Below are positions 1-64,000 of a stretch of DNA of 64,000 bases, in pieces. Every line of letters begins with the position of its first letter. Position 1 is the first letter of the stretch. Source of the stretch: Caulobacter segnis (GTDB taxonomy: Bacteria > Pseudomonadota > Alphaproteobacteria > Caulobacterales > Caulobacteraceae). Both the position numbers and the translations under genes were made by a program. Location: the NCBI RefSeq assembly GCF_019931575.1, contig NZ_CP082923.1, forward strand, positions 2,976,001-3,040,000, in the 5' to 3' direction. The notes under the pieces were generated by a model. It saw only the letters and a list, made by a program, of their open reading frames with translations, did not search any database and was not told the DNA's origin.

Positions 1-2
1 AT

Positions 3-1562
3 ACGGCCAACGACGCCAGCGTCGGCGACCTGGACGGCGACGGCCGCTACGAGATCGTCCTGAAGTGGGACCCGACCAACTCGAAGGACAACGCCTTCGG
101 CGGCTATACCGGCGACGTCTATCTCGACGCCTACACCCTGGAGGGCAAGCGCCTGTGGCGCATCGACCTGGGCCGCAACATCCGGGCCGGGGCGCACTAC
201 ACCCAGTTCCAGGTCTTTGACTACGACGGCGACGGCAGGGCCGAGATCGCCGTCCGCACCAGCGATGGAACGGTCGATGGGACCGGCAAGGTGCTGGGCG
301 ATCCCAACGCCGATTGGCGCGAGACTGGCGGCGAGCGGCCCCAGGCCGACCGCACCGGGGCCTTCGTCCAGCCGGACGGGACCAAGGTCGCCAAGGTCCA
401 GGGGCGCATCCTCAAGGGTCCGGAGTTCCTGACGGTGTTCGAGGGCGCGACCGGCAAGGCCCTGGCCAGCGCCCCCTACTCGCCCCCGCGCGACCCGCGC
501 ACCGATGCGCCCAGCGTCGAGCAGATGACGGAGGTCTGGGGCGACGGCTACGGCAACCGCTCCGACCGGTTCCTGGCCGGCACGGCCTATCTGGACGGCC
601 AACGGCCCAGCATCATCATGGGACGCGGCTACTACGCCCGCAGCACGATCGCCGCCTGGGACTTCCGGGACGGCAAGCTGACCCAGCGCTGGCTGTTCGA
701 CAGCGCCGCGCCGGGCAACGAGGCGTTCGGGGGCCAGGGCAACCACCAGCTCAGCGTCGCGGACGTCGATGGCGATGGCCGTGACGAGATCCTCTACGGC
801 TCGATGGCGATCGACGACAACGGCAAGGGCCTGTGGAGCGCCCGCCTGTTCCACGGCGACACGATGCATGTCGGCGACCTCGACCCGACCCATCCGGGCC
901 TGGAGAAGTTCGGCGTCCACGAGAGCCCAAAGGCCAACGGCGGCATCGGCGCGGCCATGCTGGACGCCAGGACCGGCAAGGTCCTGTGGAGCACGCCGAC
1001 CGATCACGACACCGGCCGGGGCCTGGCCGCCGACATCGACCCCCGCTTCCCCGGCGACGAAGCCTGGGGCACGAACGCGGACGCGCTCTACACCGCCCAG
1101 GGCAAGGCCATCGACGGTGTGAAGCATCCTCGCCAGACCAACTTCGCGATCTGGTGGGATGGCGACGACTTGCGCGAGTTGTTGGACAAGAACCAGATCA
1201 GCAAGTGGGACTGGAAGACCGGCCAGGCCGTCCCGCTGCTGACCGCCGACGGCATGACCTCCAACAACGGCACCAAGGCCACCCCGGCCCTGTCGGCCGA
1301 TATCCTGGGCGACTGGCGCGAGGAGTTGATCCTGCGAGCCGAGGACAACAAGTCCTTGCGAATCTACGCCACGCCCTACCCCACCGACCGACGCCTGGTG
1401 ACGCTGATGCACGACCCGCAGTATCGCGTCTCGATCGCCTGGCAGAACACCGCCTACAACCAACCGCCGCACACCAGCTTCCATCTCGGCGAAGGCATGA
1501 AACAGCCCAAGCCGGCGGCCATCGTCACTCGGCCCAATACTAAGGGGAAGGCGTCCCAATGA
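3..1562 (+). CDS. Rhamnogalacturonan lyase, PL11 family (5' truncated)
   Basis: The window opens inside this gene. The reading frame is open from base 3 and ends at a TGA, so only the C-terminal ~519 residues are visible. PL11 enzymes cleave the rhamnosyl-1,4-galacturonic acid bonds of rhamnogalacturonan I by beta-elimination. The fragment shows several Asp-rich calcium-type loops of the form D-x-DGDGR (near fragment residues 9, 75 and 255), a propeller-like repeat organisation, and the closing region (ADILGDWREELI) characteristic of this family. The stop overlaps the start of the PL22 gene by four bases (ATGA), so the two are almost certainly cotranscribed. The signal peptide, if present, lies outside the window. 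I am confident of the family; whether it is endo- or exo-acting cannot be decided here. Confidence 0.9.
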   Translation, partial: TANDASVGDLDGDGRYEIVLKWDPTNSKDNAFGGYTGDVYLDAYTLEGKRLWRIDLGRNIRAGAHYTQFQVFDYDGDGRAEIAVRTSDGTVDGTGKVLGDPNADWRETGGERPQADRTGAFVQPDGTKVAKVQGRILKGPEFLTVFEGATGKALASAPYSPPRDPRTDAPSVEQMTEVWGDGYGNRSDRFLAGTAYLDGQRPSIIMGRGYYARSTIAAWDFRDGKLTQRWLFDSAAPGNEAFGGQGNHQLSVADVDGDGRDEILYGSMAIDDNGKGLWSARLFHGDTMHVGDLDPTHPGLEKFGVHESPKANGGIGAAMLDARTGKVLWSTPTDHDTGRGLAADIDPRFPGDEAWGTNADALYTAQGKAIDGVKHPRQTNFAIWWDGDDLRELLDKNQISKWDWKTGQAVPLLTADGMTSNNGTKATPALSADILGDWREELILRAEDNKSLRIYATPYPTDRRLVTLMHDPQYRVSIAWQNTAYNQPPHTSFHLGEGMKQPKPAAIVTRPNTKGKASQ

Positions 1563-2884
1563 AGTCGTTCGTTCTAGGCGGCCTGGCCGCCCTGCTCCTG
1601 ATCGCCCCCGCCTCGGCGCAGGACATGCAGACCCTGGCCAAGCCCGGCGCGCCCGAAGCCCCGCTGGAATGGGTCGACAAGACCACCGGCCACCGCATCG
1701 TACGCCTGTCGCGTGAGCCCGGCAGCTCCAGCCTCTATTTCAACTACAACGGCTACACGCCCAAGGGCGACCGGCTGGTCTTCGCCTCGCCCACCGGCAT
1801 CACGGCCATGGACCTGAAGACCCGGGCCCTGACCAAGATCGTCGAAGGCAAGGTCCGGCTGCTGTTCGTCGGCCGCAAGACCGGCGCGGTCTATTACGAG
1901 AAGGCCCTGACCGCCGATCCGATGGGCCCCAAGGCCGTGATGGCCACCGATCCCTACACGAAAGCCACGCGCGAAGTGGCCAAGATGGATCGCGGGTCCT
2001 TGCAGACCCTCAACGCCGACGAGACCCTGCTGGCCGGGGTCGCTGTCCGCACCGACACGCCGATCCCGCCGAACCTGGCCGACAGCCTGCCCAAGAACCC
2101 CGACGACGTGAAGAGCGCCGACGGTCGCGAACTGTCCTACGCCGAGGGCCGCGAGGTGCAGCTGAACGCCCGCCTGGACAGCCGCATCCCGATGGAGATC
2201 TTCACGATCAACACCGTGACCGGCGAGCGCAAGGTCGTGCACCAGGCCACCGACTGGCTGAACCACCTGCAGTTCTCGCCGACCGATCCGGGCCTCCTGA
2301 TGTTCTGCCACGAGGGTCCCTGGCACAAGGTCGATCGCCTGTGGCTGGTCAGGACGGACAAGGCCAACGACACGCCGGTCAAGATCCACACCCGCACCAT
2401 GAACATGGAGATCGCCGGCCACGAATGGTTCAGCGCCGACGGCAAGACCGTCTGGTACGACCTGCAGACCCCGCGCGGCGAGGACTTCTGGGTGGCCGGC
2501 TACCAGGTCGACACCGGCAAGCGCACCTGGATGCACGTCCAGCGCAACGACTGGTCTGTGCACTTCAACTCATCGCATGACGGCAAGCTGTTCGCCGGCG
2601 ACGGCGGCGACAGCGAGATGGTCGCCCACGCGCCGGACGGGAAGTGGATCGTGCTGCTGAAGCCCCGCACCGTACCGGACGTCGCGGGCATCCACGCCCC
2701 CGGGGCCGAGCACCTGATCGCGCCGGGCGTGCTCGACTCCGAGCGCCTGGTCGACATGCGCGGCCACGACTACCGCCTGGAGCCGAACGTCAACTTCACG
2801 CCGGACAACAAGTGGTTGGTGTTCCGCTCGAACATGCACGGCGCCAACCAGGTGTACGCGGTGGAGGTGGCGAAGGCGCAGTAG
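1559..2884 (+). CDS. Oligogalacturonate lyase, PL22 family, with signal peptide
   Basis: This 441-residue protein matches the PL22 oligogalacturonide lyases, which split short (mostly unsaturated di-)galacturonides to 5-keto-4-deoxyuronate. Seen in the sequence are the family stretches around GHRIVRLS (residues ~43-50), HLQFSPTDPGLL with CHEGPW (about 240-260), GHEWFSADG and SVHFNSSHDG, which carry the conserved histidines expected for the metal site. Residues 1-20 form a typical Sec signal peptide ending ASAQ. That is unusual, because the characterised enterobacterial enzymes are cytoplasmic; here the step is probably periplasmic. The start ATG overlaps the PL11 stop. The gene converges on the sensor kinase gene with a 25-bp gap. 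Confidence 0.88.
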   Translation: MKSFVLGGLAALLLIAPASAQDMQTLAKPGAPEAPLEWVDKTTGHRIVRLSREPGSSSLYFNYNGYTPKGDRLVFASPTGITAMDLKTRALTKIVEGKVRLLFVGRKTGAVYYEKALTADPMGPKAVMATDPYTKATREVAKMDRGSLQTLNADETLLAGVAVRTDTPIPPNLADSLPKNPDDVKSADGRELSYAEGREVQLNARLDSRIPMEIFTINTVTGERKVVHQATDWLNHLQFSPTDPGLLMFCHEGPWHKVDRLWLVRTDKANDTPVKIHTRTMNMEIAGHEWFSADGKTVWYDLQTPRGEDFWVAGYQVDTGKRTWMHVQRNDWSVHFNSSHDGKLFAGDGGDSEMVAHAPDGKWIVLLKPRTVPDVAGIHAPGAEHLIAPGVLDSERLVDMRGHDYRLEPNVNFTPDNKWLVFRSNMHGANQVYAVEVAKAQ

Positions 2885-2909
2885 CGCCCTCGCGAACATC
2901 AGGCGCAGA

Positions 2910-4664
2910 TCAGGCGACGAGCACGGGCAGCGTGGCCTCGACGCCCTCGGGGGCGAAGATCAGCTCGGGCTTGCCGCCCAGATCACCGGCCAGCCCACGC
3001 TCCAGCAGCCTGGCGCCGAAGCCGCGATGGGCGGGCGGGCGAACCTCCGGCCCGCCGCGTTCTCGCCAGCGAACCTGCGCATGCCGCTCGTCACCCAACG
3101 TCCACTCGACGGTCACCCGGCCGCCCGGCGCGGACAGGGCGCCATACTTGGTCGCGTTCGTTCCCAGTTCATGGGCGGCCAGCGCCAGGGCCAGAGCCGC
3201 GCCGGGCTCGACGCGTAAGGACGGTCCCTTGATCGAGATCCGGTCGGGATCCCGGTCGTCCGCGAACGGTCGCAAGGCCTCGTGTATGATGTCGTCGATG
3301 ACCGCCCCCGACCAGTTCTCCCGGGTCAGGATATTGTGGGCCGCCGACATGGCCATGAGCCTCTCGATGAACTGGTCCCGCGCCCGGGACGGCACCTCGT
3401 CCACGCGCAGAGTCTGGCGTGCGATCGACTGGATCGAGGCCAGGGTGTTCTTGACCCGATGGTTCAGCTCGTTGATCAGCAGCTGCTGATGGACCTGCGC
3501 GGTCTTGATCTCGGTGAGATCCATCGCCATCCCGACATAGCCGAGAAATGCGCCGCTGGCGTCGATCCGTGGCTTGGCGTTGACCAGCATCCAGCGCCAC
3601 CCCTCGGGCTGACGCCGGAACCGCGCCTCGAAGGTGTAAGGATCAGGTCCCTTTCGCGCCGCCTCGCGCCGCACCAGGATCTCGGCGACATCGTCAGGGT
3701 GGATCAGGCCGATCCAGGCGTGCCCCAGCAGGTCGCCGCGATCGACATTGGCCAGCTGGGCGAAGGCGGCATTCACGAACTCCACCCCTCCCTCGGGCGT
3801 GGTCATCCACACGGGCGCCGGCGCGGCGTCCGCCAGGGTGCGGAAAAGCGCCTCGCTCTCGCGCAGCTTCTCGGCGGCGGCCTTCTGCTCGGTGATGTCG
3901 GTGTGGACGCCAACCCATTCCCGGATCTCGCCGTTCGCCTCGAACAGCGGAACGGCGCGGATGCGACAGTCCCGCCAGACGCCGTCATGCCGCAGCACCC
4001 TGTGCTCGAACTCGAACATGTGCTTGTCCGCGACCGCCGCCAGCCAGGCGCGAACGGTGGGCTCGACATCGTCGGGGTGCACCGCCTTGGTCCACCCGAA
4101 ACCCTCGTACTCGGCCGGTGTCTGGCCTGTCAGCGCGGCCCAACCGGGTTGCTCGCCTTCCATCTGGCCACGGGCGTTGTTGGTCCAGAGCACGCCCTGC
4201 ACCGCGTCGATCGCCGCGCGAAAGCGCGCCTCGCTCGCGACCAGCCGGGTCGAGGCCTCGCGACGCCGGGATATGTCGCGGATGAACCCCAGCACGAGAT
4301 CCTCGTCGCCGGGCTCGGCCCAGCGGGTCATCGACAGCTCGATCTCGACCTCTCGCCCGTCCCGGCGGATCGCGGTCAGCTCGCGGCGCGCGTCGAGCAA
4401 CGCCGGTCGTCCGGAGGCGGAGAAAAGCTCGGGCTCGTCGGCAGCAGGCCCGCCGCGCGGCGAAAGGATCAGCGTGCTCAGCAGCCGTCCCAAGACATCT
4501 TCCCGCGGCCAGCCAAACATCGCTTCGGCGCGCGCGCTCCAATCGACGATCGCGCCCTGCGTGTTCATGACCACGATCGCGTCCAGGGTCGTCGTCAGAA
4601 TAGGCTGTAGTCTTTCGAGGTCTGACAAGCTGTGCCTCGCAGGGGGCGTTGGTCCGCGATTCAA
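2910..4664 (-). CDS. PAS-domain sensor histidine kinase, HWE family
   Basis: The protein (up to 584 residues) has three successive PAS domains (roughly residues 17-130, 145-265 and 270-390). A kinase module of the HWE type follows: the phosphoacceptor region NELNHRVKNTLA near residue 400, and the WRERGGP motif near residue 550 that gives the class its W-x-E signature. There is no membrane segment, so it is a soluble sensor, perhaps of light, redox or a ligand. No response regulator lies next to it. The longest reading frame starts with TTG at 4664 and has no clear ribosome site. A second TTG at 4628 has GAGG six bases upstream and is a good alternative start. It lies 93 bp downstream of the GH2 gene on the same strand, so read-through is possible. 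Confidence 0.85.
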   Translation of the reverse strand: MNRGPTPPARHSLSDLERLQPILTTTLDAIVVMNTQGAIVDWSARAEAMFGWPREDVLGRLLSTLILSPRGGPAADEPELFSASGRPALLDARRELTAIRRDGREVEIELSMTRWAEPGDEDLVLGFIRDISRRREASTRLVASEARFRAAIDAVQGVLWTNNARGQMEGEQPGWAALTGQTPAEYEGFGWTKAVHPDDVEPTVRAWLAAVADKHMFEFEHRVLRHDGVWRDCRIRAVPLFEANGEIREWVGVHTDITEQKAAAEKLRESEALFRTLADAAPAPVWMTTPEGGVEFVNAAFAQLANVDRGDLLGHAWIGLIHPDDVAEILVRREAARKGPDPYTFEARFRRQPEGWRWMLVNAKPRIDASGAFLGYVGMAMDLTEIKTAQVHQQLLINELNHRVKNTLASIQSIARQTLRVDEVPSRARDQFIERLMAMSAAHNILTRENWSGAVIDDIIHEALRPFADDRDPDRISIKGPSLRVEPGAALALALAAHELGTNATKYGALSAPGGRVTVEWTLGDERHAQVRWRERGGPEVRPPAHRGFGARLLERGLAGDLGGKPELIFAPEGVEATLPVLVA

Positions 4665-4757
4665 CTGACGAATGCGGCGAGACCCTCAACACACAACTCC
4701 ACCAGCCGAAACGCAACCGCCAAGACCTCCGACGTGATCGCCGGCTCCGACAGGATC

Positions 4758-7700
4758 CTATCGCGTCCGCCGGTGCAGCTCGGCCTCGATGATCCCCAGC
4801 CGACCGCCGGCCGCCACCTTCTCGGCGCCCGTGTCGAGGCCGGCCCGCGCGCCGGTGATCTCGACGATCTTGCCGAAGGCGTCGCGGTCCACGGTCGGCG
4901 CCGTCAGGGCGATGCGCAGGCGCGAGCCCTTCACCGGCTTCAGCGGCAGCACGACATAGCCCAGGCTCTTGGCTGGTTCGCCCTCGTAGACCACCGCCCC
5001 GTCCACGGTGATCCGCAGCGGATAGGAGCGCAGGCGCCAGCCGATCAGCTTCAGCTCCAGCTCGTCGACCACCTGGGGCTTGCCCAGGCGGTACTCGATC
5101 CAGGCGTTGGCCAGCTGGCCATCGCTGGCCCAGTGGGTCATTTCGTCGTCGTCCATGGCCTGGCCGGCCTCGGCCTGGTTTGAGCCGGCGATGGTCTCCG
5201 TCGGGCGCACCGTGACGCGCCAAGTCTTGAACGATGGCGTCGAGGGCGTCGGACCACGCACCAAGCTGACCGGCAGGGCGTCGTCGCCCACGGGCCAGCG
5301 GCCGTCGGCCGTGAGCGGTGCGGCGACGTCCAGCGTCAGGGACGCGTCCGGCAGTCCTTCGGCATGCGCCTTGACGACCACCCTCCCCGTTTCCAAGGTC
5401 GAGCGCAGCGCCACCCGATTCATCCCCGCCTCGACCGGCAGGGTCTTGGACAGGATGAAGTTGTCGTCGGTGCGCGCCGCGCCGGGGAACTTGGTCACCT
5501 GGTCCGCGCCCGCCGGCTTCTGCGGTTCGGCCGAGACCGGCGCGGCGGCCTGGCGCCCCAGGGAGTCACCCTGGGCGATACCGCCCCGCCACTCCACCGG
5601 GCCCGTCGTCGAGAAGCTGATCGTGTTCAGCGCCGTTGGCACGCGGCGACCCTGCTTGTCGACGACCTCGACATCGACCAGCGCCAGGTCCGAACCGTCG
5701 GCCTTCCAGCCGCCCGGCCCCGTGCGCGGCGTCAGGCGCAGCGCCGCCGGCTCGCCGGTGGTCTCGACGGCGTGGCGCGACACGACCTTGCCCCTAGCGT
5801 CGTAACCGATGGCCTCAAGCTTGCCGGGCGCCCACGCAACCCGCGGGAAGGTGAACAGGAAGCCGTAGCTCTTCTTGCCATAGCCCAGCAACCGGCCGTT
5901 CAGGCTCAGCGCCACCTTGTCGGCGCTGGAGACGACCAGCACGTCCTTCACCGTACCCGGCGCATAGTTCCAATGGCCGATGATGTGGCTGCGCGGATGC
6001 TCGACGTCGACCCAGCCGTCCCACATCACCTGGTGGGCGTAGAAGCCCTCCTTGGGCAGGCGCATGCCGTCGACCTCGCCGCTACGGCGATAGTTGTTGT
6101 CGCCGCGGAAGTGGGTGTTGCTGTCGGAGAAGACGATGTTGACGCCGCCCGAGCTGACCCGGTCGCCGCCGCCCGGCCGCGCGCGCCAGTAGTCGTACCA
6201 GCGGCGAACGTTCTCGGCGGCGTGGCTGTCCTGGTTGCGGTTGTAGTCGGGGCTGTCCTTGTGGAACGGCGGGGTGAAGTCGTCCTGGAACTTCCGCGCG
6301 CCTTCGTCACGGGAATATTCCATGGCCCAGACGGGCTTCGACGCGCTCTTGTTGATGTAGAGCATCTCGCCACCGTACTCGGCGACCTTGCTGGACAGCA
6401 TCTCGCGCGAGCCGATGGCGCGGCCGCCGTGGGGGTCGAACTTGTCGCGGATGGCCTTCAGCTCGGCCATGTGTTCGTCGCTGATGTTCTCGTTGCCGCC
6501 CTCGTAAAAGACGATCGAGGGGTTGTTGCGGAAGCGGACGATGGCGTCGGCCATGACCTCCTTGCGCTGCTCCCAGCGACGGCCGGTGACGTCGCTCTCG
6601 GCGTCGCCGGCGGGCATGGCCTGCATCAGACCCACACGGTCGGCCGAGGTCACGTCCTGGCGGGCCGGGGTGATGTGCATCCAGCGCACCAGGTTGCCGC
6701 CGCTCTCGACCATCAGGGCGTTGGAAAGGTCGCTGATCCACGGCGGGATGTCCGCGCCCAGGGCCGGCCATTCGTTGCTGGTCCGCTGAGCGTAGCCATG
6801 AACCTGGATCACCCGATCGTTCAGCCGGACCATGCCCTGGCCGAAAGCCGTCTTGCGGAAGCCGGTGCGGGTCGTGACCTCGTCGACCGCCTTGCCGTCC
6901 TCGATCAGGGCGGTGCTCACGCCATAGAGGTAGCCGTAGCCCCAGCTCCAGAAGTTGAGGCCCGAAAGCCGCGACTTGGCCGAGACCATGCGGGTCTCGC
7001 CCGGCGCCAGGGTGACGGTCGGACCGGTGAACTCGCCCACCTGCTTGCCGTCGACGTCGCGGACGACGACGCGGTAGCCGAAGGTGCGCGGCCGGTCGGT
7101 CTCGTTGCGCACCTCGGACTCGGCGTGGATCGTCGCCGCCCGGCCCTTGATGTCGAAGTCGTCGGCCCAGATGTAGACGCCCGTCGTGCCCAGGCTGGAA
7201 TACAGCGGCAGGGTCTGGTGCAGCCCGCCAGTCAGGTGCAGGCGCACGGCGCGGTGGATGCCGCCGTAGTTCACATTGAAGTTGTTGTTGTTCCACTGGA
7301 AGCCGCTGCCCGTGGCGCGCTCCTTGTACTTCCAGTCGCTGTCGACGCGGACCGCCACGACGTTCTCGAACGGCGCGGGCTTGAGCAGCTTGGAGGCGTC
7401 GACGCCGAAGGCCGTGACGCCGTTCTCGTGGAACCCGGCCAGCACGCCGTTGACATAGACGTCGCCGGCCTGGCGTACGCCCTCGAACTCCAGGAACGCC
7501 TTATCGCCCGCCTTGAAATCCGCTGGCAGGACGAAGCGCTTGCGATACCAGGTGATCCCGCCCTTCAGGTCGTGGATGTCGACCCGGAAAGCGTCGTCCT
7601 CGTTGAAGGCGCGCGGCAGGGTGACGGGCTTCCAGGCCGCGTCGTCGAACGCGGGGGCCTCGGCGCCGGCGATCTCGCCCGTGGCCATCCGCCAGCCGTC

Positions 7701-7799
7701 GTTGAAGGTGAACTCGGCCCGCTGGGCCTGGACGGAGACCGGCGCGAGGGCGGCGATGACGGCGCAGGCCAACGGAACGGGCTGGAACAAGCTCGACAT
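4758..7799 (-). CDS. Glycoside hydrolase family 2 (beta-galactosidase-like), exported
   Basis: This is a 1013-residue GH2 protein. The frame extends to 7871, but the ATG at 7799 has GGGAGG eight bases upstream and begins a signal peptide (residues 1-28, ending VQAQ), so that start was chosen. The order is the classic one: a jelly-roll sugar-binding domain, an Ig-like domain, then the TIM barrel. The proposed acid/base is Glu437 in GGNEN and the nucleophile Glu494 in AMEYS. Further C-terminal Ig-like domains (DUF4982-like) are followed near residues 880-1000 by a discoidin-like carbohydrate-binding module. It probably removes galactosyl or uronyl side groups from rhamnogalacturonan I in the periplasm. 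Substrate is inferred from the neighbours only. Confidence 0.88.
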   Translation of the reverse strand: MSSLFQPVPLACAVIAALAPVSVQAQRAEFTFNDGWRMATGEIAGAEAPAFDDAAWKPVTLPRAFNEDDAFRVDIHDLKGGITWYRKRFVLPADFKAGDKAFLEFEGVRQAGDVYVNGVLAGFHENGVTAFGVDASKLLKPAPFENVVAVRVDSDWKYKERATGSGFQWNNNNFNVNYGGIHRAVRLHLTGGLHQTLPLYSSLGTTGVYIWADDFDIKGRAATIHAESEVRNETDRPRTFGYRVVVRDVDGKQVGEFTGPTVTLAPGETRMVSAKSRLSGLNFWSWGYGYLYGVSTALIEDGKAVDEVTTRTGFRKTAFGQGMVRLNDRVIQVHGYAQRTSNEWPALGADIPPWISDLSNALMVESGGNLVRWMHITPARQDVTSADRVGLMQAMPAGDAESDVTGRRWEQRKEVMADAIVRFRNNPSIVFYEGGNENISDEHMAELKAIRDKFDPHGGRAIGSREMLSSKVAEYGGEMLYINKSASKPVWAMEYSRDEGARKFQDDFTPPFHKDSPDYNRNQDSHAAENVRRWYDYWRARPGGGDRVSSGGVNIVFSDSNTHFRGDNNYRRSGEVDGMRLPKEGFYAHQVMWDGWVDVEHPRSHIIGHWNYAPGTVKDVLVVSSADKVALSLNGRLLGYGKKSYGFLFTFPRVAWAPGKLEAIGYDARGKVVSRHAVETTGEPAALRLTPRTGPGGWKADGSDLALVDVEVVDKQGRRVPTALNTISFSTTGPVEWRGGIAQGDSLGRQAAAPVSAEPQKPAGADQVTKFPGAARTDDNFILSKTLPVEAGMNRVALRSTLETGRVVVKAHAEGLPDASLTLDVAAPLTADGRWPVGDDALPVSLVRGPTPSTPSFKTWRVTVRPTETIAGSNQAEAGQAMDDDEMTHWASDGQLANAWIEYRLGKPQVVDELELKLIGWRLRSYPLRITVDGAVVYEGEPAKSLGYVVLPLKPVKGSRLRIALTAPTVDRDAFGKIVEITGARAGLDTGAEKVAAGGRLGIIEAELHRRTR

Positions 7800-7848
7800 G
7801 CGACACCTCCCATTGGTCAGGCCACTTTGGGCTCTCCCGCACCTTTGG

Positions 7849-7885
7849 CTTGACAACCCTGGGGATGTCAAGCAATCTCATTATA
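7849..7885 (-). promoter_or_regulatory. Inverted repeat and -10-like box upstream of the GH2 gene
   Basis: Reading toward the GH2 gene there is an exact TATAAT at 7885-7880. Just downstream is an inverted repeat CTTGACA-N10-TGTCAAG (7849-7872). Its position near the expected transcription start is that of a repressor operator. A second short repeat, ATATC-N4-GATAT (7883-7896), overlaps the -10 box. No convincing -35 box is spaced correctly. The function is inferred. Confidence 0.35.
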
Positions 7886-7985
7886 TCGGATGATATCTCA
7901 ATATTTGGGATTTATCCGCCAGCGGGCGGTCGCCTCCTCGGACCCCGCTGCGCACTCTTCGCCCGCCATTCCCCCGTGCGGGCCC

Positions 7986-8016
7986 ATGGAGCGTCTCTGC
8001 GAGACGCTCCATTTTT
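7986..8016 (+). terminator. Strong hairpin with T-tract, first of a tandem pair
   Basis: A perfect 12-bp stem (ATGGAGCGTCTC paired with GAGACGCTCCAT, loop TGC) is followed by TTTTCTTTTC on the plus strand. Structurally it is an excellent intrinsic terminator. However, no plus-strand gene ends here: it sits between two minus-strand genes (CE12 and GH2). It may block antisense transcription or be a repeat element. Confidence 0.6.
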
Positions 8017-8032
8017 CTTTTCGACCAGAGGG

Positions 8033-8066
8033 GGAGCGTCCTCCTGCGAAGGCGCTCCATTTTCTT
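8033..8066 (+). repeat. Second related hairpin (GGAGCG...CGCTCC-ATTTTC)
   Basis: This hairpin has outer arms GGAGCG (8033-8038) and CGCTCC (8053-8058), followed by ATTTTCTT. It is clearly a diverged copy of the hairpin at 7986-8016: same outer arms, same TGCGA centre, same ATTTT tail. The pair therefore forms a short tandem repeat. Confidence 0.5.
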
Positions 8067-8075
8067 GTCCGCCGC

Positions 8076-8846
8076 CTAACGAGCCGGGCAGCTGGGCCCG
8101 CCCAGCCTGGCCTGATTGTCCAGCGGGGCCGGATGAACGTGGCGCGAGATCGGCAGCTTAAGCCGGGCCAGGCTGGTCGCCACCAGGGCCGCGCCCAGGC
8201 GAGCGCCCTGCTCGTTGATGTGGGTGTCGTCGCTGATCCCCTCGGGATAGCGGGCGATGTGATCATAGGGCGCGTATTGCAGATACAGCTGGCGCGAGGC
8301 CATCTGCCCCCTCGCCTTCAGCGCCCCCATCATGTCGCCGTCCAGGTCGACCAGCGGGACCTTCAGGTCGGCCGACACCCGATGGATCGTCGCCGCGTAG
8401 GCCGCGTGGGCGTCCTTGGGCTGGCCGTTCTCCCACAGCCAGCGGGCGATCGGCGTCACCAGCACGGGCGTGGCCTTCTTCGTCCGCACGTCGGCCACGA
8501 AGCGGCGCAGGTTGACGTCGTAGGCTCCATTGGGGTCGGTGAAGCGGACGATCTTCTTGGTGTCGGCGTCGTTATGGCCGAACTGGATGAGGACCGTATC
8601 GCCGGGCTGCAGCTGGGCGACCAGCTGGTCCCACAGGCCCTCCTCGATGAAGGTCTTGGTCGAGCGGCCGCCGCGCGCCAGGTTCACGACCTGGACGGTC
8701 GGATCCAGCGAACACTTCAGCACCATGCCCCAGCCCATCTGCGGATAGCTGCTCTCGCCGTAGTTGGCGGCGGTGGAGTCGCTGGCGATGACGATGCGCG
8801 GAGCAGAGGCGGCGACGGCGGCCGCCAGCGCCAGGGCGGCGATCAC
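8076..8846 (-). CDS. Rhamnogalacturonan acetylesterase, CE12 / SGNH hydrolase
   Basis: This ~256-residue SGNH hydrolase resembles rhamnogalacturonan acetylesterases (YesT/RhgT), which remove acetyl groups from the galacturonic acid residues of RG-I. All four SGNH blocks are visible: the Ser block SDSTA near residue 22, the Gly block [14 protein letters not shown], and [10 protein letters not shown] with the catalytic Asp and His near the C-terminus. The frame runs further upstream into the preceding gene. The GTG at 8846 overlaps the lldD stop (GTGA) and begins a short signal peptide (about residues 1-15), which marks the real start. The Ser block reads SDS rather than GDS. Translation is probably coupled to lldD. 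Confidence 0.87.
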
Positions 8847-9985
8847 GGCTTCAACTCCGCCAGGATCGAGCGGTCGATGCTGGCGACGTCGCGCACGCCG
8901 GTCAGGGCCATGGCCACGCGCATCTCCTTCTCGATCAGATCCAGCAGCTGGGTCACGCCCGCCTCGCCCCGAGAGGCCAAGGCATAGACGGCGGCTCTTC
9001 CCAGCAGGACGCCCTGGGCGCCCAGGGCCAGCATCCGTACGACGTCGAGCCCGGAGCGGACACCGCCGTCGGCCAGGACCGTCAACTTGTCGCCCACCGC
9101 CTCGGCGATGGCCGGCAGGGCGCGAGCGCTGGACAGCACGCCATCCAGTTGGCGACCGCCATGGTTGGAGACCACGACCCCGTCCGCGCCGATGTCGGCG
9201 GCGGCCTTGGCGTCCTCGGGATCGAGCACACCCTTGATGATCAGCGGGCCCTTCCAGAGGTCGCGGATCCACTCCAGGTCCTTCCACTGGATGGAGGGGT
9301 CGAAGTTGGCCCCCAGCCAGCCCATGAAGTCCTCGAGGCCCGAATTCTTGCCCAGCACCGGCGCGACATTACCCAGGGTGTGGGGATGACCCATCACCCC
9401 GACGTCCCACGCCCACTGGGGCTTGAACATCGCCTGGACCATGCGGCGGGCGGCGGCGTTGGGGCCGCTCATGCCCGAGTGGGCGTCGCGATAGCGGGCC
9501 CCGGGCACGGGCATGTCGACAGTGAAGACCAGCGCGGTCGCACCGGCCTCGCGGGCGCGGACCAGCAGGTCGCGCATGAAGGCCCGGTCACGCAGCACGT
9601 AGAGCTGGAACCAGATCGGCGCGGACGAGGCCTTGCTGACCTCGTCGACGTCGCAGACCGACACGGTCGACAGGCAGAACGGCACGCCCTTCTTGGCCGC
9701 CGCGCGCGCGGCCTGGCACTCGCCGCGCCGGGCGTACATGCCCGTCAGGCCGACCGGGGCCAGGGCCACCGGCAGCGCCTGCTTGACGCCGAACAGCGTG
9801 GTCGAGGGATCGCCGGCCGAAACGTCCTTCAGGACGCGTTGGCGCAGCGCGATGTCGGCCAGGTCCGAGATGTTGCGGCCCATGGTCCGCTCGGCATAGG
9901 CGCCGCCGTCGATATAGTCGAACAGGAAGCGCGGCAGCTTGCGCCGCGCCGCCTCCCGGAAGTCCGTGGTGGACGAGACGATCAC
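8843..9985 (-). CDS. lldD: L-lactate dehydrogenase, FMN-dependent alpha-hydroxy acid oxidase family
   Basis: The 380-residue protein has the complete FMN-dependent alpha-hydroxy acid dehydrogenase fold: the N-terminal [10 protein letters not shown] segment, QLYV in the core, [10 protein letters not shown] with the FMN-binding lysine, the catalytic [11 protein letters not shown] near residue 265, and the ADGGVRSG / [11 protein letters not shown] phosphate-binding end. LldD oxidises L-lactate to pyruvate and passes electrons to the respiratory chain. The start is GTG at 9985, five bases after the rhamnose dehydrogenase stop. The link to rhamnose is direct: the diketo-hydrolase route encoded across the divergent promoter releases L-lactate, and this enzyme would recover it as pyruvate. 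Another alpha-hydroxy acid substrate cannot be excluded. Confidence 0.87.
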
Positions 9986-9989
9986 CGGA

Positions 9990-10751
9990 CTACTGCAGGT
10001 TCACGAACGCGCCGCCGTCGACCAGCAGCGCCGCGCCGGTGACGTACTTGGCCAGGTCCGAGGCCAGGAACACGATCGGCCCGGCTAGGTCGTCGGGCTC
10101 GCCCAGGCGGCCCAGCGGGATGCGGCCGGCCATGTATTCGCGCTTGGCGACGTCGGCCAGGTCTTCCTTGTTAATCGCCGTCTCGATGGTGCCCGGCAGC
10201 ACCGAGTTGCAGCGGATGCCGTACTTGCCCAGGGCGATGGCGGTCGACTGCATCAGGCTGTGCACGCCGGCCTTGGTCGGGGTGTAGTGGGTCTGCATGC
10301 CGCCGCCGACCAGGGCGCTGATCGAGCTGACGGCGATGATCGCGCCGCCGTGGCCCTGCTTGACCATCTGGTTGGCCGCCGCCTGGACCATGTAGTAGGC
10401 GCCGAACAGGTTGACCTTCATCGTCCGCTCCATGACCTCGGGCGGCATGTCGAGGAAGGCGTGGAAGGGACAGATGCCGGCGTTGTTGACGAACACGTCG
10501 ACCTTGCCGAAGGCGTCGACGGCGGCCTGGACGAAGGACGAAGCGGTCTCGACCTGGGCCACGTCGCCCTTCACGGCGATGGCGCGGCGGCCCAGGGCCT
10601 CGATCTGGGCGACGGCGTCGGCGGCGCCGGCCTCGTCGGAGTGGTAGTTGATCGCCACGTCCGCGCCATGCTGGGCGCAGCCGATCGCGGCGGCCTTGCC
10701 GATCCCCTGCGAGGCGCCGGTCACCAGCACCACCTTGTCCTTCAGCAGCAT
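9990..10751 (-). CDS. lra1: L-rhamnose 1-dehydrogenase (SDR family)
   Basis: This 253-residue short-chain dehydrogenase has the Rossmann motif TGASQGIGK (residues 11-19), NNAG, the catalytic Ser of VSSIS, and the YTPTK active-site pair. It closely resembles the bacterial L-rhamnose 1-dehydrogenases, especially in the [15 protein letters not shown] and HYTPTKAG regions and the C-terminal [10 protein letters not shown]. The reaction is L-rhamnose + NAD(P)+ to L-rhamnono-1,4-lactone, the first step of the non-phosphorylating pathway. The lactonase, dehydratase and later steps lie on the opposite strand from 11828. It sits 22 bp downstream of the IclR regulator and just upstream of lldD, in one minus-strand operon. 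Confidence 0.9.
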
Positions 10752-10773
10752 CCCTACCTCTTTTTGTCAGTCA

Positions 10774-11595
10774 TCAGCGGGCCAGCCGCTTTCCGTTCCA
10801 GCCCAGATCGCGCCCGATGGCGTTGGCCGTGTCGCGGACATCGTCGACCAGCGTCTTCATCCGCTCGTCGTCCATGTACTGGGCCGCGCCCGAGACGCTG
10901 ATCGCGCCGACGATCTGGCCCGAGGCCCCACGGATCGGCGCGGCGACGCAGCGGATGCGGTCTTCGTTCTCTTCCAGGTCGAAGGCGATGCCGCGCTTGG
11001 AATAGTCGCGCATCCAGTCGATCCACTGCTTCTCGTCCGGCGCGCCCGGCAAGGCCGGACCTTCCGCGCGGTAGAGGGTGCGCCAGCGGTCCTCGGTGTC
11101 GTCCAGCACTAGCGCCTTGCCCAGGCCCGTCGAGCGGATCGGCTGGCGATCGCCCACGCGCGAGCTGATGTTGATGCGGCGGCGGCCGGTCAGCTTGTCC
11201 AGATAGAGAGCGCGGTCGTCGTCGAGCACGCCCAGGTGCACCGTGTCCTCGGTGTCTTCCCACAGCTTTTCCAGGTGAGGACGAGCAATCCGCGGCAGGT
11301 CCATCTGCTGGCTGGCCAGATAGCCCAGCTCAAGAAGCTTGGAGCCCAGGCTGTAGCCTTCGCGCGGCGCCTGCGAGAGCAGACGTCGCTCCACCAGGGC
11401 CGTGGCCAGGCGGTGAGTCGTGCTGCGGGTCAGGCCGAGCTGCTTGGCCAGAGCCGGCAGGGCGATGGTCCCGGACTCGGCGACCACGTCCAGCAGATCC
11501 AGGCCGCGAAACAGGGTTTGGCTACCGCTGGGAGACTTGGTCGTCGCGTTTTCGTCCGCCGCCACCGGTTCCGCTCCCCTTGACGCTGGTTTCAT
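10774..11595 (-). CDS. IclR-family regulator of rhamnose / rhamnogalacturonan genes
   Basis: The 273-residue protein has an IclR winged-helix domain (about residues 25-85; ALAKQLGLTRSTTHRLATALVERRLL) and a C-terminal IclR effector domain (about 100-265) with the family pattern ending in AISVSG. Effectors of this family are often sugar acids. It is divergently placed against the rhamnonate dehydratase operon and heads the rhamnose dehydrogenase/lldD operon, so it very probably controls both, with rhamnonate or 2-keto-3-deoxy-rhamnonate as plausible inducer (inference). The ATG at 11595 is the first usable start; an upstream ATG runs into a stop after seven codons. Confidence 0.85.
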   Translation of the reverse strand: MKPASRGAEPVAADENATTKSPSGSQTLFRGLDLLDVVAESGTIALPALAKQLGLTRSTTHRLATALVERRLLSQAPREGYSLGSKLLELGYLASQQMDLPRIARPHLEKLWEDTEDTVHLGVLDDDRALYLDKLTGRRRINISSRVGDRQPIRSTGLGKALVLDDTEDRWRTLYRAEGPALPGAPDEKQWIDWMRDYSKRGIAFDLEENEDRIRCVAAPIRGASGQIVGAISVSGAAQYMDDERMKTLVDDVRDTANAIGRDLGWNGKRLAR

Positions 11596-11827
11596 TTTGT
11601 AGCACTACCTCTCATATTGTGGAACGCAAGGCAAGCGGAACGACGGCGACTCTCGCAGAGCGCGCCGGCCTCGCGAACCGATAGCGTGTCATAGGTTATG
11701 TTGGGGAGGTAGGCGAAGCTCGACGGCTTCGCCACGGGCCTACCGGAGCGCTTCCGGCGGGCGCGCCTCCCTTGTCCCAGGGCGGCGTCCAGGCGCGACC
11801 GCCCATCAGGTTGGAGCCTCGTCGTCC
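11596..11827. promoter_or_regulatory. Divergent control region between iclR and the rhmD operon
   Basis: This 232-bp region must hold both promoters. A GTTCCACAAT-type sequence (minus strand, around 11617-11626) resembles an IclR-family half-site. GGAACG occurs twice as a direct repeat (11621-11626 and 11637-11642). A short inverted repeat CCGGA-N5-TCCGG lies about 70-85 bp upstream of rhmD. None is a full canonical operator, so the assignments are tentative. Confidence 0.35.
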
Positions 11828-13006
11828 ATGGCGTTTCCGGTCATCAAGCACGTACGCGCGTTCGTGGTCCGCGGAGGCGGGGCCGACTATCACGATCAGG
11901 GCGACGGACACTGGATCGACGACCACATCGCCACCCCGATGTCGCGCTACCCGGAATACCGCCAGAGCCGCCAGTCGTTCGGCATCAACGTGCTGGGCAC
12001 GCTGGTCGTCGAGATCGAGGCCGCCGACGGCACGATCGGCTTCGCGGTGACCACCGGCGGCGAACCGGCCGCCTATATCGTCGAGAAGCACCTGGCCCGC
12101 TTCCTGGAAGGCCGCGATCCGACCGAGGTCGAGAAGATCTGGGACCAGATGTACTTCTCCACCCAGTATTACGGCCGCAAGGGCCTGGTGGTGAACGCCA
12201 TCTCGGGAGTCGACCTGGCCCTTTACGACCTGCTGGGCAAGCTGCGTCAGGAGCCGGTCTACGCCCTGCTGGGCGGCAAGGTCCGCGACGAGCTGACCTT
12301 CTACGCCACCGGCGCGCGCCCGGACCTGGCCAAGCAGATGGGCTTCATCGGCGGCAAGATGCCCCTGCATCACGGCCCGGCCGAGGGTGAGGAAGGCCTG
12401 CGCAAGAACATCGAAGAGCTCGCCACCATGCGCGAGCGCTGCGGCGACGATTTCTGGCTGATGTTCGACTGCTGGATGTCGCTGGACCTCAACTACGCCA
12501 CCAGGCTGGCCCACAAGGCCCACGAGTACGGCCTGAAGTGGATCGAGGAGGCGCTGAGCCCCGACGACTACTGGGGCTATCGCGACCTGAAGAAGAACGC
12601 CCCGACCGGCATGCTGGTCACCACCGGCGAACACGAAGCCACCCGTTGGGGCTTCCGCATGCTGCTGGAGATGGAGTGCTGCGACATCATCCAGCCGGAC
12701 GTGGGCTGGTGCGGCGGCGTCACCGAGCTGATCAAGATCGCCAACCTGGCCGACAGCAAGGGCGTGATGATGATCCCGCACGGCTCGTCCGTGTACAGCT
12801 ACCACTTCGTCATCACGCGCCATAACAGCCCGTTCGCCGAATTCCTGATGATGGCCCCGAAGGCCGACGAGGTGGTGCCGATGTTCCACCCGCAGCTGAT
12901 CGGCGAACCCGTTCCGGTGAACGGCAAGCTCAAGCTCTCCGACGCGCCGGGCTTCGGCGTCGAACTCAATCGCGAGGTCGGTCTGCACCGGCCTTACGTC
13001 CGCTAG
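11828..13006 (+). CDS. rhmD: L-rhamnonate dehydratase (enolase superfamily)
   Basis: The 392-residue protein is very similar along its length to RhmD (E. coli YfaW type), including [13 protein letters not shown] (residues ~28-40), [21 protein letters not shown], the metal ligands in [14 protein letters not shown] and TTGEHEA, and the catalytic histidine region [12 protein letters not shown]. It removes water from L-rhamnonate to give 2-keto-3-deoxy-L-rhamnonate. It is the first gene of a long operon whose next four genes complete rhamnose catabolism. The ATG at 11828 has GGAG 11 bases upstream, a somewhat long spacing. Confidence 0.95.
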
Positions 13007-13029
13007 ACCTCCCTGAAGGCAAGACATCC

Positions 13030-13893
13030 ATGAAACTGCTCCGCTACGGTCCCAAGGGGGCTGAGAAGCCCGGCCTCCTCGACGCCGAGGGCAAGATCCG
13101 CGACCTGTCGGGCCACGTGGCCGACATCACCGGCGCCCAGCTGTCGCCGGCCAGCCTCAAGGCCCTGGCCGCCATCGACCCGACCACCCTGCCGCTCGTC
13201 GAGGGCTCGCCCCGCTACGGCGTGCCGGTCAACGGCGTCTCCAAATTCATCGCCGTGGGCCTGAACTTCGCCGACCACGCCGCCGAGTCGAACCTGCCGA
13301 TCCCGGAAGAGCCCGTGCTGTTCACCAAGGCCGTCAGCTGCCTGCAGGGTCCTAACGACCCGGTGATGATCCCGCGCGGTTCGGTGAAGACCGACTGGGA
13401 AGTCGAGCTGGGCGTGGTGATCGGGTCGCGCGCCAGCTATGTCACCGAGGCCGAGGCCCTGGACCACGTCGCCGGCTACGTCCTGATTAACGACGTCTCC
13501 GAGCGCGCCTTCCAGATCGAGCGCGGCGGCACCTGGGACAAGGGCAAGGGCTGCGACACCTTCGGTCCGGTCGGCCCATGGATGGTCACCTCGGACGAGG
13601 TCGGCGATCCGCAGAACCTGGGCATGTGGCTGGACGTCAACGGCGAGCGCAAGCAGGACGGCTCGTCCAAGACCATGATCTTCCCGATCAGCAAGCTGGT
13701 CTCGTACATCAGCGAGTTCATGACTCTTGAGCCGGGTGACCTGATCACCACCGGCACCCCGCCCGGCGTCGGCATGGGCCAGAAGCCCGAGCCCGTCTAC
13801 CTCAAGGCCGGCGACGAGATCCGCCTGGGCATCGAGAAGCTGGGCGAGCAACGCCAGATCGTCGTGGCCTGGTCCAAGGAAGGCGTCGCGTGA
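13030..13893 (+). CDS. lra6: 2,4-diketo-3-deoxy-L-rhamnonate hydrolase (FAH superfamily)
   Basis: This 287-residue fumarylacetoacetate-hydrolase-family protein has the signature GLNFADHAAE near residue 79, the metal-binding pair in DWEVELGVVIG (about 118-128), the ERGGTWDKGKGCDTFGPVGPW segment and the TGTPPGVGMG loop. In the rhamnose pathway described from Sphingomonas, LRA6 hydrolyses 2,4-diketo-3-deoxy-L-rhamnonate to pyruvate and L-lactate. The assignment rests on placement beside rhmD and the lra5-like dehydrogenase as well as on sequence. The stop overlaps the next start by four bases (GTGA), indicating translational coupling. Confidence 0.88.
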   Translation: MKLLRYGPKGAEKPGLLDAEGKIRDLSGHVADITGAQLSPASLKALAAIDPTTLPLVEGSPRYGVPVNGVSKFIAVGLNFADHAAESNLPIPEEPVLFTKAVSCLQGPNDPVMIPRGSVKTDWEVELGVVIGSRASYVTEAEALDHVAGYVLINDVSERAFQIERGGTWDKGKGCDTFGPVGPWMVTSDEVGDPQNLGMWLDVNGERKQDGSSKTMIFPISKLVSYISEFMTLEPGDLITTGTPPGVGMGQKPEPVYLKAGDEIRLGIEKLGEQRQIVVAWSKEGVA

Positions 13894-14657
13894 GCCCCAT
13901 CTCCTCCTCCAAGGTCTACGCCAATCGTTTCGCCGGCCGCCGCGCCGTCATCACCGGCGGCGCCTCGGGCCTGGGCAAGGCCGTGGCCGCCCGCATCGTC
14001 GCCGAGGGCGGCCAGGTCGCCCTCTGGGACCTGGACGCCGACGGCCTGAAGGCGGCCGCCGCCGAAGTCGGCGCGGCCCACACCGTGGCGCTGGACGTCT
14101 CGGACGAGGCTGCGGTCCTGGCCGCCGGCAAGTCCACCGCCGAGGCCCTGGGCGGCATCGACATCCTGGTCGCCTCGGCCGGCATCACCGGCGCCACGGC
14201 TCCGGTGTACGAGTACCCGACCGATAGCTGGAAGCGCGTGTTCGACATCAACGTCAACGGCGTGTTCTACAGCTGCAAGTCGGTGGTGCCGTTCATGCTG
14301 GCGGGCGGCTACGGCCGGATCGTCAATGTCGCCTCGGTGGCGGGCAAGGAAGGCAATCCCAACGCCGGCGCCTATTCGGCGTCGAAAGCGGCGGTGATCG
14401 GCCTGACCAAGTCGCTGGGCAAGGAGCTGGCCACCAAGGGCGTCATCGTCAACAGCCTGACTCCGGCCACCTTCGAGAGCCCGATCCTGGAGCAGCTGCC
14501 GGCCAGCCAGGTGGAATACATGAAGGGCAAGATCCCGATGGGCCGCCTGGGCGAAGTCCACGAGAGCGCCGCCATGGTCTGCTTCATGGCGTCGGAGGAG
14601 TGCAGCTTCACCACCGCCTCGACCTTCGACACCTCCGGCGGTCGGACCACTTTCTAA
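13890..14657 (+). CDS. lra5: 2-keto-3-deoxy-L-rhamnonate 4-dehydrogenase (SDR family)
   Basis: The 255-residue short-chain dehydrogenase has the nucleotide motif TGGASGLGK (about residues 21-29), the catalytic VASVAGKEG serine region and YSASK. Its C-terminus, CSFTTASTFDTSGGRTTF, is distinctive for the LRA5 group. The enzyme oxidises 2-keto-3-deoxy-L-rhamnonate at C4 with NAD+, making the substrate for the hydrolase encoded immediately upstream. Its presence shows that this organism uses the diketo-hydrolase branch; no KDR aldolase gene is seen in the window. The start is GTG at 13890, overlapping the upstream stop. Confidence 0.9.
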   Translation: MSPISSSKVYANRFAGRRAVITGGASGLGKAVAARIVAEGGQVALWDLDADGLKAAAAEVGAAHTVALDVSDEAAVLAAGKSTAEALGGIDILVASAGITGATAPVYEYPTDSWKRVFDINVNGVFYSCKSVVPFMLAGGYGRIVNVASVAGKEGNPNAGAYSASKAAVIGLTKSLGKELATKGVIVNSLTPATFESPILEQLPASQVEYMKGKIPMGRLGEVHESAAMVCFMASEECSFTTASTFDTSGGRTTF

Positions 14658-14670
14658 GGAAACTGGAGCC

Positions 14671-15579
14671 ATGGCGTACACGGGCCCCATCGTCGATCCC
14701 CACATGCATCTGTGGGACCTCGATCGGCACTACTACGCCTGGCTCCAGGACACCCCGCTGCCGAACAACCCGGCCGGCGACATGTCCTCTATCGCCTACA
14801 AATCCTATGGACTCGACGACTATCTGGCCGACGCCAAGGGCTGGAACGTCGTCGAGGTCGTCCATGTCGAGTGCGGCCTGCCGCCCAAGGACCAGCTGTC
14901 GGAGACTGATTGGCTGCAGTCGATCGCCGACCAGCGCGGCGTCATCGGCGGCATCGTCGCCGGGGCCAACCTGGACGATCCGGACGTCGAGGCGATGCTG
15001 GCGGCCCACGCCGCGCGCCGGAACGTCCGAGGCGTCCGCCAGATCGTCAACTGGCACGCCGATCCGGCCAAGACCTACGGGCCGACCGACAAGCTGCTGG
15101 ACGCCCAGTGGCGCAAGGGTTTCGCCCTGCTGGCCAAGTACGGCCTGTCGTTCGACCTGCAGCTCTACGCCTCGCAGATGGCGGTGGCGGCCGAACTGGC
15201 CGACGCCCATCCGGACATCCCGCTGATCGTCAACCATGCCGGCATGCCGACCGATCGCGACGAGGCGGGCCTGGCCGCCTGGCGCGAGGGTCTGGCCGTC
15301 CTGGCCAAGCGCCCCAACGTCGCTTGCAAGATCTCGGGCCTGGCCATGGTCGATCGATCGTGGACGACGGCCAGCCTCAAGCCCTTCGTGCTCCAGGTCA
15401 TCGAGACCTTCGGGGTCGAGCGCTGCATGTTCGCCAGCAACTTCCCGGTGGAGAAGGTTCACGGCAGCTTCGGCGCCTTCTACGCCGCCTATGATGCGAT
15501 CACGGCCAGCTTCACCCACGACGAGCGCGAGGCGCTGTTCGCCGGCTCCGCCCGGCGGATCTACCGCCTGGCCGACTGA
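14671..15579 (+). CDS. lra2: L-rhamnono-1,4-lactonase (amidohydrolase family 2)
   Basis: The 302-residue TIM-barrel amidohydrolase begins with the metal motif DPHMHLWD (residues 9-16). It continues with the conserved RQIVNWH, LIVNHAG and FASNFPV strands of the COG3618 lactonase group. It opens L-rhamnono-1,4-lactone to L-rhamnonate, linking the rhamnose dehydrogenase on the opposite strand to RhmD. It starts 13 bp after the lra5 stop with GGAAACTGGAG upstream. Related proteins act on other sugar lactones (for example L-fuconolactone), but the operon makes rhamnonolactone the natural substrate. Confidence 0.87.
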   Translation: MAYTGPIVDPHMHLWDLDRHYYAWLQDTPLPNNPAGDMSSIAYKSYGLDDYLADAKGWNVVEVVHVECGLPPKDQLSETDWLQSIADQRGVIGGIVAGANLDDPDVEAMLAAHAARRNVRGVRQIVNWHADPAKTYGPTDKLLDAQWRKGFALLAKYGLSFDLQLYASQMAVAAELADAHPDIPLIVNHAGMPTDRDEAGLAAWREGLAVLAKRPNVACKISGLAMVDRSWTTASLKPFVLQVIETFGVERCMFASNFPVEKVHGSFGAFYAAYDAITASFTHDEREALFAGSARRIYRLAD

Positions 15580-15607
15580 CAACAAGAAGAACTACGGGAG
15601 GAAGACG

Positions 15608-15943
15608 ATGAGCACGACGACGGAAAGCCGCCCCCTCGCCTTCCGCATGCAGCTGAAGCCGGGCGTCGCCGCTGAGTACGAGCGCCGCCACGACGAACTG
15701 TGGCCCGATCTCGCCGAAGCCCTGCGCGACGCGGGGATCCATGACTATTCGATCTTCCTGGACGAGGAGACCATGAGCCTCTTCGCCGTGCTGCGCCTGC
15801 GCCCCGACCACAAGAAGGACGCCCTGCCGCTGCAGCCGGTGATGAAGCGCTGGTGGGACTTCATGGCCGACCTGATGGAAGTCCATCCGGACAACAAGCC
15901 GGTCGAGTGGCCGCTGAAGCCCGTCTTCTATTTCGAGGGCTGA
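15608..15943 (+). CDS. rhaM: L-rhamnose mutarotase
   Basis: The 111-residue protein belongs to the RhaM/YiiL family (dimeric alpha/beta-barrel), which interconverts alpha- and beta-L-rhamnose. Recognisable parts are FRMQLKPGVAAEYERRHDE at residues ~12-30, with the catalytic histidine in RRHDELWP, followed by YSIFLDEE and the tryptophan-rich C-terminal end (MKRWWDFM). The reading frame is longer upstream, but the ATG at 15608 has GGGAGG six bases before it and gives the normal family length. It supplies the anomer used by the rhamnose dehydrogenase. Confidence 0.9.
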   Translation: MSTTTESRPLAFRMQLKPGVAAEYERRHDELWPDLAEALRDAGIHDYSIFLDEETMSLFAVLRLRPDHKKDALPLQPVMKRWWDFMADLMEVHPDNKPVEWPLKPVFYFEG

Positions 15944-15945
15944 GC

Positions 15946-18900
15946 ATGCGCGCCCTGCCCGCCTTCGGCCTGGTCGCCGCCTTGATGGCGACCTCCGCGC
16001 TCGCCCAACCCGTCCGGGCCGAGCCCGCCCGCTACACGATGACGGCGTTCACCAACGCCAGCCAGTCGAACATGAGCGTGTACGACTCGGCCGACGGGAC
16101 GCGCTTCACGCTGAAGAAGCCGCTGGCCTATACGCCGCCCCAGGGCCTCATCCGCGATCCCAGCGTGATGAAGCATACGGACGGCTGGTACTATGTCGCC
16201 TACACCACCGGCTGGACGGGTGACACGATCGGCCTGGCTCGCAGCAAGGATCTGGTCGACTGGACCTTCCTGCGCGACGTCAAGATCGACGTCCCGGGAG
16301 GCGCGACCAACAGCTGGGCGCCGGAATGGTTCGTCGACCAGGACGGCTCGATCAGCCTGATCCTGTCGGTCTCGACCACCGGCATCGCCGGCCAGTTCCA
16401 GGCCTACCGCATCACCGCCTCCGACGGTTCGCTGGCCAGCTGGAGCAAGCCGAAGGTCCTCTCGGGCCTGGGCCCGAACTACATCGACACCTTCGTGGTC
16501 CGGCAGGACGGCCTCTACCAGGCCTTCGCCAAGAACGAGACGACCAAGTACATCGAGCTGTGGACCGCCCCCTCGCTGGACGGCCCGTGGGCGCTGAAGG
16601 GCGCCGGCGACTGGGCCGGCTGGGGCCGCTTCCTGGAAGGCCCGGCCATGGCCCGCACGCCCGACGGCGGCTGGCGGATCTATTTCGACGAGTACATGGC
16701 CAAGCGCTACTGGTACTCCGACAGCAAGGACGGCTTTCGCACCTGGACGCCCAAGGCCGAACTGCCCGAGCTGTCCGGCACGGTCCGCCACTTCACCGTG
16801 ATGAAGGAAGGCGGCGATCCGCCCGCTATCGCCAAGCCGGCGCAAGCGCACAAGATCACCTGGGACAAGTACTCGCTGAAGGTCGACGACCAGCGCGTGT
16901 TCTCGTGGGGCGGCGAGTTCCACCCCTTCCGCGTACCCAGCCCTGACCTGTGGCGCGACATCCTCCAGAAGATGAAGGCCAGCGGCTACAACACGGTCGC
17001 GATCTATTTCGACTGGGGCTACCACTCGCCCAAGCAGGGGGTCTACGACTTCAGCGGCGTGCGCGACATGGACCGCGTGCTGACCATGGCCAAGGAAGAA
17101 GGCCTCTACGTCATCACCCGCGCCGGCCCCTATGTGAACGCCGAGCTGACCCGGGGCGGCTTCCCCGGCTGGCTGGTCAACCAGCAGGCCCGCGCCCGCA
17201 CCGACGCGCCGGAATACATCCAGGCCGCTGACGAGTGGCTGACCCAGATCAACGCCGTCATCGCCCGTCACCAGCTGACTACCGGCCAGGGCACGGTCAT
17301 CGCCCACCAGATCGAGAACGAGCTGGACGTCGTCGGCGCGCCGCAGCAGCGCTACATGCAGTGGCTGTACGACAAGGCCAAGGCGGACGGCATCACCGTC
17401 CCGATCTTCCACAACGACAAGGGCCGCAACGGCTACTGGGTGCCCAAGGGCTCCAACGTGCCCGGCACGGTGGAAGGCCCCAACGACCTCTACGCCTTCG
17501 ACGGCTATCCGGGCGGCAACTGCCGCGTCGACAGCAAGCCTTCGAGCCCCGGCGTCGCGCCCGACTGGGGGATCTATGGCGCGAACGGCGCCAAGGGCGG
17601 GGCCCTGGCCAGCCCGAACACCCCCGGCTTCCTGGCCGAGTTCGGCGGCGGCTGGTTCGACTACTGGGGCAGCAACGGCGACTACGACTGCACCGCCATC
17701 CACCGCGGCGTCGGCTACCAGCGGGTGTTCTACGGCACGAACGTCGCCAACGGGCTGACGCTGCAAAGCTTCTACATGACCTATGGCGGGACCAGCTGGG
17801 GCTGGCTGCCGGCCCCGGTGGTGTTCACCTCTTACGACTACGGCTCGGCCATCGACGAGGCCCGGGGCCTGCGCGACAAGGCCCGGGTCATCAAGCAGAT
17901 GGGCGAGTTCATCGCCGCCGTCCCCGACCTGACCCGCATGGACAAGGGCGAGGCCGTCGTTCCCTCGAACGACAAGGTCCGCGTCTATCACAACGTCAAC
18001 GCCGAGACCGGCAGCCACCTCTATGTGGTGGTGCACAATCCCAGCAGCGCCACAGGCGACGAGGCCTTCACCTTCAAGCTGAAGACCCGCGACGGCGAGT
18101 ACGTGGTCCCCTCGCGCATCAAGGGCCAGGACAGCAAGATGCTGATGGCCAGCTACGACCTGGGCGGCCAGCGGCTGGTCTATTCGACGTCCGAGATCCA
18201 GACGCACCTGAAGTGGAACGACGGCGACCTGGCCCTGCTCTACGGCCGCGCCGGCGAGGCGGGCGAGACGGTGCTGCGCTATGCGTCCGCGCCCAAGGTC
18301 GAAGTGATCGAGGGCGACGTGACCTCGGCCTTCGACACGGCCAAGGGCGACCTGAAACTGTCCTACCAACACCGGGGCCTGGCCCGCGTGCGGATCACCG
18401 GCGGCGGCCGACCTCCCCTGACCTTGCTCCTGGCCGACGCCGAGACGGGCCAGACCTTCTGGAAGCGTGAGAACGCGCTGGTTCGGGGTCCGGGCTTGAT
18501 CCGAAGCGACGCGATCAAGGGCGGCGTGCTCAGCCTGACCGGCGACACCGAGACCGACAGCCCGCTGGAAGTCTTCGCGCCCAAGGCCGTCACGTCCATC
18601 CGCTGGAACGGCGCCAAGGTCGCGGCCAAGACCACCGCCTTAGGAAGCCTGCTGGCCGACAAGCCCCTTGCGGGCCCCGGCGCGGTCGCCCTGCCCGACC
18701 TGGCCAAGCTCGACTGGAAGACCGCCCCCGGCTCGCCCGAGGCGGATCCTAAGTTCGACGACAGCGCCTGGCTCAAGACCGAAGGCCGCCGCAGCGGCTC
18801 GACCGTGCGCGGTCCCACCGGCCAGCCGGCGCTGGACATGAGCGCCTATGGCTTCCACCAGGGCGACGTCTGGTATCGTGGCCGCTACCAGGGCCAGGCC

Positions 18901-19728
18901 AACATTGACACGCTGACCCTGCATTACGGGGCCGGCGGCGCGGGAATGCTGCAGGTGTGGCTGGACGGCCGGTTCCTAGGGGAGCACGAGCTGGACGGTG
19001 GCCTGCCCCGCCCGATCACCACGGGTGTCGCGACCTTCAAACTGCCCGAAGACCTGCGCGGGACCGGCGAGCATGTGCTGTCGGTCATGGTCCGCAACAA
19101 CGGCCACAACTGGGACCTGGACGCCGACGACTTCCACAAGGAGGCCCGCGGCCTGGTGTCGGCTTCATTGTCGGGCCCTGGGACCTACAGCTTCGCCGTC
19201 TCGATCGCCTGGAAGATCCAGGGCAACAAGGGCGGCGAGGACATCCAGGATCCGGTCCGCGGCAACGCCAACAACGGCGGCCAATACGGCGAGCGCGAGG
19301 GCTGGCATCTGCCGGGCTTCCCGGACGCGGCCTGGGCCAAGGCCGATATCGCGGCGACCCAGCCCTACGCTGGCACGACCTGGTATCGGACCAGCTTCGA
19401 CCTGGCCCTGCCCAAGGACCAGGATACCACCCTGGGCCTTTCCATCGGCGACCCGGACAAGCCGCGCTCGCCGAACAAGCGCTACCGCGTGCTGATCTTC
19501 GTCAACGGCTGGAACATGGGCCAGTTCATCGCCCATGTCGGCCCCCAGCGGACCTTCGTCCTGCCCAACGGCATCATCGATCCGCGCGGCAAAAACACCA
19601 TCGCGCTGGCGGTGACCAGCGACGGCGCCCCCGGTGACGCCCTGGAAGCCGTCAAGCTCGTCAACCTGCGGACCGTGCGCGGCGGGATCCCCGTCGCCCG
19701 CGTGCCCGCTCCCGACTTCAAACCCTGA
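15946..19728 (+). CDS. GH43-like / GH35 beta-galactosidase fusion, exported
   Basis: This 1260-residue protein carries two apparent catalytic modules after a signal peptide (residues 1-25). Residues ~40-295 form a GH43-like five-bladed propeller with the expected acidic triad: Asp71 in RDPS, Asp181 in YIDTF and Glu231 in LEGPA. Residues ~305-680 are a GH35 beta-galactosidase barrel with acid/base Glu459 (QIENE) and nucleophile Glu565 (LAEFGGGWFDYWG). Beta-sandwich domains typical of large GH35 enzymes follow to the end. The likely role is joint removal of arabinose and galactose from RG-I side chains. The ATG lies two bases after the rhaM stop, within the same operon. I have not seen this fusion commonly described; activity of the GH43-like part is an inference. 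Confidence 0.87.
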   Translation: MRALPAFGLVAALMATSALAQPVRAEPARYTMTAFTNASQSNMSVYDSADGTRFTLKKPLAYTPPQGLIRDPSVMKHTDGWYYVAYTTGWTGDTIGLARSKDLVDWTFLRDVKIDVPGGATNSWAPEWFVDQDGSISLILSVSTTGIAGQFQAYRITASDGSLASWSKPKVLSGLGPNYIDTFVVRQDGLYQAFAKNETTKYIELWTAPSLDGPWALKGAGDWAGWGRFLEGPAMARTPDGGWRIYFDEYMAKRYWYSDSKDGFRTWTPKAELPELSGTVRHFTVMKEGGDPPAIAKPAQAHKITWDKYSLKVDDQRVFSWGGEFHPFRVPSPDLWRDILQKMKASGYNTVAIYFDWGYHSPKQGVYDFSGVRDMDRVLTMAKEEGLYVITRAGPYVNAELTRGGFPGWLVNQQARARTDAPEYIQAADEWLTQINAVIARHQLTTGQGTVIAHQIENELDVVGAPQQRYMQWLYDKAKADGITVPIFHNDKGRNGYWVPKGSNVPGTVEGPNDLYAFDGYPGGNCRVDSKPSSPGVAPDWGIYGANGAKGGALASPNTPGFLAEFGGGWFDYWGSNGDYDCTAIHRGVGYQRVFYGTNVANGLTLQSFYMTYGGTSWGWLPAPVVFTSYDYGSAIDEARGLRDKARVIKQMGEFIAAVPDLTRMDKGEAVVPSNDKVRVYHNVNAETGSHLYVVVHNPSSATGDEAFTFKLKTRDGEYVVPSRIKGQDSKMLMASYDLGGQRLVYSTSEIQTHLKWNDGDLALLYGRAGEAGETVLRYASAPKVEVIEGDVTSAFDTAKGDLKLSYQHRGLARVRITGGGRPPLTLLLADAETGQTFWKRENALVRGPGLIRSDAIKGGVLSLTGDTETDSPLEVFAPKAVTSIRWNGAKVAAKTTALGSLLADKPLAGPGAVALPDLAKLDWKTAPGSPEADPKFDDSAWLKTEGRRSGSTVRGPTGQPALDMSAYGFHQGDVWYRGRYQGQANIDTLTLHYGAGGAGMLQVWLDGRFLGEHELDGGLPRPITTGVATFKLPEDLRGTGEHVLSVMVRNNGHNWDLDADDFHKEARGLVSASLSGPGTYSFAVSIAWKIQGNKGGEDIQDPVRGNANNGGQYGEREGWHLPGFPDAAWAKADIAATQPYAGTTWYRTSFDLALPKDQDTTLGLSIGDPDKPRSPNKRYRVLIFVNGWNMGQFIAHVGPQRTFVLPNGIIDPRGKNTIALAVTSDGAPGDALEAVKLVNLRTVRGGIPVARVPAPDFKP

Positions 19729-19751
19729 TACCGGACTCCTGGAGACTACCC

Positions 19752-20861
19752 GTGCCCAATCTCGCCCACGGCATCGACGCCAAGGACATCAAGGCCAAGA
19801 TCGCCTCGCTGATCAGCAATCTGGTCGACATCACCGACGAGACCGGCGAGTTCCTGCTGCGCCTCGACGACGGCCGGGTGATCGACACCAAGGGCTGGAA
19901 CGACTGGGAATGGACACACGGCGTCGGCCTCTACGGCCTGTGGAAACAGTACGAGATGCACGGCGACGAGCGCGCCTTCGACATCATGACCCAGTGGTTC
20001 GCCGACCGCTTCGAGGCCGGCACCCCGACCAAGAACATCAACACGGTCTCGCCGTTCCTGACCCTGGCCTATCTGTACGAGGCCACCGGCGACCACACCT
20101 ACATCCCCTATCTCGAGACCTGGGCCGACTACGTCATGTACGAGGGCCCGCGCACCGAGGAAGGCGGCTTCCAGCACATCGTCTTCAACAGCGAGAACCC
20201 GCAGCAGCTGTGGGACGACACGCTGATGATGAGCGTGCTGCCACTGGCCAAGATCGGCCTGCTGCTCGACCGCCCCGACTTCGTCGAGGAGGCCAAGCGC
20301 CAGTTCATGGTCCACATCAAGTACCTGGCCGACCGCAAGACCGGCCTGTGGTTCCACGGCTGGACCTTCCTGGGCCGTCACAACTTCGCCGACGCCCTGT
20401 GGGCGCGCGGGAACTGCTGGGTGACGATCGCCATCCCCGAGTTCATCGAACTCTTGGACCTCAAGCCCGGCGACGGCCTGCGCGCCTTCCTGATCGACGC
20501 GCTGGAAGCCCAGATCAAGGCGCTGACGCAGTTCCAGGACGCCGAGACCGGCCTGTGGCATACGATCATCAACGACAAGGCCTCGTACCTGGAAGCCTCG
20601 GCCACGGCCGGCTTCGCCTACGGCATCCTGAAGGCCGTGCGTAAGCGCTACATCGGCAAGGAGTACGAGGCCGTCGCCATCCGCGCCATCAAGGGCGTGC
20701 TGGCCAATATCGACGACAAGGGCGAGCTGCAGCAGGTCTCGTTCGGCACCCCGGTGTTCGACACGATCCAGGGCTACAAGGACATCCCGCTGACCTCGAT
20801 GCCGTACGGCCAGTCGCTGGCCATGCTGGCGCTGGGCGAGTTTCAGCGCGCCTTCATCTAA
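19752..20861 (+). CDS. Unsaturated rhamnogalacturonyl hydrolase, GH105
   Basis: The 369-residue protein is a GH105 (YteR/YesR-like) alpha/alpha-barrel enzyme. It shows WNDWEWTHGVGLYGL near residue 52, LWDDTLMMS with the candidate catalytic Asp155/Asp156, RGNCW, LWHTI and YLEASATAGFAYG. It hydrates and splits the unsaturated galacturonyl-rhamnose disaccharide left by rhamnogalacturonan lyases, releasing L-rhamnose and a 4-deoxy-uronate. That is how the rhamnose pathway in this operon would be fed. There is no signal peptide, so it acts in the cytoplasm after uptake. The start is GTG at 19752, with GGAG seven bases upstream. Confidence 0.92.
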   Translation: MPNLAHGIDAKDIKAKIASLISNLVDITDETGEFLLRLDDGRVIDTKGWNDWEWTHGVGLYGLWKQYEMHGDERAFDIMTQWFADRFEAGTPTKNINTVSPFLTLAYLYEATGDHTYIPYLETWADYVMYEGPRTEEGGFQHIVFNSENPQQLWDDTLMMSVLPLAKIGLLLDRPDFVEEAKRQFMVHIKYLADRKTGLWFHGWTFLGRHNFADALWARGNCWVTIAIPEFIELLDLKPGDGLRAFLIDALEAQIKALTQFQDAETGLWHTIINDKASYLEASATAGFAYGILKAVRKRYIGKEYEAVAIRAIKGVLANIDDKGELQQVSFGTPVFDTIQGYKDIPLTSMPYGQSLAMLALGEFQRAFI

Positions 20862-20876
20862 CCAACCACCGCATCA

Positions 20877-20904
20877 ACCGGTCCGGCGCCAACGCCGGAC
20901 CGGT
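20877..20904 (+). terminator. Intercistronic hairpin before the transporter gene
   Basis: This is a perfect 12-bp stem (ACCGGTCCGGCG / CGCCGGACCGGT) with a CCAA loop, in the 84-bp gap between the GH105 and transporter genes. There is no T-tract, so it is more likely an mRNA-stabilising or attenuating hairpin than a full terminator. Confidence 0.5.
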
Positions 20905-20945
20905 CAAAGGGGCGCCAAGACCCCGTCTCGAAGGGAAAGACACAC

Positions 20946-22514
20946 ATGGCCACGCCGGACGTCCGCAAACCCACCTGGGTGAACTATTGGGGCTGGGGCT
21001 CCGGCGACATGCTGGGGGCTGGCGCCCAGGCCGTGATCACCGGCTGGCTGGCCTATTTCTTCATCACCTTCTGCGGGCTGTCGCCGGTCGAGACGGGCCT
21101 GATCCTGGGCCTGCCGCGCCTCCTGGAAGCCATCACCTGCCCGCTGATCGGCTACGTCTCCGACAACCTGCGTCACACCTGGGTGGGCCGGAAGATCGGC
21201 CGGCGGAAGATCTTCCTGATCGCCACCATCCCGCTGCTGCCGGCCTTCGCCCTGATCTTCGTGACCGGCCAGACCTTCACCTACTACCTGGTGACCTTCA
21301 TCTTCTTCGAGTTCGTCTACACGATGTTCCTGATCCCGTGGGAAACCCTCGCGGCGGAAATGACGAAGGATTACAAGGAGAAGGCCAAGTTCGCCGGCGT
21401 GCGGATGATGATCGCCCAGAGCTCGGCGATCCTGGCCTCGTACCTGCCGACCCTGATCATCAACAACCTCGGCGGCAAGGACTCGCCCAACACCTTCCTG
21501 ATCATGGCCGCCATCTTCGGCGTGCTGTTCAGCCTGGTGGTGACCCTGGTCGTGTTCTTCTCGTGGGAGCGCCCCTATACCGAGGCCGAGAAACTGATCC
21601 AGCCCGAGCCGATGGACTGGGGCAAGGCGGCGCTGATCCCGGTCAACATGTTCCGCGACCTGTTCTCGACCCTCAAGATCAAGGCCTTCCGCCAGCACCT
21701 GTCGCTCTATCTGGGCGGCTATATCAGCCAGGACATCTTCAACACCGCCTTCCCGCTGTTCGTGGCCACGGTGATGGTCGGCTCGACCCTGATCATCTCG
21801 CAGCTGATGACGACCATGTACGTGGCCCAGCTGATCTCGGTGATGATCGCCATCCGGGTCATCATCCGCACCGGCCCGGTGGTCGCCTACCGCCTGGCCA
21901 TCACCAGCGTCGGCGCGGCCCTGCTGCTGTTCCTGGCCTTCTACCTGATCAAGCCGGCGGGCTTCGCGCAGGGCGTCGCGGCTCTGGACGGCGACATCTT
22001 CGGCGGCGCGCCGGTCGGCGTGCTGTTCTGGCTGTTCGTGCCGATCATCCTGGCGGGCCTGGGCCGAGGGACGCTGAACTTCGTGCCGTGGGGGGTCTAC
22101 AACTACCTGCCCGACGTCGACGAGGCGGTCACCGGCCAGCGCCGCGAGGGCATCTTCGCCGGGGTCATGACCCTGACCCGCAAGGTCGCCCAGTCCGGCG
22201 CGATCCTGCTGACCACCAGCCTGATCGGCCTGGGCGGCTTCGTCTCGGCGCCCAAGGGCAAGCCGCTCGCGCAGCAGACCCCGGAAGCCATCCAGGCCCT
22301 CGTTCTGGTCATGGTCGGCGGCCCGCTGATCGTGATGATCGCCGGCATGCTGATCTCCTGGCGCTTCCGCCTGAACGCCCGCACCCACGCGGTGCTGGTC
22401 CACGAGGTCGAGCGCCTGCGCGCCGGCGCGACCGAGGCCGAAACCCAGGAGTCCAAGCAGATCGTCGAGGACCTGACCGGCTGGAAGTGGGAACGCCTGT
22501 GGGGCCGCGGCTAA
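20946..22514 (+). CDS. GPH/MFS_2-type sugar:cation symporter, probably for rhamnogalacturonides
   Basis: The 522-residue protein has about 12 hydrophobic segments and the glycoside-pentoside-hexuronide symporter look, including GLPRLLEAITCPLIGYVSD near residue 57 and the basic cytoplasmic loop WVGRKIGRRKIF. Members of this group import oligosaccharides and glycosides with a cation. As the last gene of the rhamnose/RG-I operon, just after a cytoplasmic GH105, it most plausibly imports unsaturated rhamnogalacturonyl disaccharides, like RhiT-type carriers (inference). Its stop is only four bases from the stop of the convergent response regulator, with no clear terminator between them. Confidence 0.82.
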   Translation: MATPDVRKPTWVNYWGWGSGDMLGAGAQAVITGWLAYFFITFCGLSPVETGLILGLPRLLEAITCPLIGYVSDNLRHTWVGRKIGRRKIFLIATIPLLPAFALIFVTGQTFTYYLVTFIFFEFVYTMFLIPWETLAAEMTKDYKEKAKFAGVRMMIAQSSAILASYLPTLIINNLGGKDSPNTFLIMAAIFGVLFSLVVTLVVFFSWERPYTEAEKLIQPEPMDWGKAALIPVNMFRDLFSTLKIKAFRQHLSLYLGGYISQDIFNTAFPLFVATVMVGSTLIISQLMTTMYVAQLISVMIAIRVIIRTGPVVAYRLAITSVGAALLLFLAFYLIKPAGFAQGVAALDGDIFGGAPVGVLFWLFVPIILAGLGRGTLNFVPWGVYNYLPDVDEAVTGQRREGIFAGVMTLTRKVAQSGAILLTTSLIGLGGFVSAPKGKPLAQQTPEAIQALVLVMVGGPLIVMIAGMLISWRFRLNARTHAVLVHEVERLRAGATEAETQESKQIVEDLTGWKWERLWGRG

Positions 22515-22518
22515 CTCG

Positions 22519-23124
22519 CTATAGCCAGCCGTTGGAGCGGGCGATCCGGCCCGCCTCCACCCGATTGGCCGCGCCCAGCTTCTGGGCCGCCTCGGACAGG
22601 TAGTTGCGCACCGTGCCTGGCGAGAGGTCCAGCACCTCGGCGATGTCCTTGTTCGAGCGCCCCTCCTCGGCCAGGCGCAATATCTCGCGCTCGCGGTCGG
22701 TCAGCGGATCGGGCTGGGCGTCCCAGACCGCCTCGGACAGCTCCGGGGCGATGGCCCGGCCGCCGGCGGCGATGGTGCGGACGGCGGCGGCCAGCACACT
22801 GCTGGGACCATCCTTCAAGAGATAGCCCTTCACCCCCGCCTCCATCGCCCGGCGCAAATAGCCGGGCCGACCGAAGGTGGTGACGATCAGGACGCGCGTC
22901 GTCGCGCCGTCAGCCTTCAGCCGCCCGGCCACGTCGATACCGGTCAGGTGCGGCATCTCGATGTCGGAGATCAGCACGTCGGGCTTTTCCGACCGCACCA
23001 GCGCCAGCGCCTCGGCGCCGTCCGCCGCGCGGCCGACCACCTGGATGTCGCCCTCCAGCTCCAGCAGCGCGCTGAGCGCCCCCAGCACCATCTTCTGGTC
23101 TTCGGCGATGACGACGCGGATCAC
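22519..23124 (-). CDS. NarL/FixJ-type response regulator
   Basis: The 201-residue protein has a receiver domain (residues 1-118) with the acidic pair Glu8/Asp9, phosphoacceptor Asp54 (ISDIEMP), Thr82 and Lys104. A LuxR-type HTH follows at about residues 136-195 (LTDREREILRLAEEGRSNKDIAEVL). It resembles DesR/LiaR-type regulators. The GTG start at 23124 overlaps the kinase stop (GTGA). The operon context, downstream of an ABC exporter and a DesK-like kinase, suggests that it controls that exporter in response to a membrane stress or an antimicrobial compound. Confidence 0.88.
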   Translation of the reverse strand: MIRVVIAEDQKMVLGALSALLELEGDIQVVGRAADGAEALALVRSEKPDVLISDIEMPHLTGIDVAGRLKADGATTRVLIVTTFGRPGYLRRAMEAGVKGYLLKDGPSSVLAAAVRTIAAGGRAIAPELSEAVWDAQPDPLTDREREILRLAEEGRSNKDIAEVLDLSPGTVRNYLSEAAQKLGAANRVEAGRIARSNGWL

Positions 23125-24254
23125 GAGGCGGACTCTCCAGGAGCGCCTATGGGCGCGATGGCGACCAGGCGCGTCCCGCTTCTGTCCGAGACGATGTCGA
23201 GATCGCCGCCGATGGCCGAAAGGCGGGTGCGCATGCCCTTCAGGCCCGAGCCTTCGACCAGGCCGCCGCCCCTGCCGTCGTCGACGATGCTGAGCGTCAG
23301 GGCCACAGGGCTGGGCGCCACCCGGATCTGGCAGCGCGTGGCGCCGGCATGGCGGATGACGTTGGTGACGGCCTCACGCAGGGCCATGGCCAGAACCGCC
23401 TCCTGGCCGGGATAGGCGTCGATCTCGTCGGCCGAGACCTCGGCCTGGATATTGGCGGCGGTCAGGGCCGTCCTGGCGCGCTCCAGCTCGGTGGTCAGCG
23501 AGGCGCCCTTCATGCCCACCACCGCCGTCCGGACCTCCGACAGCGCCTCGCGGGCGGCGGCGGCCACCGACTGCATCTCGCGTTCGGCGGCCACGGCGTC
23601 GCGGCTGACCAGCTTTGCGGCCAGCTCGGCCTTGACCGCCACCAGGGTCAGGGTGTGGCCCAAGAGGTCGTGCAGGTCGCGGGAGATCCGCTCACGCTCG
23701 GCCATGGTGGCCAGGGCGCGGACCTCCTCGTGGGCGACGGCCAGTTCCTGGTTCTTGCGCTCGACATCGGCCTGCATCAGGCCGGCGAAGCCGGTGATGC
23801 CGCCGAACAGCACGCCCGACGCCCAGACCGGCCAGTTGTAGTTCAAAAACAGCGGCCCCATGGCCAGCAGGACCACCTCCATCCCGACCATCGTGCGAAC
23901 CGCCAACCGGCGCGACCGCAGGCGCGCGGCGAACGACATGGCGTAGATCGTGTAGACGCTCCAGCCGACGTTGAACGACGACAGCGACACCCCGATGCCG
24001 AAGATCGCCAGCACATGCCACAGGGTAGGCCGGCCGCGTCGCAGCCAGATCCAGTAGAACAGGACCACGAAGGCCGCGAGTCCCGCGACCGAAGCCGCGA
24101 TCTCGACCACGCCCGGCCGCCGGAACAGCCAGGAAATGAAGTAGAACGGCAGATACGACAGGAAGATCAGGCTCCAGCGACGACGGTTCAGGCCGTCGGC
24201 CAGCGGCGCGCTGTTTTCGTCGTCCTTCGTCCGAGTCGCGGTCTCCTGGTCCAT
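23121..24254 (-). CDS. DesK-like membrane sensor histidine kinase (HisKA_3)
   Basis: This is a ~377-residue kinase with five or six hydrophobic segments in residues 30-165, then a coiled-coil and a HisKA_3 dimerisation domain with the phosphoacceptor in ERISRDLHDLLGHTL. A HATPase_c domain follows (REAVTNVIRHAGA; DDGRGGG; GLKGMRTRL). The frame is open far upstream; the ATG at 24254 was chosen as the first Met giving a normal N-terminus. TTG 24290 (overlapping the permease stop) and GTG 24284 are in-frame alternatives, and no strong ribosome site decides between them. Architecture and neighbours match the YvfTU/LnrJK type. Confidence 0.85.
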   Translation of the reverse strand: MDQETATRTKDDENSAPLADGLNRRRWSLIFLSYLPFYFISWLFRRPGVVEIAASVAGLAAFVVLFYWIWLRRGRPTLWHVLAIFGIGVSLSSFNVGWSVYTIYAMSFAARLRSRRLAVRTMVGMEVVLLAMGPLFLNYNWPVWASGVLFGGITGFAGLMQADVERKNQELAVAHEEVRALATMAERERISRDLHDLLGHTLTLVAVKAELAAKLVSRDAVAAEREMQSVAAAAREALSEVRTAVVGMKGASLTTELERARTALTAANIQAEVSADEIDAYPGQEAVLAMALREAVTNVIRHAGATRCQIRVAPSPVALTLSIVDDGRGGGLVEGSGLKGMRTRLSAIGGDLDIVSDRSGTRLVAIAPIGAPGESAS

Positions 24255-24286
24255 GCCGGCGATGTCGCGCGCGCCGCTCGCCACGG

Positions 24287-25024
24287 TCAAGCCGCCTGCC
24301 GCCGCCAGGCCGCCCAGGCGCCGGCCACGGCGGCCAGGCTGATCAAGGCCAGCACCGTCACGTGGCGCTGGACGTCGGCCATCGGCGTCATGCCCGACAG
24401 CATCATCGACAGCCGGCCCAGGTGGTACGACGGGGTGACCTCGGCGACCTTGGCGATCCAGCCCGGCATCAGGTCCAGCGGCATCCACAGGCCGCCAAAC
24501 AGGCAGAAGCTGAGGAACAGCAGGTTGGCCACCGCCGTCGCGCCTTGCGAGCCCAGGCGCAGGCCGATGTTCAGGCCGATCAGGGCGAAGGGAACCGCCG
24601 AGGCCAGCCCCAGCCCCAGGGTCGCGGCCCAGCGCCACGGAACCATCACCACCCCGCCGAACCAGGCCAGCACGCCCAACAGGCCGATGGCGGTGGCGAC
24701 CAGGGCCAGGGCGGCGGCCAGTCGTCCGGCCAGATAGCCGCCGGCGGGCAGCGGCGCGATCTGCTTCAGCTCGATCAGCTTGGCCTCGCGCTCGGCGGCG
24801 ACGGCGGCGCCGAAGCCGAACATGGCCGGCGCGATGGCGGCGAAGATCACGTAGTTGGCCAGCATGGCGTGGGCGATCTCCTCCCGCCCCTTGCTCAACC
24901 CCAGGCCGATGACGCCGTAGAACAGCAGCGGCAGGGCCAGGCTGGGAATCAGGAACTGCGGGGTGCGCCAGGTCGAGACGATCTGGGCGCGGGCTTCACG
25001 GGCGTAGACGGCGAGCGTGTGCAT
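24287..25024 (-). CDS. ABC-2 type transporter permease
   Basis: The 245-residue integral membrane protein has six predicted membrane segments and the ABC-2 permease pattern, including AAEREAKLIELKQIAPLP after the second segment and FLSFCLFGGLWMPLDLMP near the fifth. It is paired with the ATPase encoded one base upstream and followed by its two-component system, so the four genes form one operon. It is probably an efflux pump for a hydrophobic or antimicrobial compound. The substrate is unknown. Confidence 0.85.
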   Translation of the reverse strand: MHTLAVYAREARAQIVSTWRTPQFLIPSLALPLLFYGVIGLGLSKGREEIAHAMLANYVIFAAIAPAMFGFGAAVAAEREAKLIELKQIAPLPAGGYLAGRLAAALALVATAIGLLGVLAWFGGVVMVPWRWAATLGLGLASAVPFALIGLNIGLRLGSQGATAVANLLFLSFCLFGGLWMPLDLMPGWIAKVAEVTPSYHLGRLSMMLSGMTPMADVQRHVTVLALISLAAVAGAWAAWRRQAA

Positions 25025-25025
25025 G

Positions 25026-25973
25026 TCAGGCGACCTCGGCTTGACGGGTTTGGCCAGGCGCGCCGGCCTGGACGAGACGGGTGACGGCGTCCTCCAGCGA
25101 CGCGCCGGCGACGGTCAGGTCGTCGACGGTCTCGTCGCGGGCCAGCAGCTCGCGCAGCGTGGCGGGGGCCGAGGTGGTCAGCAGCGTGACCCGGCCGCCG
25201 TCGCGGCTGACGCCGGTGACGCGCGCCAGGCTCTCCAGCTCGGCGTCGGACAAACGCGTGCGGCAGCGGATGGCGACGCCCGAGACCCGGGCCTTGATCG
25301 CCTCGGGCGAGCCGTCGGCGATGACCTGGCCATGGTCGATGACCACGATGCGGTCGGCCAGGGCCTCGGCCTCGTCCAGATGGTGGGTGGTCAGCAGCAC
25401 GGCGCAGCCCCGGGCGATCTCGGCCCGGACGGCGGTCCACAGGCCCCGGCGAGCGTCGATGTCCATGCCGGTGGTCGGCTCGTCCAGGACCAGGAAGTCC
25501 GGCCGGCCGGCGATGGCCAGGGCGAACTGCACGCGGCGCTGCTGGCCGCCCGACAGGGCCCCGCAGCGGCGGCGCTCCAGACCTTCCAGCCCGGCCAGGC
25601 GGACGATCTCGTCCAGCGGACGGGGCGCCTTGTAGTAGCCCCGGAACAGGTCGACCTGCTCGCGGACCGTCAGGGTGCGCGGCAGGCCGGCCTCCTGCAG
25701 CATGACGCCCATCCGGCCCCTGCCGGCGACGTCGCGCGGATCGCCGCCGAACAGCGCGGCCTCACCCGCGTCGGGACGAAGGCGGCCGGTCAGCAGGGCG
25801 ACGCTGGTGCTCTTGCCCGCGCCGTTCGGCCCCAGCAGGGCCACGCACTGGCCGGGACGGATGATCAGGTCCAGGCCGTTCAGGGCCAGGGTCGCGCCCC
25901 GACGCTTGACGGCCTTGGACAACGCCGCGACGGGCAAGGGAAGGTTGGGCGGCTGCGGAGGATTGGGTGACAT
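25026..25973 (-). CDS. ABC transporter ATP-binding protein
   Basis: The ~315-residue ATPase has Walker A GPNGAGKST (about residues 49-57), the signature LSGGQQRR, Walker B FLVLDEPTTGMD and the switch histidine in LLTTHHLDEA. It has the C-terminal extension seen in drug/polyketide exporter ATPases. The frame extends to 26039, but the ATG at 25973 has GAGGGAG five bases upstream and fits the family start. It is the first gene of the exporter/two-component operon. Confidence 0.88.
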   Translation of the reverse strand: MSPNPPQPPNLPLPVAALSKAVKRRGATLALNGLDLIIRPGQCVALLGPNGAGKSTSVALLTGRLRPDAGEAALFGGDPRDVAGRGRMGVMLQEAGLPRTLTVREQVDLFRGYYKAPRPLDEIVRLAGLEGLERRRCGALSGGQQRRVQFALAIAGRPDFLVLDEPTTGMDIDARRGLWTAVRAEIARGCAVLLTTHHLDEAEALADRIVVIDHGQVIADGSPEAIKARVSGVAIRCRTRLSDAELESLARVTGVSRDGGRVTLLTTSAPATLRELLARDETVDDLTVAGASLEDAVTRLVQAGAPGQTRQAEVA

Positions 25974-26072
25974 GACGGCTCCCTCGATGTGGAGCCAGCA
26001 TGCCGCCGCGCCGCGCGGCCCATCAGTGCCGGCCGTCACCGGGCCGACATGACATTCGTCACCTTGGCGCCC

Positions 26073-26999
26073 TCAGGCCGCCGCGTTCCAGGCCTTGGTC
26101 ATCAGGGTCACCGGCGAGAAATCGCCGAACTCCCAGCGCAGCGGCAGCGCCGCGGGCCGCCGCCAGGCCTTCTCGGGCCTGAACCGCCACTGGCGCTGGA
26201 CGCCCTCTGGCCAGGCGCGGCCAGGTGGCGGATCCCAGTCGATCTCCACCCGTCCCTGCAGGTGCAGCAGGTCGCCGGTGTCGAAGTCGACGAACAGCAG
26301 GGCAGCGCGCGGGTCGGCGACCAGGTTGCCAAGGGTGTTGAAGAACCGGTTGCCCCGGAAGTCCGGCACGACCAGCTCGCCCTTCACGACCTTGACGAAG
26401 CCCGGCAGGCCGCCCCGGTGCGAGATGTCGACGCCGCCGTTCTCGGCGCCCGCCGCGCCCGAGGCGGTGGCGACGAAAAAGGTGTCGGCGTCGGCGATCT
26501 GGGCCAGGACTTCGGGCGCGTCGACAGCGACCGTCTCGGCCGGAACCATCGACGCCGGCGCGGTCTCGACGTCACGGGTCTGGATGTATTGCGGGCAATT
26601 GCCGAAGCTTTGCAGCACCTTGAGGCGCAAACCTCCAGCGTCGGCGGCCTCGATCACGCCGTTGGCGCGGTTGCGGCGGCGCGTGGCGAAGTCCAAACCC
26701 AGGGCCCCGAACGGCTGGCCGGCGCTGAAGAATTCGTGACCTGGCTCGCCCTCGCGCGGCGTCGCATGGATCACCAGGGTGGTCGGGTCGGGACTGTCGA
26801 TAAAGCCCGGCTCGCCGGTCAGCACCGTGGCGATCGGCCAACCTGCCGCGTCGACCGTGGCGACGAACAGGTACGGCAGCATTCCGAAGAAGTCCCGGTG
26901 CTGGTCGGGCATGAATGGCCGGATCCCCGTCATGCCGGGCGCGTGCAGGCCCGCTCGCGCCTGGGCGGCCAGCTCGCCGGCGTGGAAGGGCTGGTCCAT
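26073..26999 (-). CDS. Pyridoxamine 5'-phosphate oxidase-like flavin-binding protein
   Basis: The ~308-residue protein contains a pyridoxamine-phosphate-oxidase-like split barrel twice over: an N-terminal half (residues 35-110; PYLFVATVDAAGWPIATVL) and a second (about 160-260; ADTFFVATAS... FFNTLGNLVADPRAALLFVDF). Proteins of this type bind FMN or F420-like cofactors and reduce various substrates; the exact reaction is not known. The ATG at 26999 follows the GST stop by one base (TGACATG), so the two are coupled. Longer versions of the frame upstream lie inside the GST gene and are not credible. Confidence 0.8.
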   Translation of the reverse strand: MDQPFHAGELAAQARAGLHAPGMTGIRPFMPDQHRDFFGMLPYLFVATVDAAGWPIATVLTGEPGFIDSPDPTTLVIHATPREGEPGHEFFSAGQPFGALGLDFATRRRNRANGVIEAADAGGLRLKVLQSFGNCPQYIQTRDVETAPASMVPAETVAVDAPEVLAQIADADTFFVATASGAAGAENGGVDISHRGGLPGFVKVVKGELVVPDFRGNRFFNTLGNLVADPRAALLFVDFDTGDLLHLQGRVEIDWDPPPGRAWPEGVQRQWRFRPEKAWRRPAALPLRWEFGDFSPVTLMTKAWNAAA

Positions 27000-27000
27000 G

Positions 27001-27636
27001 TCAGGCGACCTCCTCTTGGGCGGCCTTGGCGGCCTGGGCGAAGTCCGGCATCGGCTGGAACCAGGGCTGGGCCTCGACCCGCGCGAGCCACGCCCGGACG
27101 TTCGGATACGCATCCAGCGACACCCCGCCCTCCGGCGCGTGGGCGACGTAGCTGTAGCAGGCCAGGTCCGCGAGCGTGACATGGTCGGCGGCCAGGAACG
27201 TCCTGTCCGCCAGGTGGCCGTCCATGAAGATCAGGACCCGGCCAGCGATCCGCGCGGCGCGGACCGGGTCGTCGGGCAGGCCGAACAGCGCGATCATCCG
27301 CGCCACCGCCGGGCCGTGCATGACCTCGCCCGCCGCGATCGACAGCCAGCGCTGCACCGAGGCCGCCGCGGCCGGCTCCTCCGGCAGCCAGGGACCGTCC
27401 GGGGCGTAGCGGCGCGCGAGATAGACGAGGATGGCGTTGCTGTCGACCAGGGTCAGGTCGCCGTCCTGCAGCACAGGAATCTGGCCAAGCGGATTGCGCG
27501 CCAGGAAGGCCGGCGACGCCCGCACGTCCTTCGGCGAGTCCGCGAACACGTAGCTCAGGCCCAGGGCGTTCAGCATCAGGGCCACCCGGTGGGTGTGCCC
27601 CGACAGGCCCGTGCCGTGCAGAACGATGGCGGCCAT
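27001..27636 (-). CDS. Glutathione S-transferase family protein
   Basis: This is a 211-residue protein of standard GST length. The N-terminal thioredoxin-like domain has LHGTGLSGHTHRVALML and the glutathione-binding QIPVLQDGD-x-TLVDSNAI motif (residues ~52-70). An all-helical C-terminal domain carries VTLADLACYSYV. It probably conjugates or isomerises an electrophile using glutathione. The ATG at 27636 has GGAG seven bases upstream. It is divergent from a LysR gene, whose operator-like repeat lies between them, and is coupled to the flavin-binding protein gene downstream. Confidence 0.87.
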   Translation of the reverse strand: MAAIVLHGTGLSGHTHRVALMLNALGLSYVFADSPKDVRASPAFLARNPLGQIPVLQDGDLTLVDSNAILVYLARRYAPDGPWLPEEPAAAASVQRWLSIAAGEVMHGPAVARMIALFGLPDDPVRAARIAGRVLIFMDGHLADRTFLAADHVTLADLACYSYVAHAPEGGVSLDAYPNVRAWLARVEAQPWFQPMPDFAQAAKAAQEEVA

Positions 27637-27675
27637 GGGAGATCTCCGGCGCGTTGCGATGACGGCATATTGGCC

Positions 27676-27692
27676 ATTGCGCGCAACGCAAT
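27676..27692. promoter_or_regulatory. LysR-type operator between GST and LysR genes
   Basis: The inverted repeat ATTGCG-N5-CGCAAT (17 bp) lies in the 103-bp divergent gap and contains the T-N11-A pattern typical of LysR binding sites. It is most likely the target of the regulator encoded at 27740. Confidence 0.55.
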
Positions 27693-27739
27693 GAATTGAA
27701 CAAATCCGCAATATATTTTTCCATTTCACGGAATTGCGG

Positions 27740-28639
27740 ATGGATCGCCTCGACGAGCTTTCCCTGCTGGTGGCGGTGATCGACGCCGGCGGCCTGGCCG
27801 CCGCCGGGCGGCGCTTGCGGCGTTCGCCCGCCGCCATGACCCGGGCCTTGGCGGCGCTGGAGGAACGGGCCGGCGCGCGCCTGATCGAACGCACCACGCG
27901 GCGCCTGGCCCCGACCGAGGCCGGCCGCGAACTGGCCGAGCGGGCCCGCCGACTGCTGGCCGACTACGAGGCGGCGCTGGAGACCTCGGCCCCCGACGCC
28001 GTGCGCGGCCTGCTGCGCGTCACGGGCCCGACGGTGTTCGGCGGCCGCTACCTGGCGCCGGTGATCAACGCCTTCCTGGCCGAACACCCGGACGTGCGCG
28101 CCGAGGTCACCCTGCATGACCGCAACCTCGACCTGATCGAGTCCGAGCTGCACGTCGCCCTGCGCATCGGAGCGCTGGCCGACTCCAGCCTGGTGGCGCG
28201 GCGGGTGGGCGGCGTTCGCCGGGTCACCATCGCCGCCCCCGCCTATCTCGCCCGGCGCGGCGAGCCGAAGACACCGGCCGATCTCGCGCGCCACGAGACC
28301 GTCCTGACCACGGCCGTCTCGGCCACGCCGGAATGGCGGTTCGAGGCCGGCGGCCGGCCCCGCGCCGTGCGGCTGGATCCGCGCCTGCGGATCAACGACG
28401 TCGAGGCCGCACTGGCCGCCGTGCTGGCGGGCCACGGGATCGGCCGCGCCCTCTCCTACCAGGTCGCCGACGACCTGGCGGCCGGACGGCTGGTGCGCCT
28501 GCTGCCCGACTTCGAGCCCCCGCCCCTGCCCGTCCAACTGCTCACCGCTGGCGGCCGCTTCATGCCGCCGCTGGCGCGGGCGTTCCTGGACTACGCCGCG
28601 CCTCGGCTGGAACGGCTGGCGGTGCTGCGCGACGCCTGA
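27740..28639 (+). CDS. LysR-family transcriptional regulator
   Basis: The 299-residue protein has the LysR winged helix-turn-helix at residues 1-60 (LVAVIDAGGLAAAGRRL; the recognition helix follows) and a periplasmic-binding-like effector domain (about 88-290). The frame also allows TTG at 27734, but ATG at 27740 gives the normal start (MDRLDELSLL). It is divergent from the GST/flavin-protein operon and probably regulates it and itself through the repeat at 27676-27692. Confidence 0.87.
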   Translation: MDRLDELSLLVAVIDAGGLAAAGRRLRRSPAAMTRALAALEERAGARLIERTTRRLAPTEAGRELAERARRLLADYEAALETSAPDAVRGLLRVTGPTVFGGRYLAPVINAFLAEHPDVRAEVTLHDRNLDLIESELHVALRIGALADSSLVARRVGGVRRVTIAAPAYLARRGEPKTPADLARHETVLTTAVSATPEWRFEAGGRPRAVRLDPRLRINDVEAALAAVLAGHGIGRALSYQVADDLAAGRLVRLLPDFEPPPLPVQLLTAGGRFMPPLARAFLDYAAPRLERLAVLRDA

Positions 28640-28710
28640 CAAACCGTCGTTTTCTCGGAGCCGTCGCGTCCGCCCGGCGTTGATGCCACGCGTAGAAAAG
28701 AGGTGGCGTC

Positions 28711-31038
28711 ATGAGCTCATTTTCCCGCCGGGACACGATCACTCGGCCGATCTTCCAATGGGCCAAGGGCGTGCTGCCCGCCCTGTCGGAAACCGAGCGC
28801 GACGCCATCGAGGCCGGCGACACCTGGTGGGACGCGGCGCTGTTCACCGGCGATCCCGACTGGAACGAACTGCTCGCCTTTCCCAAGCCGACACTGAGCC
28901 CCGACGAGAAGGCCTTCATGGACGGTCCGGTCGAGACCCTGTGCGCCATGCTCGATGACTGGCGCATGACCTGGGAGACCCGCGACCTGCCGCCTGAGGT
29001 CTGGGACTTCCTGAAGCGCGAGAAGTTCTTCGGCATGATCATCCCGAAGGAACACGGTGGTCTGGGCTTTTCGGCGTTCGGCCACGCCGAGATCGTCCGC
29101 AAGATCGCCACCCGCTCGACCTCGGCGGCGGTGACGGCGATGGTGCCCAACTCCCTGGGTCCGGGCGAATTGATCCTGCGGTTCGGGACCCGGGATCAGC
29201 AGGACTACTGGCTGCCGCGCCTCGCCGACGGGCGCGAGATCCCCGCCTTCGGCCTGACCAGCCCCGAGGCCGGCTCCGACGCCTCGGCCATGACCGACGA
29301 GGGCGTGGTCTGTCGCGGGACCTGGAAGGGCGAAACTGTGCTGGGCGTACGCCTGAACTGGCACAAGCGCTACATCACCCTGGGACCGGTCTGCACGGTG
29401 CTGGGCCTGGCCTTCAAGCTGCGCGATCCCGACCGCCTGCTGGGCGGCGCGGAAGACATCGGCATCACCTGCGCCCTCGTCCCGACCGACACCCCCGGGG
29501 TCAGTATCGGCCGCCGGCACCTGCCGGCCTTCCAGACTTTCCAGAACGGTCCCAACTGGGGCGAGGAAGTATTCATCCCTCTGGGCCTGATCATCGGCGG
29601 CGCCGAGCGCGCCGGCCAGGGCTGGAAGATGCTGATGACCGCCCTGGCGGCGGGGCGCGGCATCTCCCTGCCCGCCATGTCCGGCGCGGCGGCGGCCTAC
29701 AGCGCCCTGACCACCGGCGCCTACGCCCGGGTGCGCCAGCAGTTCGGCATCGCCATCGGCAAGTTCGAGGGCGTGCAGGAACGCCTGGCTCGCATCGCCG
29801 GCAACGCCTACCTGGTCGACGGCGCCCGGCGGCTGACCTGCGCCGGCCTCGACATGGGCAAGCATCCGTCGGTGATCTCGGCCCTGTTGAAGTCCGGCGC
29901 GACCGAGCGGATGCGCACGGTCGTCAACGACGCCATGGACGTCCACGGCGGCAAGGCGATCATGGAGGGCCCGCGCAACTACATGGGCAGCCAGTACCGC
30001 GCCGTGCCGGTCGGGATCACGGTCGAGGGCGCCAATATCCTGACCCGCAGCCTGATGGTGTTCGGCCAGGGCGCGATCCGGGCCCACCCGTACATGCTGC
30101 GCGAAATCCTGGCGCTGGGCGAGGATGACGAGGCCAAGGGCCTGGCGGACTTCGACCAGGCGTTCTGGGAGCATGTCGCCCACGCCCTGCGCAATGGGAT
30201 CAGGGCCACGGCCCGCGCCTGGACCGACGGCGCCCTGTCGCCCGCGCCTGACGCCGGCCGCGCCAGCCGCTTCTATCGCAAGCTGGGCCGCTATAGCGCC
30301 GCCTTCGCCCTGACTTCGGACATCGCCCTGCTGACCCTGGGCGGGGAACTGAAGCGCAAGGAGATGCTGTCGGCCCGCCTCGGCGACATTCTCTCCGAGA
30401 TGTACTTCCTGTCCGGCGCCCTGAAGCGCTGGGAGGACGAGGGCCGGCAGGACGCCGACTTCCCGCTGCTGGACTGGTGCGCCCAGACCGCCTTCGCCAC
30501 GATCGAGCAGCGCTTCGACGAGATCTTCGCCAACCTGCCCAACCGCCTGGCGGGGTGGCTGCTGCGGGCGGCCGTGTTGCCGCTCGGGGCCCGCCGGCGA
30601 GGCCCCTCGGACCGTGTCACCCGCGCCTGCGCCGACCTGATCCTCCACCCCTCGCCCACCCGCGACCGCCTGGTCGAGGGCGTCTATGTCGGCGGCGAGG
30701 ACGAGGCGATCGGCCAGTTGATCGACGCCTTCGAGCGCGTCGTAGCCACCCAGCCGATCCACGATCGCCTGAAGGACCAGGGTGTCCGGAACTGGAAGGA
30801 TGGCCTGGACAAGGGATTGCTCACGCCCGACGAGACCAGCGCCCTGGCGGCCGCCGACGAGGCCGTCGCCAAGGTGATCGCGGTCGACGACTTCGCGGCC
30901 GAGGAGCTGACGACCCGCGAGGTCACGCCTGTCCAGCCGCGCGTCCTGGCCAGGAGCCCTCGCGCCGCGGCGGCCGTTGAACCGCGGATCGACCGCGAAC
31001 CCCGCGCGTTCGGCGACGAGACGACATCTCCCACCTGA
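28711..31038 (+). CDS. fadE: Acyl-CoA dehydrogenase, long FadE type
   Basis: The 775-residue protein matches the long proteobacterial FadE class. An acyl-CoA dehydrogenase core (residues ~80-480) carries FFGMIIPKEHGGLGFSA, the FAD/substrate segment FGLTSPEAGSDAS, and NDAMDVHGGKAIMEGPRNYMG. A C-terminal DUF1974-type extension of about 280 residues follows. It catalyses the first oxidation step of fatty acid beta-oxidation. GAGGTGGCGTC precedes the ATG. It appears monocistronic; the short gap to the next gene (80 bp) holds no clear terminator. Relation to the neighbouring carbohydrate loci is not evident. Confidence 0.92.
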   Translation: MSSFSRRDTITRPIFQWAKGVLPALSETERDAIEAGDTWWDAALFTGDPDWNELLAFPKPTLSPDEKAFMDGPVETLCAMLDDWRMTWETRDLPPEVWDFLKREKFFGMIIPKEHGGLGFSAFGHAEIVRKIATRSTSAAVTAMVPNSLGPGELILRFGTRDQQDYWLPRLADGREIPAFGLTSPEAGSDASAMTDEGVVCRGTWKGETVLGVRLNWHKRYITLGPVCTVLGLAFKLRDPDRLLGGAEDIGITCALVPTDTPGVSIGRRHLPAFQTFQNGPNWGEEVFIPLGLIIGGAERAGQGWKMLMTALAAGRGISLPAMSGAAAAYSALTTGAYARVRQQFGIAIGKFEGVQERLARIAGNAYLVDGARRLTCAGLDMGKHPSVISALLKSGATERMRTVVNDAMDVHGGKAIMEGPRNYMGSQYRAVPVGITVEGANILTRSLMVFGQGAIRAHPYMLREILALGEDDEAKGLADFDQAFWEHVAHALRNGIRATARAWTDGALSPAPDAGRASRFYRKLGRYSAAFALTSDIALLTLGGELKRKEMLSARLGDILSEMYFLSGALKRWEDEGRQDADFPLLDWCAQTAFATIEQRFDEIFANLPNRLAGWLLRAAVLPLGARRRGPSDRVTRACADLILHPSPTRDRLVEGVYVGGEDEAIGQLIDAFERVVATQPIHDRLKDQGVRNWKDGLDKGLLTPDETSALAAADEAVAKVIAVDDFAAEELTTREVTPVQPRVLARSPRAAAAVEPRIDREPRAFGDETTSPT

Positions 31039-31118
31039 CAAACACCGCCTTGGAGCCAGCGCTCGGCCCGCTGTAGAACTGCGGTACGGCGCTGAGTCTC
31101 CGGAAGGTCGGTGGGTCC

Positions 31119-32066
31119 ATGCATACGCAGAGAATTCTGGTCACGGGCGGCGCGGGTTTCGTCGGTTCGCATCTTTGCGACCGGCTGCTGGCGTCCGGCG
31201 CGGAAGTGCTCTGCGTCGACAACTACTATACCGGCTCACGCCTGAACGTGGCGCAGAACCTGGCCAATCCGCGCTTTGAGCTGCTGCGGCACGACGTGAC
31301 CATGCCGCTGTATGTCGAGGTCGACCAGATCTACAACCTGGCCTGCCCCGCGAGCCCCGTGCACTACCAGTTCGACCCGGTGCAGACGACCAAGACCAGC
31401 GTCCACGGCGCCATCAACATGCTGGGCCTGGCCAAGCGGGTGAAGGCCAAGATCCTGCAGGCCTCGACCTCCGAGGTGTACGGCGACCCTTCGATCCATC
31501 CGCAGGTCGAGAGCTACTGGGGCAACGTCAATCCGATCGGCATCCGCTCGTGCTACGACGAGGGCAAGCGCTGCGCCGAGACCCTGTTCTTCGACTACTG
31601 GCGCCAGCACAGGCTGCAGATCAAGGTGGCGCGGATCTTCAACACCTACGGCCCGCGCATGCACCCGAACGACGGGCGCGTGGTGTCGAACTTCATCGTC
31701 CAGGCGCTGAAGGGCGAGGACATCACCCTGTATGGCGACGGCAATCAGACCCGCTCGTTCTGCTATGTCGACGATCTGGTCGAGGGCCTGATCCGCCTGA
31801 TGAACACCGGCGACGACGTCACCGGCCCCATCAACCTGGGCAATCCGGTCGAGTTCACGATGAAGCAGCTCGCGGACCTTGTCGTGGAGCTGACCGGCAG
31901 TAAGTCGGTTCTGGTCCACCGCCCCCTGCCCTCCGACGACCCGCGCCAACGCCAGCCCGACATCACCCTGGCCAAGCAGCACCTGGACTGGACGCCGACG
32001 GCGCCGCTGAAGGTCGGGCTGATGAAGACGATCGAATATTTCGACGATCTGCTGAAGGCCGCCTAG
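31119..32066 (+). CDS. UDP-glucuronate decarboxylase (UDP-xylose synthase)
   Basis: The 315-residue extended SDR has the NAD-binding [10 protein letters not shown] (residues 9-18), the family hallmark [13 protein letters not shown] (about 72-84), the Ser/Tyr/Lys set ASTSEVYGD and SCYDEGKR, and the [10 protein letters not shown] and [13 protein letters not shown] motifs. It converts UDP-glucuronate to UDP-xylose for polysaccharide or glycan assembly. It stands alone between fadE and a TonB-dependent receptor gene, so the end product is not indicated by context. Confidence 0.93.
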
Positions 32067-32092
32067 GTCGCTGCGCCCGCAGCTGATCGCGG

Positions 32093-32108
32093 GGTGACAA
32101 ACGTCACC
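32093..32108. promoter_or_regulatory. Inverted repeat upstream of the TonB receptor gene
   Basis: GGTGAC-N4-GTCACC is a perfect 6-bp inverted repeat about 75 bp upstream of the receptor start. Its symmetry and position suggest an operator. The regulator is unknown. Confidence 0.4.
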
Positions 32109-32183
32109 TCGAACGCGTGATCCCAGGCACTGCAACGCTTTGAGTCGTTCCGGCAGGTTCCTCGCAACAGAGGAGACCTCCCT

Positions 32184-34406
32184 ATGACCTTCCCGCCGCG
32201 CCGCGCCGCCCTGCTGGCCGCCACGGGCCTGGCCGCGATCAGCGCCAGCGCCCACGCTCAAACAGCGACGCCTTCCGCCCCGGCCAAGAAGGAGCAGCCC
32301 AACCAGGTGCAGGGCGTCACCGTCACCGCGCCCTCGGCCCAGGACATCAAGACCTCGATCGACCGCCGCAGCTACAGCCTGGGCAAGGACCTGCAGGCCA
32401 CCACCGGTTCGGTCGCCGACGTGCTGCGCAACGTCCCCTCGGTGCAGGTCGACGTGCAGGGCAATGTCAGCCTGCGCGGCGACAGCAACGTCACCATCAT
32501 GATCGACGGCAAGCCCTCGGGCATGTTCAAGGGCGAGAACCGTGGCCAGGTGCTGCAGCAGATCCCCGCCAGCCAGTTCGAACGGGTCGAGGTGATGACC
32601 AACCCGTCGGCCGCCTTCAGCCCCGAGGGCACGGCCGGCATCATCAACCTGATCACCAAGCAGCAGCGCGGCGTCGGCACGACCGGCTCGGTCCGCGCCA
32701 ATGTCGGCACGGAAGGTCGCAAGAACGGCAGCGTCACCCTGGCCCGCAACACCAAGCGCCTGACCCTGTCGGGCGACGCCGGCTGGCGGCGCGACAAGGC
32801 CAAGGGCGAGATCACCGACGACCGCCAGCGCCTGGACACCGCCTCAGGCCAGTACGCGACCAGCCGGCAGAAGATCGGCTTCGCCAGCCACGGCCAGTCG
32901 CACAACGCCCGCGGCGGGGTCGACTACGACCTGGACAAGCAGACCCGGCTCAGCGCCGAGGTCCGCTACAACGACATGGAGTTCGACTCCAAGGCCGGCG
33001 CGACCTATCAGGGCCTGGATCCGGCCGGAAAACCCAGCGTCGCCTATACCCGGCTGGTCGACGGCGTGATGAAGCGCTCGGTGGCCGGCGTCTCGGGAGA
33101 TCTGCGCCGCAAGCTGTCCGGCGACGAGCACGAGTTCACGCTGCACGCCAGCCTGGAGCGCACCCGCGACCGCCAGATCAACGACGCCGACGGCTTCAAC
33201 CAGCTTCCCACGGCCTCGACCTATGTCGAGCACGTCAGCATCGGCGACGAGCTGGTCCAGGGCCGGCTCAAGGCCGAGTACAAACGGCCCCTGCCCGGCG
33301 GCGCCAAGCTGGTCGCCGGCTATGAGCTGCAGGTCGACGACAACGACTACGACAACTTCGGCGCCCGCGGACCGACCTCGGGGTCGCTGACGGTCGATCC
33401 GTCCCTGACCAACCAGTTCAAGTACGATCAGACGGTCCACGCCCTCTATGTCACCTACAACCGGCCGATGGGCGACTGGACGGTGATGCCGGGCCTGCGC
33501 GTCGAAGAGGTCAAGATCGACACCAACCAGGTCACCTCGAACCTGAAGGACGGCTATGACTATCTGCGCGCCTATCCCTCGCTGCACGTGCAGTACAAGG
33601 TCGACGACGGCCGCCAGGTCAACGCCAGCTACAGCCGCCGCATCCAGCGCCCGACGCCGGGCGACCTGAACCCGTACCGGATCTATCAGGACCCCTATAA
33701 CTACCGTCAGGGCGACCCGCGCCTGAAGCCGCAGACCACGGACTCGTTCGAGGTCGCCTACCAGATGCGCAAGGGCTTCAACTACTATCTGGGCACGCTC
33801 TATTGGCGCGAGGCGCGTGACGGCGTCACCGACGTGCTGCGCGAACTGCCGGGCGGCGCCCTGCTGACCACCAAGGCCAACCTGGCCAAGAGCCGCAGCG
33901 GCGGCCTGGAGCTGGTCGCCAACGCCCGGATCACGCCCAAGGTCTCGTACACGATCAGCGGCAATACGGCCTGGACCGAGATCGGCGCCACCGACCTGGG
34001 CTTCCCCGACAAGCGCTCGGCCTGGACTGTCTCGGGCTACGCGGCGCTGAACGTGCAGGCCACGCCCAAGGACTTCGTCCAGGTCAGCGGCTTCGCCATC
34101 GGCAAGCGCCTGACGCCGCAGGGCTATCGCGAGCCGACCGGTATGCTGAACCTGGGCTATCGCCACAAGTTCAACGACCGCCTGTCGGGCGTGGTGACGG
34201 TCCAAGACGCGCTGAAGACCTTCGGCGACAAGCTGGTCATCAACACCGCCGCCCTGAAAGACCGCCGGACCATGGACCTGGACCTGCGGGCGATCTTCGT
34301 CGGCTTCACCTACGGCTTCGGCGGCAACGGCGTTCCGAACCCGCGCCGACCGCGCGAACCGGCCTTCGACTTCGGAACGCCGGGCGGCGGCGTCGGCCCG
34401 ATGTAG
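32184..34406 (+). CDS. TonB-dependent outer membrane receptor
   Basis: The 740-residue protein has a signal peptide (residues 1-26, ending AHAQ) and a plug domain with VADVLRNVPSVQVD and VSLRGDSNVTIMIDGKP (about 75-115). A long beta-barrel ends in alternating hydrophobic residues (AIFVGFTYGFGG). It resembles the outer-membrane beta-barrel family 3 type of receptor rather than the larger Xanthomonas/Caulobacter class found elsewhere in this window. The ligand cannot be read from the sequence. A strong GAGGAG ribosome site precedes the ATG. It converges on the pectin methylesterase gene with six bases between the stops. Confidence 0.88.
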   Translation: MTFPPRRAALLAATGLAAISASAHAQTATPSAPAKKEQPNQVQGVTVTAPSAQDIKTSIDRRSYSLGKDLQATTGSVADVLRNVPSVQVDVQGNVSLRGDSNVTIMIDGKPSGMFKGENRGQVLQQIPASQFERVEVMTNPSAAFSPEGTAGIINLITKQQRGVGTTGSVRANVGTEGRKNGSVTLARNTKRLTLSGDAGWRRDKAKGEITDDRQRLDTASGQYATSRQKIGFASHGQSHNARGGVDYDLDKQTRLSAEVRYNDMEFDSKAGATYQGLDPAGKPSVAYTRLVDGVMKRSVAGVSGDLRRKLSGDEHEFTLHASLERTRDRQINDADGFNQLPTASTYVEHVSIGDELVQGRLKAEYKRPLPGGAKLVAGYELQVDDNDYDNFGARGPTSGSLTVDPSLTNQFKYDQTVHALYVTYNRPMGDWTVMPGLRVEEVKIDTNQVTSNLKDGYDYLRAYPSLHVQYKVDDGRQVNASYSRRIQRPTPGDLNPYRIYQDPYNYRQGDPRLKPQTTDSFEVAYQMRKGFNYYLGTLYWREARDGVTDVLRELPGGALLTTKANLAKSRSGGLELVANARITPKVSYTISGNTAWTEIGATDLGFPDKRSAWTVSGYAALNVQATPKDFVQVSGFAIGKRLTPQGYREPTGMLNLGYRHKFNDRLSGVVTVQDALKTFGDKLVINTAALKDRRTMDLDLRAIFVGFTYGFGGNGVPNPRRPREPAFDFGTPGGGVGPM

Positions 34407-34412
34407 GTCGCG

Positions 34413-35522
34413 CTACGGTCTCCAGCCTTTCAGCAGGTTGGAGACCGTATAGGCCTTGGCCTCGCCCGCCGTCAGCTGGCGACGCCGCTTGGACGGCCTG
34501 CCTGCCCCGGGACCCCGGCTGGCGTATTCGAAGAGGCGCGCGTCCTCGGGCTGGTACATGGCCCGGCGCCCGCCCTTCAGATTGTAGTGCATCGGATACC
34601 AGGCCTCGGGGACGATGTGGTCGTCCATCCAGCACCGGACGAAGGCGGCCTGGCCGACCGCGTCCGGATTGCCATAGCGGCCGTCCGGGAAGGTCATGGT
34701 GTGCCGCCAGGGCCGGCCCAGCGCCATCGTGGCCTTGGGCATGTCTCGGTCCCGCGTCAGGCGGCAATCCAGGAACACCAGGCCGTAGGGCTGGCGGCGG
34801 TCGGTGTCGGGGGCGGCGATGAAGCCGTGGAAATCCTTGCCCGGACGGGTGCGCGAGCGGATCTCGCAACGGTCGAACACCGCCACGCCCCGGCCGTAGA
34901 TGAAGTCGACGCAACCGCTGATGAAACAGTTGCGAAACAGGCTGCGGCCGACGTCGGTGAACAGGGTGTCCTGCCAACCGGTCAGGGCCACGTCCTCGAA
35001 ATAGGCCCGGTCAGAGCCCTCGCCCAGCTTCAGCGCCGTGGCCTGGGCCCCGCTGGCGCCGGTGCGGTCGTAGTCGACCTCGGCCGGCATGTTGTGGGGA
35101 TAATCGAAGTCGTTGGCGATGGTCAGGCGCTCGGCGCGGAAACCGGGCGCGAGGACAGTCACCGTGGCGATCTCGGGCGGACCGCCTGGCCGGTTGCGGC
35201 CGGCGGCGTACTCGTCGAACACGATGACGCTGGTCGCCCTGCCCTCGCCCACCAGATGGACGTTGGGCTTGCGCACCGTCACCTGCTCGCGCCAGGTCCC
35301 GGCCGGGACGAGGATGCGGAAGGGACGCTCGCCCGAGGCCGGCGCGGCGTCCAGCGCTTCGGCCAGGGTCGCGTAGCTCTTGGCCGCGCGTGGATCGGGC
35401 TTGGCCGACAGGATGGCGTCGAAGCGCCCGGAAAGGGATCGGGGCATGGCCCAGGCCGGCGCGGCGGTCAGGCCCGCCAGCCCGGCCAGCACGACCGAGC
35501 GGCGATCAGGAAGTCTGGACAT
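34413..35522 (-). CDS. Pectin methylesterase, CE8, exported
   Basis: The 369-residue protein is a CE8 pectinesterase with a right-handed beta-helix. It has the conserved GWQDTLF (Gln of the oxyanion hole, residues ~195-201), CVDFIYGRG with the catalytic Asp, and the LGRPWR arginine motif. It demethylates homogalacturonan so that lyases can act. The N-terminus (DRRSVVLAG, residues 6-14, then a hydrophobic stretch ending AWA) looks like a Tat or Sec signal. The frame runs upstream, but the ATG at 35522 has GGAGG seven bases before it. It follows the large TonB receptor on the same strand after a 61-bp gap holding a strong hairpin. Confidence 0.92.
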   Translation of the reverse strand: MSRLPDRRSVVLAGLAGLTAAPAWAMPRSLSGRFDAILSAKPDPRAAKSYATLAEALDAAPASGERPFRILVPAGTWREQVTVRKPNVHLVGEGRATSVIVFDEYAAGRNRPGGPPEIATVTVLAPGFRAERLTIANDFDYPHNMPAEVDYDRTGASGAQATALKLGEGSDRAYFEDVALTGWQDTLFTDVGRSLFRNCFISGCVDFIYGRGVAVFDRCEIRSRTRPGKDFHGFIAAPDTDRRQPYGLVFLDCRLTRDRDMPKATMALGRPWRHTMTFPDGRYGNPDAVGQAAFVRCWMDDHIVPEAWYPMHYNLKGGRRAMYQPEDARLFEYASRGPGAGRPSKRRRQLTAGEAKAYTVSNLLKGWRP

Positions 35523-35547
35523 CGAAAAGCCTCCGCCGACAGCGGAA

Positions 35548-35575
35548 GCGGCGCGGTCCCGAGGAACCGCGCCGC
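35548..35575 (-). terminator. Hairpin between TonB receptor and pectin methylesterase genes
   Basis: There is a perfect 10-bp stem (GCGGCGCGGT / ACCGCGCCGC) with an 8-base loop and no T-tract, immediately after the receptor stop. It probably protects or partly terminates the receptor mRNA, so that receptor and esterase are made in unequal amounts. Confidence 0.5.
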
Positions 35576-35583
35576 GCCGTGGA

Positions 35584-38535
35584 CTAGAAGGTGTAGCGGA
35601 AGCCGGCGAAGAACTCGCGGCCCGTCTCGTGGTAGAACGACACCAGCTGGCTGCTGTCATAGTACTGGTCCTGGACCTCGTTGGTCAGGTTCACGGCCTC
35701 GAAGGTGAAGGCCAGGTTCTTGTTCAGGGTGTAGGTCAGCGAGGCGTCGAAATTCAGCGTCGCCTTGGTGCCTTCCACGTCCGAACCGTTGCGGCCCGGA
35801 ATCTGCGTCAGGTACTTGCTGCGATAGGCGGCCGAGACGCGGCTGCTGATCTTCTTGTTCTCGAAGTAGATCGTAGCGTTGTAGCTGTTCTTCGACAGGT
35901 TGGTCAGCGGGCCGACGGCCGCCACCGCGCCCGTCGACGACAGGTAGGTCACCTCCGACGTCACGTGGGTGTAGTTGCCCAGGAAGCCGAACTTGTCGAA
36001 CGGCGCCGGCAGGAAGGTGAACGGCTGCTGGTAGTTGATCTCGAAGCCCTTCAGCGGACCGCCCGGCGTGTTGACCGAGGTGCTGAACTGCCAGACCGGC
36101 AGGCCCGGCGCGCAGCCCGGGGTGCTGCCGCAAGCCGCGACCGCGGCGCTGTCCGGCAGGTTGAAGGGGTTCTTGTCGAAGGTCGACAGCGGCGACGTGT
36201 AGCTCTGAACGAAGGTCGAGATGTCCTTGTAGAAATACGCGAACGACAGCAGCGCGCCCGGCTGGAAGTACCATTCGATGGCCGCGTCGGCGGTCTTGGC
36301 GCGGTACGGATCCAGGAACGGATTGCCCGAGGTCACGGTCTTGTTGCTGCCCGTGCCGATATTCACGCCGGGCGTCAGCGACCCCAGGTTCGGACGCGAC
36401 ATCACCTTGGCGGCGCCGAAGCGCAGCAGCAGGTCCTCGGTCGGCTCGACGACCACGTTCATGGCCGGCAGGACGTCGGTGTACGAGCGCGTGGCGGTCG
36501 TGGCCGAGATCGTCTGGTAGTTCACGCCGCTGACGGTCGAGGGCACCACGCCATAGCCGAGCGCCTTCTGGCGGGTCTTGACGTAGCGGACGCCCAGGTC
36601 GCCGCGCACCGGCACGCCGAACGCGTCGAACTTGAAGTCGCCCTGGACGTAGCCCGTCGTGTCCCACTCGTCGATCGAGTAGTTGCTGCCCAGGCTGGGC
36701 TCCCGGCCCAGGTTGTAGATGCCGCAACCGGCGGTGAAGCACGAGTTGCCGAACGGGCTGGTCCACACCGTGCCCGGCGTCGTAGTGACCGTCTTGCCGT
36801 AGTTGACGTCGTCCATGTGCAGCATGGAAATCGCCTTGCTCAGGTCCGGCGTGATCCACGAGGTCACGTTGCCGGCCGGCAGGCTCAGGCTCGAGAAGTC
36901 GATCGTCTGAGCATAGGATGAACGCGGGATGGCCTTCAGCTCGGCCGACGAGATCGGGTTGATATTGGCCGTCGTGCCGTTCGAGCGGGCGAAGGCGGTG
37001 CTGTCGGTGCCGTAGGCCTTATACGACAGGCCGCCCTTGAGCTTCAGGTTGTCACTGAAGTCATAGGCGACGTCGAACTGGGCGGTCTTGTAGCTGTTGT
37101 CGACGAAGCCCTGGACCATGCGGATCTCGGCCAGGGTCCAGGCGTCGGCGTTGGTGGTGTCGCCGGTGCCGTACTTGATGACCGGATAGGCGTCGCCGCC
37201 GCTATAGTCCCAGCTGTAGCCCTGGACATTGTACTGGTCCCACTGGACCGTGTTCTGCACGGGGTTCGAGAAGGTGGACTTCGAGAAGCCCAGCACGCCC
37301 TTGACCTTCAGCTTGTCGGTGAACTCGTGCTCGCCCGACAGGGTGAACTGGCGGAACTCGGTCTTCAGCTTGTCGAAGCGCTGTTCGGTCTTCAGGTCGA
37401 CGTTGTTCAGCGTCGCCTTGGTCATGACCGGGAAGTTCGAGCGCGGCGTGCTGATCGTGTAGTCGATCACGTCCACCTGGTTGATGCCGCACGAGGCCGG
37501 CGAGGTCGCCGTACAGGCGCCGGCCGTCTGGGGCGTGAAGGTCTCCAGGAAGTCCTCGTTCCGTTGGCCCTTGAACAAAGCGTACAGGCTGTCGAACGAG
37601 ACCGTGGTCTTGTCGTCCGGTTGCCATTGCAGCGACCCGGTCATGCCCAGACGGTCCTGCTTGTTGCGATACCAGTCGAAGCGCGGGATGCGCGGGTGAA
37701 CGGCGCCGTTGGCCTCGGCGCAGGCCGCGGCGTTGGTGGCGCAGGTCACGCCCTTCACGCTGCGGAAGCCCGGCGAAGTGGCCGTGCCGGTCTGCCAGCG
37801 CACAGTGCTGGCGCCCTCGTCCAGCAGGTCGCGCTTGGAATAGGCGATCGAGAACAGAGCCCCGATGGTGTCGTCGCGCCAGGTGTTCGAGATCAGGGCG
37901 GCCATGCGCGGCGAGGCCTTCTCGGCCTGGTCGTTGTAGCCCATCTTGCCCGACACCGCGAAGTTGAAGCCGCGCTTGTCGAACGGATGGGCGGTGTTCA
38001 GGTCGACGGTCGCGCCCAGCGAGCCTTCTTCCGTCTCGGCCGAGGCGGTCTTCTGCACGGTGATGCGGTTGAAGAGGTCCGAAGCGAAAACGTTGAAGTC
38101 GAACGAGCGGCTGCGGTTGGTGCCGCCCGAGGCGTCGGTGCCGCCCGAGGTGGTCAGCGCCTCCATGCCGTTGATGCGCACGCGGGTGAACTGGGCGCCC
38201 AGGCCGCGCACCGAGATCTGACGGCCTTCGCCGGCGTCACGCGAAATGGCGACGCCCGGAATGCGTTGGATGGATTCCGAGAGGTTCAGGTCCGGGAACT
38301 TGGCCATGTCCTCGGCGTAGATCGCGTCGACCGCGGCGGCCGAGGAGCGCTTGACGTTCAGCGCCTGCGCCAGGCTGTTGCGGAAGCCGGTGACCACCAC
38401 CGCCTCGACGGTGTCGTCGCTGGCCGGCGGCGCGGCCTGCTGGGCGCTGGCGGCGCCGGCGGCCATGACCGAAGCCAGGGCGGCCGCTCCGCAGAGCAGG
38501 CGGGCGCGCAGACGTACCTTTTCCGATGAAGTCAT
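35584..38535 (-). CDS. TonB-dependent receptor, Xanthomonas/Caulobacter class (pectin-linked)
   Basis: The 983-residue receptor starts with a signal peptide (residues 1-32, ending ASAQ) and a TonB-box-like VEAVVVTGFR. The plug of this class shows FPDLNLSESIQRIPGVAISR, GEGRQISVRGLG and ARINGMEAL-type elements, and the protein ends in the barrel-closing aromatic residue after REFFAGFRY. Receptors of this type import oligosaccharides. Placement directly before a pectin methylesterase and under a LacI-type operator suggests oligogalacturonide uptake (inference). GGGAGGG precedes the ATG. It is related to the receptor at 59973, especially in the plug. Confidence 0.92.
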   Translation of the reverse strand: MTSSEKVRLRARLLCGAAALASVMAAGAASAQQAAPPASDDTVEAVVVTGFRNSLAQALNVKRSSAAAVDAIYAEDMAKFPDLNLSESIQRIPGVAISRDAGEGRQISVRGLGAQFTRVRINGMEALTTSGGTDASGGTNRSRSFDFNVFASDLFNRITVQKTASAETEEGSLGATVDLNTAHPFDKRGFNFAVSGKMGYNDQAEKASPRMAALISNTWRDDTIGALFSIAYSKRDLLDEGASTVRWQTGTATSPGFRSVKGVTCATNAAACAEANGAVHPRIPRFDWYRNKQDRLGMTGSLQWQPDDKTTVSFDSLYALFKGQRNEDFLETFTPQTAGACTATSPASCGINQVDVIDYTISTPRSNFPVMTKATLNNVDLKTEQRFDKLKTEFRQFTLSGEHEFTDKLKVKGVLGFSKSTFSNPVQNTVQWDQYNVQGYSWDYSGGDAYPVIKYGTGDTTNADAWTLAEIRMVQGFVDNSYKTAQFDVAYDFSDNLKLKGGLSYKAYGTDSTAFARSNGTTANINPISSAELKAIPRSSYAQTIDFSSLSLPAGNVTSWITPDLSKAISMLHMDDVNYGKTVTTTPGTVWTSPFGNSCFTAGCGIYNLGREPSLGSNYSIDEWDTTGYVQGDFKFDAFGVPVRGDLGVRYVKTRQKALGYGVVPSTVSGVNYQTISATTATRSYTDVLPAMNVVVEPTEDLLLRFGAAKVMSRPNLGSLTPGVNIGTGSNKTVTSGNPFLDPYRAKTADAAIEWYFQPGALLSFAYFYKDISTFVQSYTSPLSTFDKNPFNLPDSAAVAACGSTPGCAPGLPVWQFSTSVNTPGGPLKGFEINYQQPFTFLPAPFDKFGFLGNYTHVTSEVTYLSSTGAVAAVGPLTNLSKNSYNATIYFENKKISSRVSAAYRSKYLTQIPGRNGSDVEGTKATLNFDASLTYTLNKNLAFTFEAVNLTNEVQDQYYDSSQLVSFYHETGREFFAGFRYTF

Positions 38536-38564
38536 TCTTGTTCCCTCCCAGGACGGCGCTCTTA

Positions 38565-38578
38565 TGACACCGGTATCA
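38565..38578. promoter_or_regulatory. LacI-family-type operator
   Basis: TGACACCGGTATCA is a near-perfect 14-bp palindrome with the central CG typical of LacI/GalR operators. It lies about 30-43 bp upstream of the receptor start codon, where a repressor would block transcription or promoter clearance. No LacI-family gene is in the window. Confidence 0.6.
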
Positions 38579-38637
38579 ATTGCTCACATGCTGCGATTGC
38601 TTTCCATTTTTTGCAAGTCACTGTTCATGGGGCGTGC

Positions 38638-38669
38638 TGTCGCAATCATCGGCGAAAGCCGTTGCGACA
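38638..38669. promoter_or_regulatory. Long-spaced inverted repeat TGTCGCAA-N16-TTGCGACA
   Basis: Two perfect 8-bp arms 24 bp apart (start to start) lie 100-135 bp upstream of the TonB receptor start. The spacing could suit a regulator on one DNA face or a stem-loop. Function is inferred from symmetry only. Confidence 0.35.
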
Positions 38670-38840
38670 AGGGGCTCAACGGCAAAAAGCGGAACGAATA
38701 CGCGGCTCAAGCCGCAATTGGGCTATCGCGCCATGGGCGAAGGCGCGGTCGCTTTTTCAACCCCTCCTTGCCGGAATGCGGCGCCTTTTTGTCCGAGCTG
38801 CGTTTCCGAGTCGACGCATTCAGCGTGATCGCAGGGTGTG

Positions 38841-39188
38841 ATGCGCAGGTTTCGGTTCGAGGTCGTCTCGCCTGAACACTTCCCCGATCCGGAAGGCGCG
38901 CTGCTGCGCAACCTCGACGAAGCCCGGCGCGAGGCCCTGAGATTGGGCGCAGCCCTCGTCCGCGACTATCCCGAAGCGTTCGCCAAGCCGGGCCCATGGC
39001 TGATGACTATTCTGGACGAGGCAGGCCATGTCCTGGCCGAAGTCGACCTAGGGCCGAGGACGCGATCGTCCCTTCACATCGTTGGCGCGCAGCCGCCCCC
39101 GCTCCAGTCGGACGATCGCCTTGGGCCTTGGGCCTTCGACAGCGGCCAGCTTTATCTGCGCCAGCGACCGGGCAAGAAGGACCGATAG
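38841..39188 (+). CDS. DUF6894-like small protein
   Basis: This 115-residue protein shows the pattern of the DUF6894 family: a short N-terminal beta strand (RRFRFEVV), D-x-EG, then N-LDEARREALRLGAAL and later WLMTILDEAGHVLAEVDLG. Such small proteins are abundant in Rhizobiales and Caulobacterales and have no known function. GTG at 38838 is an alternative start directly before the ATG. Its last 141 bases overlap the 3' end of the convergent MarR gene. The conserved part lies outside the overlap, so the gene is plausible even if its exact end matters little. Confidence 0.6.
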   Translation: MRRFRFEVVSPEHFPDPEGALLRNLDEARREALRLGAALVRDYPEAFAKPGPWLMTILDEAGHVLAEVDLGPRTRSSLHIVGAQPPPLQSDDRLGPWAFDSGQLYLRQRPGKKDR

Positions 39189-39593
39189 CGCGTCCAGATC
39201 CTGGCGCGAGAACCCCGCGAACACGCTCTCGTGTGTCGGTCCCAGGCTGGCCAAGACCGCTTCCACCAGGACCTTGCCGTCAGGCGTCAGATCGACGACC
39301 ACCAGGCGGCGATCCTCGGCCGGCGTCCGGCGCTCGACATGGCCGGCGGCGACGAGGCCATCGATGGTGCGGGTCAGGGTGGTCCGGTCGGCGCCGATCG
39401 CGGCCGCCAGACCGGTCATCGACGACAGGCCTTCCTTGTAGAGGGCGTCGAGCACCAGCCATTGCCCGAAGACGATCCCGTGTCGGCTCAACCGATCGCC
39501 GACCAGCAGGCGGCGGGCCTGTTCGGTTTGGAAGAGCAGTCGGTTCAGGTCGTCGATATCAAGCGGCAAAAGTCGGTTCCGGCGTCTGGACAA
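39048..39593 (-). CDS. MarR-family transcriptional regulator
   Basis: The ~181-residue protein has a MarR winged helix: FGQWLVLDALYKEGLSSMTGLAAAIGADRTTLTRTIDGLVAAGHVERR, with the DRR wing, near residues 42-100. It ends with a charged tail that is longer than usual and overlaps the DUF6894 gene on the other strand. The start appears to be TTG at 39593; another TTG at codon 9 is possible, and no strong ribosome site decides. Target genes are not evident. A nearby inverted repeat (39640-39694) could be an operator. Confidence 0.8.
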   Translation of the reverse strand: MSRRRNRLLPLDIDDLNRLLFQTEQARRLLVGDRLSRHGIVFGQWLVLDALYKEGLSSMTGLAAAIGADRTTLTRTIDGLVAAGHVERRTPAEDRRLVVVDLTPDGKVLVEAVLASLGPTHESVFAGFSRQDLDALSVLLARSLAQIKLAAVEGPRPKAIVRLERGRLRANDVKGRSRPRP

Positions 39594-39639
39594 GCTTTCA
39601 ACGCAGAAGCCGGGCTTTCAGATGACGACGTTCCGTCAG

Positions 39640-39694
39640 TTTCTCAACCAAGTTGCAAGGGCGCCATAAAGGAAGCCCCGCCGCGGTTGAGAAA
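39640..39694. repeat. Inverted repeat TTTCTCAACC-N35-GGTTGAGAAA
   Basis: Two perfect 10-bp arms flank 35 bases between the MarR start and the stop of the small ORF at 39702. It could form a stem-loop at the end of the small transcript, or be two opposed binding sites for the MarR protein. Confidence 0.4.
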
Positions 39695-39701
39695 TCGCCG
39701 A

Positions 39702-39812
39702 TCAGCCGTGGATGATGCTCCAGCCCACCACCGCGATCACCAGCCAACCCACCAACAGGCTTCCGGCGAAGTTCCGGATCAGCCACTCCCGTGTCTTGTG
39801 CAACGCCAACAT
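39702..39812 (-). CDS. Possible 36-residue single-pass membrane protein
   Basis: This short frame reads a basic N-terminus (HKTREWLIRN, residues 5-14), then a continuous hydrophobic segment (about residues 15-34), ending IIHG-stop. GAGGGG lies about seven bases before the ATG. The charge pattern, ribosome site and compact length are those of a small inner-membrane protein. I do not recognise a family. Without comparison to relatives it remains a candidate. Confidence 0.45.
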   Translation of the reverse strand: MLALHKTREWLIRNFAGSLLVGWLVIAVVGWSIIHG

Positions 39813-40136
39813 GCAACACCCCTCAACGCACCTGAACGTACGCTGCCTAGTGATTCTATCCACAGGCAAGCAATCTTGATCCTCGCGAACGAGATGCTCG
39901 CAACGCTGTTATGTATTCGATCACACACCAGTCCAAATTAACCATCGATTAAGAATTTAGATAAGTCTGAAATCCGACTTTATCCGAAGCTTAAGCACAG
40001 TAATTCCTCGCACTAAACAGTATTTTTGACAATTAAAACAAAATTAAATGCGATAACCTGCCGCATTACACTCAATCGCCGCCCCGGATACCAATTAACC
40101 GTGTCGATTTTGGCATGCGAACTTGAGGGGGCGTCA
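39813..40136. other. AT-rich intergenic region upstream of the virB operon
   Basis: About 39840-40080 is strikingly AT-rich compared with the surrounding GC-rich DNA. It contains several T- and A-tracts and a TTGACA at 40026-40031, a possible -35 box with no well-spaced -10. It precedes the VirB1 gene (GTG at 40137) and is the probable promoter and silencing region of the secretion cluster. No gene is supported here. Confidence 0.5.
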
Positions 40137-40760
40137 GTGACGTTTGATACCGCCCGCCAGGCCACGCGACTGGCGCTCGTCGCCATCGGCTGCCTGCTGG
40201 CGACGCCGGTCGCCGCCCAGGTGCTGGAGATCGGCGCCGATGGCGCGGTGACGCGCTTCGACGGTCCCTCGATCTTCACGCAGGACGGCGCGCGGGCGAT
40301 CGCCCCCGCCCCGCAACCGCTTCAACGCGACATGGCGCCGGGCGTTGAGGCCGTGCGCCGACAGATCTCGACCACCGCCACCGCCTACGCCCTCGATCCC
40401 GGACTGGTCGACGCCGTGGCCTGGCGCGAAAGCCGTTTCCGCCCGCAGGCCCAGTCGACCAAGGGCGCCATCGGGATCATGCAGTTGATGCCCGGCACGG
40501 CTCGCGACCTGGGCGTCGATCCTCGGGACCCCGCCCAGAACATCCGCGGCGGGACGATGTATCTGCGACGCATGCTGTCGGAGTTCGGCGGCGACGTCCG
40601 CCTGGCCCTGGCCGCCTACAACGCCGGCCCCGCCGCCGTCCGCAAGCACGGCGGCGTGCCGCCCTATGCCGAAACCCAAGCCTACGTGACCTCGATCCTC
40701 GGCCGCATGGCCGCGACCGGGTCCGCCCTCGCCGCCCCCGCCCTCGGAGCCTCCCAGTGA
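40137..40760 (+). CDS. virB1: Lytic transglycosylase, VirB1-like
   Basis: This ~207-residue protein has a signal peptide (residues ~10-26, ending VAAQ) and an SLT domain: the catalytic Glu in [22 protein letters not shown], and [10 protein letters not shown] near residue 160. It opens peptidoglycan for assembly of the secretion apparatus. The frame can start at 40026, but GTG at 40137 has GAGGGGG close upstream and puts the signal peptide at the N-terminus. First gene of the virB operon. Confidence 0.87.
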
Positions 40761-41068
40761 TGCGTAAGCCCCTTCTGGCCCTCGCGGCCGCCCTCGCCTC
40801 CGCCGCCACCCAGGCCCACGCCCAGGCCGTCCAGGCCGATCCACAGGGCTCCAGCGCCTTGCTGGCCGGCGTGACCTGGCTGCAGGGCACCCTGATGGGC
40901 AATGTCGCCACCGCCGTGGCGGTCATGGCCGTGGCCGCCGTCGGCTTCTTGATGCTGACCGGCCGCCTGAACTGGCGCTACGGCGCCACGGTCATCCTGG
41001 GCTGCTTCATCCTGTTTGGGGCCACGACGATCGTCAGCGGCATCCGCGTCGCCGCCGGAGCCGCCTGA
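40760..41068 (+). CDS. virB2: VirB2-like pilin
   Basis: The 102-residue protein has a signal peptide (cleaved near AHAQ, residues ~18-22) and two hydrophobic helices (about 43-65 and 72-97) with a short charged loop (GRLNWRYG), the normal plan of VirB2/TrbC major pilins. The ATG at 40760 overlaps the VirB1 stop (TGATG); a GTG one codon earlier is possible. It should form the T4SS pilus. Confidence 0.87.
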   Translation: MRKPLLALAAALASAATQAHAQAVQADPQGSSALLAGVTWLQGTLMGNVATAVAVMAVAAVGFLMLTGRLNWRYGATVILGCFILFGATTIVSGIRVAAGAA

Positions 41069-41071
41069 GCC

Positions 41072-41359
41072 ATGGTCGCCCCGCTGGATCGCGACGTGGT
41101 GTTCGGCGCCTTGACCCGCCCGCAGATGTTCGCGGGGGTCACCTACAGCTACTTCGTGATCAACGGCGTGGTCACCGCCGAGCTCTTCCTGATCACCAAG
41201 TCGTTCTGGGCCATCGCCGCCGCCCTGGTGATCCACGCGATCGGCTACGCGGCCTGCCTGCGCGAACCCCGCATCTTCGATCTCTGGCTGACCAAGGTCA
41301 GCCGCTGTCCCCGCGTACCCAATTTCCGAGCCTGGCGATGCAACAGCTACAGCGCCTGA
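41072..41359 (+). CDS. virB3: VirB3-like inner membrane protein
   Basis: The 95-residue protein has the VirB3 pattern: an N-terminal FGALTRPQMFAGVTYSYF, one or two membrane helices and the REPRIFDLW ending. It works with VirB4 in pilus assembly. It starts three bases after virB2 and its 3' end overlaps virB4 by 22 bases. Confidence 0.87.
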   Translation: MVAPLDRDVVFGALTRPQMFAGVTYSYFVINGVVTAELFLITKSFWAIAAALVIHAIGYAACLREPRIFDLWLTKVSRCPRVPNFRAWRCNSYSA

Positions 41360-43722
41360 ACCCGCGCCCAAAAGCGAGCAAGGAGCAGACGGCCGGCAAG
41401 CGCCTGCCCTATGCCCGCCACCTGGACGACGTCACGCTGGAGACGCGCGATGGCCTGCTGATGCAGGTCATCCACCTGGCCGGCCTGCCGTTCGAGACGG
41501 CCGACAGCGAGGAGCTGAACTACCGCAAGGCCGTGCGCGACGTGATGCTGCGCGGCCTGGCCTCCTCGCGCTTCGCCATCTACCACCACATCGTCCGCCG
41601 CCAGGTCGACGCCACGACGCAAGGCGCCTTCGGCGACCCCTTCAGCGCCCGGCTGGACGCGACCTGGAGCGAGCGCCTCGCCGCCCGCAAGCTCTACGTC
41701 AACGACCTGTTCCTGACGATCGTCCGCCGCCCGCTGCAGGGCCATGGCGGCGTCATCGACGGCCTCCTGCGCGCTCTCAAGGGGACCGGCAAGGCCGAGG
41801 TCGCCGCCCTCCAGGCCGCCGACCGCCGCGAGCTGGACAGCGCCCGTGACAGCCTGATCTCGGCCCTCGCCCCCTACGGTGCGCGGGTCTTGGGCGCCTA
41901 TGACGGCGCGGCTGGCCGCTGCTCCGAACCGTTGGAATTTCTGTCCTGCCTCTACAACGGCGAGATGCGGCCGGTGCTGGTCCCGCAGGGCGACGCCGGA
42001 GAGTACCTGCCCTATCGCCGCGCCAGTTTCGGCCTGGAGACGCTGGAGCTGTCGCGCGCCGGCGCCCTGGCGCGCGGCTTCGGCGCCATGGTCTCGATCA
42101 AGGACTATCCGGCCCAGACCACGCCCGGGATGCTGGACGACCTGCTGCGCCTGCCGTGCGAGATGGTCGTCACCCAGAGCTTCGGGTTCGTCGACCGCCA
42201 GCCGACCCTGGAGCGCATGAACCTCGCCTTGCGCCGCATGAAGGCCGCCGACGATGACGGCCTCAGCCTGCGCGCCGACCTGACCCGCGCCAAGGACGAC
42301 GTCGTCTCGGGCCGCGCCGCCTTCGGCGAGCATCACCTGACCGTGCTGGTGCGCGGCGAGAGCCTCGAAAGCCTCGACCGCTCGACCGCCGAGGCGATGT
42401 CGGCCTTCACCGAGATGGGCGCCATAGCGGTGCGCGAGGACATCAATCTGGAGCCCGCCTTCTGGGCCCAGTTCCCGGGCAACTTCAAGGACATCGCCCG
42501 GAAAGCTCTGATCTCGACCGCCAACTTCGCCGGCTTCGCCAGCGGCCACAACTTCCCGGTCGGCCAGGCCGAGAACAACCACTGGGGCCACGCCGTGACC
42601 CTGCTGGAGACCACCTCGGCCGGCCCCTATCACTTCAATTTCCACAAGGGCGATCTGGGCAACTTCACGGTCATCGGCCCATCGGGCTCGGGCAAGACCG
42701 TGGTGCTGAACTTCCTGCTGGCCCAGGCCCGCAAATACAGCCCGCGCATCGTCTTCTTCGACAAGGATCGCGGCGCGGAGATCTTCCTGCGCGCCATCGG
42801 CGGCCGCTACGAGACCCTGCGTCCGGGCCAGCCGACCGGCTTCAACCCACTGGCCCTGCCCGACAGCGCCGCCAACCGCCGCTTCCTGACCGAGTGGGTC
42901 GCCAGGCTGGTCGCCGTCCCTGGCGAGCCCCTGTCGGCCGACGACGCCGCGCGGATCAAGGACGCCGTCGACGCCAGCTACGACCAGGTCCACGCCCTGC
43001 GCCGCCTGCGCTGGTTCGCCGAACTGTTCCGAGGCGCGCGCCGTCCCGACGCCGCCGATCTGGCCGCGCGTCTGGCTCCCTGGCACGGCGCGGGCGAGCA
43101 CGCCTGGCTGTTCGACAACGAAGCCGACGGCTTGGACCTGGATCAGCCGACCCTGGGCTTCGACATGACCCAGCTGCTGGACGATCCGGTCCTGCGCACC
43201 CCGGCCATGATGTACCTGTTCCACCGGGTGGAGCAGCGCCTGGACGGCCATCCGACCCTGATCGTCATCGACGAGGGCTGGAAGGCCCTGGACGACGACG
43301 TCTTCGTCGCACGCATCCGCGACTGGGAGAAGACCCTGCGCAAGCGCAACGGCGTGGTCGGCTTCGCCACCCAGAGCGCCCAGGACGCGCTGGAGAGCCG
43401 CATCGCCAGCGCCATCATCGAGCAGGCCGCGACCCAGATCTTCATGGCCAACCCCAAGGCGCAGGCGAAGGACTACTGCGAGGGCTTCGGCCTGACCCAG
43501 CACGAGTTCGAGCTGGTCAAGACCCTGCCCGACACGTCGCGCTGCTTCCTGATCAAGCACGGAACCGACAGCGTCGTGGCCCGCCTGAACCTGGCCGGCT
43601 CGCCCGAGCTGCTGACCGTGCTGTCGGGCCGCGAGACCACCGTCCGCAAGCTGGACGCCCTGCGCGAACAGCTGGGCGACGACCCATCCAGCTGGATGGA
43701 GAAGCTGGTGAGGGCCGCATGA
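41338..43722 (+). CDS. virB4: VirB4 ATPase
   Basis: The 794-residue ATPase has Walker A GPSGSGKT (447-454), Walker B with Asp645/Glu646 (LIVIDEGWK) and the QSAQDAL / EQAATQIFM sensor region of VirB4/CagE proteins. It is the main energy source for type IV secretion pilus and substrate transfer. The ATG at 41338 lies inside the end of virB3, so translation is coupled. The stop overlaps the next start (ATGA). The full family length is present. Confidence 0.94.
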   Translation: MQQLQRLNPRPKASKEQTAGKRLPYARHLDDVTLETRDGLLMQVIHLAGLPFETADSEELNYRKAVRDVMLRGLASSRFAIYHHIVRRQVDATTQGAFGDPFSARLDATWSERLAARKLYVNDLFLTIVRRPLQGHGGVIDGLLRALKGTGKAEVAALQAADRRELDSARDSLISALAPYGARVLGAYDGAAGRCSEPLEFLSCLYNGEMRPVLVPQGDAGEYLPYRRASFGLETLELSRAGALARGFGAMVSIKDYPAQTTPGMLDDLLRLPCEMVVTQSFGFVDRQPTLERMNLALRRMKAADDDGLSLRADLTRAKDDVVSGRAAFGEHHLTVLVRGESLESLDRSTAEAMSAFTEMGAIAVREDINLEPAFWAQFPGNFKDIARKALISTANFAGFASGHNFPVGQAENNHWGHAVTLLETTSAGPYHFNFHKGDLGNFTVIGPSGSGKTVVLNFLLAQARKYSPRIVFFDKDRGAEIFLRAIGGRYETLRPGQPTGFNPLALPDSAANRRFLTEWVARLVAVPGEPLSADDAARIKDAVDASYDQVHALRRLRWFAELFRGARRPDAADLAARLAPWHGAGEHAWLFDNEADGLDLDQPTLGFDMTQLLDDPVLRTPAMMYLFHRVEQRLDGHPTLIVIDEGWKALDDDVFVARIRDWEKTLRKRNGVVGFATQSAQDALESRIASAIIEQAATQIFMANPKAQAKDYCEGFGLTQHEFELVKTLPDTSRCFLIKHGTDSVVARLNLAGSPELLTVLSGRETTVRKLDALREQLGDDPSSWMEKLVRAA

Positions 43723-44909
43723 CTGTCGCTTCCTGCGCGCAACCGCCCGTCGATGCGCCGATGGTCCAGGGCCTGATCGGCTCGGTCGACTGCCGCGTCC
43801 ACGACCTGGCCACGAGCGGCTACGCGGCCCTGGCCGGTCCCGGCTCGCCGGTGGCCATGCTGCTGACCGGCCTGATGACCCTGTACGTAGTCTTCATCGG
43901 CTATCGCCTGCTGCTGGGACGCGGCGGCGTCCGCATCGGCGACGCCACCGTGATGGTCTTGAAGATCGGCCTGGTCGTGGCCCTGGCCACCAACTGGCCG
44001 CTGTTCCAGACCCTGGTCTACGACACCCTGACCAAGGGCCCGGCCGAGGTCGCCGCCCTGCTGCTGGGCGGGCTGCAAGGCCAGTCGGTCCACCCATTCG
44101 CCGGTCTGCAGGACGCCTTCGACGGCCTGCAGAAGTCCGCGACCCTGATGGCCAGCCGCGCCAGCCCCGGCGCGGCGGCGATGCAGGGCGGTCCCGGCTT
44201 CGGCGCCTTCGCGGTCAATGCCGGCGGCATGACCCTGCTGCTGTCGACCCTGGGCGTCCTCCTGGCCTCAAAGGTCGTCCTGGCCATCCTGCTGGTCCTG
44301 GCACCGCTCGTCGCCGGCCTGATGCTGTTCGAGGCCACGCGCGGCCTGGTCGAGGGCTGGCTGAAGGCGATGATCGCCCTGGCCCTGACCCCCTTGGTCG
44401 CCGTCCTGACGCTATCGCTGGAACTGGCCATGCTGGCCCCAGCGCTGAAGGCCCTGGCCGAGGCGCGCGCGGCCCAGCAGTTCGCCGCCTTCGACATCGC
44501 GCCCGCCGTGACGGTGCTGGTCCTGACCCTGGTCTTCGCCCTGGTCATGATCCTGGCGACCATCGCCATCGGCGTCATCGCCGCCGGCCTGCGCCTGCCG
44601 CGCGGCCTGGCCAGCGCCGCCTGGAGCGACATCGCCGCTGCGCCGGAAGCCCCGCGCTACGCCGCCTCGCGGGTCGAGCCGCCGAGCCGCGCCGCCGCCG
44701 TCGCCGCGGCGGCTGTCGCCCTGGACCGTCGCGAGGCGGCCTCCGCCCCGTCCGACCCGATCGGTCCGCGCCTACTGACCGTGGTCTCGGATCGCGGCGC
44801 GACCGCCGCTCAGGCCGCCTACGCGGCTCCGAGCGCTCCGCTCGGCCACAGCTATCGCCGCTCCCCCGCCCCCCGCCGCGCCGCCTCCAGCGCCCGGAGA
44901 GACCAGTGA
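43719..44909 (+). CDS. virB6: VirB6-like inner membrane channel protein
   Basis: This 396-residue polytopic protein has six or so hydrophobic segments (first near residues 42-62; a cluster at 170-290) and the TrbL/VirB6 arrangement. The long Ala/Pro/Arg-rich tail after residue 300 is probably cytoplasmic. The ATG at 43719 overlaps the VirB4 stop. The frame continues upstream in the database sense, but that part lies within virB4. Note that no VirB5 gene lies between VirB4 and VirB6. Confidence 0.85.
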   Translation: MTVASCAQPPVDAPMVQGLIGSVDCRVHDLATSGYAALAGPGSPVAMLLTGLMTLYVVFIGYRLLLGRGGVRIGDATVMVLKIGLVVALATNWPLFQTLVYDTLTKGPAEVAALLLGGLQGQSVHPFAGLQDAFDGLQKSATLMASRASPGAAAMQGGPGFGAFAVNAGGMTLLLSTLGVLLASKVVLAILLVLAPLVAGLMLFEATRGLVEGWLKAMIALALTPLVAVLTLSLELAMLAPALKALAEARAAQQFAAFDIAPAVTVLVLTLVFALVMILATIAIGVIAAGLRLPRGLASAAWSDIAAAPEAPRYAASRVEPPSRAAAVAAAAVALDRREAASAPSDPIGPRLLTVVSDRGATAAQAAYAAPSAPLGHSYRRSPAPRRAASSARRDQ

Positions 44910-45664
44910 CCCGCGCTTACCCCCGCACGCTGCTGGCCGTCTTGGCCTTAACCTCCATCGGGGCGACCGCCCTGGCCGGTCCCGTGCTGGCCGCCGACAC
45001 GCCCCGGCCCGGCGCCATCGACTCGCGCATCCGCACCGTCGCCTACGACCCCGATCAGGTCGTGCGCCTGACCGGCTATTTCGGCATCCAGACGATGCTG
45101 GAGTTCGCGCCCGACGAGCGGATCGAGAACGTCTCGATCGGCGACGCCCTGGGCTGGCAGGTCACGCCGAACAAGAAGGCCAACCTGCTGTTCCTCAAGC
45201 CCCTGGACCGCACGGCCGCCACCAACATGACCGTGGTGACCGACCGCCGCCGCTACGTGCTCGAGCTGGTGGTCGCGGGTCCCAAGGCCTCGAGCAAGGA
45301 CCTGGCCTATGTCGTCCGGTTCCTGGTCCCCGCCCCCGCGCCGATGGTGGTCACGACCGCGCCGCCGCCGGGCGCGCCCGTGGTCCGCAACAGCGCCTAT
45401 GCGGTCAAGGGCGACGCCGCCATCCAGCCGACCAAGGTTTTCGACGACGGCGCGGCCACCTATTTCGCCTGGCCGGCCCAGGCCGACCTGCCGGCCGTGT
45501 TCGTGGTCGGCGCCGACGGCGTCGAGGGCCTGGCCAACGCCGTGGTCCGCGATGGCTATCTGGTCGTCGACCAGTTGGCCCCGCGCTTCGTGCTGCGCTC
45601 GGGCAAGGCCAGCCTGACCGTCGTCAACGGCGCCTTCTCCGCCCATCAGGAGGCCGCCCGATGA
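44906..45664 (+). CDS. virB9: VirB9 / CagX-like outer-membrane core protein
   Basis: The 252-residue protein has a signal peptide (about residues 1-29, ending VLAAD). An N-terminal beta-domain (SRIRTVAYDPDQVVRLTG ... LFLKPLDRTAATNMTVVTDRRRYVLEL) is followed by the C-terminal CagX/VirB9 domain with PTKVFDDGAATYF and RDGYLVVDQLAPRFVLR. It forms the outer core of the channel with VirB10. GTG at 44906 overlaps the virB6 stop (GTGA). The usual virB8 and virB7 genes are absent between virB6 and virB9. Confidence 0.92.
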   Translation: MTRAYPRTLLAVLALTSIGATALAGPVLAADTPRPGAIDSRIRTVAYDPDQVVRLTGYFGIQTMLEFAPDERIENVSIGDALGWQVTPNKKANLLFLKPLDRTAATNMTVVTDRRRYVLELVVAGPKASSKDLAYVVRFLVPAPAPMVVTTAPPPGAPVVRNSAYAVKGDAAIQPTKVFDDGAATYFAWPAQADLPAVFVVGADGVEGLANAVVRDGYLVVDQLAPRFVLRSGKASLTVVNGAFSAHQEAAR

Positions 45665-46776
45665 GCACCTTCGACCCGCGCCAGTCCGCGGATGTGCGGG
45701 ACGACCTCGCCGCCGCCGACGCCCACGTCCGCCCCGTGGTCGCCCGCGCCCATGCCGGCCTGCCGACGCCCGTGATCATGGCCGGCTTCGGCGTGCTGGG
45801 GATCGGCGTCTTCCTGTGGATGGCCGGCCATCGCGCCGACGCCCAGCCGCGTCCGCATGCCCCCGCCAAGGCCGAGGTCGTGGCCACGACTGCCCTGACG
45901 CCCCCACCGGCGCCCGCGCCCGTCATCCCCGGCCCGCAGTTCACCGAGAACAACAGCCTGCCGCCGACCCCCGCCCAGGTCGCGGCCATGAGCGCCGAGC
46001 CGCTGCCGCCGGTTCCGGCCGTCGACCTGGAACAGCGCCGTCGCGCCCCGACCCTGGTGGTCGATTTCGGCGGCGCGCCCGCCCTGATCAAGGCCAGCGC
46101 CGAGACGACGCCGGGCTTGCCGATGAGCAAGACCGCGCCCGCCGACGTGGGCCTGACCCCCGACGAGATGTTCGCTGGCCGCCTGTCGGCCGGCGATAGC
46201 GAGCCGGCTCAGGCCACGGCCATGCGCGATCTGGACGCTGTCATCCCGCAGGGCGCGGTGATCCCGGCGGTGATGGAGACGGCGATCAATTCCGACCTGC
46301 CGGGCCTGGCCCGGGCCATGGTCACGCGCGACATCAAGAGCTTCGACGGCTCCACCGTGCTGATCCCGCGCGGCAGTCGCGTGATCGGCCAGTACAGGTC
46401 GGGCGTGGCCCTGGGCGCCTCTCGGGTCTTCGTCATCTGGACGCGAGTGATCCGCCCTGACGGCGTCTCGATCCAGATCGCCTCGCCGGCCGCCGACCCG
46501 TTGGGTCGCGGCGGCCTGGAGGGCAAGGTCGACCGCCACTTCTTCGGCCGCTTCGGCGGCTCGATCCTGATGTCGGTGCTGAACGCCGGCGTCGCCGCCG
46601 TCGGCAACGCGCGCTCGACCTCGCAGATCTATATCGGCTCCGCCGCGCAGGCGGCCAACCTGGCCGGCACGGTGATGAAGAGCGACCAGGTCTCGCCGAC
46701 CATCCAGACCGCCCAAGGCGCGCCGGTGACGATCTTCGTGGCCCGCGATCTGGACTTCTCGGGCGTGCGCCGATGA
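45661..46776 (+). CDS. virB10: VirB10 core complex protein
   Basis: The 371-residue protein has a cytoplasmic N-terminus, one membrane helix (about residues 38-58), a proline-rich periplasmic linker (75-120) and a C-terminal TrbI/VirB10 beta-barrel domain with LDAVIPQGAVIPAVMETAI, LIPRGSRVIGQY and the GVAAVGNARS antenna region. It spans both membranes and transduces energy to the channel. ATG overlaps the virB9 stop, and its own stop overlaps virB11. Confidence 0.93.
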   Translation: MSTFDPRQSADVRDDLAAADAHVRPVVARAHAGLPTPVIMAGFGVLGIGVFLWMAGHRADAQPRPHAPAKAEVVATTALTPPPAPAPVIPGPQFTENNSLPPTPAQVAAMSAEPLPPVPAVDLEQRRRAPTLVVDFGGAPALIKASAETTPGLPMSKTAPADVGLTPDEMFAGRLSAGDSEPAQATAMRDLDAVIPQGAVIPAVMETAINSDLPGLARAMVTRDIKSFDGSTVLIPRGSRVIGQYRSGVALGASRVFVIWTRVIRPDGVSIQIASPAADPLGRGGLEGKVDRHFFGRFGGSILMSVLNAGVAAVGNARSTSQIYIGSAAQAANLAGTVMKSDQVSPTIQTAQGAPVTIFVARDLDFSGVRR

Positions 46777-47771
46777 CCGCCCACGCACCGAAGCTCCCCT
46801 CTTCAGGACTGGGCGTCTATCTCGAGGCCTATCTCGCGCCCCTGGCCCCTTGGCTGGCCGATCCGGCGGTGACCGACCTTTACGTCAACCGCCCCGGCGA
46901 GTTGTGGGTCGAGCGGCTGGGCGGCGCGGCCGAACGCGTCGAGGTCCCCGCCCTGGACGAGACCAACCTTTGGCGGCTGGCCCGGCAGGTCGCGAGCCTG
47001 TCCAGCCAGGGCGTGAGCCGCGAGCACCCCCTGCTGTCCGCCGTATTGCCCGACGGCGCACGGGTGCAGGTCGTGGCTCCGCCGGCGACGCGCGAAGGCC
47101 TGGCCATGGCGATCCGCAAGCACGTCGTCAGCGACCTCAGCCTCACCGACTACGCCTCGACCGGCGCCTTCGCCCAAGCCCTGGCCCCGAAGACCAATTC
47201 CGACGCCATCCTGCGCGCCTTCCTGGACGCCGGCGACGTCCGCAATTTCCTGGCTGCGGCCGTGCGGGCGGGCAAGAACATCGTGGTCAGCGGCGGCACC
47301 TCGACCGGCAAGACCACCTTCCTCAACGCCCTGCTGAAGGAAGTCCCTCTCGACCAGCGCCTGGTGCTGATCGAGGACGCGCCGGAAATCCGCCTGGTCC
47401 ATCCGAACGCCATCGGCCTGGTGGCCACGCGCGGCGACCAAGGCGAAGCCCGGGTCACGGCCGAGGACCTGCTGCAGGCCTCGCTGCGCCTGCGCCCTGA
47501 CCGCATCATCCTGGGCGAGCTGCGCGGGGCCGAGGCCTTCTCGTTCCTGCGCGCGGTGTCCAGCGGCCACCCCGGCTCGATGACCACCGTGCATGCCGAC
47601 GACCCGGCCGGCGCGGTCGACCAGCTGGCGCTGATGGCCCTGCAGGCGGGCGCCAACCTGCGCCGCACCGACGTCGTCGACCACGTCCGACGCGTCGTCG
47701 ACATCTTCGTCCAACTCCATCGCCAAAACGGCGTCAGAGCGGTTCGGGAGGTCGTCTTCCAGGACCGATAA
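46773..47771 (+). CDS. virB11: VirB11 secretion ATPase
   Basis: The 332-residue hexameric ATPase has the N-terminal VirB11 domain, Walker A GGTSTGKT (174-181), the Asp box IEDAPEIRL, Walker B LRPDRIILGELRG and the His box GHPGSMTTVHAD. It works with VirB4 in T4SS assembly. It is the last gene of the operon: no VirD4 coupling protein or relaxase follows, and a DUF1800 lipoprotein gene starts 79 bp later. Confidence 0.94.
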   Translation: MTAHAPKLPSSGLGVYLEAYLAPLAPWLADPAVTDLYVNRPGELWVERLGGAAERVEVPALDETNLWRLARQVASLSSQGVSREHPLLSAVLPDGARVQVVAPPATREGLAMAIRKHVVSDLSLTDYASTGAFAQALAPKTNSDAILRAFLDAGDVRNFLAAAVRAGKNIVVSGGTSTGKTTFLNALLKEVPLDQRLVLIEDAPEIRLVHPNAIGLVATRGDQGEARVTAEDLLQASLRLRPDRIILGELRGAEAFSFLRAVSSGHPGSMTTVHADDPAGAVDQLALMALQAGANLRRTDVVDHVRRVVDIFVQLHRQNGVRAVREVVFQDR

Positions 47772-47850
47772 ACCCTCGTTCAACCTCACTCTTTTCCTGG
47801 CTTTCCAGCTTCAGGCGCATCGGCTCACACGGCGCGTCAGGGATCTCGTC

Positions 47851-49578
47851 ATGCGTAAACAGTACCTCGGTTCGGTGGCGGCGCTGGGCCTCACCCTCTT
47901 CCTCTCCGCCTGCGGCGGAGATTCCAGCGGCGGCGGCCCAGGCGGCGGCGCAAGCAGCGCTTCGGCCAGCCCGGCCTTGCCCGACGCCATCGGCGTGGCG
48001 CCCACCGGCGACATCCTGCCGGACGAGGCCGCGCGCTTCGCCAAGCAGGCCAGCTTCGGCCCAACGCCGGAGTTGATCGCCGCCATCGTCGCCAAGAAGT
48101 CGGTCGCCGCCTGGATAGACGAGCAACTCACCTTGTCGTCCAGCACCTATGCCGACCTGGCCAGCAAGCCCGTGCCGAGCACCTTCTGCACGGCTCAGTT
48201 CGCCTCCGGCACGGTCGACCTGACCAACTGCAACCGCGAGAACTTCTCGGCCACGCCGATGCAGATGCGGTTCTACGCCAACGCCATCGGCAAGGACGAT
48301 CAACTGCGCCAACGCGTGGGCTTCGCCCTGTCCCAGATCGTCGTGGCCTCGGCCGTCGATGTCGGCAACACCGCCGGCCTGGCGACCTTCGACCAGATCC
48401 TGCTGGGCAACGCCTTCGGCAACTATCGCGACATCCTCAAGGCCGTCAGTCTGAACCCGTACATGGGCGACTACCTGGACATGGCCGACTCCAACAAGAG
48501 CCAGCCCAACGAGAACTACGCCCGCGAGCTGATGCAGCTGTTCTCGGTCGGCACCGTGCTCCTGAACCCCGATGGCACGCCGCAGACCGACAACACCGGC
48601 GCCCCCATCGCCACCTACAGTAATACCGACGTCAAGGAGGTGGCCCGCGCCCTGACCGGCTGGACCTACGCCCGTCTGGACAACGCGGCGCTGACCGACA
48701 ACAGCAAGCGTGACTGGACCAAGCCGATGGTGGTCTACGCCACGCGCTTCGACACCGGCGCGAAGACCTTCCTGGGCAAGACCATCGCGGCCAACGCCAC
48801 CCAGGAAGCCAATGTCGACGGCGTCGTCGACGCGGTGTTCAACCACCCCAACACCGCGCCCTACATCAGCAAGCGCCTGATCCAGCAACTGACCCTGGCC
48901 AACCCGACGCCGGCCTATGTCGAGCGCGTGGCGGGGGTGTTCGCCAACAACGGTTCGGGCGTGCGCGGCGACCTGAAGGCCGTCGTCCGCGCCATCTACC
49001 TGGACAGCGAGGCGCGCACCGTCTCGCAACTGCCGGGCAAGGTGAAGGAGCCAGTGTTGCTGGCGACCTCGCTGGCGCGCGCCATCGGCTTCACGACGGA
49101 CGGCTACGCCTTCACGACCCGGGACGCCGGCATGGGCCAGGCGCCGTTCCGCGCTCCGTCGGTGTTCAACTTCTATCCCTATGATTTCCCCCTGCCCCAG
49201 GGCGCCGGCATGATCAGCCCGGTCAGCAAGCTGATGACCACCTCGACCACCATCAGCCGCCACAACTTCCTCTACGACTGGACCGTCGGCGGCGACGCGA
49301 CGCGCGGGGAATTCCAGAAGCAGGCGGCGATCACCTACTCGACCGGCGCGGTTCCGAACTGGGGCTCGTGGGAAGCCTACGGGACCGATGACGGCAAGAT
49401 CGTCGACCGGATCAACCTCGTGCTGCTGAACGGGACGATGACCAAGGCTCAACGCCAGTCGGTGCTGAGCGCCATGGCCGCGATCAAGAACAGCAACGCC
49501 GCCCTGCAGACCCGCAAGCGCGCCCAGGCGGCGCTCTACATCGTCGCCTCCTCTCCCCTCTTCCAAGTCGATCGGTAA
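47851..49578 (+). CDS. DUF1800 family lipoprotein
   Basis: The 575-residue protein has a lipoprotein signal with lipobox LSAC (residues ~17-20), then a Gly/Ser-rich linker and a DUF1800 domain: EAARFAKQASFGPT near residue 50, QPNENYARELMQLFSVG, DVKEVARALTGWTY and FNHPNTAPYISKRLIQQL. DUF1800 proteins occur next to DUF1501 proteins in many bacteria. Their biochemical role is not established. It is followed five bases later by its partner. Confidence 0.9.
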   Translation: MRKQYLGSVAALGLTLFLSACGGDSSGGGPGGGASSASASPALPDAIGVAPTGDILPDEAARFAKQASFGPTPELIAAIVAKKSVAAWIDEQLTLSSSTYADLASKPVPSTFCTAQFASGTVDLTNCNRENFSATPMQMRFYANAIGKDDQLRQRVGFALSQIVVASAVDVGNTAGLATFDQILLGNAFGNYRDILKAVSLNPYMGDYLDMADSNKSQPNENYARELMQLFSVGTVLLNPDGTPQTDNTGAPIATYSNTDVKEVARALTGWTYARLDNAALTDNSKRDWTKPMVVYATRFDTGAKTFLGKTIAANATQEANVDGVVDAVFNHPNTAPYISKRLIQQLTLANPTPAYVERVAGVFANNGSGVRGDLKAVVRAIYLDSEARTVSQLPGKVKEPVLLATSLARAIGFTTDGYAFTTRDAGMGQAPFRAPSVFNFYPYDFPLPQGAGMISPVSKLMTTSTTISRHNFLYDWTVGGDATRGEFQKQAAITYSTGAVPNWGSWEAYGTDDGKIVDRINLVLLNGTMTKAQRQSVLSAMAAIKNSNAALQTRKRAQAALYIVASSPLFQVDR

Positions 49579-49583
49579 GCGTG

Positions 49584-50948
49584 ATGACCGTCTCTCGTCG
49601 TGAACTCCTGCGCCTGACCGCCGGTGGCTCGGCCGTCGCGGCCCTCGGGCAGCTCGGCCTCTCCAGCGCCCTAGCGGCCGACAGTGGCTCGTACCGCGCC
49701 ATGGTCGGCGTCTTCCTGTTCGGCGGCAACGACGCCTGGAACATGGTCGCCCCTACCGACAGCCGCTACGCCGACTACGCCAAGCAGCGCGGCTCGGGGA
49801 TCGCCCTGGCCCAATCCAGCCTGGTCCCGCTGACCGGCACGGCCTTCGGGCTGCACGCCGCCATGGCCCCGCTGAAGACCGCCTGGGACGAGGGCGCGCT
49901 GGGCGTCGTGCTGAACACCGGCACCCTGTTCGCCCCACTGACCAAGGCGCTCTACACCAGCCGCCCCGACCTGCGCCCGGTGAACCTGATGTCCCACGAG
50001 GACCAGCAGAACCAGTGGCAGGGCATGCGCACCCGCGCGACCAACCGCGACGGTTTCATGGGGCGGATCAACGACCGGGCCCAGGCCGCTTCACTGCCGC
50101 CGCTGATCTCGATCGCCGGCTCCAACCTCTGCCTGATCGGCGACCGCACCGCGCCGCTGATCCTGCCGTCCTCGGGCTCGATCGTCCGCAACGGCTATAA
50201 CGCGGCGACCACCGACGCGGCGGTAAAGGCCCGCCAGGCCGCCCTCGACGTCTTCGCCGACGCCTCGTCCTATGGCGCGATCACCGATCTGACCGGCAAG
50301 GGCATGAGCAGCGCCTACGCCCAGGCCGTGGCCGCCAACACCATCGTCAGCGCCACCACCTCGGCGGTGGACAAGTACTTCGTCCACCCAACCACCGGCG
50401 CGGCCCTGACCTCGGACATCTCCCGCCAACTGCTGCGGGCGGCGCGAATGATCGAGGCGCGCGGCTCGCTGGGCCACGCCAAGCAGACTTTCTTCGTCAG
50501 CCAAGGCGGCTACGACACCCACACCAACGAGCTGAACGCCCACAACAACCTCTACGCCGACCTCGCCAACGCCCTGGCCGGCTTCTACAACGCCATGAAG
50601 GCGCTCAGCCTGCAGGACAACGTCACCGCCTTCACCATGTCGGACTTCGGCCGGGTGTTCAAAGGCAACGCCAGCGGCGGCAGCGACCATGCCTGGGGCT
50701 CCAATCACCTGGTGCTGGGCGGGGCCCTGGCCAATGGCAAGGTCCATGGCCGCTATCCGGACATGACCTTCGGCGGTCCCGAGGACGCCTCCAACGATGG
50801 CCGCTGGATCCCCTCCATCGCCACCGAGGAATATGTCGGCGCCATCGCTCAGTGGTACGGCGTCAGCGCAACAGACCTGCCTTACGTCTTCCCCAACTGG
50901 GCCAGTTGGAACGGCGGCGGACGCGGACCCGTGCCGCTGTTCGGGTAG
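49584..50948 (+). CDS. DUF1501 family secreted protein, Tat signal
   Basis: The ~454-residue protein begins with a twin-arginine signal (VSRRELLRL, hydrophobic stretch, SSALAA) and belongs to the DUF1501 family, sulfatase/phosphatase-fold related: FLFGGNDAWNMV near residue 35, FFVSQGGYDTHTNELNAHNNL, and MSDFGRVFKGNASGGSDHAWGSNHLVLGG, which hold the conserved Asp/His positions. It probably forms a functional pair with the DUF1800 lipoprotein encoded just upstream. A GTG one codon before the ATG is possible. A hairpin follows its stop. Confidence 0.9.
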   Translation: MTVSRRELLRLTAGGSAVAALGQLGLSSALAADSGSYRAMVGVFLFGGNDAWNMVAPTDSRYADYAKQRGSGIALAQSSLVPLTGTAFGLHAAMAPLKTAWDEGALGVVLNTGTLFAPLTKALYTSRPDLRPVNLMSHEDQQNQWQGMRTRATNRDGFMGRINDRAQAASLPPLISIAGSNLCLIGDRTAPLILPSSGSIVRNGYNAATTDAAVKARQAALDVFADASSYGAITDLTGKGMSSAYAQAVAANTIVSATTSAVDKYFVHPTTGAALTSDISRQLLRAARMIEARGSLGHAKQTFFVSQGGYDTHTNELNAHNNLYADLANALAGFYNAMKALSLQDNVTAFTMSDFGRVFKGNASGGSDHAWGSNHLVLGGALANGKVHGRYPDMTFGGPEDASNDGRWIPSIATEEYVGAIAQWYGVSATDLPYVFPNWASWNGGGRGPVPLFG

Positions 50949-50956
50949 GAACCAAG

Positions 50957-50985
50957 GCGCCGGCCGCGAACAAAGGCCGGCGCCC
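50957..50985 (+). terminator. Hairpin after the DUF1501 gene
   Basis: A perfect 10-bp stem (GGCGCCGGCC / GGCCGGCGCC) with a 9-base loop begins eight bases after the stop. It lacks a T-tract but is well placed to end the DUF1800/DUF1501 transcript. Confidence 0.5.
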
Positions 50986-50997
50986 GTCCTCGCATCA

Positions 50998-51035
50998 AGC
51001 CAAATTCTGTATCGGTCCATAGCGCCTTTGGCTTA
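50998..51035. promoter_or_regulatory. Inverted repeat AAGCCAAA-N22-TTTGGCTT upstream of kdgD
   Basis: Perfect 8-bp arms flank 22 bases about 90-127 bp upstream of kdgD. It could be an operator for the uronate regulator encoded downstream, or a stem-loop. The assignment is tentative. Confidence 0.3.
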
Positions 51036-51124
51036 GACCGCGCCCCAAGCCCTCTCTACCGTGACGATCAACAAGCGGCCTCCCGGAAAGACCCGAGACG
51101 AGGCCGCCGCTCGGAGAGGACTTC

Positions 51125-52069
51125 ATGAGCCGTATGTCGCCGACGGAAATGGCCCGCCAGCTCGGCGGCGGCCTGCTGTCGTTTCCCGTCACCCATTTCG
51201 ATGCCGATCACCAGTTCCTGGAAGCGCCCTACCGCGAGCATTGCGGCTGGATGCTGGAACGGGACCTGGCCGGTCTGTTCGCCGCCGGCGGCACGGGCGA
51301 GTTCTTCTCGCTGCGTCCCGAGGAAGTCGGTCGGGTGGTCCGCGCCGCGGTCGCGCAGACCGCCGGCAAGATCCCGGTCATCGCCGGCTGCGGCTATGGC
51401 ACGGCCATCGCCACCGACCTGGCCAAGGACGCCGAGGCGGCCGGCGCGGACGGCGTGCTGCTGCTGCCGCCCTACCTGACCAACGCCACGCAAGAGGGCC
51501 TGCTGGGCCACATCGAGGCGGTCTGCAAGTCCACCAAGCTGGGCGTCATCGTCTACAATCGCGACAACGCCATCATCAACGAGGACACCCTCGAGAAGCT
51601 GTGCGAGCGCAATCCGAACCTGGTGGGCTTCAAGGACGGCGTCGGCGACCTGGAGCTGATGATGCGGGTCTATGCCCGCATGGGCGACCGCCTGACCTAT
51701 ATCGGCGGCCTGCCGACGGCCGAGACCTTCGCCCTGCCCTATCTGGAGATGGGCGTGACGACCTATTCGTCGGCCATCTTCAACTTCCTGCCGGAATGGG
51801 CCCTGGACTTCTACAAGGCCGTCCGCGCTCGCGACCGCGACACCGTGATGGCCGGCCTGCGCGACTTCGTGCTGCCCTACATCGCCCTGCGCAACAAGGG
51901 TAAGGGCTACGCGGTGTCGATCGTGAAGGCCGGCATGAAGGCCATCGGTCGCGACGCCGGTCCGGTGCGGCTGCCGCTGACCGAGCTGACCCCGGCCGAG
52001 TTCGGCGAATTGCAGGGTCTGATCGCCCGCGTCCACGCCGGCGACCAGCGCCGCGCCGCCAACGCCTAG
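51125..52069 (+). CDS. kdgD: 5-dehydro-4-deoxyglucarate dehydratase
   Basis: The 314-residue protein is a DHDPS/NAL-superfamily barrel closest to KdgD. It has [12 protein letters not shown] near residue 14, GGTGEFFSL, the tyrosine segment VIVYNRDN and the Schiff-base lysine in [13 protein letters not shown] (near residue 180). It dehydrates and decarboxylates 5-dehydro-4-deoxy-D-glucarate to 2-oxoglutarate semialdehyde, the late step of the oxidative galacturonate/glucuronate (aldarate) pathway. This fits with the pectin genes around it. GAGAGGA precedes the ATG and a strong terminator follows. Confidence 0.92.
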
Positions 52070-52076
52070 CGATCGA

Positions 52077-52108
52077 GGGTCGATGCTCACGACGCATCGA
52101 CCCTTTCC
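52077..52108 (+). terminator. Rho-independent terminator of kdgD
   Basis: A perfect 10-bp stem (GGGTCGATGC / GCATCGACCC) with a 7-base loop is followed by TTTCCCC, seven bases after the kdgD stop. It separates kdgD from the LysR gene. Confidence 0.7.
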
Positions 52109-52219
52109 CCGCTCCAGATGAACGCGTTCACGCCCCTCCCCGGGAAGAAGACGTTGGCGATCGGACCGAACGAGCGTCTAGCTTCACGCCTCCAGGGTGT
52201 TGTCGACGGGCGCTTTCCG

Positions 52220-53128
52220 ATGTTCGAACTGAGCCAGCTGCGCTGCTTCGTGGCCACGGCCGAGGAACTGCATTTCGGGCGCGCCGCCCAGCGGCTGAAC
52301 ATGACCCAGCCGCCGCTGAGCCGACAGGTCCAGCTTCTGGAGCGGATCCTGGGCGTCACCCTGCTGGACCGCACCAGCCGCTCGGTGCGCCTGACCCCCG
52401 CCGGCCGCGCCTTTCTGCTGGAGGCTCGCCGCATCCTGCGCCTGGCCGAAAGCGCGGCCCTGGCCACCCGCCGCATCGCGAGCGGCGAGGCCGGCCAGAT
52501 CGCCATCGGCTTCACCGCCGCCTCGGGCTACAACTTCCTGCCGCAGCTGGTGATCCTGTCCAAGGCTCGCCTGCCCAACGCCGACCTGACCCTGCGCGAG
52601 ATGGTCACCCGCGAGCAGGTCGAGGCCCTGCTGACCGGCCGCATCGACATCGGCCTGGTCCGCCCGCCGATGGAACGGGTCGAGTTCGCCACCGCCCGCG
52701 TGCTGTCCGAGCCGCTGGTCGCGGCCCTGCCCACCGGCGACGCGCGCCTGGCCAAGGCCTCACTGACCCTGGCCGATTTCGACGCCGCGCCGCTGATCAT
52801 GTATTCGCCCGAGGGCGCGGGCTATTTCTACAACATGCTGACGACCCTGTTCGACGCCAACGGCGTGGCCCCGAACTACGTCCAGCACGTCACCCAGATC
52901 CATTCGATGCTGGCCCTGGTCCATGCCGGCCTGGGCGCGGCGATCGTGCCCGAGGCGGCCATGAGCCTGCACTTCGACGACGTGCAGTTCCGCCCCGTGG
53001 CGACCACGCCCGACCGGCCGGTCGAGCTCTACATGGCCTGGCGCAAGGACAACGAGAGCCCGATCCTGCAGACCTTCATCGACCTTTGCCTGGCCGAGGC
53101 CTCGCCGACGGAGCCGGGCGCGCGCTGA
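52220..53128 (+). CDS. LysR-family transcriptional regulator
   Basis: The ~302-residue protein has the LysR HTH at its N-terminus (LRCFVATAEELHFGRAAQRLNMTQPPLSRQVQLLE) and an effector-binding domain (about 90-295). The frame extends to 52118, but starting at ATG 52220 places the HTH in the standard position. It resembles the aromatic/organic-acid-responsive LysR branch. Position between kdgD and a carboxylesterase gene suggests it regulates one or both; the effector is unknown. Confidence 0.87.
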   Translation: MFELSQLRCFVATAEELHFGRAAQRLNMTQPPLSRQVQLLERILGVTLLDRTSRSVRLTPAGRAFLLEARRILRLAESAALATRRIASGEAGQIAIGFTAASGYNFLPQLVILSKARLPNADLTLREMVTREQVEALLTGRIDIGLVRPPMERVEFATARVLSEPLVAALPTGDARLAKASLTLADFDAAPLIMYSPEGAGYFYNMLTTLFDANGVAPNYVQHVTQIHSMLALVHAGLGAAIVPEAAMSLHFDDVQFRPVATTPDRPVELYMAWRKDNESPILQTFIDLCLAEASPTEPGAR

Positions 53129-53190
53129 CGCACGCCATCTCTCCCTCGGTGGATCCCGGCCCAACGACGACAAGACTTGGGAGAGACAAG

Positions 53191-54771
53191 ATGCCCCTCG
53201 ATCGCCGCGCCGTGCTGGCGGGAACCCTGGCGGCGGCCGCCGCCCCCCTCGCCATTGGGCCTCGCGTGAACGCCGCCGGCCGCGCCGCCCCGGTCGCGAC
53301 CACCACGGCCGGCCGGGTGCGCGGCGCCGAGGTCGAGGGGATCAAGGTGTTCAAGGGCGTCCGCTACGGCGCCGACACCGCCTCGCGCCGCTTCCAGCCG
53401 GCGCAGGCCGCCCAGCCCTGGAAGGGGATCGCCGACGCCCTCGCCTACGGCTCGGCCAGCCCGCAGAGCAAGATCGACGAAGGGGCCAGCGAGGACTGTC
53501 TGTTCCTGAACGTCTGGACGCCGGGTCTGGCCGACGGGAAGAAGCGGCCGGTGATGTTCTACGTCCACGGCGGCGCCCACGCGAACGGCTCGGGCTCCAG
53601 CCCGCTCTATGACGGGACCTGGCTGGCCAAGACCTATGACGTGGTGGTGGTGACGGTGAACCACCGCCTGAACTGCTTCGGCTACGCCTTCCTGGCGCGG
53701 CTGGGCGGGCCGGAGCTGGCCGACAGCGGCAATGTCGGCAATCTCGACCTGATCCTGGCGCTGGAATGGGTGCGCGACAACATCGCCGCGTTCGGCGGAG
53801 ACCCCGGCAACGTCATGACCTTCGGCCAGTCGGGCGGCGGGGCCAAGTGCGTCACCCTGATGGCCATGCCGCGCGCGGCGGGCCTCTACCACAAGGTCGC
53901 GACGATGAGCGGCCAGCACGTCACCGCCATGGGCCCGATCCACGCCACGATCCGCGCCCGCGCCTTCATGGAGAAGCTGGGCCTCAAGCCCGACCAGACC
54001 GAGGCCCTGAAAACCCTGCCCGCCGCCCAGCTGGTCGAGGCGCTGAGGATGCGCGATCCCCTGGAGCGCAAGGGCGGCATCGTCTTCTGGTCGGTCGTCG
54101 ACCACGGCGTGCTGACGCGCCACCCGTTCTATCCGGACGCCCCGCGCGAAAGCGGCCATATCCCGATGATCATCGGCAACACCCACGACGAGACCAAGGC
54201 CTTCCTGGGCGGCGATCCCAAGAACTTCGCCCTGACCTGGGAGGAGCTGCCGGGCCGGATGGAGAACGAGCTGGTCCTCGACGTCGCCCCCGAGCACATC
54301 ATCGCCCGCTATCGTCAGCTCTATCCAAACTACAGCCCCTCGGACGTGTTCTTCGCCGCCACTACGGCCGGCCGCTCGTGGCCCGGCCACCTGATCCAGG
54401 CCGAACGGCGGGCGCAGATCGACGCGCCGGCCTGGATGTACCAGTTGGACTTCGGCGCCCAGACCGATCCGAAGATGGGCGCCTATCACAGCTACGACAT
54501 CGCCCTGGTGTTCGGCACGCTGGGGGCCAAGGGCTCGATGACCGGCACGGGGCCAGCGGCCCAGAAAGTCCGAGATCAAATGAGCGCGGCCTTCGTCAGC
54601 TTCGCGCGCACGGGCGACCCGAACTGCGCGGCGATCCCGGCCTGGGAGAAATACACCCTGCCCCGCCGTCCGACCTTGGTGGTCAACGAAACGTCGGCGA
54701 TGATCGACGACCCGCGCAAGGAGGAGCGCGAGCTGTTCGCCGTGGCTCCCTTCATGAAGGAAGGGACCTGA
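53191..54771 (+). CDS. Type-B carboxylesterase, exported
   Basis: The 526-residue alpha/beta hydrolase has a signal with twin Arg (LDRRAVLAG, then AAAAAPLAIG), EDCLFLNVW, the oxyanion HGGAHANG, the nucleophile Ser214 in GQSGG and the catalytic His433 in GAYHSYD. Type-B carboxylesterases cleave esters of many substrates. In this setting it may remove acyl or feruloyl groups from plant polysaccharides (inference). GGGAGAG precedes the ATG; upstream parts of the frame overlap the LysR gene. Confidence 0.87.
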   Translation: MPLDRRAVLAGTLAAAAAPLAIGPRVNAAGRAAPVATTTAGRVRGAEVEGIKVFKGVRYGADTASRRFQPAQAAQPWKGIADALAYGSASPQSKIDEGASEDCLFLNVWTPGLADGKKRPVMFYVHGGAHANGSGSSPLYDGTWLAKTYDVVVVTVNHRLNCFGYAFLARLGGPELADSGNVGNLDLILALEWVRDNIAAFGGDPGNVMTFGQSGGGAKCVTLMAMPRAAGLYHKVATMSGQHVTAMGPIHATIRARAFMEKLGLKPDQTEALKTLPAAQLVEALRMRDPLERKGGIVFWSVVDHGVLTRHPFYPDAPRESGHIPMIIGNTHDETKAFLGGDPKNFALTWEELPGRMENELVLDVAPEHIIARYRQLYPNYSPSDVFFAATTAGRSWPGHLIQAERRAQIDAPAWMYQLDFGAQTDPKMGAYHSYDIALVFGTLGAKGSMTGTGPAAQKVRDQMSAAFVSFARTGDPNCAAIPAWEKYTLPRRPTLVVNETSAMIDDPRKEERELFAVAPFMKEGT

Positions 54772-54779
54772 TCCTATTG

Positions 54780-54884
54780 CGCTCATCCCCGCGAAAGCGG
54801 GGACCCAAGCGGGCTTTCAGGATGTGGCGTGAGCGGGGAGCAATCCGCTGCCTCTGCTTGGGTCCCCGCCTTCGGGGATGAGCG
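54780..54884. repeat. Large palindromic intergenic repeat
   Basis: The left arm (54780-54810) and right arm (54856-54884) are near-perfect reverse complements: each contains CTCATCCCCG, a G/C-rich mini-hairpin and GGGGACCCAAGC. They flank 45 bases. The element fills the gap between two convergent genes and can fold into a long stem, as expected for a dispersed palindromic repeat that doubles as a bidirectional terminator. Confidence 0.7.
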
Positions 54885-54893
54885 ATTGTGGGG

Positions 54894-56417
54894 TTATCGC
54901 CCCAACGCCAAAGCTTGGGAGAACGCCGAGCTCGCCCCCGCCGCCGAGGTGGTCGTGGCGGTGATGGCCGAGCCCGCCGCCGCGCCCTCCACCTCGCCCG
55001 CGAAGGCGGCCTTGCCGCCGGCGTCCGTCACCGCCTGGATCGCGCCCAGATAGCGCTCGCCCTCGGCGGTCCCGGCCTTGCCGGCGAAGAGTTCGACGGT
55101 GACCAACGACTCCGGCGGGCCTGCCAGTACGCCCTTCACGGCCAGCTTGCCGCCACTCGCGCGGACCGAGGCCAGGCTGGGCGGCAGCAGGCCGAACTGC
55201 GGCGTCGCGTGGCAATTGGCCGGGTCGCCCTGCCCCGTGCAGGCCACCGCCGCCCCGGCCTTGTCGAACACCACGCCCATGCCGCGTGAACCGACGAAGC
55301 TGGCGTGCTCCAGGCCCGGCGGACCGACGACGATACCGCCCCGGACCATCTTGGGATCACACGAGCCGCCGGCCGAGCATCGCATAATCGGCAGGCCGTT
55401 GCCGGCGATGGTGTTCTGGCTGATCCGGTTGGCGGCGACCTTGGCCTCGGGCCGCACGGCGACGCCGATCCCGTTGCCGCGGATGTCGTTACCCTCGACC
55501 ATATTGGCCGCGCCGGTCAGGCTGATCCCGAAGGCGTTGCCCTCGAAGGTGTTGGCGCTGATGTAGTTACGCGCGCCCCAGTTGGATTGCAGGCCGTCGG
55601 AATAGCGCACGAAGCGGTTGCGCACGACGGTGTTGTCGTTGCCCCACAGGATCTCGATGCCCTGCGAGGGCTCGAGATTGTCGACCCCGCCGTCGAAGAC
55701 GTTGTCGGCGATCAGGTTGAAGGCCGCGCCGCGCGTCAGCTCAAGGCCGTCGCCGTTCTCGAGGAAGGTGTTGCGCAGCACCTTGTTGTCCAGCGTGGTG
55801 TGCGAGGTCGAGCCGCCCTTGCCGTCGTCGCCGCTGAGCATGACGCCCGCACCGCCGATGTTACGGACGATGCGATTGTCGACGACCACCGCATTCGAGG
55901 TGCGCAGGATCAGCACGCCGATGCAGAAGTTTCGGATCTCCAGGCCGCGCAGCGTCACGCCCTTGGTGTCGACCAGGGCGAAGCCCGGATTGCTGGCGGT
56001 GCGGACATTGGCGCCGTACTGGCCCTGGACCATGCCCGGGCAGGACTTCAGGTCGCGTGGCAGATAGCTCGAACCGTCGACGACGTTATGGCCGCCCGAG
56101 CGGGCGAAGGCGCGGCCCTCGATCGAGACCGGGCCCTTGATCGGCGGCAGGGCCGACCTCAGCACAATGGTCGGGACCGCGATCTCGATGCGGTAGCGGC
56201 CGGGCTCGGCGTTGCTCGTGATCACCGCCCAGCGCAGCGAGCCCTGCGCCTCGTCGTCGGCCTCGCGATCGACCAGCAGCAGCGTCGTCTCGGCGCCGGT
56301 CGTCGCCGGACCACCGGCGGCGACCGCCGCGATCGGCTTGGGATCAGCGGTCTGGGCCAGGGCCGGAGCGGCCGCCAGCGCCATCAGCATCGCCCAACGG
56401 GAAGCCGAGCCGATCAT
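54894..56417 (-). CDS. Secreted right-handed parallel beta-helix protein
   Basis: The 507-residue protein has a signal peptide (residues 1-22, ending ALAQ) and a long run of beta-helix (PbH1-like) repeats (about residues 140-330). Each repeat is ~22 residues with Asn ladders (for example VVVDNRIVRNIGGAGV, TVVRNRFVRYSDG, NYISANTFEGNAFGI). A C-terminal beta-sandwich follows (about 400-505). The fold is that of polysaccharide lyases and related carbohydrate enzymes, but I do not recognise a catalytic signature. AAGGAGGG precedes the ATG. It is the third gene of an operon with a uronate-type transporter and an unknown secreted protein. Confidence 0.8.
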   Translation of the reverse strand: MIGSASRWAMLMALAAAPALAQTADPKPIAAVAAGGPATTGAETTLLLVDREADDEAQGSLRWAVITSNAEPGRYRIEIAVPTIVLRSALPPIKGPVSIEGRAFARSGGHNVVDGSSYLPRDLKSCPGMVQGQYGANVRTASNPGFALVDTKGVTLRGLEIRNFCIGVLILRTSNAVVVDNRIVRNIGGAGVMLSGDDGKGGSTSHTTLDNKVLRNTFLENGDGLELTRGAAFNLIADNVFDGGVDNLEPSQGIEILWGNDNTVVRNRFVRYSDGLQSNWGARNYISANTFEGNAFGISLTGAANMVEGNDIRGNGIGVAVRPEAKVAANRISQNTIAGNGLPIMRCSAGGSCDPKMVRGGIVVGPPGLEHASFVGSRGMGVVFDKAGAAVACTGQGDPANCHATPQFGLLPPSLASVRASGGKLAVKGVLAGPPESLVTVELFAGKAGTAEGERYLGAIQAVTDAGGKAAFAGEVEGAAAGSAITATTTSAAGASSAFSQALALGR

Positions 56418-56435
56418 CGATCCCTCCTTGAAGAC

Positions 56436-58280
56436 TTAAGCCCGCTCCCAGGGGAAGCTCAGGGTCGGGGCGTTGGTATAGCGCTTCATCCTCAGCGTCA
56501 GCCGCGCGCCGGCGCCGGGAGCCAGACGCAGCGTGAATGCCGAGGACTCGACCACCGTCGGAGCCCCCTCACCCACCGCGGCGCTCAGGATCTGGTGCTC
56601 GGCATAGGCGCCGCCCTGCACCGTCACGGTGCGCGCTACGACCTGGTTGGTGTTGATCAAGGTGACGACCGTCTCGTCCTCGCCGAGCTTTTCGACCAGG
56701 GCCGAGACGTCCGGCGGAATGCCGGCGCGGCGGCGCTCGGGATCGAACCAACGCAGGCGGGCGTAGTGCAGCGCCCCGCCCTGGGCCGGCGACGTCCCCG
56801 ACCACGGCGGCCGGGCGATCTGGATGCCGCCCTCCATCAGGTGGATCAGGGCCGTGACGCTGGCCGGATTGATGTCCAGCGTCGCGTCGGCCAGGCGGGT
56901 GTCGGGCGAGGTCGTGTCATCGCGCTGGGCCTGGGCGCGCGCGCGGACCCGCTCCAGGTCGGTCCGCAGGGCCTTGACCGGATAGCCGGCGTCCTTGCCC
57001 TCCAGATAAGACACCCAGGGATGGTCGGCCGCGCGGGCCCGATCGCTGGCCTTCTGCGACATGTACCAGATCTCGAGGCCGTTCAGCCGATACTCGCCGG
57101 GCGCATAGCCGTACCAGCCCTTGGGGCCGTACATGCGCGGCGTCATCAGCTTGCCGTCGACGGTCTTCTTCTGGGCGTTGATCACGTCGTTCTGGCGACG
57201 CCAGACGTCCAGATACTTGTCGTCGCCGGTCAGCAGGTAGGCGTTGAGGAAGCCGACCACGGCGCGCGGCACGCGGTTGCGATCCTCGCGCTTGCCGGTC
57301 TGCGGCACCACGGGGGAAAAGCCCCAGCCATAGGTCCCGCTCCACCACTGGCCCTTAGGCCCGCCGATCTTGCCGTCCAGGCCGATCTTGCTGGGCAGGA
57401 CGTCGCCATTGGCCTTGGCCCGCTCGATCCAGGCGTCGACGTAGCTGACGATCCAGTCGCGGTACTTCGGCTCATGGTCCAGCATGTAGGCGTTCAAGAC
57501 GAGGCTCGTGGCCTGCAGGTTCAGAGGCGCGTCACCGACCACGTCGCCATATTCGTCGTAGTGGTGCAGCGTCTCCTCGTAGGTGCTCTCGCCGTGCTCC
57601 ATGAAGAAGTTCGTCGGGTCGAACCGGTCGCCGGCCCAGTCCAGCGGCGTGGCCTGCCGCAGCATCGGTCCCTTGCTGCCGGTGATCATGCTGCGGATGA
57701 TCTTCAGCTTGGGATCGTAGTTCGGGACCGCCTTGTCCTCGCCGGTATAGAAGCCCGAGAAGCGCTTCACCCGGTCGCGGTAGCGCGGGTCGTTCGGGTC
57801 CGACAGGCCCAGCAGGTTGAACACCGACAACCCTTCGGACAGGTGCTGCCAGTCGGTCATGACCGGGAACTCGCGGAAGTACATGCCCTCGCGGGCGAAG
57901 GGCACTTCCCTGGTCTTGGCCGCCGTGTACTGGGCGACATTGCCCTCGAAGGCCTTCTTGGCCATGGCCAGGACCTGGTCGCCCGCGCCCAGCGCATGCA
58001 GGGTCGGCCAGTCGTTGACGTTCTCGATGGCGTCGTCGGGACCGTCATTGGCGCCCCAGCGCTCGACCGCCCGCAGCCAGCCGCGCTCGTCGAAATAACG
58101 GGCGAAGAAGGCCGCGCAGGCCTCCTCGTTGGCCTTCAGCAGTTCGCGCTGCAACAGCGCCCACTCGGGTGGGGCCATCGGCGTCGAGACCGTCAGGATC
58201 GGAGCCGCCAGGGCCGGGCGCGCCAGGGCGGCGAAGACCAGGGCCGAGGCGCCGGCCAGGACGGAACGTCGGGTCGTCAT
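56436..58280 (-). CDS. Secreted protein of unrecognised family (possible polysaccharide-active enzyme)
   Basis: The 614-residue product has a Tat-like signal (TTRRSVLAG then a hydrophobic run ending ALAA). No family is recognised with confidence. The central part (residues ~60-430) is rich in Trp, Tyr and His and in helix-forming segments with local patterns such as YEETLHHYDEYGDVV and PKGQWWSGTYGWGFSP, recalling alpha/alpha-barrel glycosidases and lyases. The last ~130 residues look like a beta-sandwich. It lies six bases after the ACS transporter stop and just before the beta-helix gene, so it is probably periplasmic and acts on a uronic-acid-containing glycan. The frame is open far upstream, but that part is the transporter gene in another frame. 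Confidence 0.75.
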   Translation of the reverse strand: MTTRRSVLAGASALVFAALARPALAAPILTVSTPMAPPEWALLQRELLKANEEACAAFFARYFDERGWLRAVERWGANDGPDDAIENVNDWPTLHALGAGDQVLAMAKKAFEGNVAQYTAAKTREVPFAREGMYFREFPVMTDWQHLSEGLSVFNLLGLSDPNDPRYRDRVKRFSGFYTGEDKAVPNYDPKLKIIRSMITGSKGPMLRQATPLDWAGDRFDPTNFFMEHGESTYEETLHHYDEYGDVVGDAPLNLQATSLVLNAYMLDHEPKYRDWIVSYVDAWIERAKANGDVLPSKIGLDGKIGGPKGQWWSGTYGWGFSPVVPQTGKREDRNRVPRAVVGFLNAYLLTGDDKYLDVWRRQNDVINAQKKTVDGKLMTPRMYGPKGWYGYAPGEYRLNGLEIWYMSQKASDRARAADHPWVSYLEGKDAGYPVKALRTDLERVRARAQAQRDDTTSPDTRLADATLDINPASVTALIHLMEGGIQIARPPWSGTSPAQGGALHYARLRWFDPERRRAGIPPDVSALVEKLGEDETVVTLINTNQVVARTVTVQGGAYAEHQILSAAVGEGAPTVVESSAFTLRLAPGAGARLTLRMKRYTNAPTLSFPWERA

Positions 58281-58285
58281 GTCGC

Positions 58286-59602
58286 TCAGGCCGCCTTCAG
58301 TTCCAGACGCTGGATTTTCCCGACGATCAGGAAGTAGGCCAGGATGGTGATCACGCAGTGCGCGCCGACGAAGATCAGGGCGCCGTCGAACGACCCGGTC
58401 GCCTTGACGATGTAGCCGATGACGATCGGGGTCACGATCCCCGCCACGTTGCCGAAGGTGTTGAAGACCCCGCCGGTGACGCCGGCCATCTCCTTGGGCG
58501 AGGTGTCGGACACCACCGCCCAGCCCAGCGACGCCACGCCCTTGCCGAAGAACGCCAGGGCCATGACCACCACGACCAGCCACTCCTGCTCGATCCACAC
58601 GCAGGCGATGATGCAGGTGGCCAGGATCATGCCCAGCAGCAGCGGCGTCTTGCGGGCGATGTCCAGCGAGCCGGTGCGCTTGAGCAGCGCGTCCGAGATC
58701 ACGCCGCCGAACACCCCGCCGACGAAGCCGGCCAGGGCCGGCGCGGCGGCCGTGAAGCCGGCCTCCATGATCGACATGCCCCGCGCCTTGACCAGGTAGA
58801 TCGGGAACCAGGTGACGAAGAAGTAGGTCAGCACGTTGATGCAGTACTGGCCCAGATAGACGCCTAGCAGCATGCGGCTGGACAGCACCTGCTTGATGTT
58901 GGGCCAGGTGAAGGCCGCGCCGTTGCTGGCCGAGGCCTCTTCCATCCGCACCAGGCCGCCGCCGGCCTCGATATGGTCGAACTCGGCCTTGTTGATCCAG
59001 GGATGGACGGTGGGGCTGTGGATCAGCTTGGCGAAGAAGATCGCCGCCACGACGCCGACCGCGCCCATCACGAAGAACACCGAGCGCCAGCCGAACACGT
59101 GGGCCAGCCAGCCCATCAGCGGCGCGAAGGCGACCAGCGAGAAGTACTGGGCCGAGTTGAAGATCGCCGAGGCCGTGCCGCGCTCCGAGCCGGGAAACCA
59201 GGCCGCCACGATACGGGCGTTGGCCGGGAACGACGGCGACTCTCCCAGGCCCACGGCGAAGCGCATGGCGAACAGCACGGTCGCCGCCATCAGGCCGGTG
59301 AAGAAGCCGGCGAAGCCCTGCAGCGCCGTGAACAGCGACCAGACGACCAGCGAGATCACGTAGATCTTCTTGGAGCCGAAGCGATCCAGCAGCGCCCCGC
59401 CGGGGATCTGGCCCAGGACATAGGCCCAGGCGAAGGCCGACAGGATGTAGCCCATGGCCACCGGGTCGAGGCCCAGCTCCTTCGACGCCGACTGGCCGGC
59501 GATCGAGAAGGTCGCGCGGTCGGCGTAGTTGATCGTGGTGATGATGAAGAGGACCGTGATGATCAGCCAGCGCACCCGCGTTCGCTTGGTGGTGTCGGTC
59601 AT
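58286..59602 (-). CDS. MFS transporter, ACS family (hexuronate/aldarate type)
   Basis: The 438-residue transporter has 12 predicted membrane segments and strong resemblance to the anion:cation symporter branch that includes ExuT, GudP and GarP: TTINYADRATFSIAG near residue 20, AWAYVLGQIPGGALLDRFGSK, FAVGLGESPSFPANARIVAAWFP and the late GVTGGVFNTFGNVAGI. It likely imports galacturonate, glucuronate or an aldarate by proton symport. It heads a three-gene operon and is divergent from a TonB receptor, giving a matched outer- and inner-membrane uptake route. Confidence 0.9.
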   Translation of the reverse strand: MTDTTKRTRVRWLIITVLFIITTINYADRATFSIAGQSASKELGLDPVAMGYILSAFAWAYVLGQIPGGALLDRFGSKKIYVISLVVWSLFTALQGFAGFFTGLMAATVLFAMRFAVGLGESPSFPANARIVAAWFPGSERGTASAIFNSAQYFSLVAFAPLMGWLAHVFGWRSVFFVMGAVGVVAAIFFAKLIHSPTVHPWINKAEFDHIEAGGGLVRMEEASASNGAAFTWPNIKQVLSSRMLLGVYLGQYCINVLTYFFVTWFPIYLVKARGMSIMEAGFTAAAPALAGFVGGVFGGVISDALLKRTGSLDIARKTPLLLGMILATCIIACVWIEQEWLVVVVMALAFFGKGVASLGWAVVSDTSPKEMAGVTGGVFNTFGNVAGIVTPIVIGYIVKATGSFDGALIFVGAHCVITILAYFLIVGKIQRLELKAA

Positions 59603-59972
59603 ACGTGTCTCTTCCCTGTTCGAGAGCCGATCTGTCGTCGGCGTCCATCGAGGCGACGCTAGAGGCGCCCGCGGGGAAGGTCTAAGTCAATTCTCCTATC
59701 GACCAATCCACGAGAGACATGGATCGAGGCGGTTTCCGTATCGAAACCCAGTCCGGGGGCGCCGATAGACAGCGCTATTTCAGGAAAAACCCAATGAAAA
59801 TGGTCTTTTCCGCGCGTTTACACCCTTGATCCGTGCCGAAAGCGCATAGGTTCATACCCGATTGGGATTGGCCCTCGACGAAAACCCGCTCCTATCTTGA
59901 AGCCAACGAAGAAGGTGGTTCGACCACCTTCGGCACGAAAGAGACCCGCGCATGCGGGCACTGGGAGGGATG
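59603..59972. promoter_or_regulatory. 370-bp divergent regulatory region (transporter / TonB receptor)
   Basis: The region holds the promoters of two divergent transcripts. It contains an inverted repeat GGTTTC-N6-GAAACC (59731-59748), suggestive of an operator. Near the receptor start there is a perfect hairpin GAAGGTGGT-TCG-ACCACCTTC (59911-59931), followed by CCCGC-N4-GCGGG (59945-59958) just before the ribosome site. The stretch around 59760-59880 is relatively AT-rich. No gene is supported here. Confidence 0.5.
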
Positions 59973-62762
59973 ATGTCGACCAACCACAAACCCGCTGTGC
60001 GCGCCGTTCTGGCGTTGAGCGCCTCGGCCCTGGCTCTGACGCTGGCCGGCGCGGCCGCCGCGCAGGACGCCGCTCCGGCGCCCGCCGCCGACGAGGTCGA
60101 GGCCGTCGTCGTCACCGGCTTCCGCGCCAGCCTGCAGAGCGCGATGAACCTCAAGCGCAACTCGAGCGGCGTCGTCGACGCCATCAAGGCCGAAGACATC
60201 GCCCAGTTCCCTGACCTGAACCTGGCTGAATCGCTGCAGCGCATCCCCGGCGTCTCGATCTCGCGCATCAACGGCGAAGGCCGCCAGATCACCGTGCGCG
60301 GCCTGGGCTCGGAATACACCCGCGTCCGCATCAACGGCATGGAGGCCATCTCCACCACCGGCGGCACCGCCAACAGCGGCGGCACCAACCGCGGCCGCGG
60401 CTTCGACTTCAACGTCTTCGCGTCGGATCTCTTCAACAGCATCGCGGTGCGCAAGACCGCCTCGGCCGACGTCGAGGAAGGCTCGCTGGGCGCCACGGTC
60501 GACCTGAACACCTCGCGCGCCTTCGACAGCCGCAAGCCCCAGCTCGTGCTGTCCGCCGGCGCCAGCTACAACGACCTGGCCGAAAAGACGACGCCGCGCG
60601 TCTCGGCCCTAGCCAGCCGCACCTTCTTCGACGGCAAGCTGGGCGTCCTGATCTCGGCCGCCTACGAAGAGCGCCACCTCAAGGAAGAAGGCGCCAACAT
60701 CACCCGCTGGTCCACCGGCGGCAGCAACGGCGGCTTCAACGCCGCCTCGACGATCCCGGGCTACACGATCGCCCAGATCAACGAGACCGACACGACCAAG
60801 GCCATCTTCGCCCCGCGCATCCCGGCCTATGTCAGCTACGACATCAAGAACAAGCGCACGGGCCTGGCCGGCTCGCTGCAATACAAGCCGGACGCCAACA
60901 CCGAGATCAACTTCGACGCCCTGTACGCCTATCTGGCCGGCGTGCGGAAGGAAGCCCAACTGCAGGCCATCGGCCTGTCGCGCGCCACCACCGGCAAGCC
61001 GCAGACCATCATCCGCGACGGCGTCGTCGAGAACGGCAATCTCGTCTACGCCCGCATGGACAATGTCGATCTGCGCACCCAGTCGGCCTATGACGAGCTG
61101 AACACCGAGTTCAAGCAGTTCACCCTGTCGGCCAAGCACAACTTCGGCGACCGCGTGGTGGTCGGCGCCCTGGCGGGCTACGCGGACTCAACCTTCACCC
61201 AGCCGGTCTCGACGATCGTCACCTTCGATCGGGCCAACAGCGCCAACTACGTCTACGATTTCCGCAAGGGCCGCGCCCCGCAGATCCTGCTGAACTTCGA
61301 CGCCACCGATCCGGCCAACTGGTCGGCGATCAATGGCACCTCGGAAGTCCGCATCCGCCCGACCTTCGTCGAGAACCAGTTCTCGACCGCCAAGATCTAC
61401 GGCGAGTGGGAAGCCAACCAGAACCTGAAGCTCAAGGCCGGCGTCGACTGGCGCAAGTTCGAGTACGACAGCTACGGCCTGTACCGGACCACCGAGACCG
61501 TCAGCCAGACCCTGACCCCCGCCGAGCTGGCCTCGGTCTCCAAGGTGTTCAGCGGCTTCGGCAAGGGCCTGGACATGCCGGCCGGCAACGCCACCGCCTG
61601 GCTGGTGCCCGACATCGACAAGTACGCCGCCCTGCTGAACATCTACAGCAACACCGGCATCTACGCCCTGACCGGCACCAACAACACCTCGGCCCGCGGC
61701 CAGTACGGCGCCGTCGAGGAGCAGGACACCGGCGCCTACGTCCAGGCCGAGTTCCGTTTCGAGGCGCTGGGCCTGCCCTTCCGCGGCGACGCCGGCGTTC
61801 GTCGCGTCCACACCGAGCAGGAGTCGGCCGGCTACGCCGCCGTCGCCGGCGTGATCCAGCGCGTCGACGTCAAGCGCGACTACGACCTGACCCTGCCGTC
61901 GTTCAACATCGCCGCCGACGTCACCGACACCTTCGTGGCCCGCTTCAGCGCCGCCAAGACGATCGCCCGCCCGGGCATCGGCTCGCTGGCGCCTGGCGGC
62001 GACGTGTCGGTGCAGGGTTCGAACCGCAGCTACAGCTCGGGCAACCCGTACCTGAACCCGACCCAGTCCAAGAACATCGACGTCTCGCTGGAGTGGTATC
62101 CGGCCTCGGGCACGATGTTCGCCGCGGGCTTCTTCTACAAGAAGATCGACACCTTCGTCGCCAATCTGAGCGAGTCTCGCGTCTACAACACCCTGGGCCT
62201 GCCGGACTCGCTGATCGCCGGCACCACCGCCACGCCCGACATGGTGTTTCAGGTCTCCAAGCCGATGAACACCAAGGGCGGCGATCTGAAGGGCTTCGAG
62301 CTGAACGCCCAGCAGCCCTTCACCTTCCTGCCGGGCTGGCTGAGCCACTTCGGCGTCATCGCCAACTACACCTACGTCGCCTCCAAGATCGAATACCCGA
62401 CCACGACGACGGCGGGCGGCCCCGTCATGATCGAGGACCTGATCGGCCTGTCGAAGCATGCCGCCAACGCCACGCTCTACTACGAAACCCCGAAGTGGAG
62501 CGTCCGCGGTTCGCTGGCCTATCGCGGCGGCTACCTGACCCAGGTTCCGGCCAGCGACAACAACCTCATCGCCGGCACCAACTCGACCTTGAACGTCGAC
62601 ATGCAGGCCAGCTGGAACATCCGCGACAACCTGAAGCTCTCGGTCGAGGGCGTGAACCTGACCGACGAGTTCAACGACCAGTACGTCGGCTACACCGACC
62701 GCCTGAACGTCTACACCCACAGCGGACGCCAGTTCATCGTCGGCCTCCGCTACAACTTCTAG
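59973..62762 (+). CDS. TonB-dependent receptor, Xanthomonas/Caulobacter class
   Basis: This ~929-residue outer membrane receptor has a signal peptide (ending AAAAQ), a VEAVVVTGFR TonB-box-like start, and a plug with FPDLNLAESLQRIPGVSISR and GEGRQITVRGLG. Its long barrel ends RQFIVGLRYNF. ATG 59952, 59970 and 59973 are in frame; GGGAGGG sits immediately before the last two, making 59973 the likeliest start. It is similar to the receptor at 35584-38535. Divergence from a hexuronate-type transporter suggests uptake of a uronate-containing oligosaccharide. The ROK regulator follows after a terminator. Confidence 0.92.
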   Translation: MSTNHKPAVRAVLALSASALALTLAGAAAAQDAAPAPAADEVEAVVVTGFRASLQSAMNLKRNSSGVVDAIKAEDIAQFPDLNLAESLQRIPGVSISRINGEGRQITVRGLGSEYTRVRINGMEAISTTGGTANSGGTNRGRGFDFNVFASDLFNSIAVRKTASADVEEGSLGATVDLNTSRAFDSRKPQLVLSAGASYNDLAEKTTPRVSALASRTFFDGKLGVLISAAYEERHLKEEGANITRWSTGGSNGGFNAASTIPGYTIAQINETDTTKAIFAPRIPAYVSYDIKNKRTGLAGSLQYKPDANTEINFDALYAYLAGVRKEAQLQAIGLSRATTGKPQTIIRDGVVENGNLVYARMDNVDLRTQSAYDELNTEFKQFTLSAKHNFGDRVVVGALAGYADSTFTQPVSTIVTFDRANSANYVYDFRKGRAPQILLNFDATDPANWSAINGTSEVRIRPTFVENQFSTAKIYGEWEANQNLKLKAGVDWRKFEYDSYGLYRTTETVSQTLTPAELASVSKVFSGFGKGLDMPAGNATAWLVPDIDKYAALLNIYSNTGIYALTGTNNTSARGQYGAVEEQDTGAYVQAEFRFEALGLPFRGDAGVRRVHTEQESAGYAAVAGVIQRVDVKRDYDLTLPSFNIAADVTDTFVARFSAAKTIARPGIGSLAPGGDVSVQGSNRSYSSGNPYLNPTQSKNIDVSLEWYPASGTMFAAGFFYKKIDTFVANLSESRVYNTLGLPDSLIAGTTATPDMVFQVSKPMNTKGGDLKGFELNAQQPFTFLPGWLSHFGVIANYTYVASKIEYPTTTTAGGPVMIEDLIGLSKHAANATLYYETPKWSVRGSLAYRGGYLTQVPASDNNLIAGTNSTLNVDMQASWNIRDNLKLSVEGVNLTDEFNDQYVGYTDRLNVYTHSGRQFIVGLRYNF

Positions 62763-62780
62763 GCCTCCTACTGCCGGTTT

Positions 62781-62810
62781 CTAGGCGTCCTTCCACTACC
62801 CCCCGCCTAG
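62781..62810 (+). other. Hairpin after the TonB receptor stop
   Basis: CTAGGCG and CGCCTAG form a 7-bp stem over a 16-base loop, 19 bases after the stop and just before the strong terminator. It may help protect the receptor mRNA 3' end. Confidence 0.35.
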
Positions 62811-62817
62811 ACATCCT

Positions 62818-62857
62818 CGCGCCGTCCCCACCTCCCGGGGGCGGCGCGTTTTTCTTT
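62818..62857 (+). terminator. Rho-independent terminator of the TonB receptor gene
   Basis: A 12-bp GC-rich stem (CGCGCCGTCCCC with GGGGGCGGCGCG, one G-T pair) and a 7-base loop are followed by TTTTTCTTT. This is a textbook intrinsic terminator. Confidence 0.85.
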
Positions 62858-62916
62858 GGTGTTCCGGCGCTTATCGAAAACAAAAACAAATCGGCTTTTC
62901 TTAAATCCCTTCCGGA

Positions 62917-62936
62917 TGGTATCGCTTCCAATACCA
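62917..62936. promoter_or_regulatory. Inverted repeat TGGTAT-N8-ATACCA before the ROK regulator
   Basis: Perfect 6-bp arms with an 8-base spacer lie 17-36 bases before the ROK start codon, downstream of an AT-rich promoter-like stretch (62875-62910). It is probably an operator for autoregulation or for a LacI-type regulator. Confidence 0.5.
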
Positions 62937-62952
62937 GGGAGTGCGCTCGGCC

Positions 62953-64000
62953 ATGCTCGACGAGACCAACCGGCGGTCGCGCCAATCGCATGACCGCGCC
63001 AGCTTGTCCGGCACCAACATCGAGCGCGCTGGCGACTACAATCAGCGCGTGGCGCTGCAGTCCATCCGGGTCGGCCTGGCCAAGACCAAGCAGGAGGTCG
63101 CCGGCTATACCGGCCTGACCGTCCCCGCCGTCACCAACATCACCAACCGTCTGCTGGACGAGGGCCTGATCGTCGAGGCGGGCAAGCTGCACGGCCATCG
63201 CGGCCAGCCGGCCATGACCTTCACGGTCAATCCGGACGGCTGCTATTCGATCGGGCTGAACATCGACCGCGACCACGTCACGGTCGTCCTGCTGGATCTG
63301 GCCGGCCAAGTGCGCGCCCGCGCCACCCGCGAGGTCGCCTTCGCCGGCCCCGAGGAAGTCGCGGCGTTCTTCGACCAGCACGCCAGGGCCTTCCGCAAGC
63401 TCAAGGGCGTCCAGGCCGATCGCATCATCGGCGTCGGCGTGGCCGTGCCCGACGACCTGGCCAAGACCGACCTGCCCAATCGCCCCGCCGCCTACGAGGC
63501 CTGGAACACCGTCGAGCTGCGCGCCCTGCTCTCACGCGCCCACGACTGGCCGATCACGGTCGAGAACGACGCCGCCGCCGCCGCCCTCGGCGAGCTGCAC
63601 TTCGGCCACGGCATGCGCAACCGCAGCTTCTTCTACATGCTGGTCAGCTCGGGCCTGGGCGGCGGCCTGGTGATCGACGGCGAGTACTTCCGGGGCGCGC
63701 ACGGCCGCAGCGGCGAACTGGGCTTCCTGCCCACCGACCCGTCGGGCGAGGCGACGCTGGAGGACTTCTTCTCGCTGTCGTCGCTGTACGAGGCGCTGGG
63801 CGACCTGGCGCCAAGCGAGCCGTCGGAACTGGGCGGCCTGGCGCCGGAGGCCCTGGGCCGGATCGACGCCTGGCTGGACCAGGCCGCCGAACGTCTCTGC
63901 GATCCGCTGGTTTCGATCAGCTGCCTGATCGATCCGCAGGCCGTGTTCATCGGCGGTCGCCTGCCCGGTCCGCTGATCGACCGGTTGGCCCAGGCGGTGA
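62953..64000 (+). CDS. ROK-family transcriptional regulator (3' truncated)
   Basis: The frame from the ATG at 62953 stays open to the window end (349 codons). Residues ~30-85 form a winged helix-turn-helix (LAKTKQEVAGYTGLTVPAVTNITNRLL). A ROK/actin-fold domain then shows GVGVAVP, VENDAAAAALGEL and SSGLGGGLVIDGEY-FRGAHGRSGELG. The zinc motif CxCGxxGC that normally follows GELGH is missing here (GELGF-LPTDPSGEATLED), so it is likely a sugar-sensing regulator without kinase activity. It probably controls the neighbouring TonB receptor and transporter operon. Confidence 0.85.
   Translation, partial: MLDETNRRSRQSHDRASLSGTNIERAGDYNQRVALQSIRVGLAKTKQEVAGYTGLTVPAVTNITNRLLDEGLIVEAGKLHGHRGQPAMTFTVNPDGCYSIGLNIDRDHVTVVLLDLAGQVRARATREVAFAGPEEVAAFFDQHARAFRKLKGVQADRIIGVGVAVPDDLAKTDLPNRPAAYEAWNTVELRALLSRAHDWPITVENDAAAAALGELHFGHGMRNRSFFYMLVSSGLGGGLVIDGEYFRGAHGRSGELGFLPTDPSGEATLEDFFSLSSLYEALGDLAPSEPSELGGLAPEALGRIDAWLDQAAERLCDPLVSISCLIDPQAVFIGGRLPGPLIDRLAQAV

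Follow-up and report, generated by a model that had tools for sequence, protein, structure and literature searches.

Caulobacter segnis carries a gene for a 614-residue protein, here P0002, that raises a double question: to which family of enzymes does it belong, and on which substrate would it act? The whole stretch of DNA analysed, referred to below as the window, is 64,000 nucleotides long. An earlier note had described an open reading frame at 56436-58280, and the frame is indeed there, on the minus strand, which the note had not given. The gene and its neighbours are the following.

51125..52069, plus strand: KdgD, 5-dehydro-4-deoxyglucarate dehydratase (TIGR03249, 425.3 bits, above the equivalog cut-off of 373.95)
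52118..53128, plus strand: LysR regulator (Pfam)
53086..54771, plus strand: type-B carboxylesterase with an RR-type leader seen by eye (COesterase, E 2.2e-84)
54894..56417, minus strand: β-helix protein, a QuiC-type 3-dehydroshikimate dehydratase (PDB 8wm1, E 6e-122, residues 43-503)
56436..58280, minus strand: gene of P0002, an open frame of 614 codons plus stop with no internal stop and with homologues in bacteria and archaea
58286..59602, minus strand: MFS transporter of the ACS/D-galactonate (DgoT-like) type, first gene of the operon (TIGR00893, 435.3 bits, cut-off 395)
59952..62762, plus strand: TonB-dependent receptor, divergent (TIGR01782, 692.6 bits, cut-off 310)

Five bases separate the stop of the MFS gene from the start of the P0002 gene, and 18 bases lie between the P0002 stop and the start of the QuiC-type gene. 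The MFS protein is closest in the PDB to the D-galactonate transporter 6e9n (E 8.5e-98) and KdgD to 4ur7 (E 1.4e-107), while the PDB matches of the carboxylesterase are Est50 and a p-nitrobenzyl esterase. To note, a long antisense frame (plus strand, 55305-58337) overlaps the P0002 gene. The earlier note had set P0002 between an ACS-type transporter and a β-helix protein, as is the case, and facing a TonB receptor; the receptor is divergent, with the MFS gene lying in between. It had also taken the β-helix neighbour as a mark of a polysaccharide-enzyme setting. The close homology of this protein to the QuiC-type enzyme 8wm1 rules out a polysaccharide lyase, and one reason for invoking polysaccharides is thereby gone; instead, in the Caulobacter operons this neighbour may point to plant phenolics. 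The core cluster, made of the MFS transporter, the TonB receptor, the type-B carboxylesterase, LysR and KdgD, contains none of the polysaccharide lyases or glycosidases that the note had led one to expect, and the possible substrates therefore include oligouronides and smaller sugar acids that carry acyl groups.

Further genes lie elsewhere in the window. Positions 11828-15579 hold non-phosphorylating L-rhamnose genes, with proteins passing the models of L-rhamnonate dehydratase (776 bits) and 2,4-didehydro-3-deoxy-L-rhamnonate hydrolase (508 bits), followed by an amidohydrolase. Positions 15853-22514, which look like a rhamnogalacturonan-type cluster, comprise a 1291-codon frame matching part of GH43 together with GH35, then a GH88/105 gene and an MFS_2 transporter. 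Three consecutive open frames at 23349-27179 (462, 317 and 396 amino acids) have no Pfam match at E 1e-4.

P0002 is present in a single copy in its own genome. Judged from its relatives, its gene is coding beyond chance: 41 of the 249 genomes examined from its taxonomic family contain a substantial homologue, a single scan of genome contigs yields at least 368 relatives, 80 of which were kept for a study of their loci, and further copies reside in haloarchaea and actinomycetes. The relatives in genome contigs include those of Caulobacter, Phenylobacterium, Asticcacaulis, Brevundimonas, Sphingomonas, Sphingobium, Novosphingobium, Steroidobacter, Planctomycetes and Verrucomicrobia, so that the family ranges from Sphingomonadales, Steroidobacter, Planctomycetes and Verrucomicrobia to actinomycetes and haloarchaea. 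Seventeen plasmid records carry a homologue, 12 of them haloarchaeal and three from actinomycetes; these haloarchaeal and actinomycete proteins share ~28-32% identity with P0002 over 88-96% of the query, and the annotated genes under the plasmid matches are all named 'hypothetical protein'. The homologue of Natrinema sp. SYSU A 869 (L129) is found in two pieces where no gene is annotated, and may be interrupted.

The protein itself can be divided into the following parts, the first assigned by eye and the domains from AlphaFold models.

58203..58280, minus strand: RR-type signal peptide, approximately residues 1-26 (pLDDT below 50 over residues 1-23)
56811..58175, minus strand: predicted (α/α) toroid domain, approximately residues 36-490
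58023..58046, minus strand: motif D79-G-x-D82-D83-x-x-E86 at a helix start, candidate catalytic acids, invariant in 22 of 22 sequences
57834..57854, minus strand: motif D143-W-x-H146-x-x-E149 shortly ahead of a later helix, with candidate catalytic residues, unchanged in all 22 aligned sequences
56481..56756, minus strand: C-terminal β-sandwich, approximately residues 509-600, from the secondary structure of the model

Inspection by eye of the N-terminus, MTTRRSVLAGASALVFAALARPALAAP, points to an RR/Tat-type signal, which bears out the export proposed earlier, as a prediction from the sequence. The Pfam TAT_signal model matches four of 62 family sequences scanned singly (P0002 and 61 relatives chosen from the 80 loci), and no signal peptide is seen in the 10 haloarchaeal homologues of a 22-sequence alignment. 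This alignment, chosen for spread, took in 10 of the 12 haloarchaeal copies and contains 55 invariant residues. Among them are D79, D82, D83, E86, D143, W144, H146, E149, N187 and Y188, as well as D250, N254, R287, W312, Y317, W319, R414 and D513. When the alignment is placed on the AlphaFold model, the invariant acids and His146 are located at or just before helix starts.

The earlier note could not place the protein in a family, and neither do the sequence searches. Queried with P0002 alone, NCBIfam and PADLOC return no match, and the Pfam search that the note had proposed returns nothing above threshold for P0002 or for the 61 relatives. Over the 62 sequences six Pfam families are matched, in a scattered and weak manner. 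The glucuronyl C5-epimerase C-terminal domain PF06662 is found on P0002 over 31 residues with 11.6 bits (E 0.19), below its gathering score of 23.3 bits, and in four of the 62 sequences (best E 0.028). Searches of PDB sequences yield no match with the single protein or with an 18-sequence profile, and with the 62- and 22-sequence profiles the best E-value is an unconvincing 0.49. No description of the family was found in the open-licence PMC literature, examined largely at title and listing depth. On these sequence comparisons, the family has no counterpart in the searched copies of Pfam, NCBIfam and the PDB sequence set, CAZy models lying outside the comparison.

The AlphaFold predictions are confident (pLDDT 91.7 and pTM 0.91 for the whole chain, 92.8 and 0.91 for the helical domain alone). 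The helical α/α centre followed by a C-terminal β-sandwich, as anticipated in the earlier note, is seen in the model. The structure prediction and fold comparison that it had called for thus yield a toroid, but one from which no family stands clear of the others. Foldseek with the whole chain ranks GH127 first (E 1.6e-5), while the helical domain brings cellobiose 2-epimerases to the top (best E 3.6e-5); TM-scores are below 0.5 among the matches listed for either query. VIA-align places GH88, GH76, epimerases and GH47 within ~3 Z units, the best being 14.6, with rmsd values mostly of 4.5-6 Å. Its top row, the GH88 unsaturated glucuronyl hydrolase 2fv0 (Z 14.6, rmsd 5.5 Å, 301 residues aligned), is tied with unrelated families, and none of GH76, GH127, GH47 and PL2 is clear of other families in Foldseek or VIA-align. 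Since GH76, GH88, GH47 and sugar epimerases score about equally among the PDB matches, all of them far, the fold neither assigns a family nor separates a lyase from a hydrolase or an epimerase. As modelled, P0002 is a toroid resembling those of carbohydrate enzymes, and nothing finer.

One of these likenesses is to GH88/GH105 (2fv0, 1vd5), with which P0002 has in common a predicted helical toroid, a uronic-acid setting and acidic residues ~60 positions apart. P0002 might then be an unsaturated-uronyl hydrolase, which would hydrate the double bond of the terminal residue that polysaccharide lyases leave unsaturated and so remove this residue. Besides the VIA-align ranking, the invariant acids of the family (79-86 and 143-149) recall the 88/149 spacing of the GH88 acids, and a weak profile alignment sets E149 on the D-x-L-x-M segment of GH105. 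However, no significant sequence or profile similarity accompanies this likeness. PF07470 (GH88/GH105; gathering score 26.6 bits) does not match P0002 at E<=1 and is matched by one of the 62 family sequences (E 0.014), and hhalign of the P0002 family against GH88/GH105 gives a probability of 0.8-1.3% (p 0.04-0.07) over ~80 columns. The P0002 family also has an extra C-terminal β-sandwich and long insertions, and coexists with GH88 in its own genome. Moreover, GH88 scores above cut-off on eight of the 12 haloarchaeal plasmids and PL22 on six, so that a simple replacement of GH88 or PL22 by P0002 in haloarchaea is not supported on these plasmids. With the Caulobacter core cluster devoid of a polysaccharide lyase, such a hydrolase appears unlikely.

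An epimerase or isomerase of the AGE type, acting on a sugar or a uronate, is suggested by the Foldseek E-values of the toroid domain, the best of which belong to this superfamily (cellobiose 2-epimerase 4z4l, YihS), cellobiose 2-epimerases being also among the top whole-chain rows. Against it, PF07221 (AGE) has no match on P0002 and is not one of the six Pfam families seen over the 62-sequence set, and hhalign gives 0.2-0.3%. AGE enzymes have two catalytic histidines in the toroid, whereas the P0002 toroid has one invariant histidine, H146, among the 22 sequences. The bacterial proteins are also predicted to be exported, which would be odd for an isomerase, and this assignment is highly improbable. 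As a yardstick, hhalign of GH88 against AGE gives 36%, and the method is therefore able to see some toroid relatives (inputs were 23 of 28 GH88 loci and 25 of 30 AGE loci); for the P0002 family, remote homology to GH88 or AGE is not supported, at 1.3% and 0.3% at best.

Other toroid families resemble P0002 still more loosely. The GH76 and GH47 mannosidases and the GH127 arabinofuranosidase possess a toroid of comparable size, but TM-scores are below 0.5 among the Foldseek matches listed and VIA-align rmsd values are at least 4.5 Å. The nucleophile of GH127 is a cysteine, and no cysteine is invariant among the 22 sequences. The PL2 pectate lyases (2v8j, 6ojk) combine a toroid with lyase activity on galacturonan, and Foldseek returns them with E 2.8e-4 to 2.8e-3 among the matches listed, but with a TM-score of ~0.3, an rmsd of ~12 Å and no sequence match. 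PL38, the glucuronan/alginate lyases, also adopts a toroid and shares a uronan setting, being set beside P0002 by description only; the Brevundimonas glucuronan lyase is reportedly a PL38 member. Neither the single sequence nor any of the three profiles retrieves a convincing PDB sequence, of PL38 or of another family, and no row of this name is among the fold matches listed.

The surroundings of the gene are more telling. Among the 80 loci, 25 of which are shorter than 21 kb, the MFS gene is present in 65, and in 62 it is co-oriented with the homologue and immediately upstream of it. KdgD is found in 58, LysR in 57, and the carboxylesterase and the TonB receptor in 55 each; some of the 22 loci without KdgD are short. 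In Asticcacaulis (L056, L058) KdgD and MFS are the sole cluster genes adjoining the homologue, the carboxylesterase being present farther off in L058. The cluster genes are absent at all seven Planctomycetes/Verrucomicrobia loci; the flanks are shortened in four of these. Elsewhere the neighbours are a GDSL esterase, an aldehyde dehydrogenase and UxaC (L063), two MR_MLE proteins (L084), an oligogalacturonate-lyase-like protein (L104), or MR_MLE, DHDPS-family and amidohydrolase proteins (Nonomuraea, L120). The sugar-acid setting advanced in the earlier note is thus borne out, as many relatives adjoin uronate, pectin-type or sugar-acid genes.

Some loci depart from this pattern. In one alphaproteobacterial group (L075, L081, L087, L088, L089, L098) a gene of cluster c9, a cytochrome c in L089, precedes the homologue, and L089 also has a PQQ dehydrogenase, a solute-binding protein and an NHL/SMP-30-like protein nearby. 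KdgD is absent at all six, which suggests periplasmic oxidation instead. Among Planctomycetes and Verrucomicrobia, DUF1501 genes are near the homologues of L097 and L106, and L100 has, close to its homologue, a member of the gene cluster to which the L097 DUF1501 gene belongs.

On the haloarchaeal plasmids, every one of the 12 neighbourhoods (±9 kb) contains one or more genes labelled pectate lyase, GH28, GH4, MR_MLE, DHDPS, UxaC or mannonate dehydratase: pectate lyase in six, MR_MLE in five, the DHDPS family in four, GH4 in three, GH28 in two, and UxaC or mannonate dehydratase in two. By their scores these labels carry less weight than they suggest, as two of the 'pectate lyases' reach 241-248 bits against a PelZ cut-off of 840, and one DHDPS protein attains half of the KdgD-subfamily cut-off. 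Haloarchaeal isolates have been described as having pectinase genes and yet not growing on pectin (PMC9726719), and on that account the archaeal setting does not by itself demonstrate that pectin is used. Near the homologues of L123, L124 and L127 there are ThuA-domain genes, accompanied in L124 and L127 by Gfo/Idh/MocA oxidoreductases, a pairing that we take to be reminiscent of 3-keto-glycoside breakdown.

The neighbours also allow a different setting, that of plant phenolics rather than polysaccharides. Plants contain sugar acids esterified with phenolics, for instance hydroxycinnamoyl-hexarates, and P0002 could act on these together with the carboxylesterase. The frequency of this type-B esterase with its predicted export signal, the QuiC-type dehydratase of the Caulobacter operons and a GDSL esterase cluster in four loci (one member confirmed by Pfam) are consistent with such a role. 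However, the QuiC-like gene occurs in only 10 of the 80 loci, all among those of Caulobacter and close MAGs (L031-L042), and the haloarchaeal neighbourhoods are of pectin or sugar-acid type and not aromatic, with the exception of L123, where ring-hydroxylating dioxygenase genes are near. A dedicated role on phenolic esters is accordingly quite doubtful.

The strongest link is that with KdgD. P0002 and KdgD were each searched in 249 evenly drawn genomes of the taxonomic family, the listed genomes agreeing between the two scans. A 56-residue fragment in one genome (G138, E 7.4e-4) and a second short match in another (G209) were dropped, which reduced the genomes with P0002 from 42 to 41. KdgD scores above cut-off in 39 of the 249, and all 39 possess the P0002 gene. 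In 37 of them the two genes are within 12 kb (1.6-10.4 kb apart); in the other two they are 135 kb apart or on different contigs. The co-occurrence has a Fisher p of 1.4e-43, a statistic that ignores the relatedness of the genomes. Of the two genomes with P0002 and without KdgD, one has a partial copy at a contig end and the other a copy on a 10-kb contig.

KdgD requires 5-keto-4-deoxy-hexarate, and the source genome, which encodes one KdgD, has no evident enzyme to supply it. No glucarate dehydratase exceeds the cut-off there (best E 0.069), and two PF04295 proteins are both far below that of galactarate dehydratase. The six MR_MLE matches are two ManD, one L-rhamnonate dehydratase, two DgcA-like proteins just below cut-off and a weak one. 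As no hexarate dehydratase is recognised and KdgD never occurs without P0002, the simplest inference is that P0002 makes the substrate of KdgD or its immediate precursor. The main reading, with a probability of roughly 80%, is that P0002 is an enzyme with sugar-acid substrates whose step precedes that of KdgD.

How it would do so is more tentative. Several features would suit a hydrolase of saturated uronides, i.e. a glucuronidase or galacturonidase, with the free uronate passing through oxidation and dehydration by other enzymes before it reaches KdgD: many of the toroid matches are glycosidases; the 22-sequence alignment has many invariant acids; GH4 and GH28 accompany some haloarchaeal copies, as counted above; and the MR_MLE and DHDPS neighbours in L120 and L127 fit oxidative breakdown of uronates. 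Yet this route calls for a dehydratase leading from uronate to the KdgD substrate, and none is recognised in the source genome or in the conserved cluster, which makes it rather unlikely. The reading preferred here, at somewhat less than even odds, is that P0002 acts on conjugates of uronic or hexaric acids by β-elimination and that its product feeds KdgD, as a C4-C5 elimination of a 4-substituted hexuronate or hexarate would supply the KdgD substrate or its immediate precursor.

From the basis in hand, namely the predicted fold class, the operon, the co-occurrence with KdgD, the sugar-acid setting and the by-eye signal sequence, we infer the substrate, the β-elimination, the product identity and the step order of a pathway that would run as follows. 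A conjugate or short oligomer of a uronic or hexaric acid would enter via the TonB receptor, and the exported carboxylesterase would strip acyl groups where present. P0002 would free the uronic or hexaric unit, most likely by β-elimination at C4-C5, giving a 4-deoxy-5-keto C6 acid that the MFS transporter would take up and KdgD would convert to 2,5-dioxopentanoate. A released hexarate would need no extra step before KdgD, while a released hexuronate would need one oxidation at C1.

The enzymatic equipment of the source genome counts in part against elimination: a KduI match (best E 1.5e-108), two UxaC and five GH88 matches over cut-off, one of the five being weak, indicate that ordinary routes exist for plain 4-deoxy-5-keto-uronate. 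An unrecognised hexarate dehydratase in this genome is also possible. A natural hexarate-ended substrate does exist, as plant oligogalacturonide oxidases convert the reducing-end galacturonate into galactarate (PMC7773757); a galactarate-ended oligogalacturonide as the substrate of P0002 is a speculation. In its boldest form, which is improbable, the elimination reading would make P0002 the type of a new lyase family, spanning bacteria and haloarchaea, that eliminates 5-keto-4-deoxy-hexarate directly from hexarate-ended or acylated sugar acids. P0002, one transporter and KdgD would then constitute a three-protein shortcut to 2,5-dioxopentanoate that needs neither a uronate dehydrogenase nor a hexarate dehydratase.

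P0002 is thus a real and well conserved protein, which by tests against Pfam, NCBIfam and the PDB represents a new family on a known fold and in a known kind of pathway. The earlier proposal of a candidate undescribed carbohydrate-active family agrees with the lack of a match in Pfam, NCBIfam and PDB sequences and with the sugar-acid neighbours, but loses the β-helix neighbour that had been taken as of polysaccharide type. The family, large and nameless in Pfam and NCBIfam, is an annotation gap in sugar-acid metabolism that extends from Caulobacter to haloarchaea. P0002 is a good candidate for a missing step in the breakdown of plant sugar acids, and its tight pairing with KdgD makes its product predictable. 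If the elimination holds, it would explain how KdgD is supplied in a genome without a recognised hexarate dehydratase, and it may bear on the haloarchaea that carry pectin-type genes and yet reportedly were not seen to grow on pectin.
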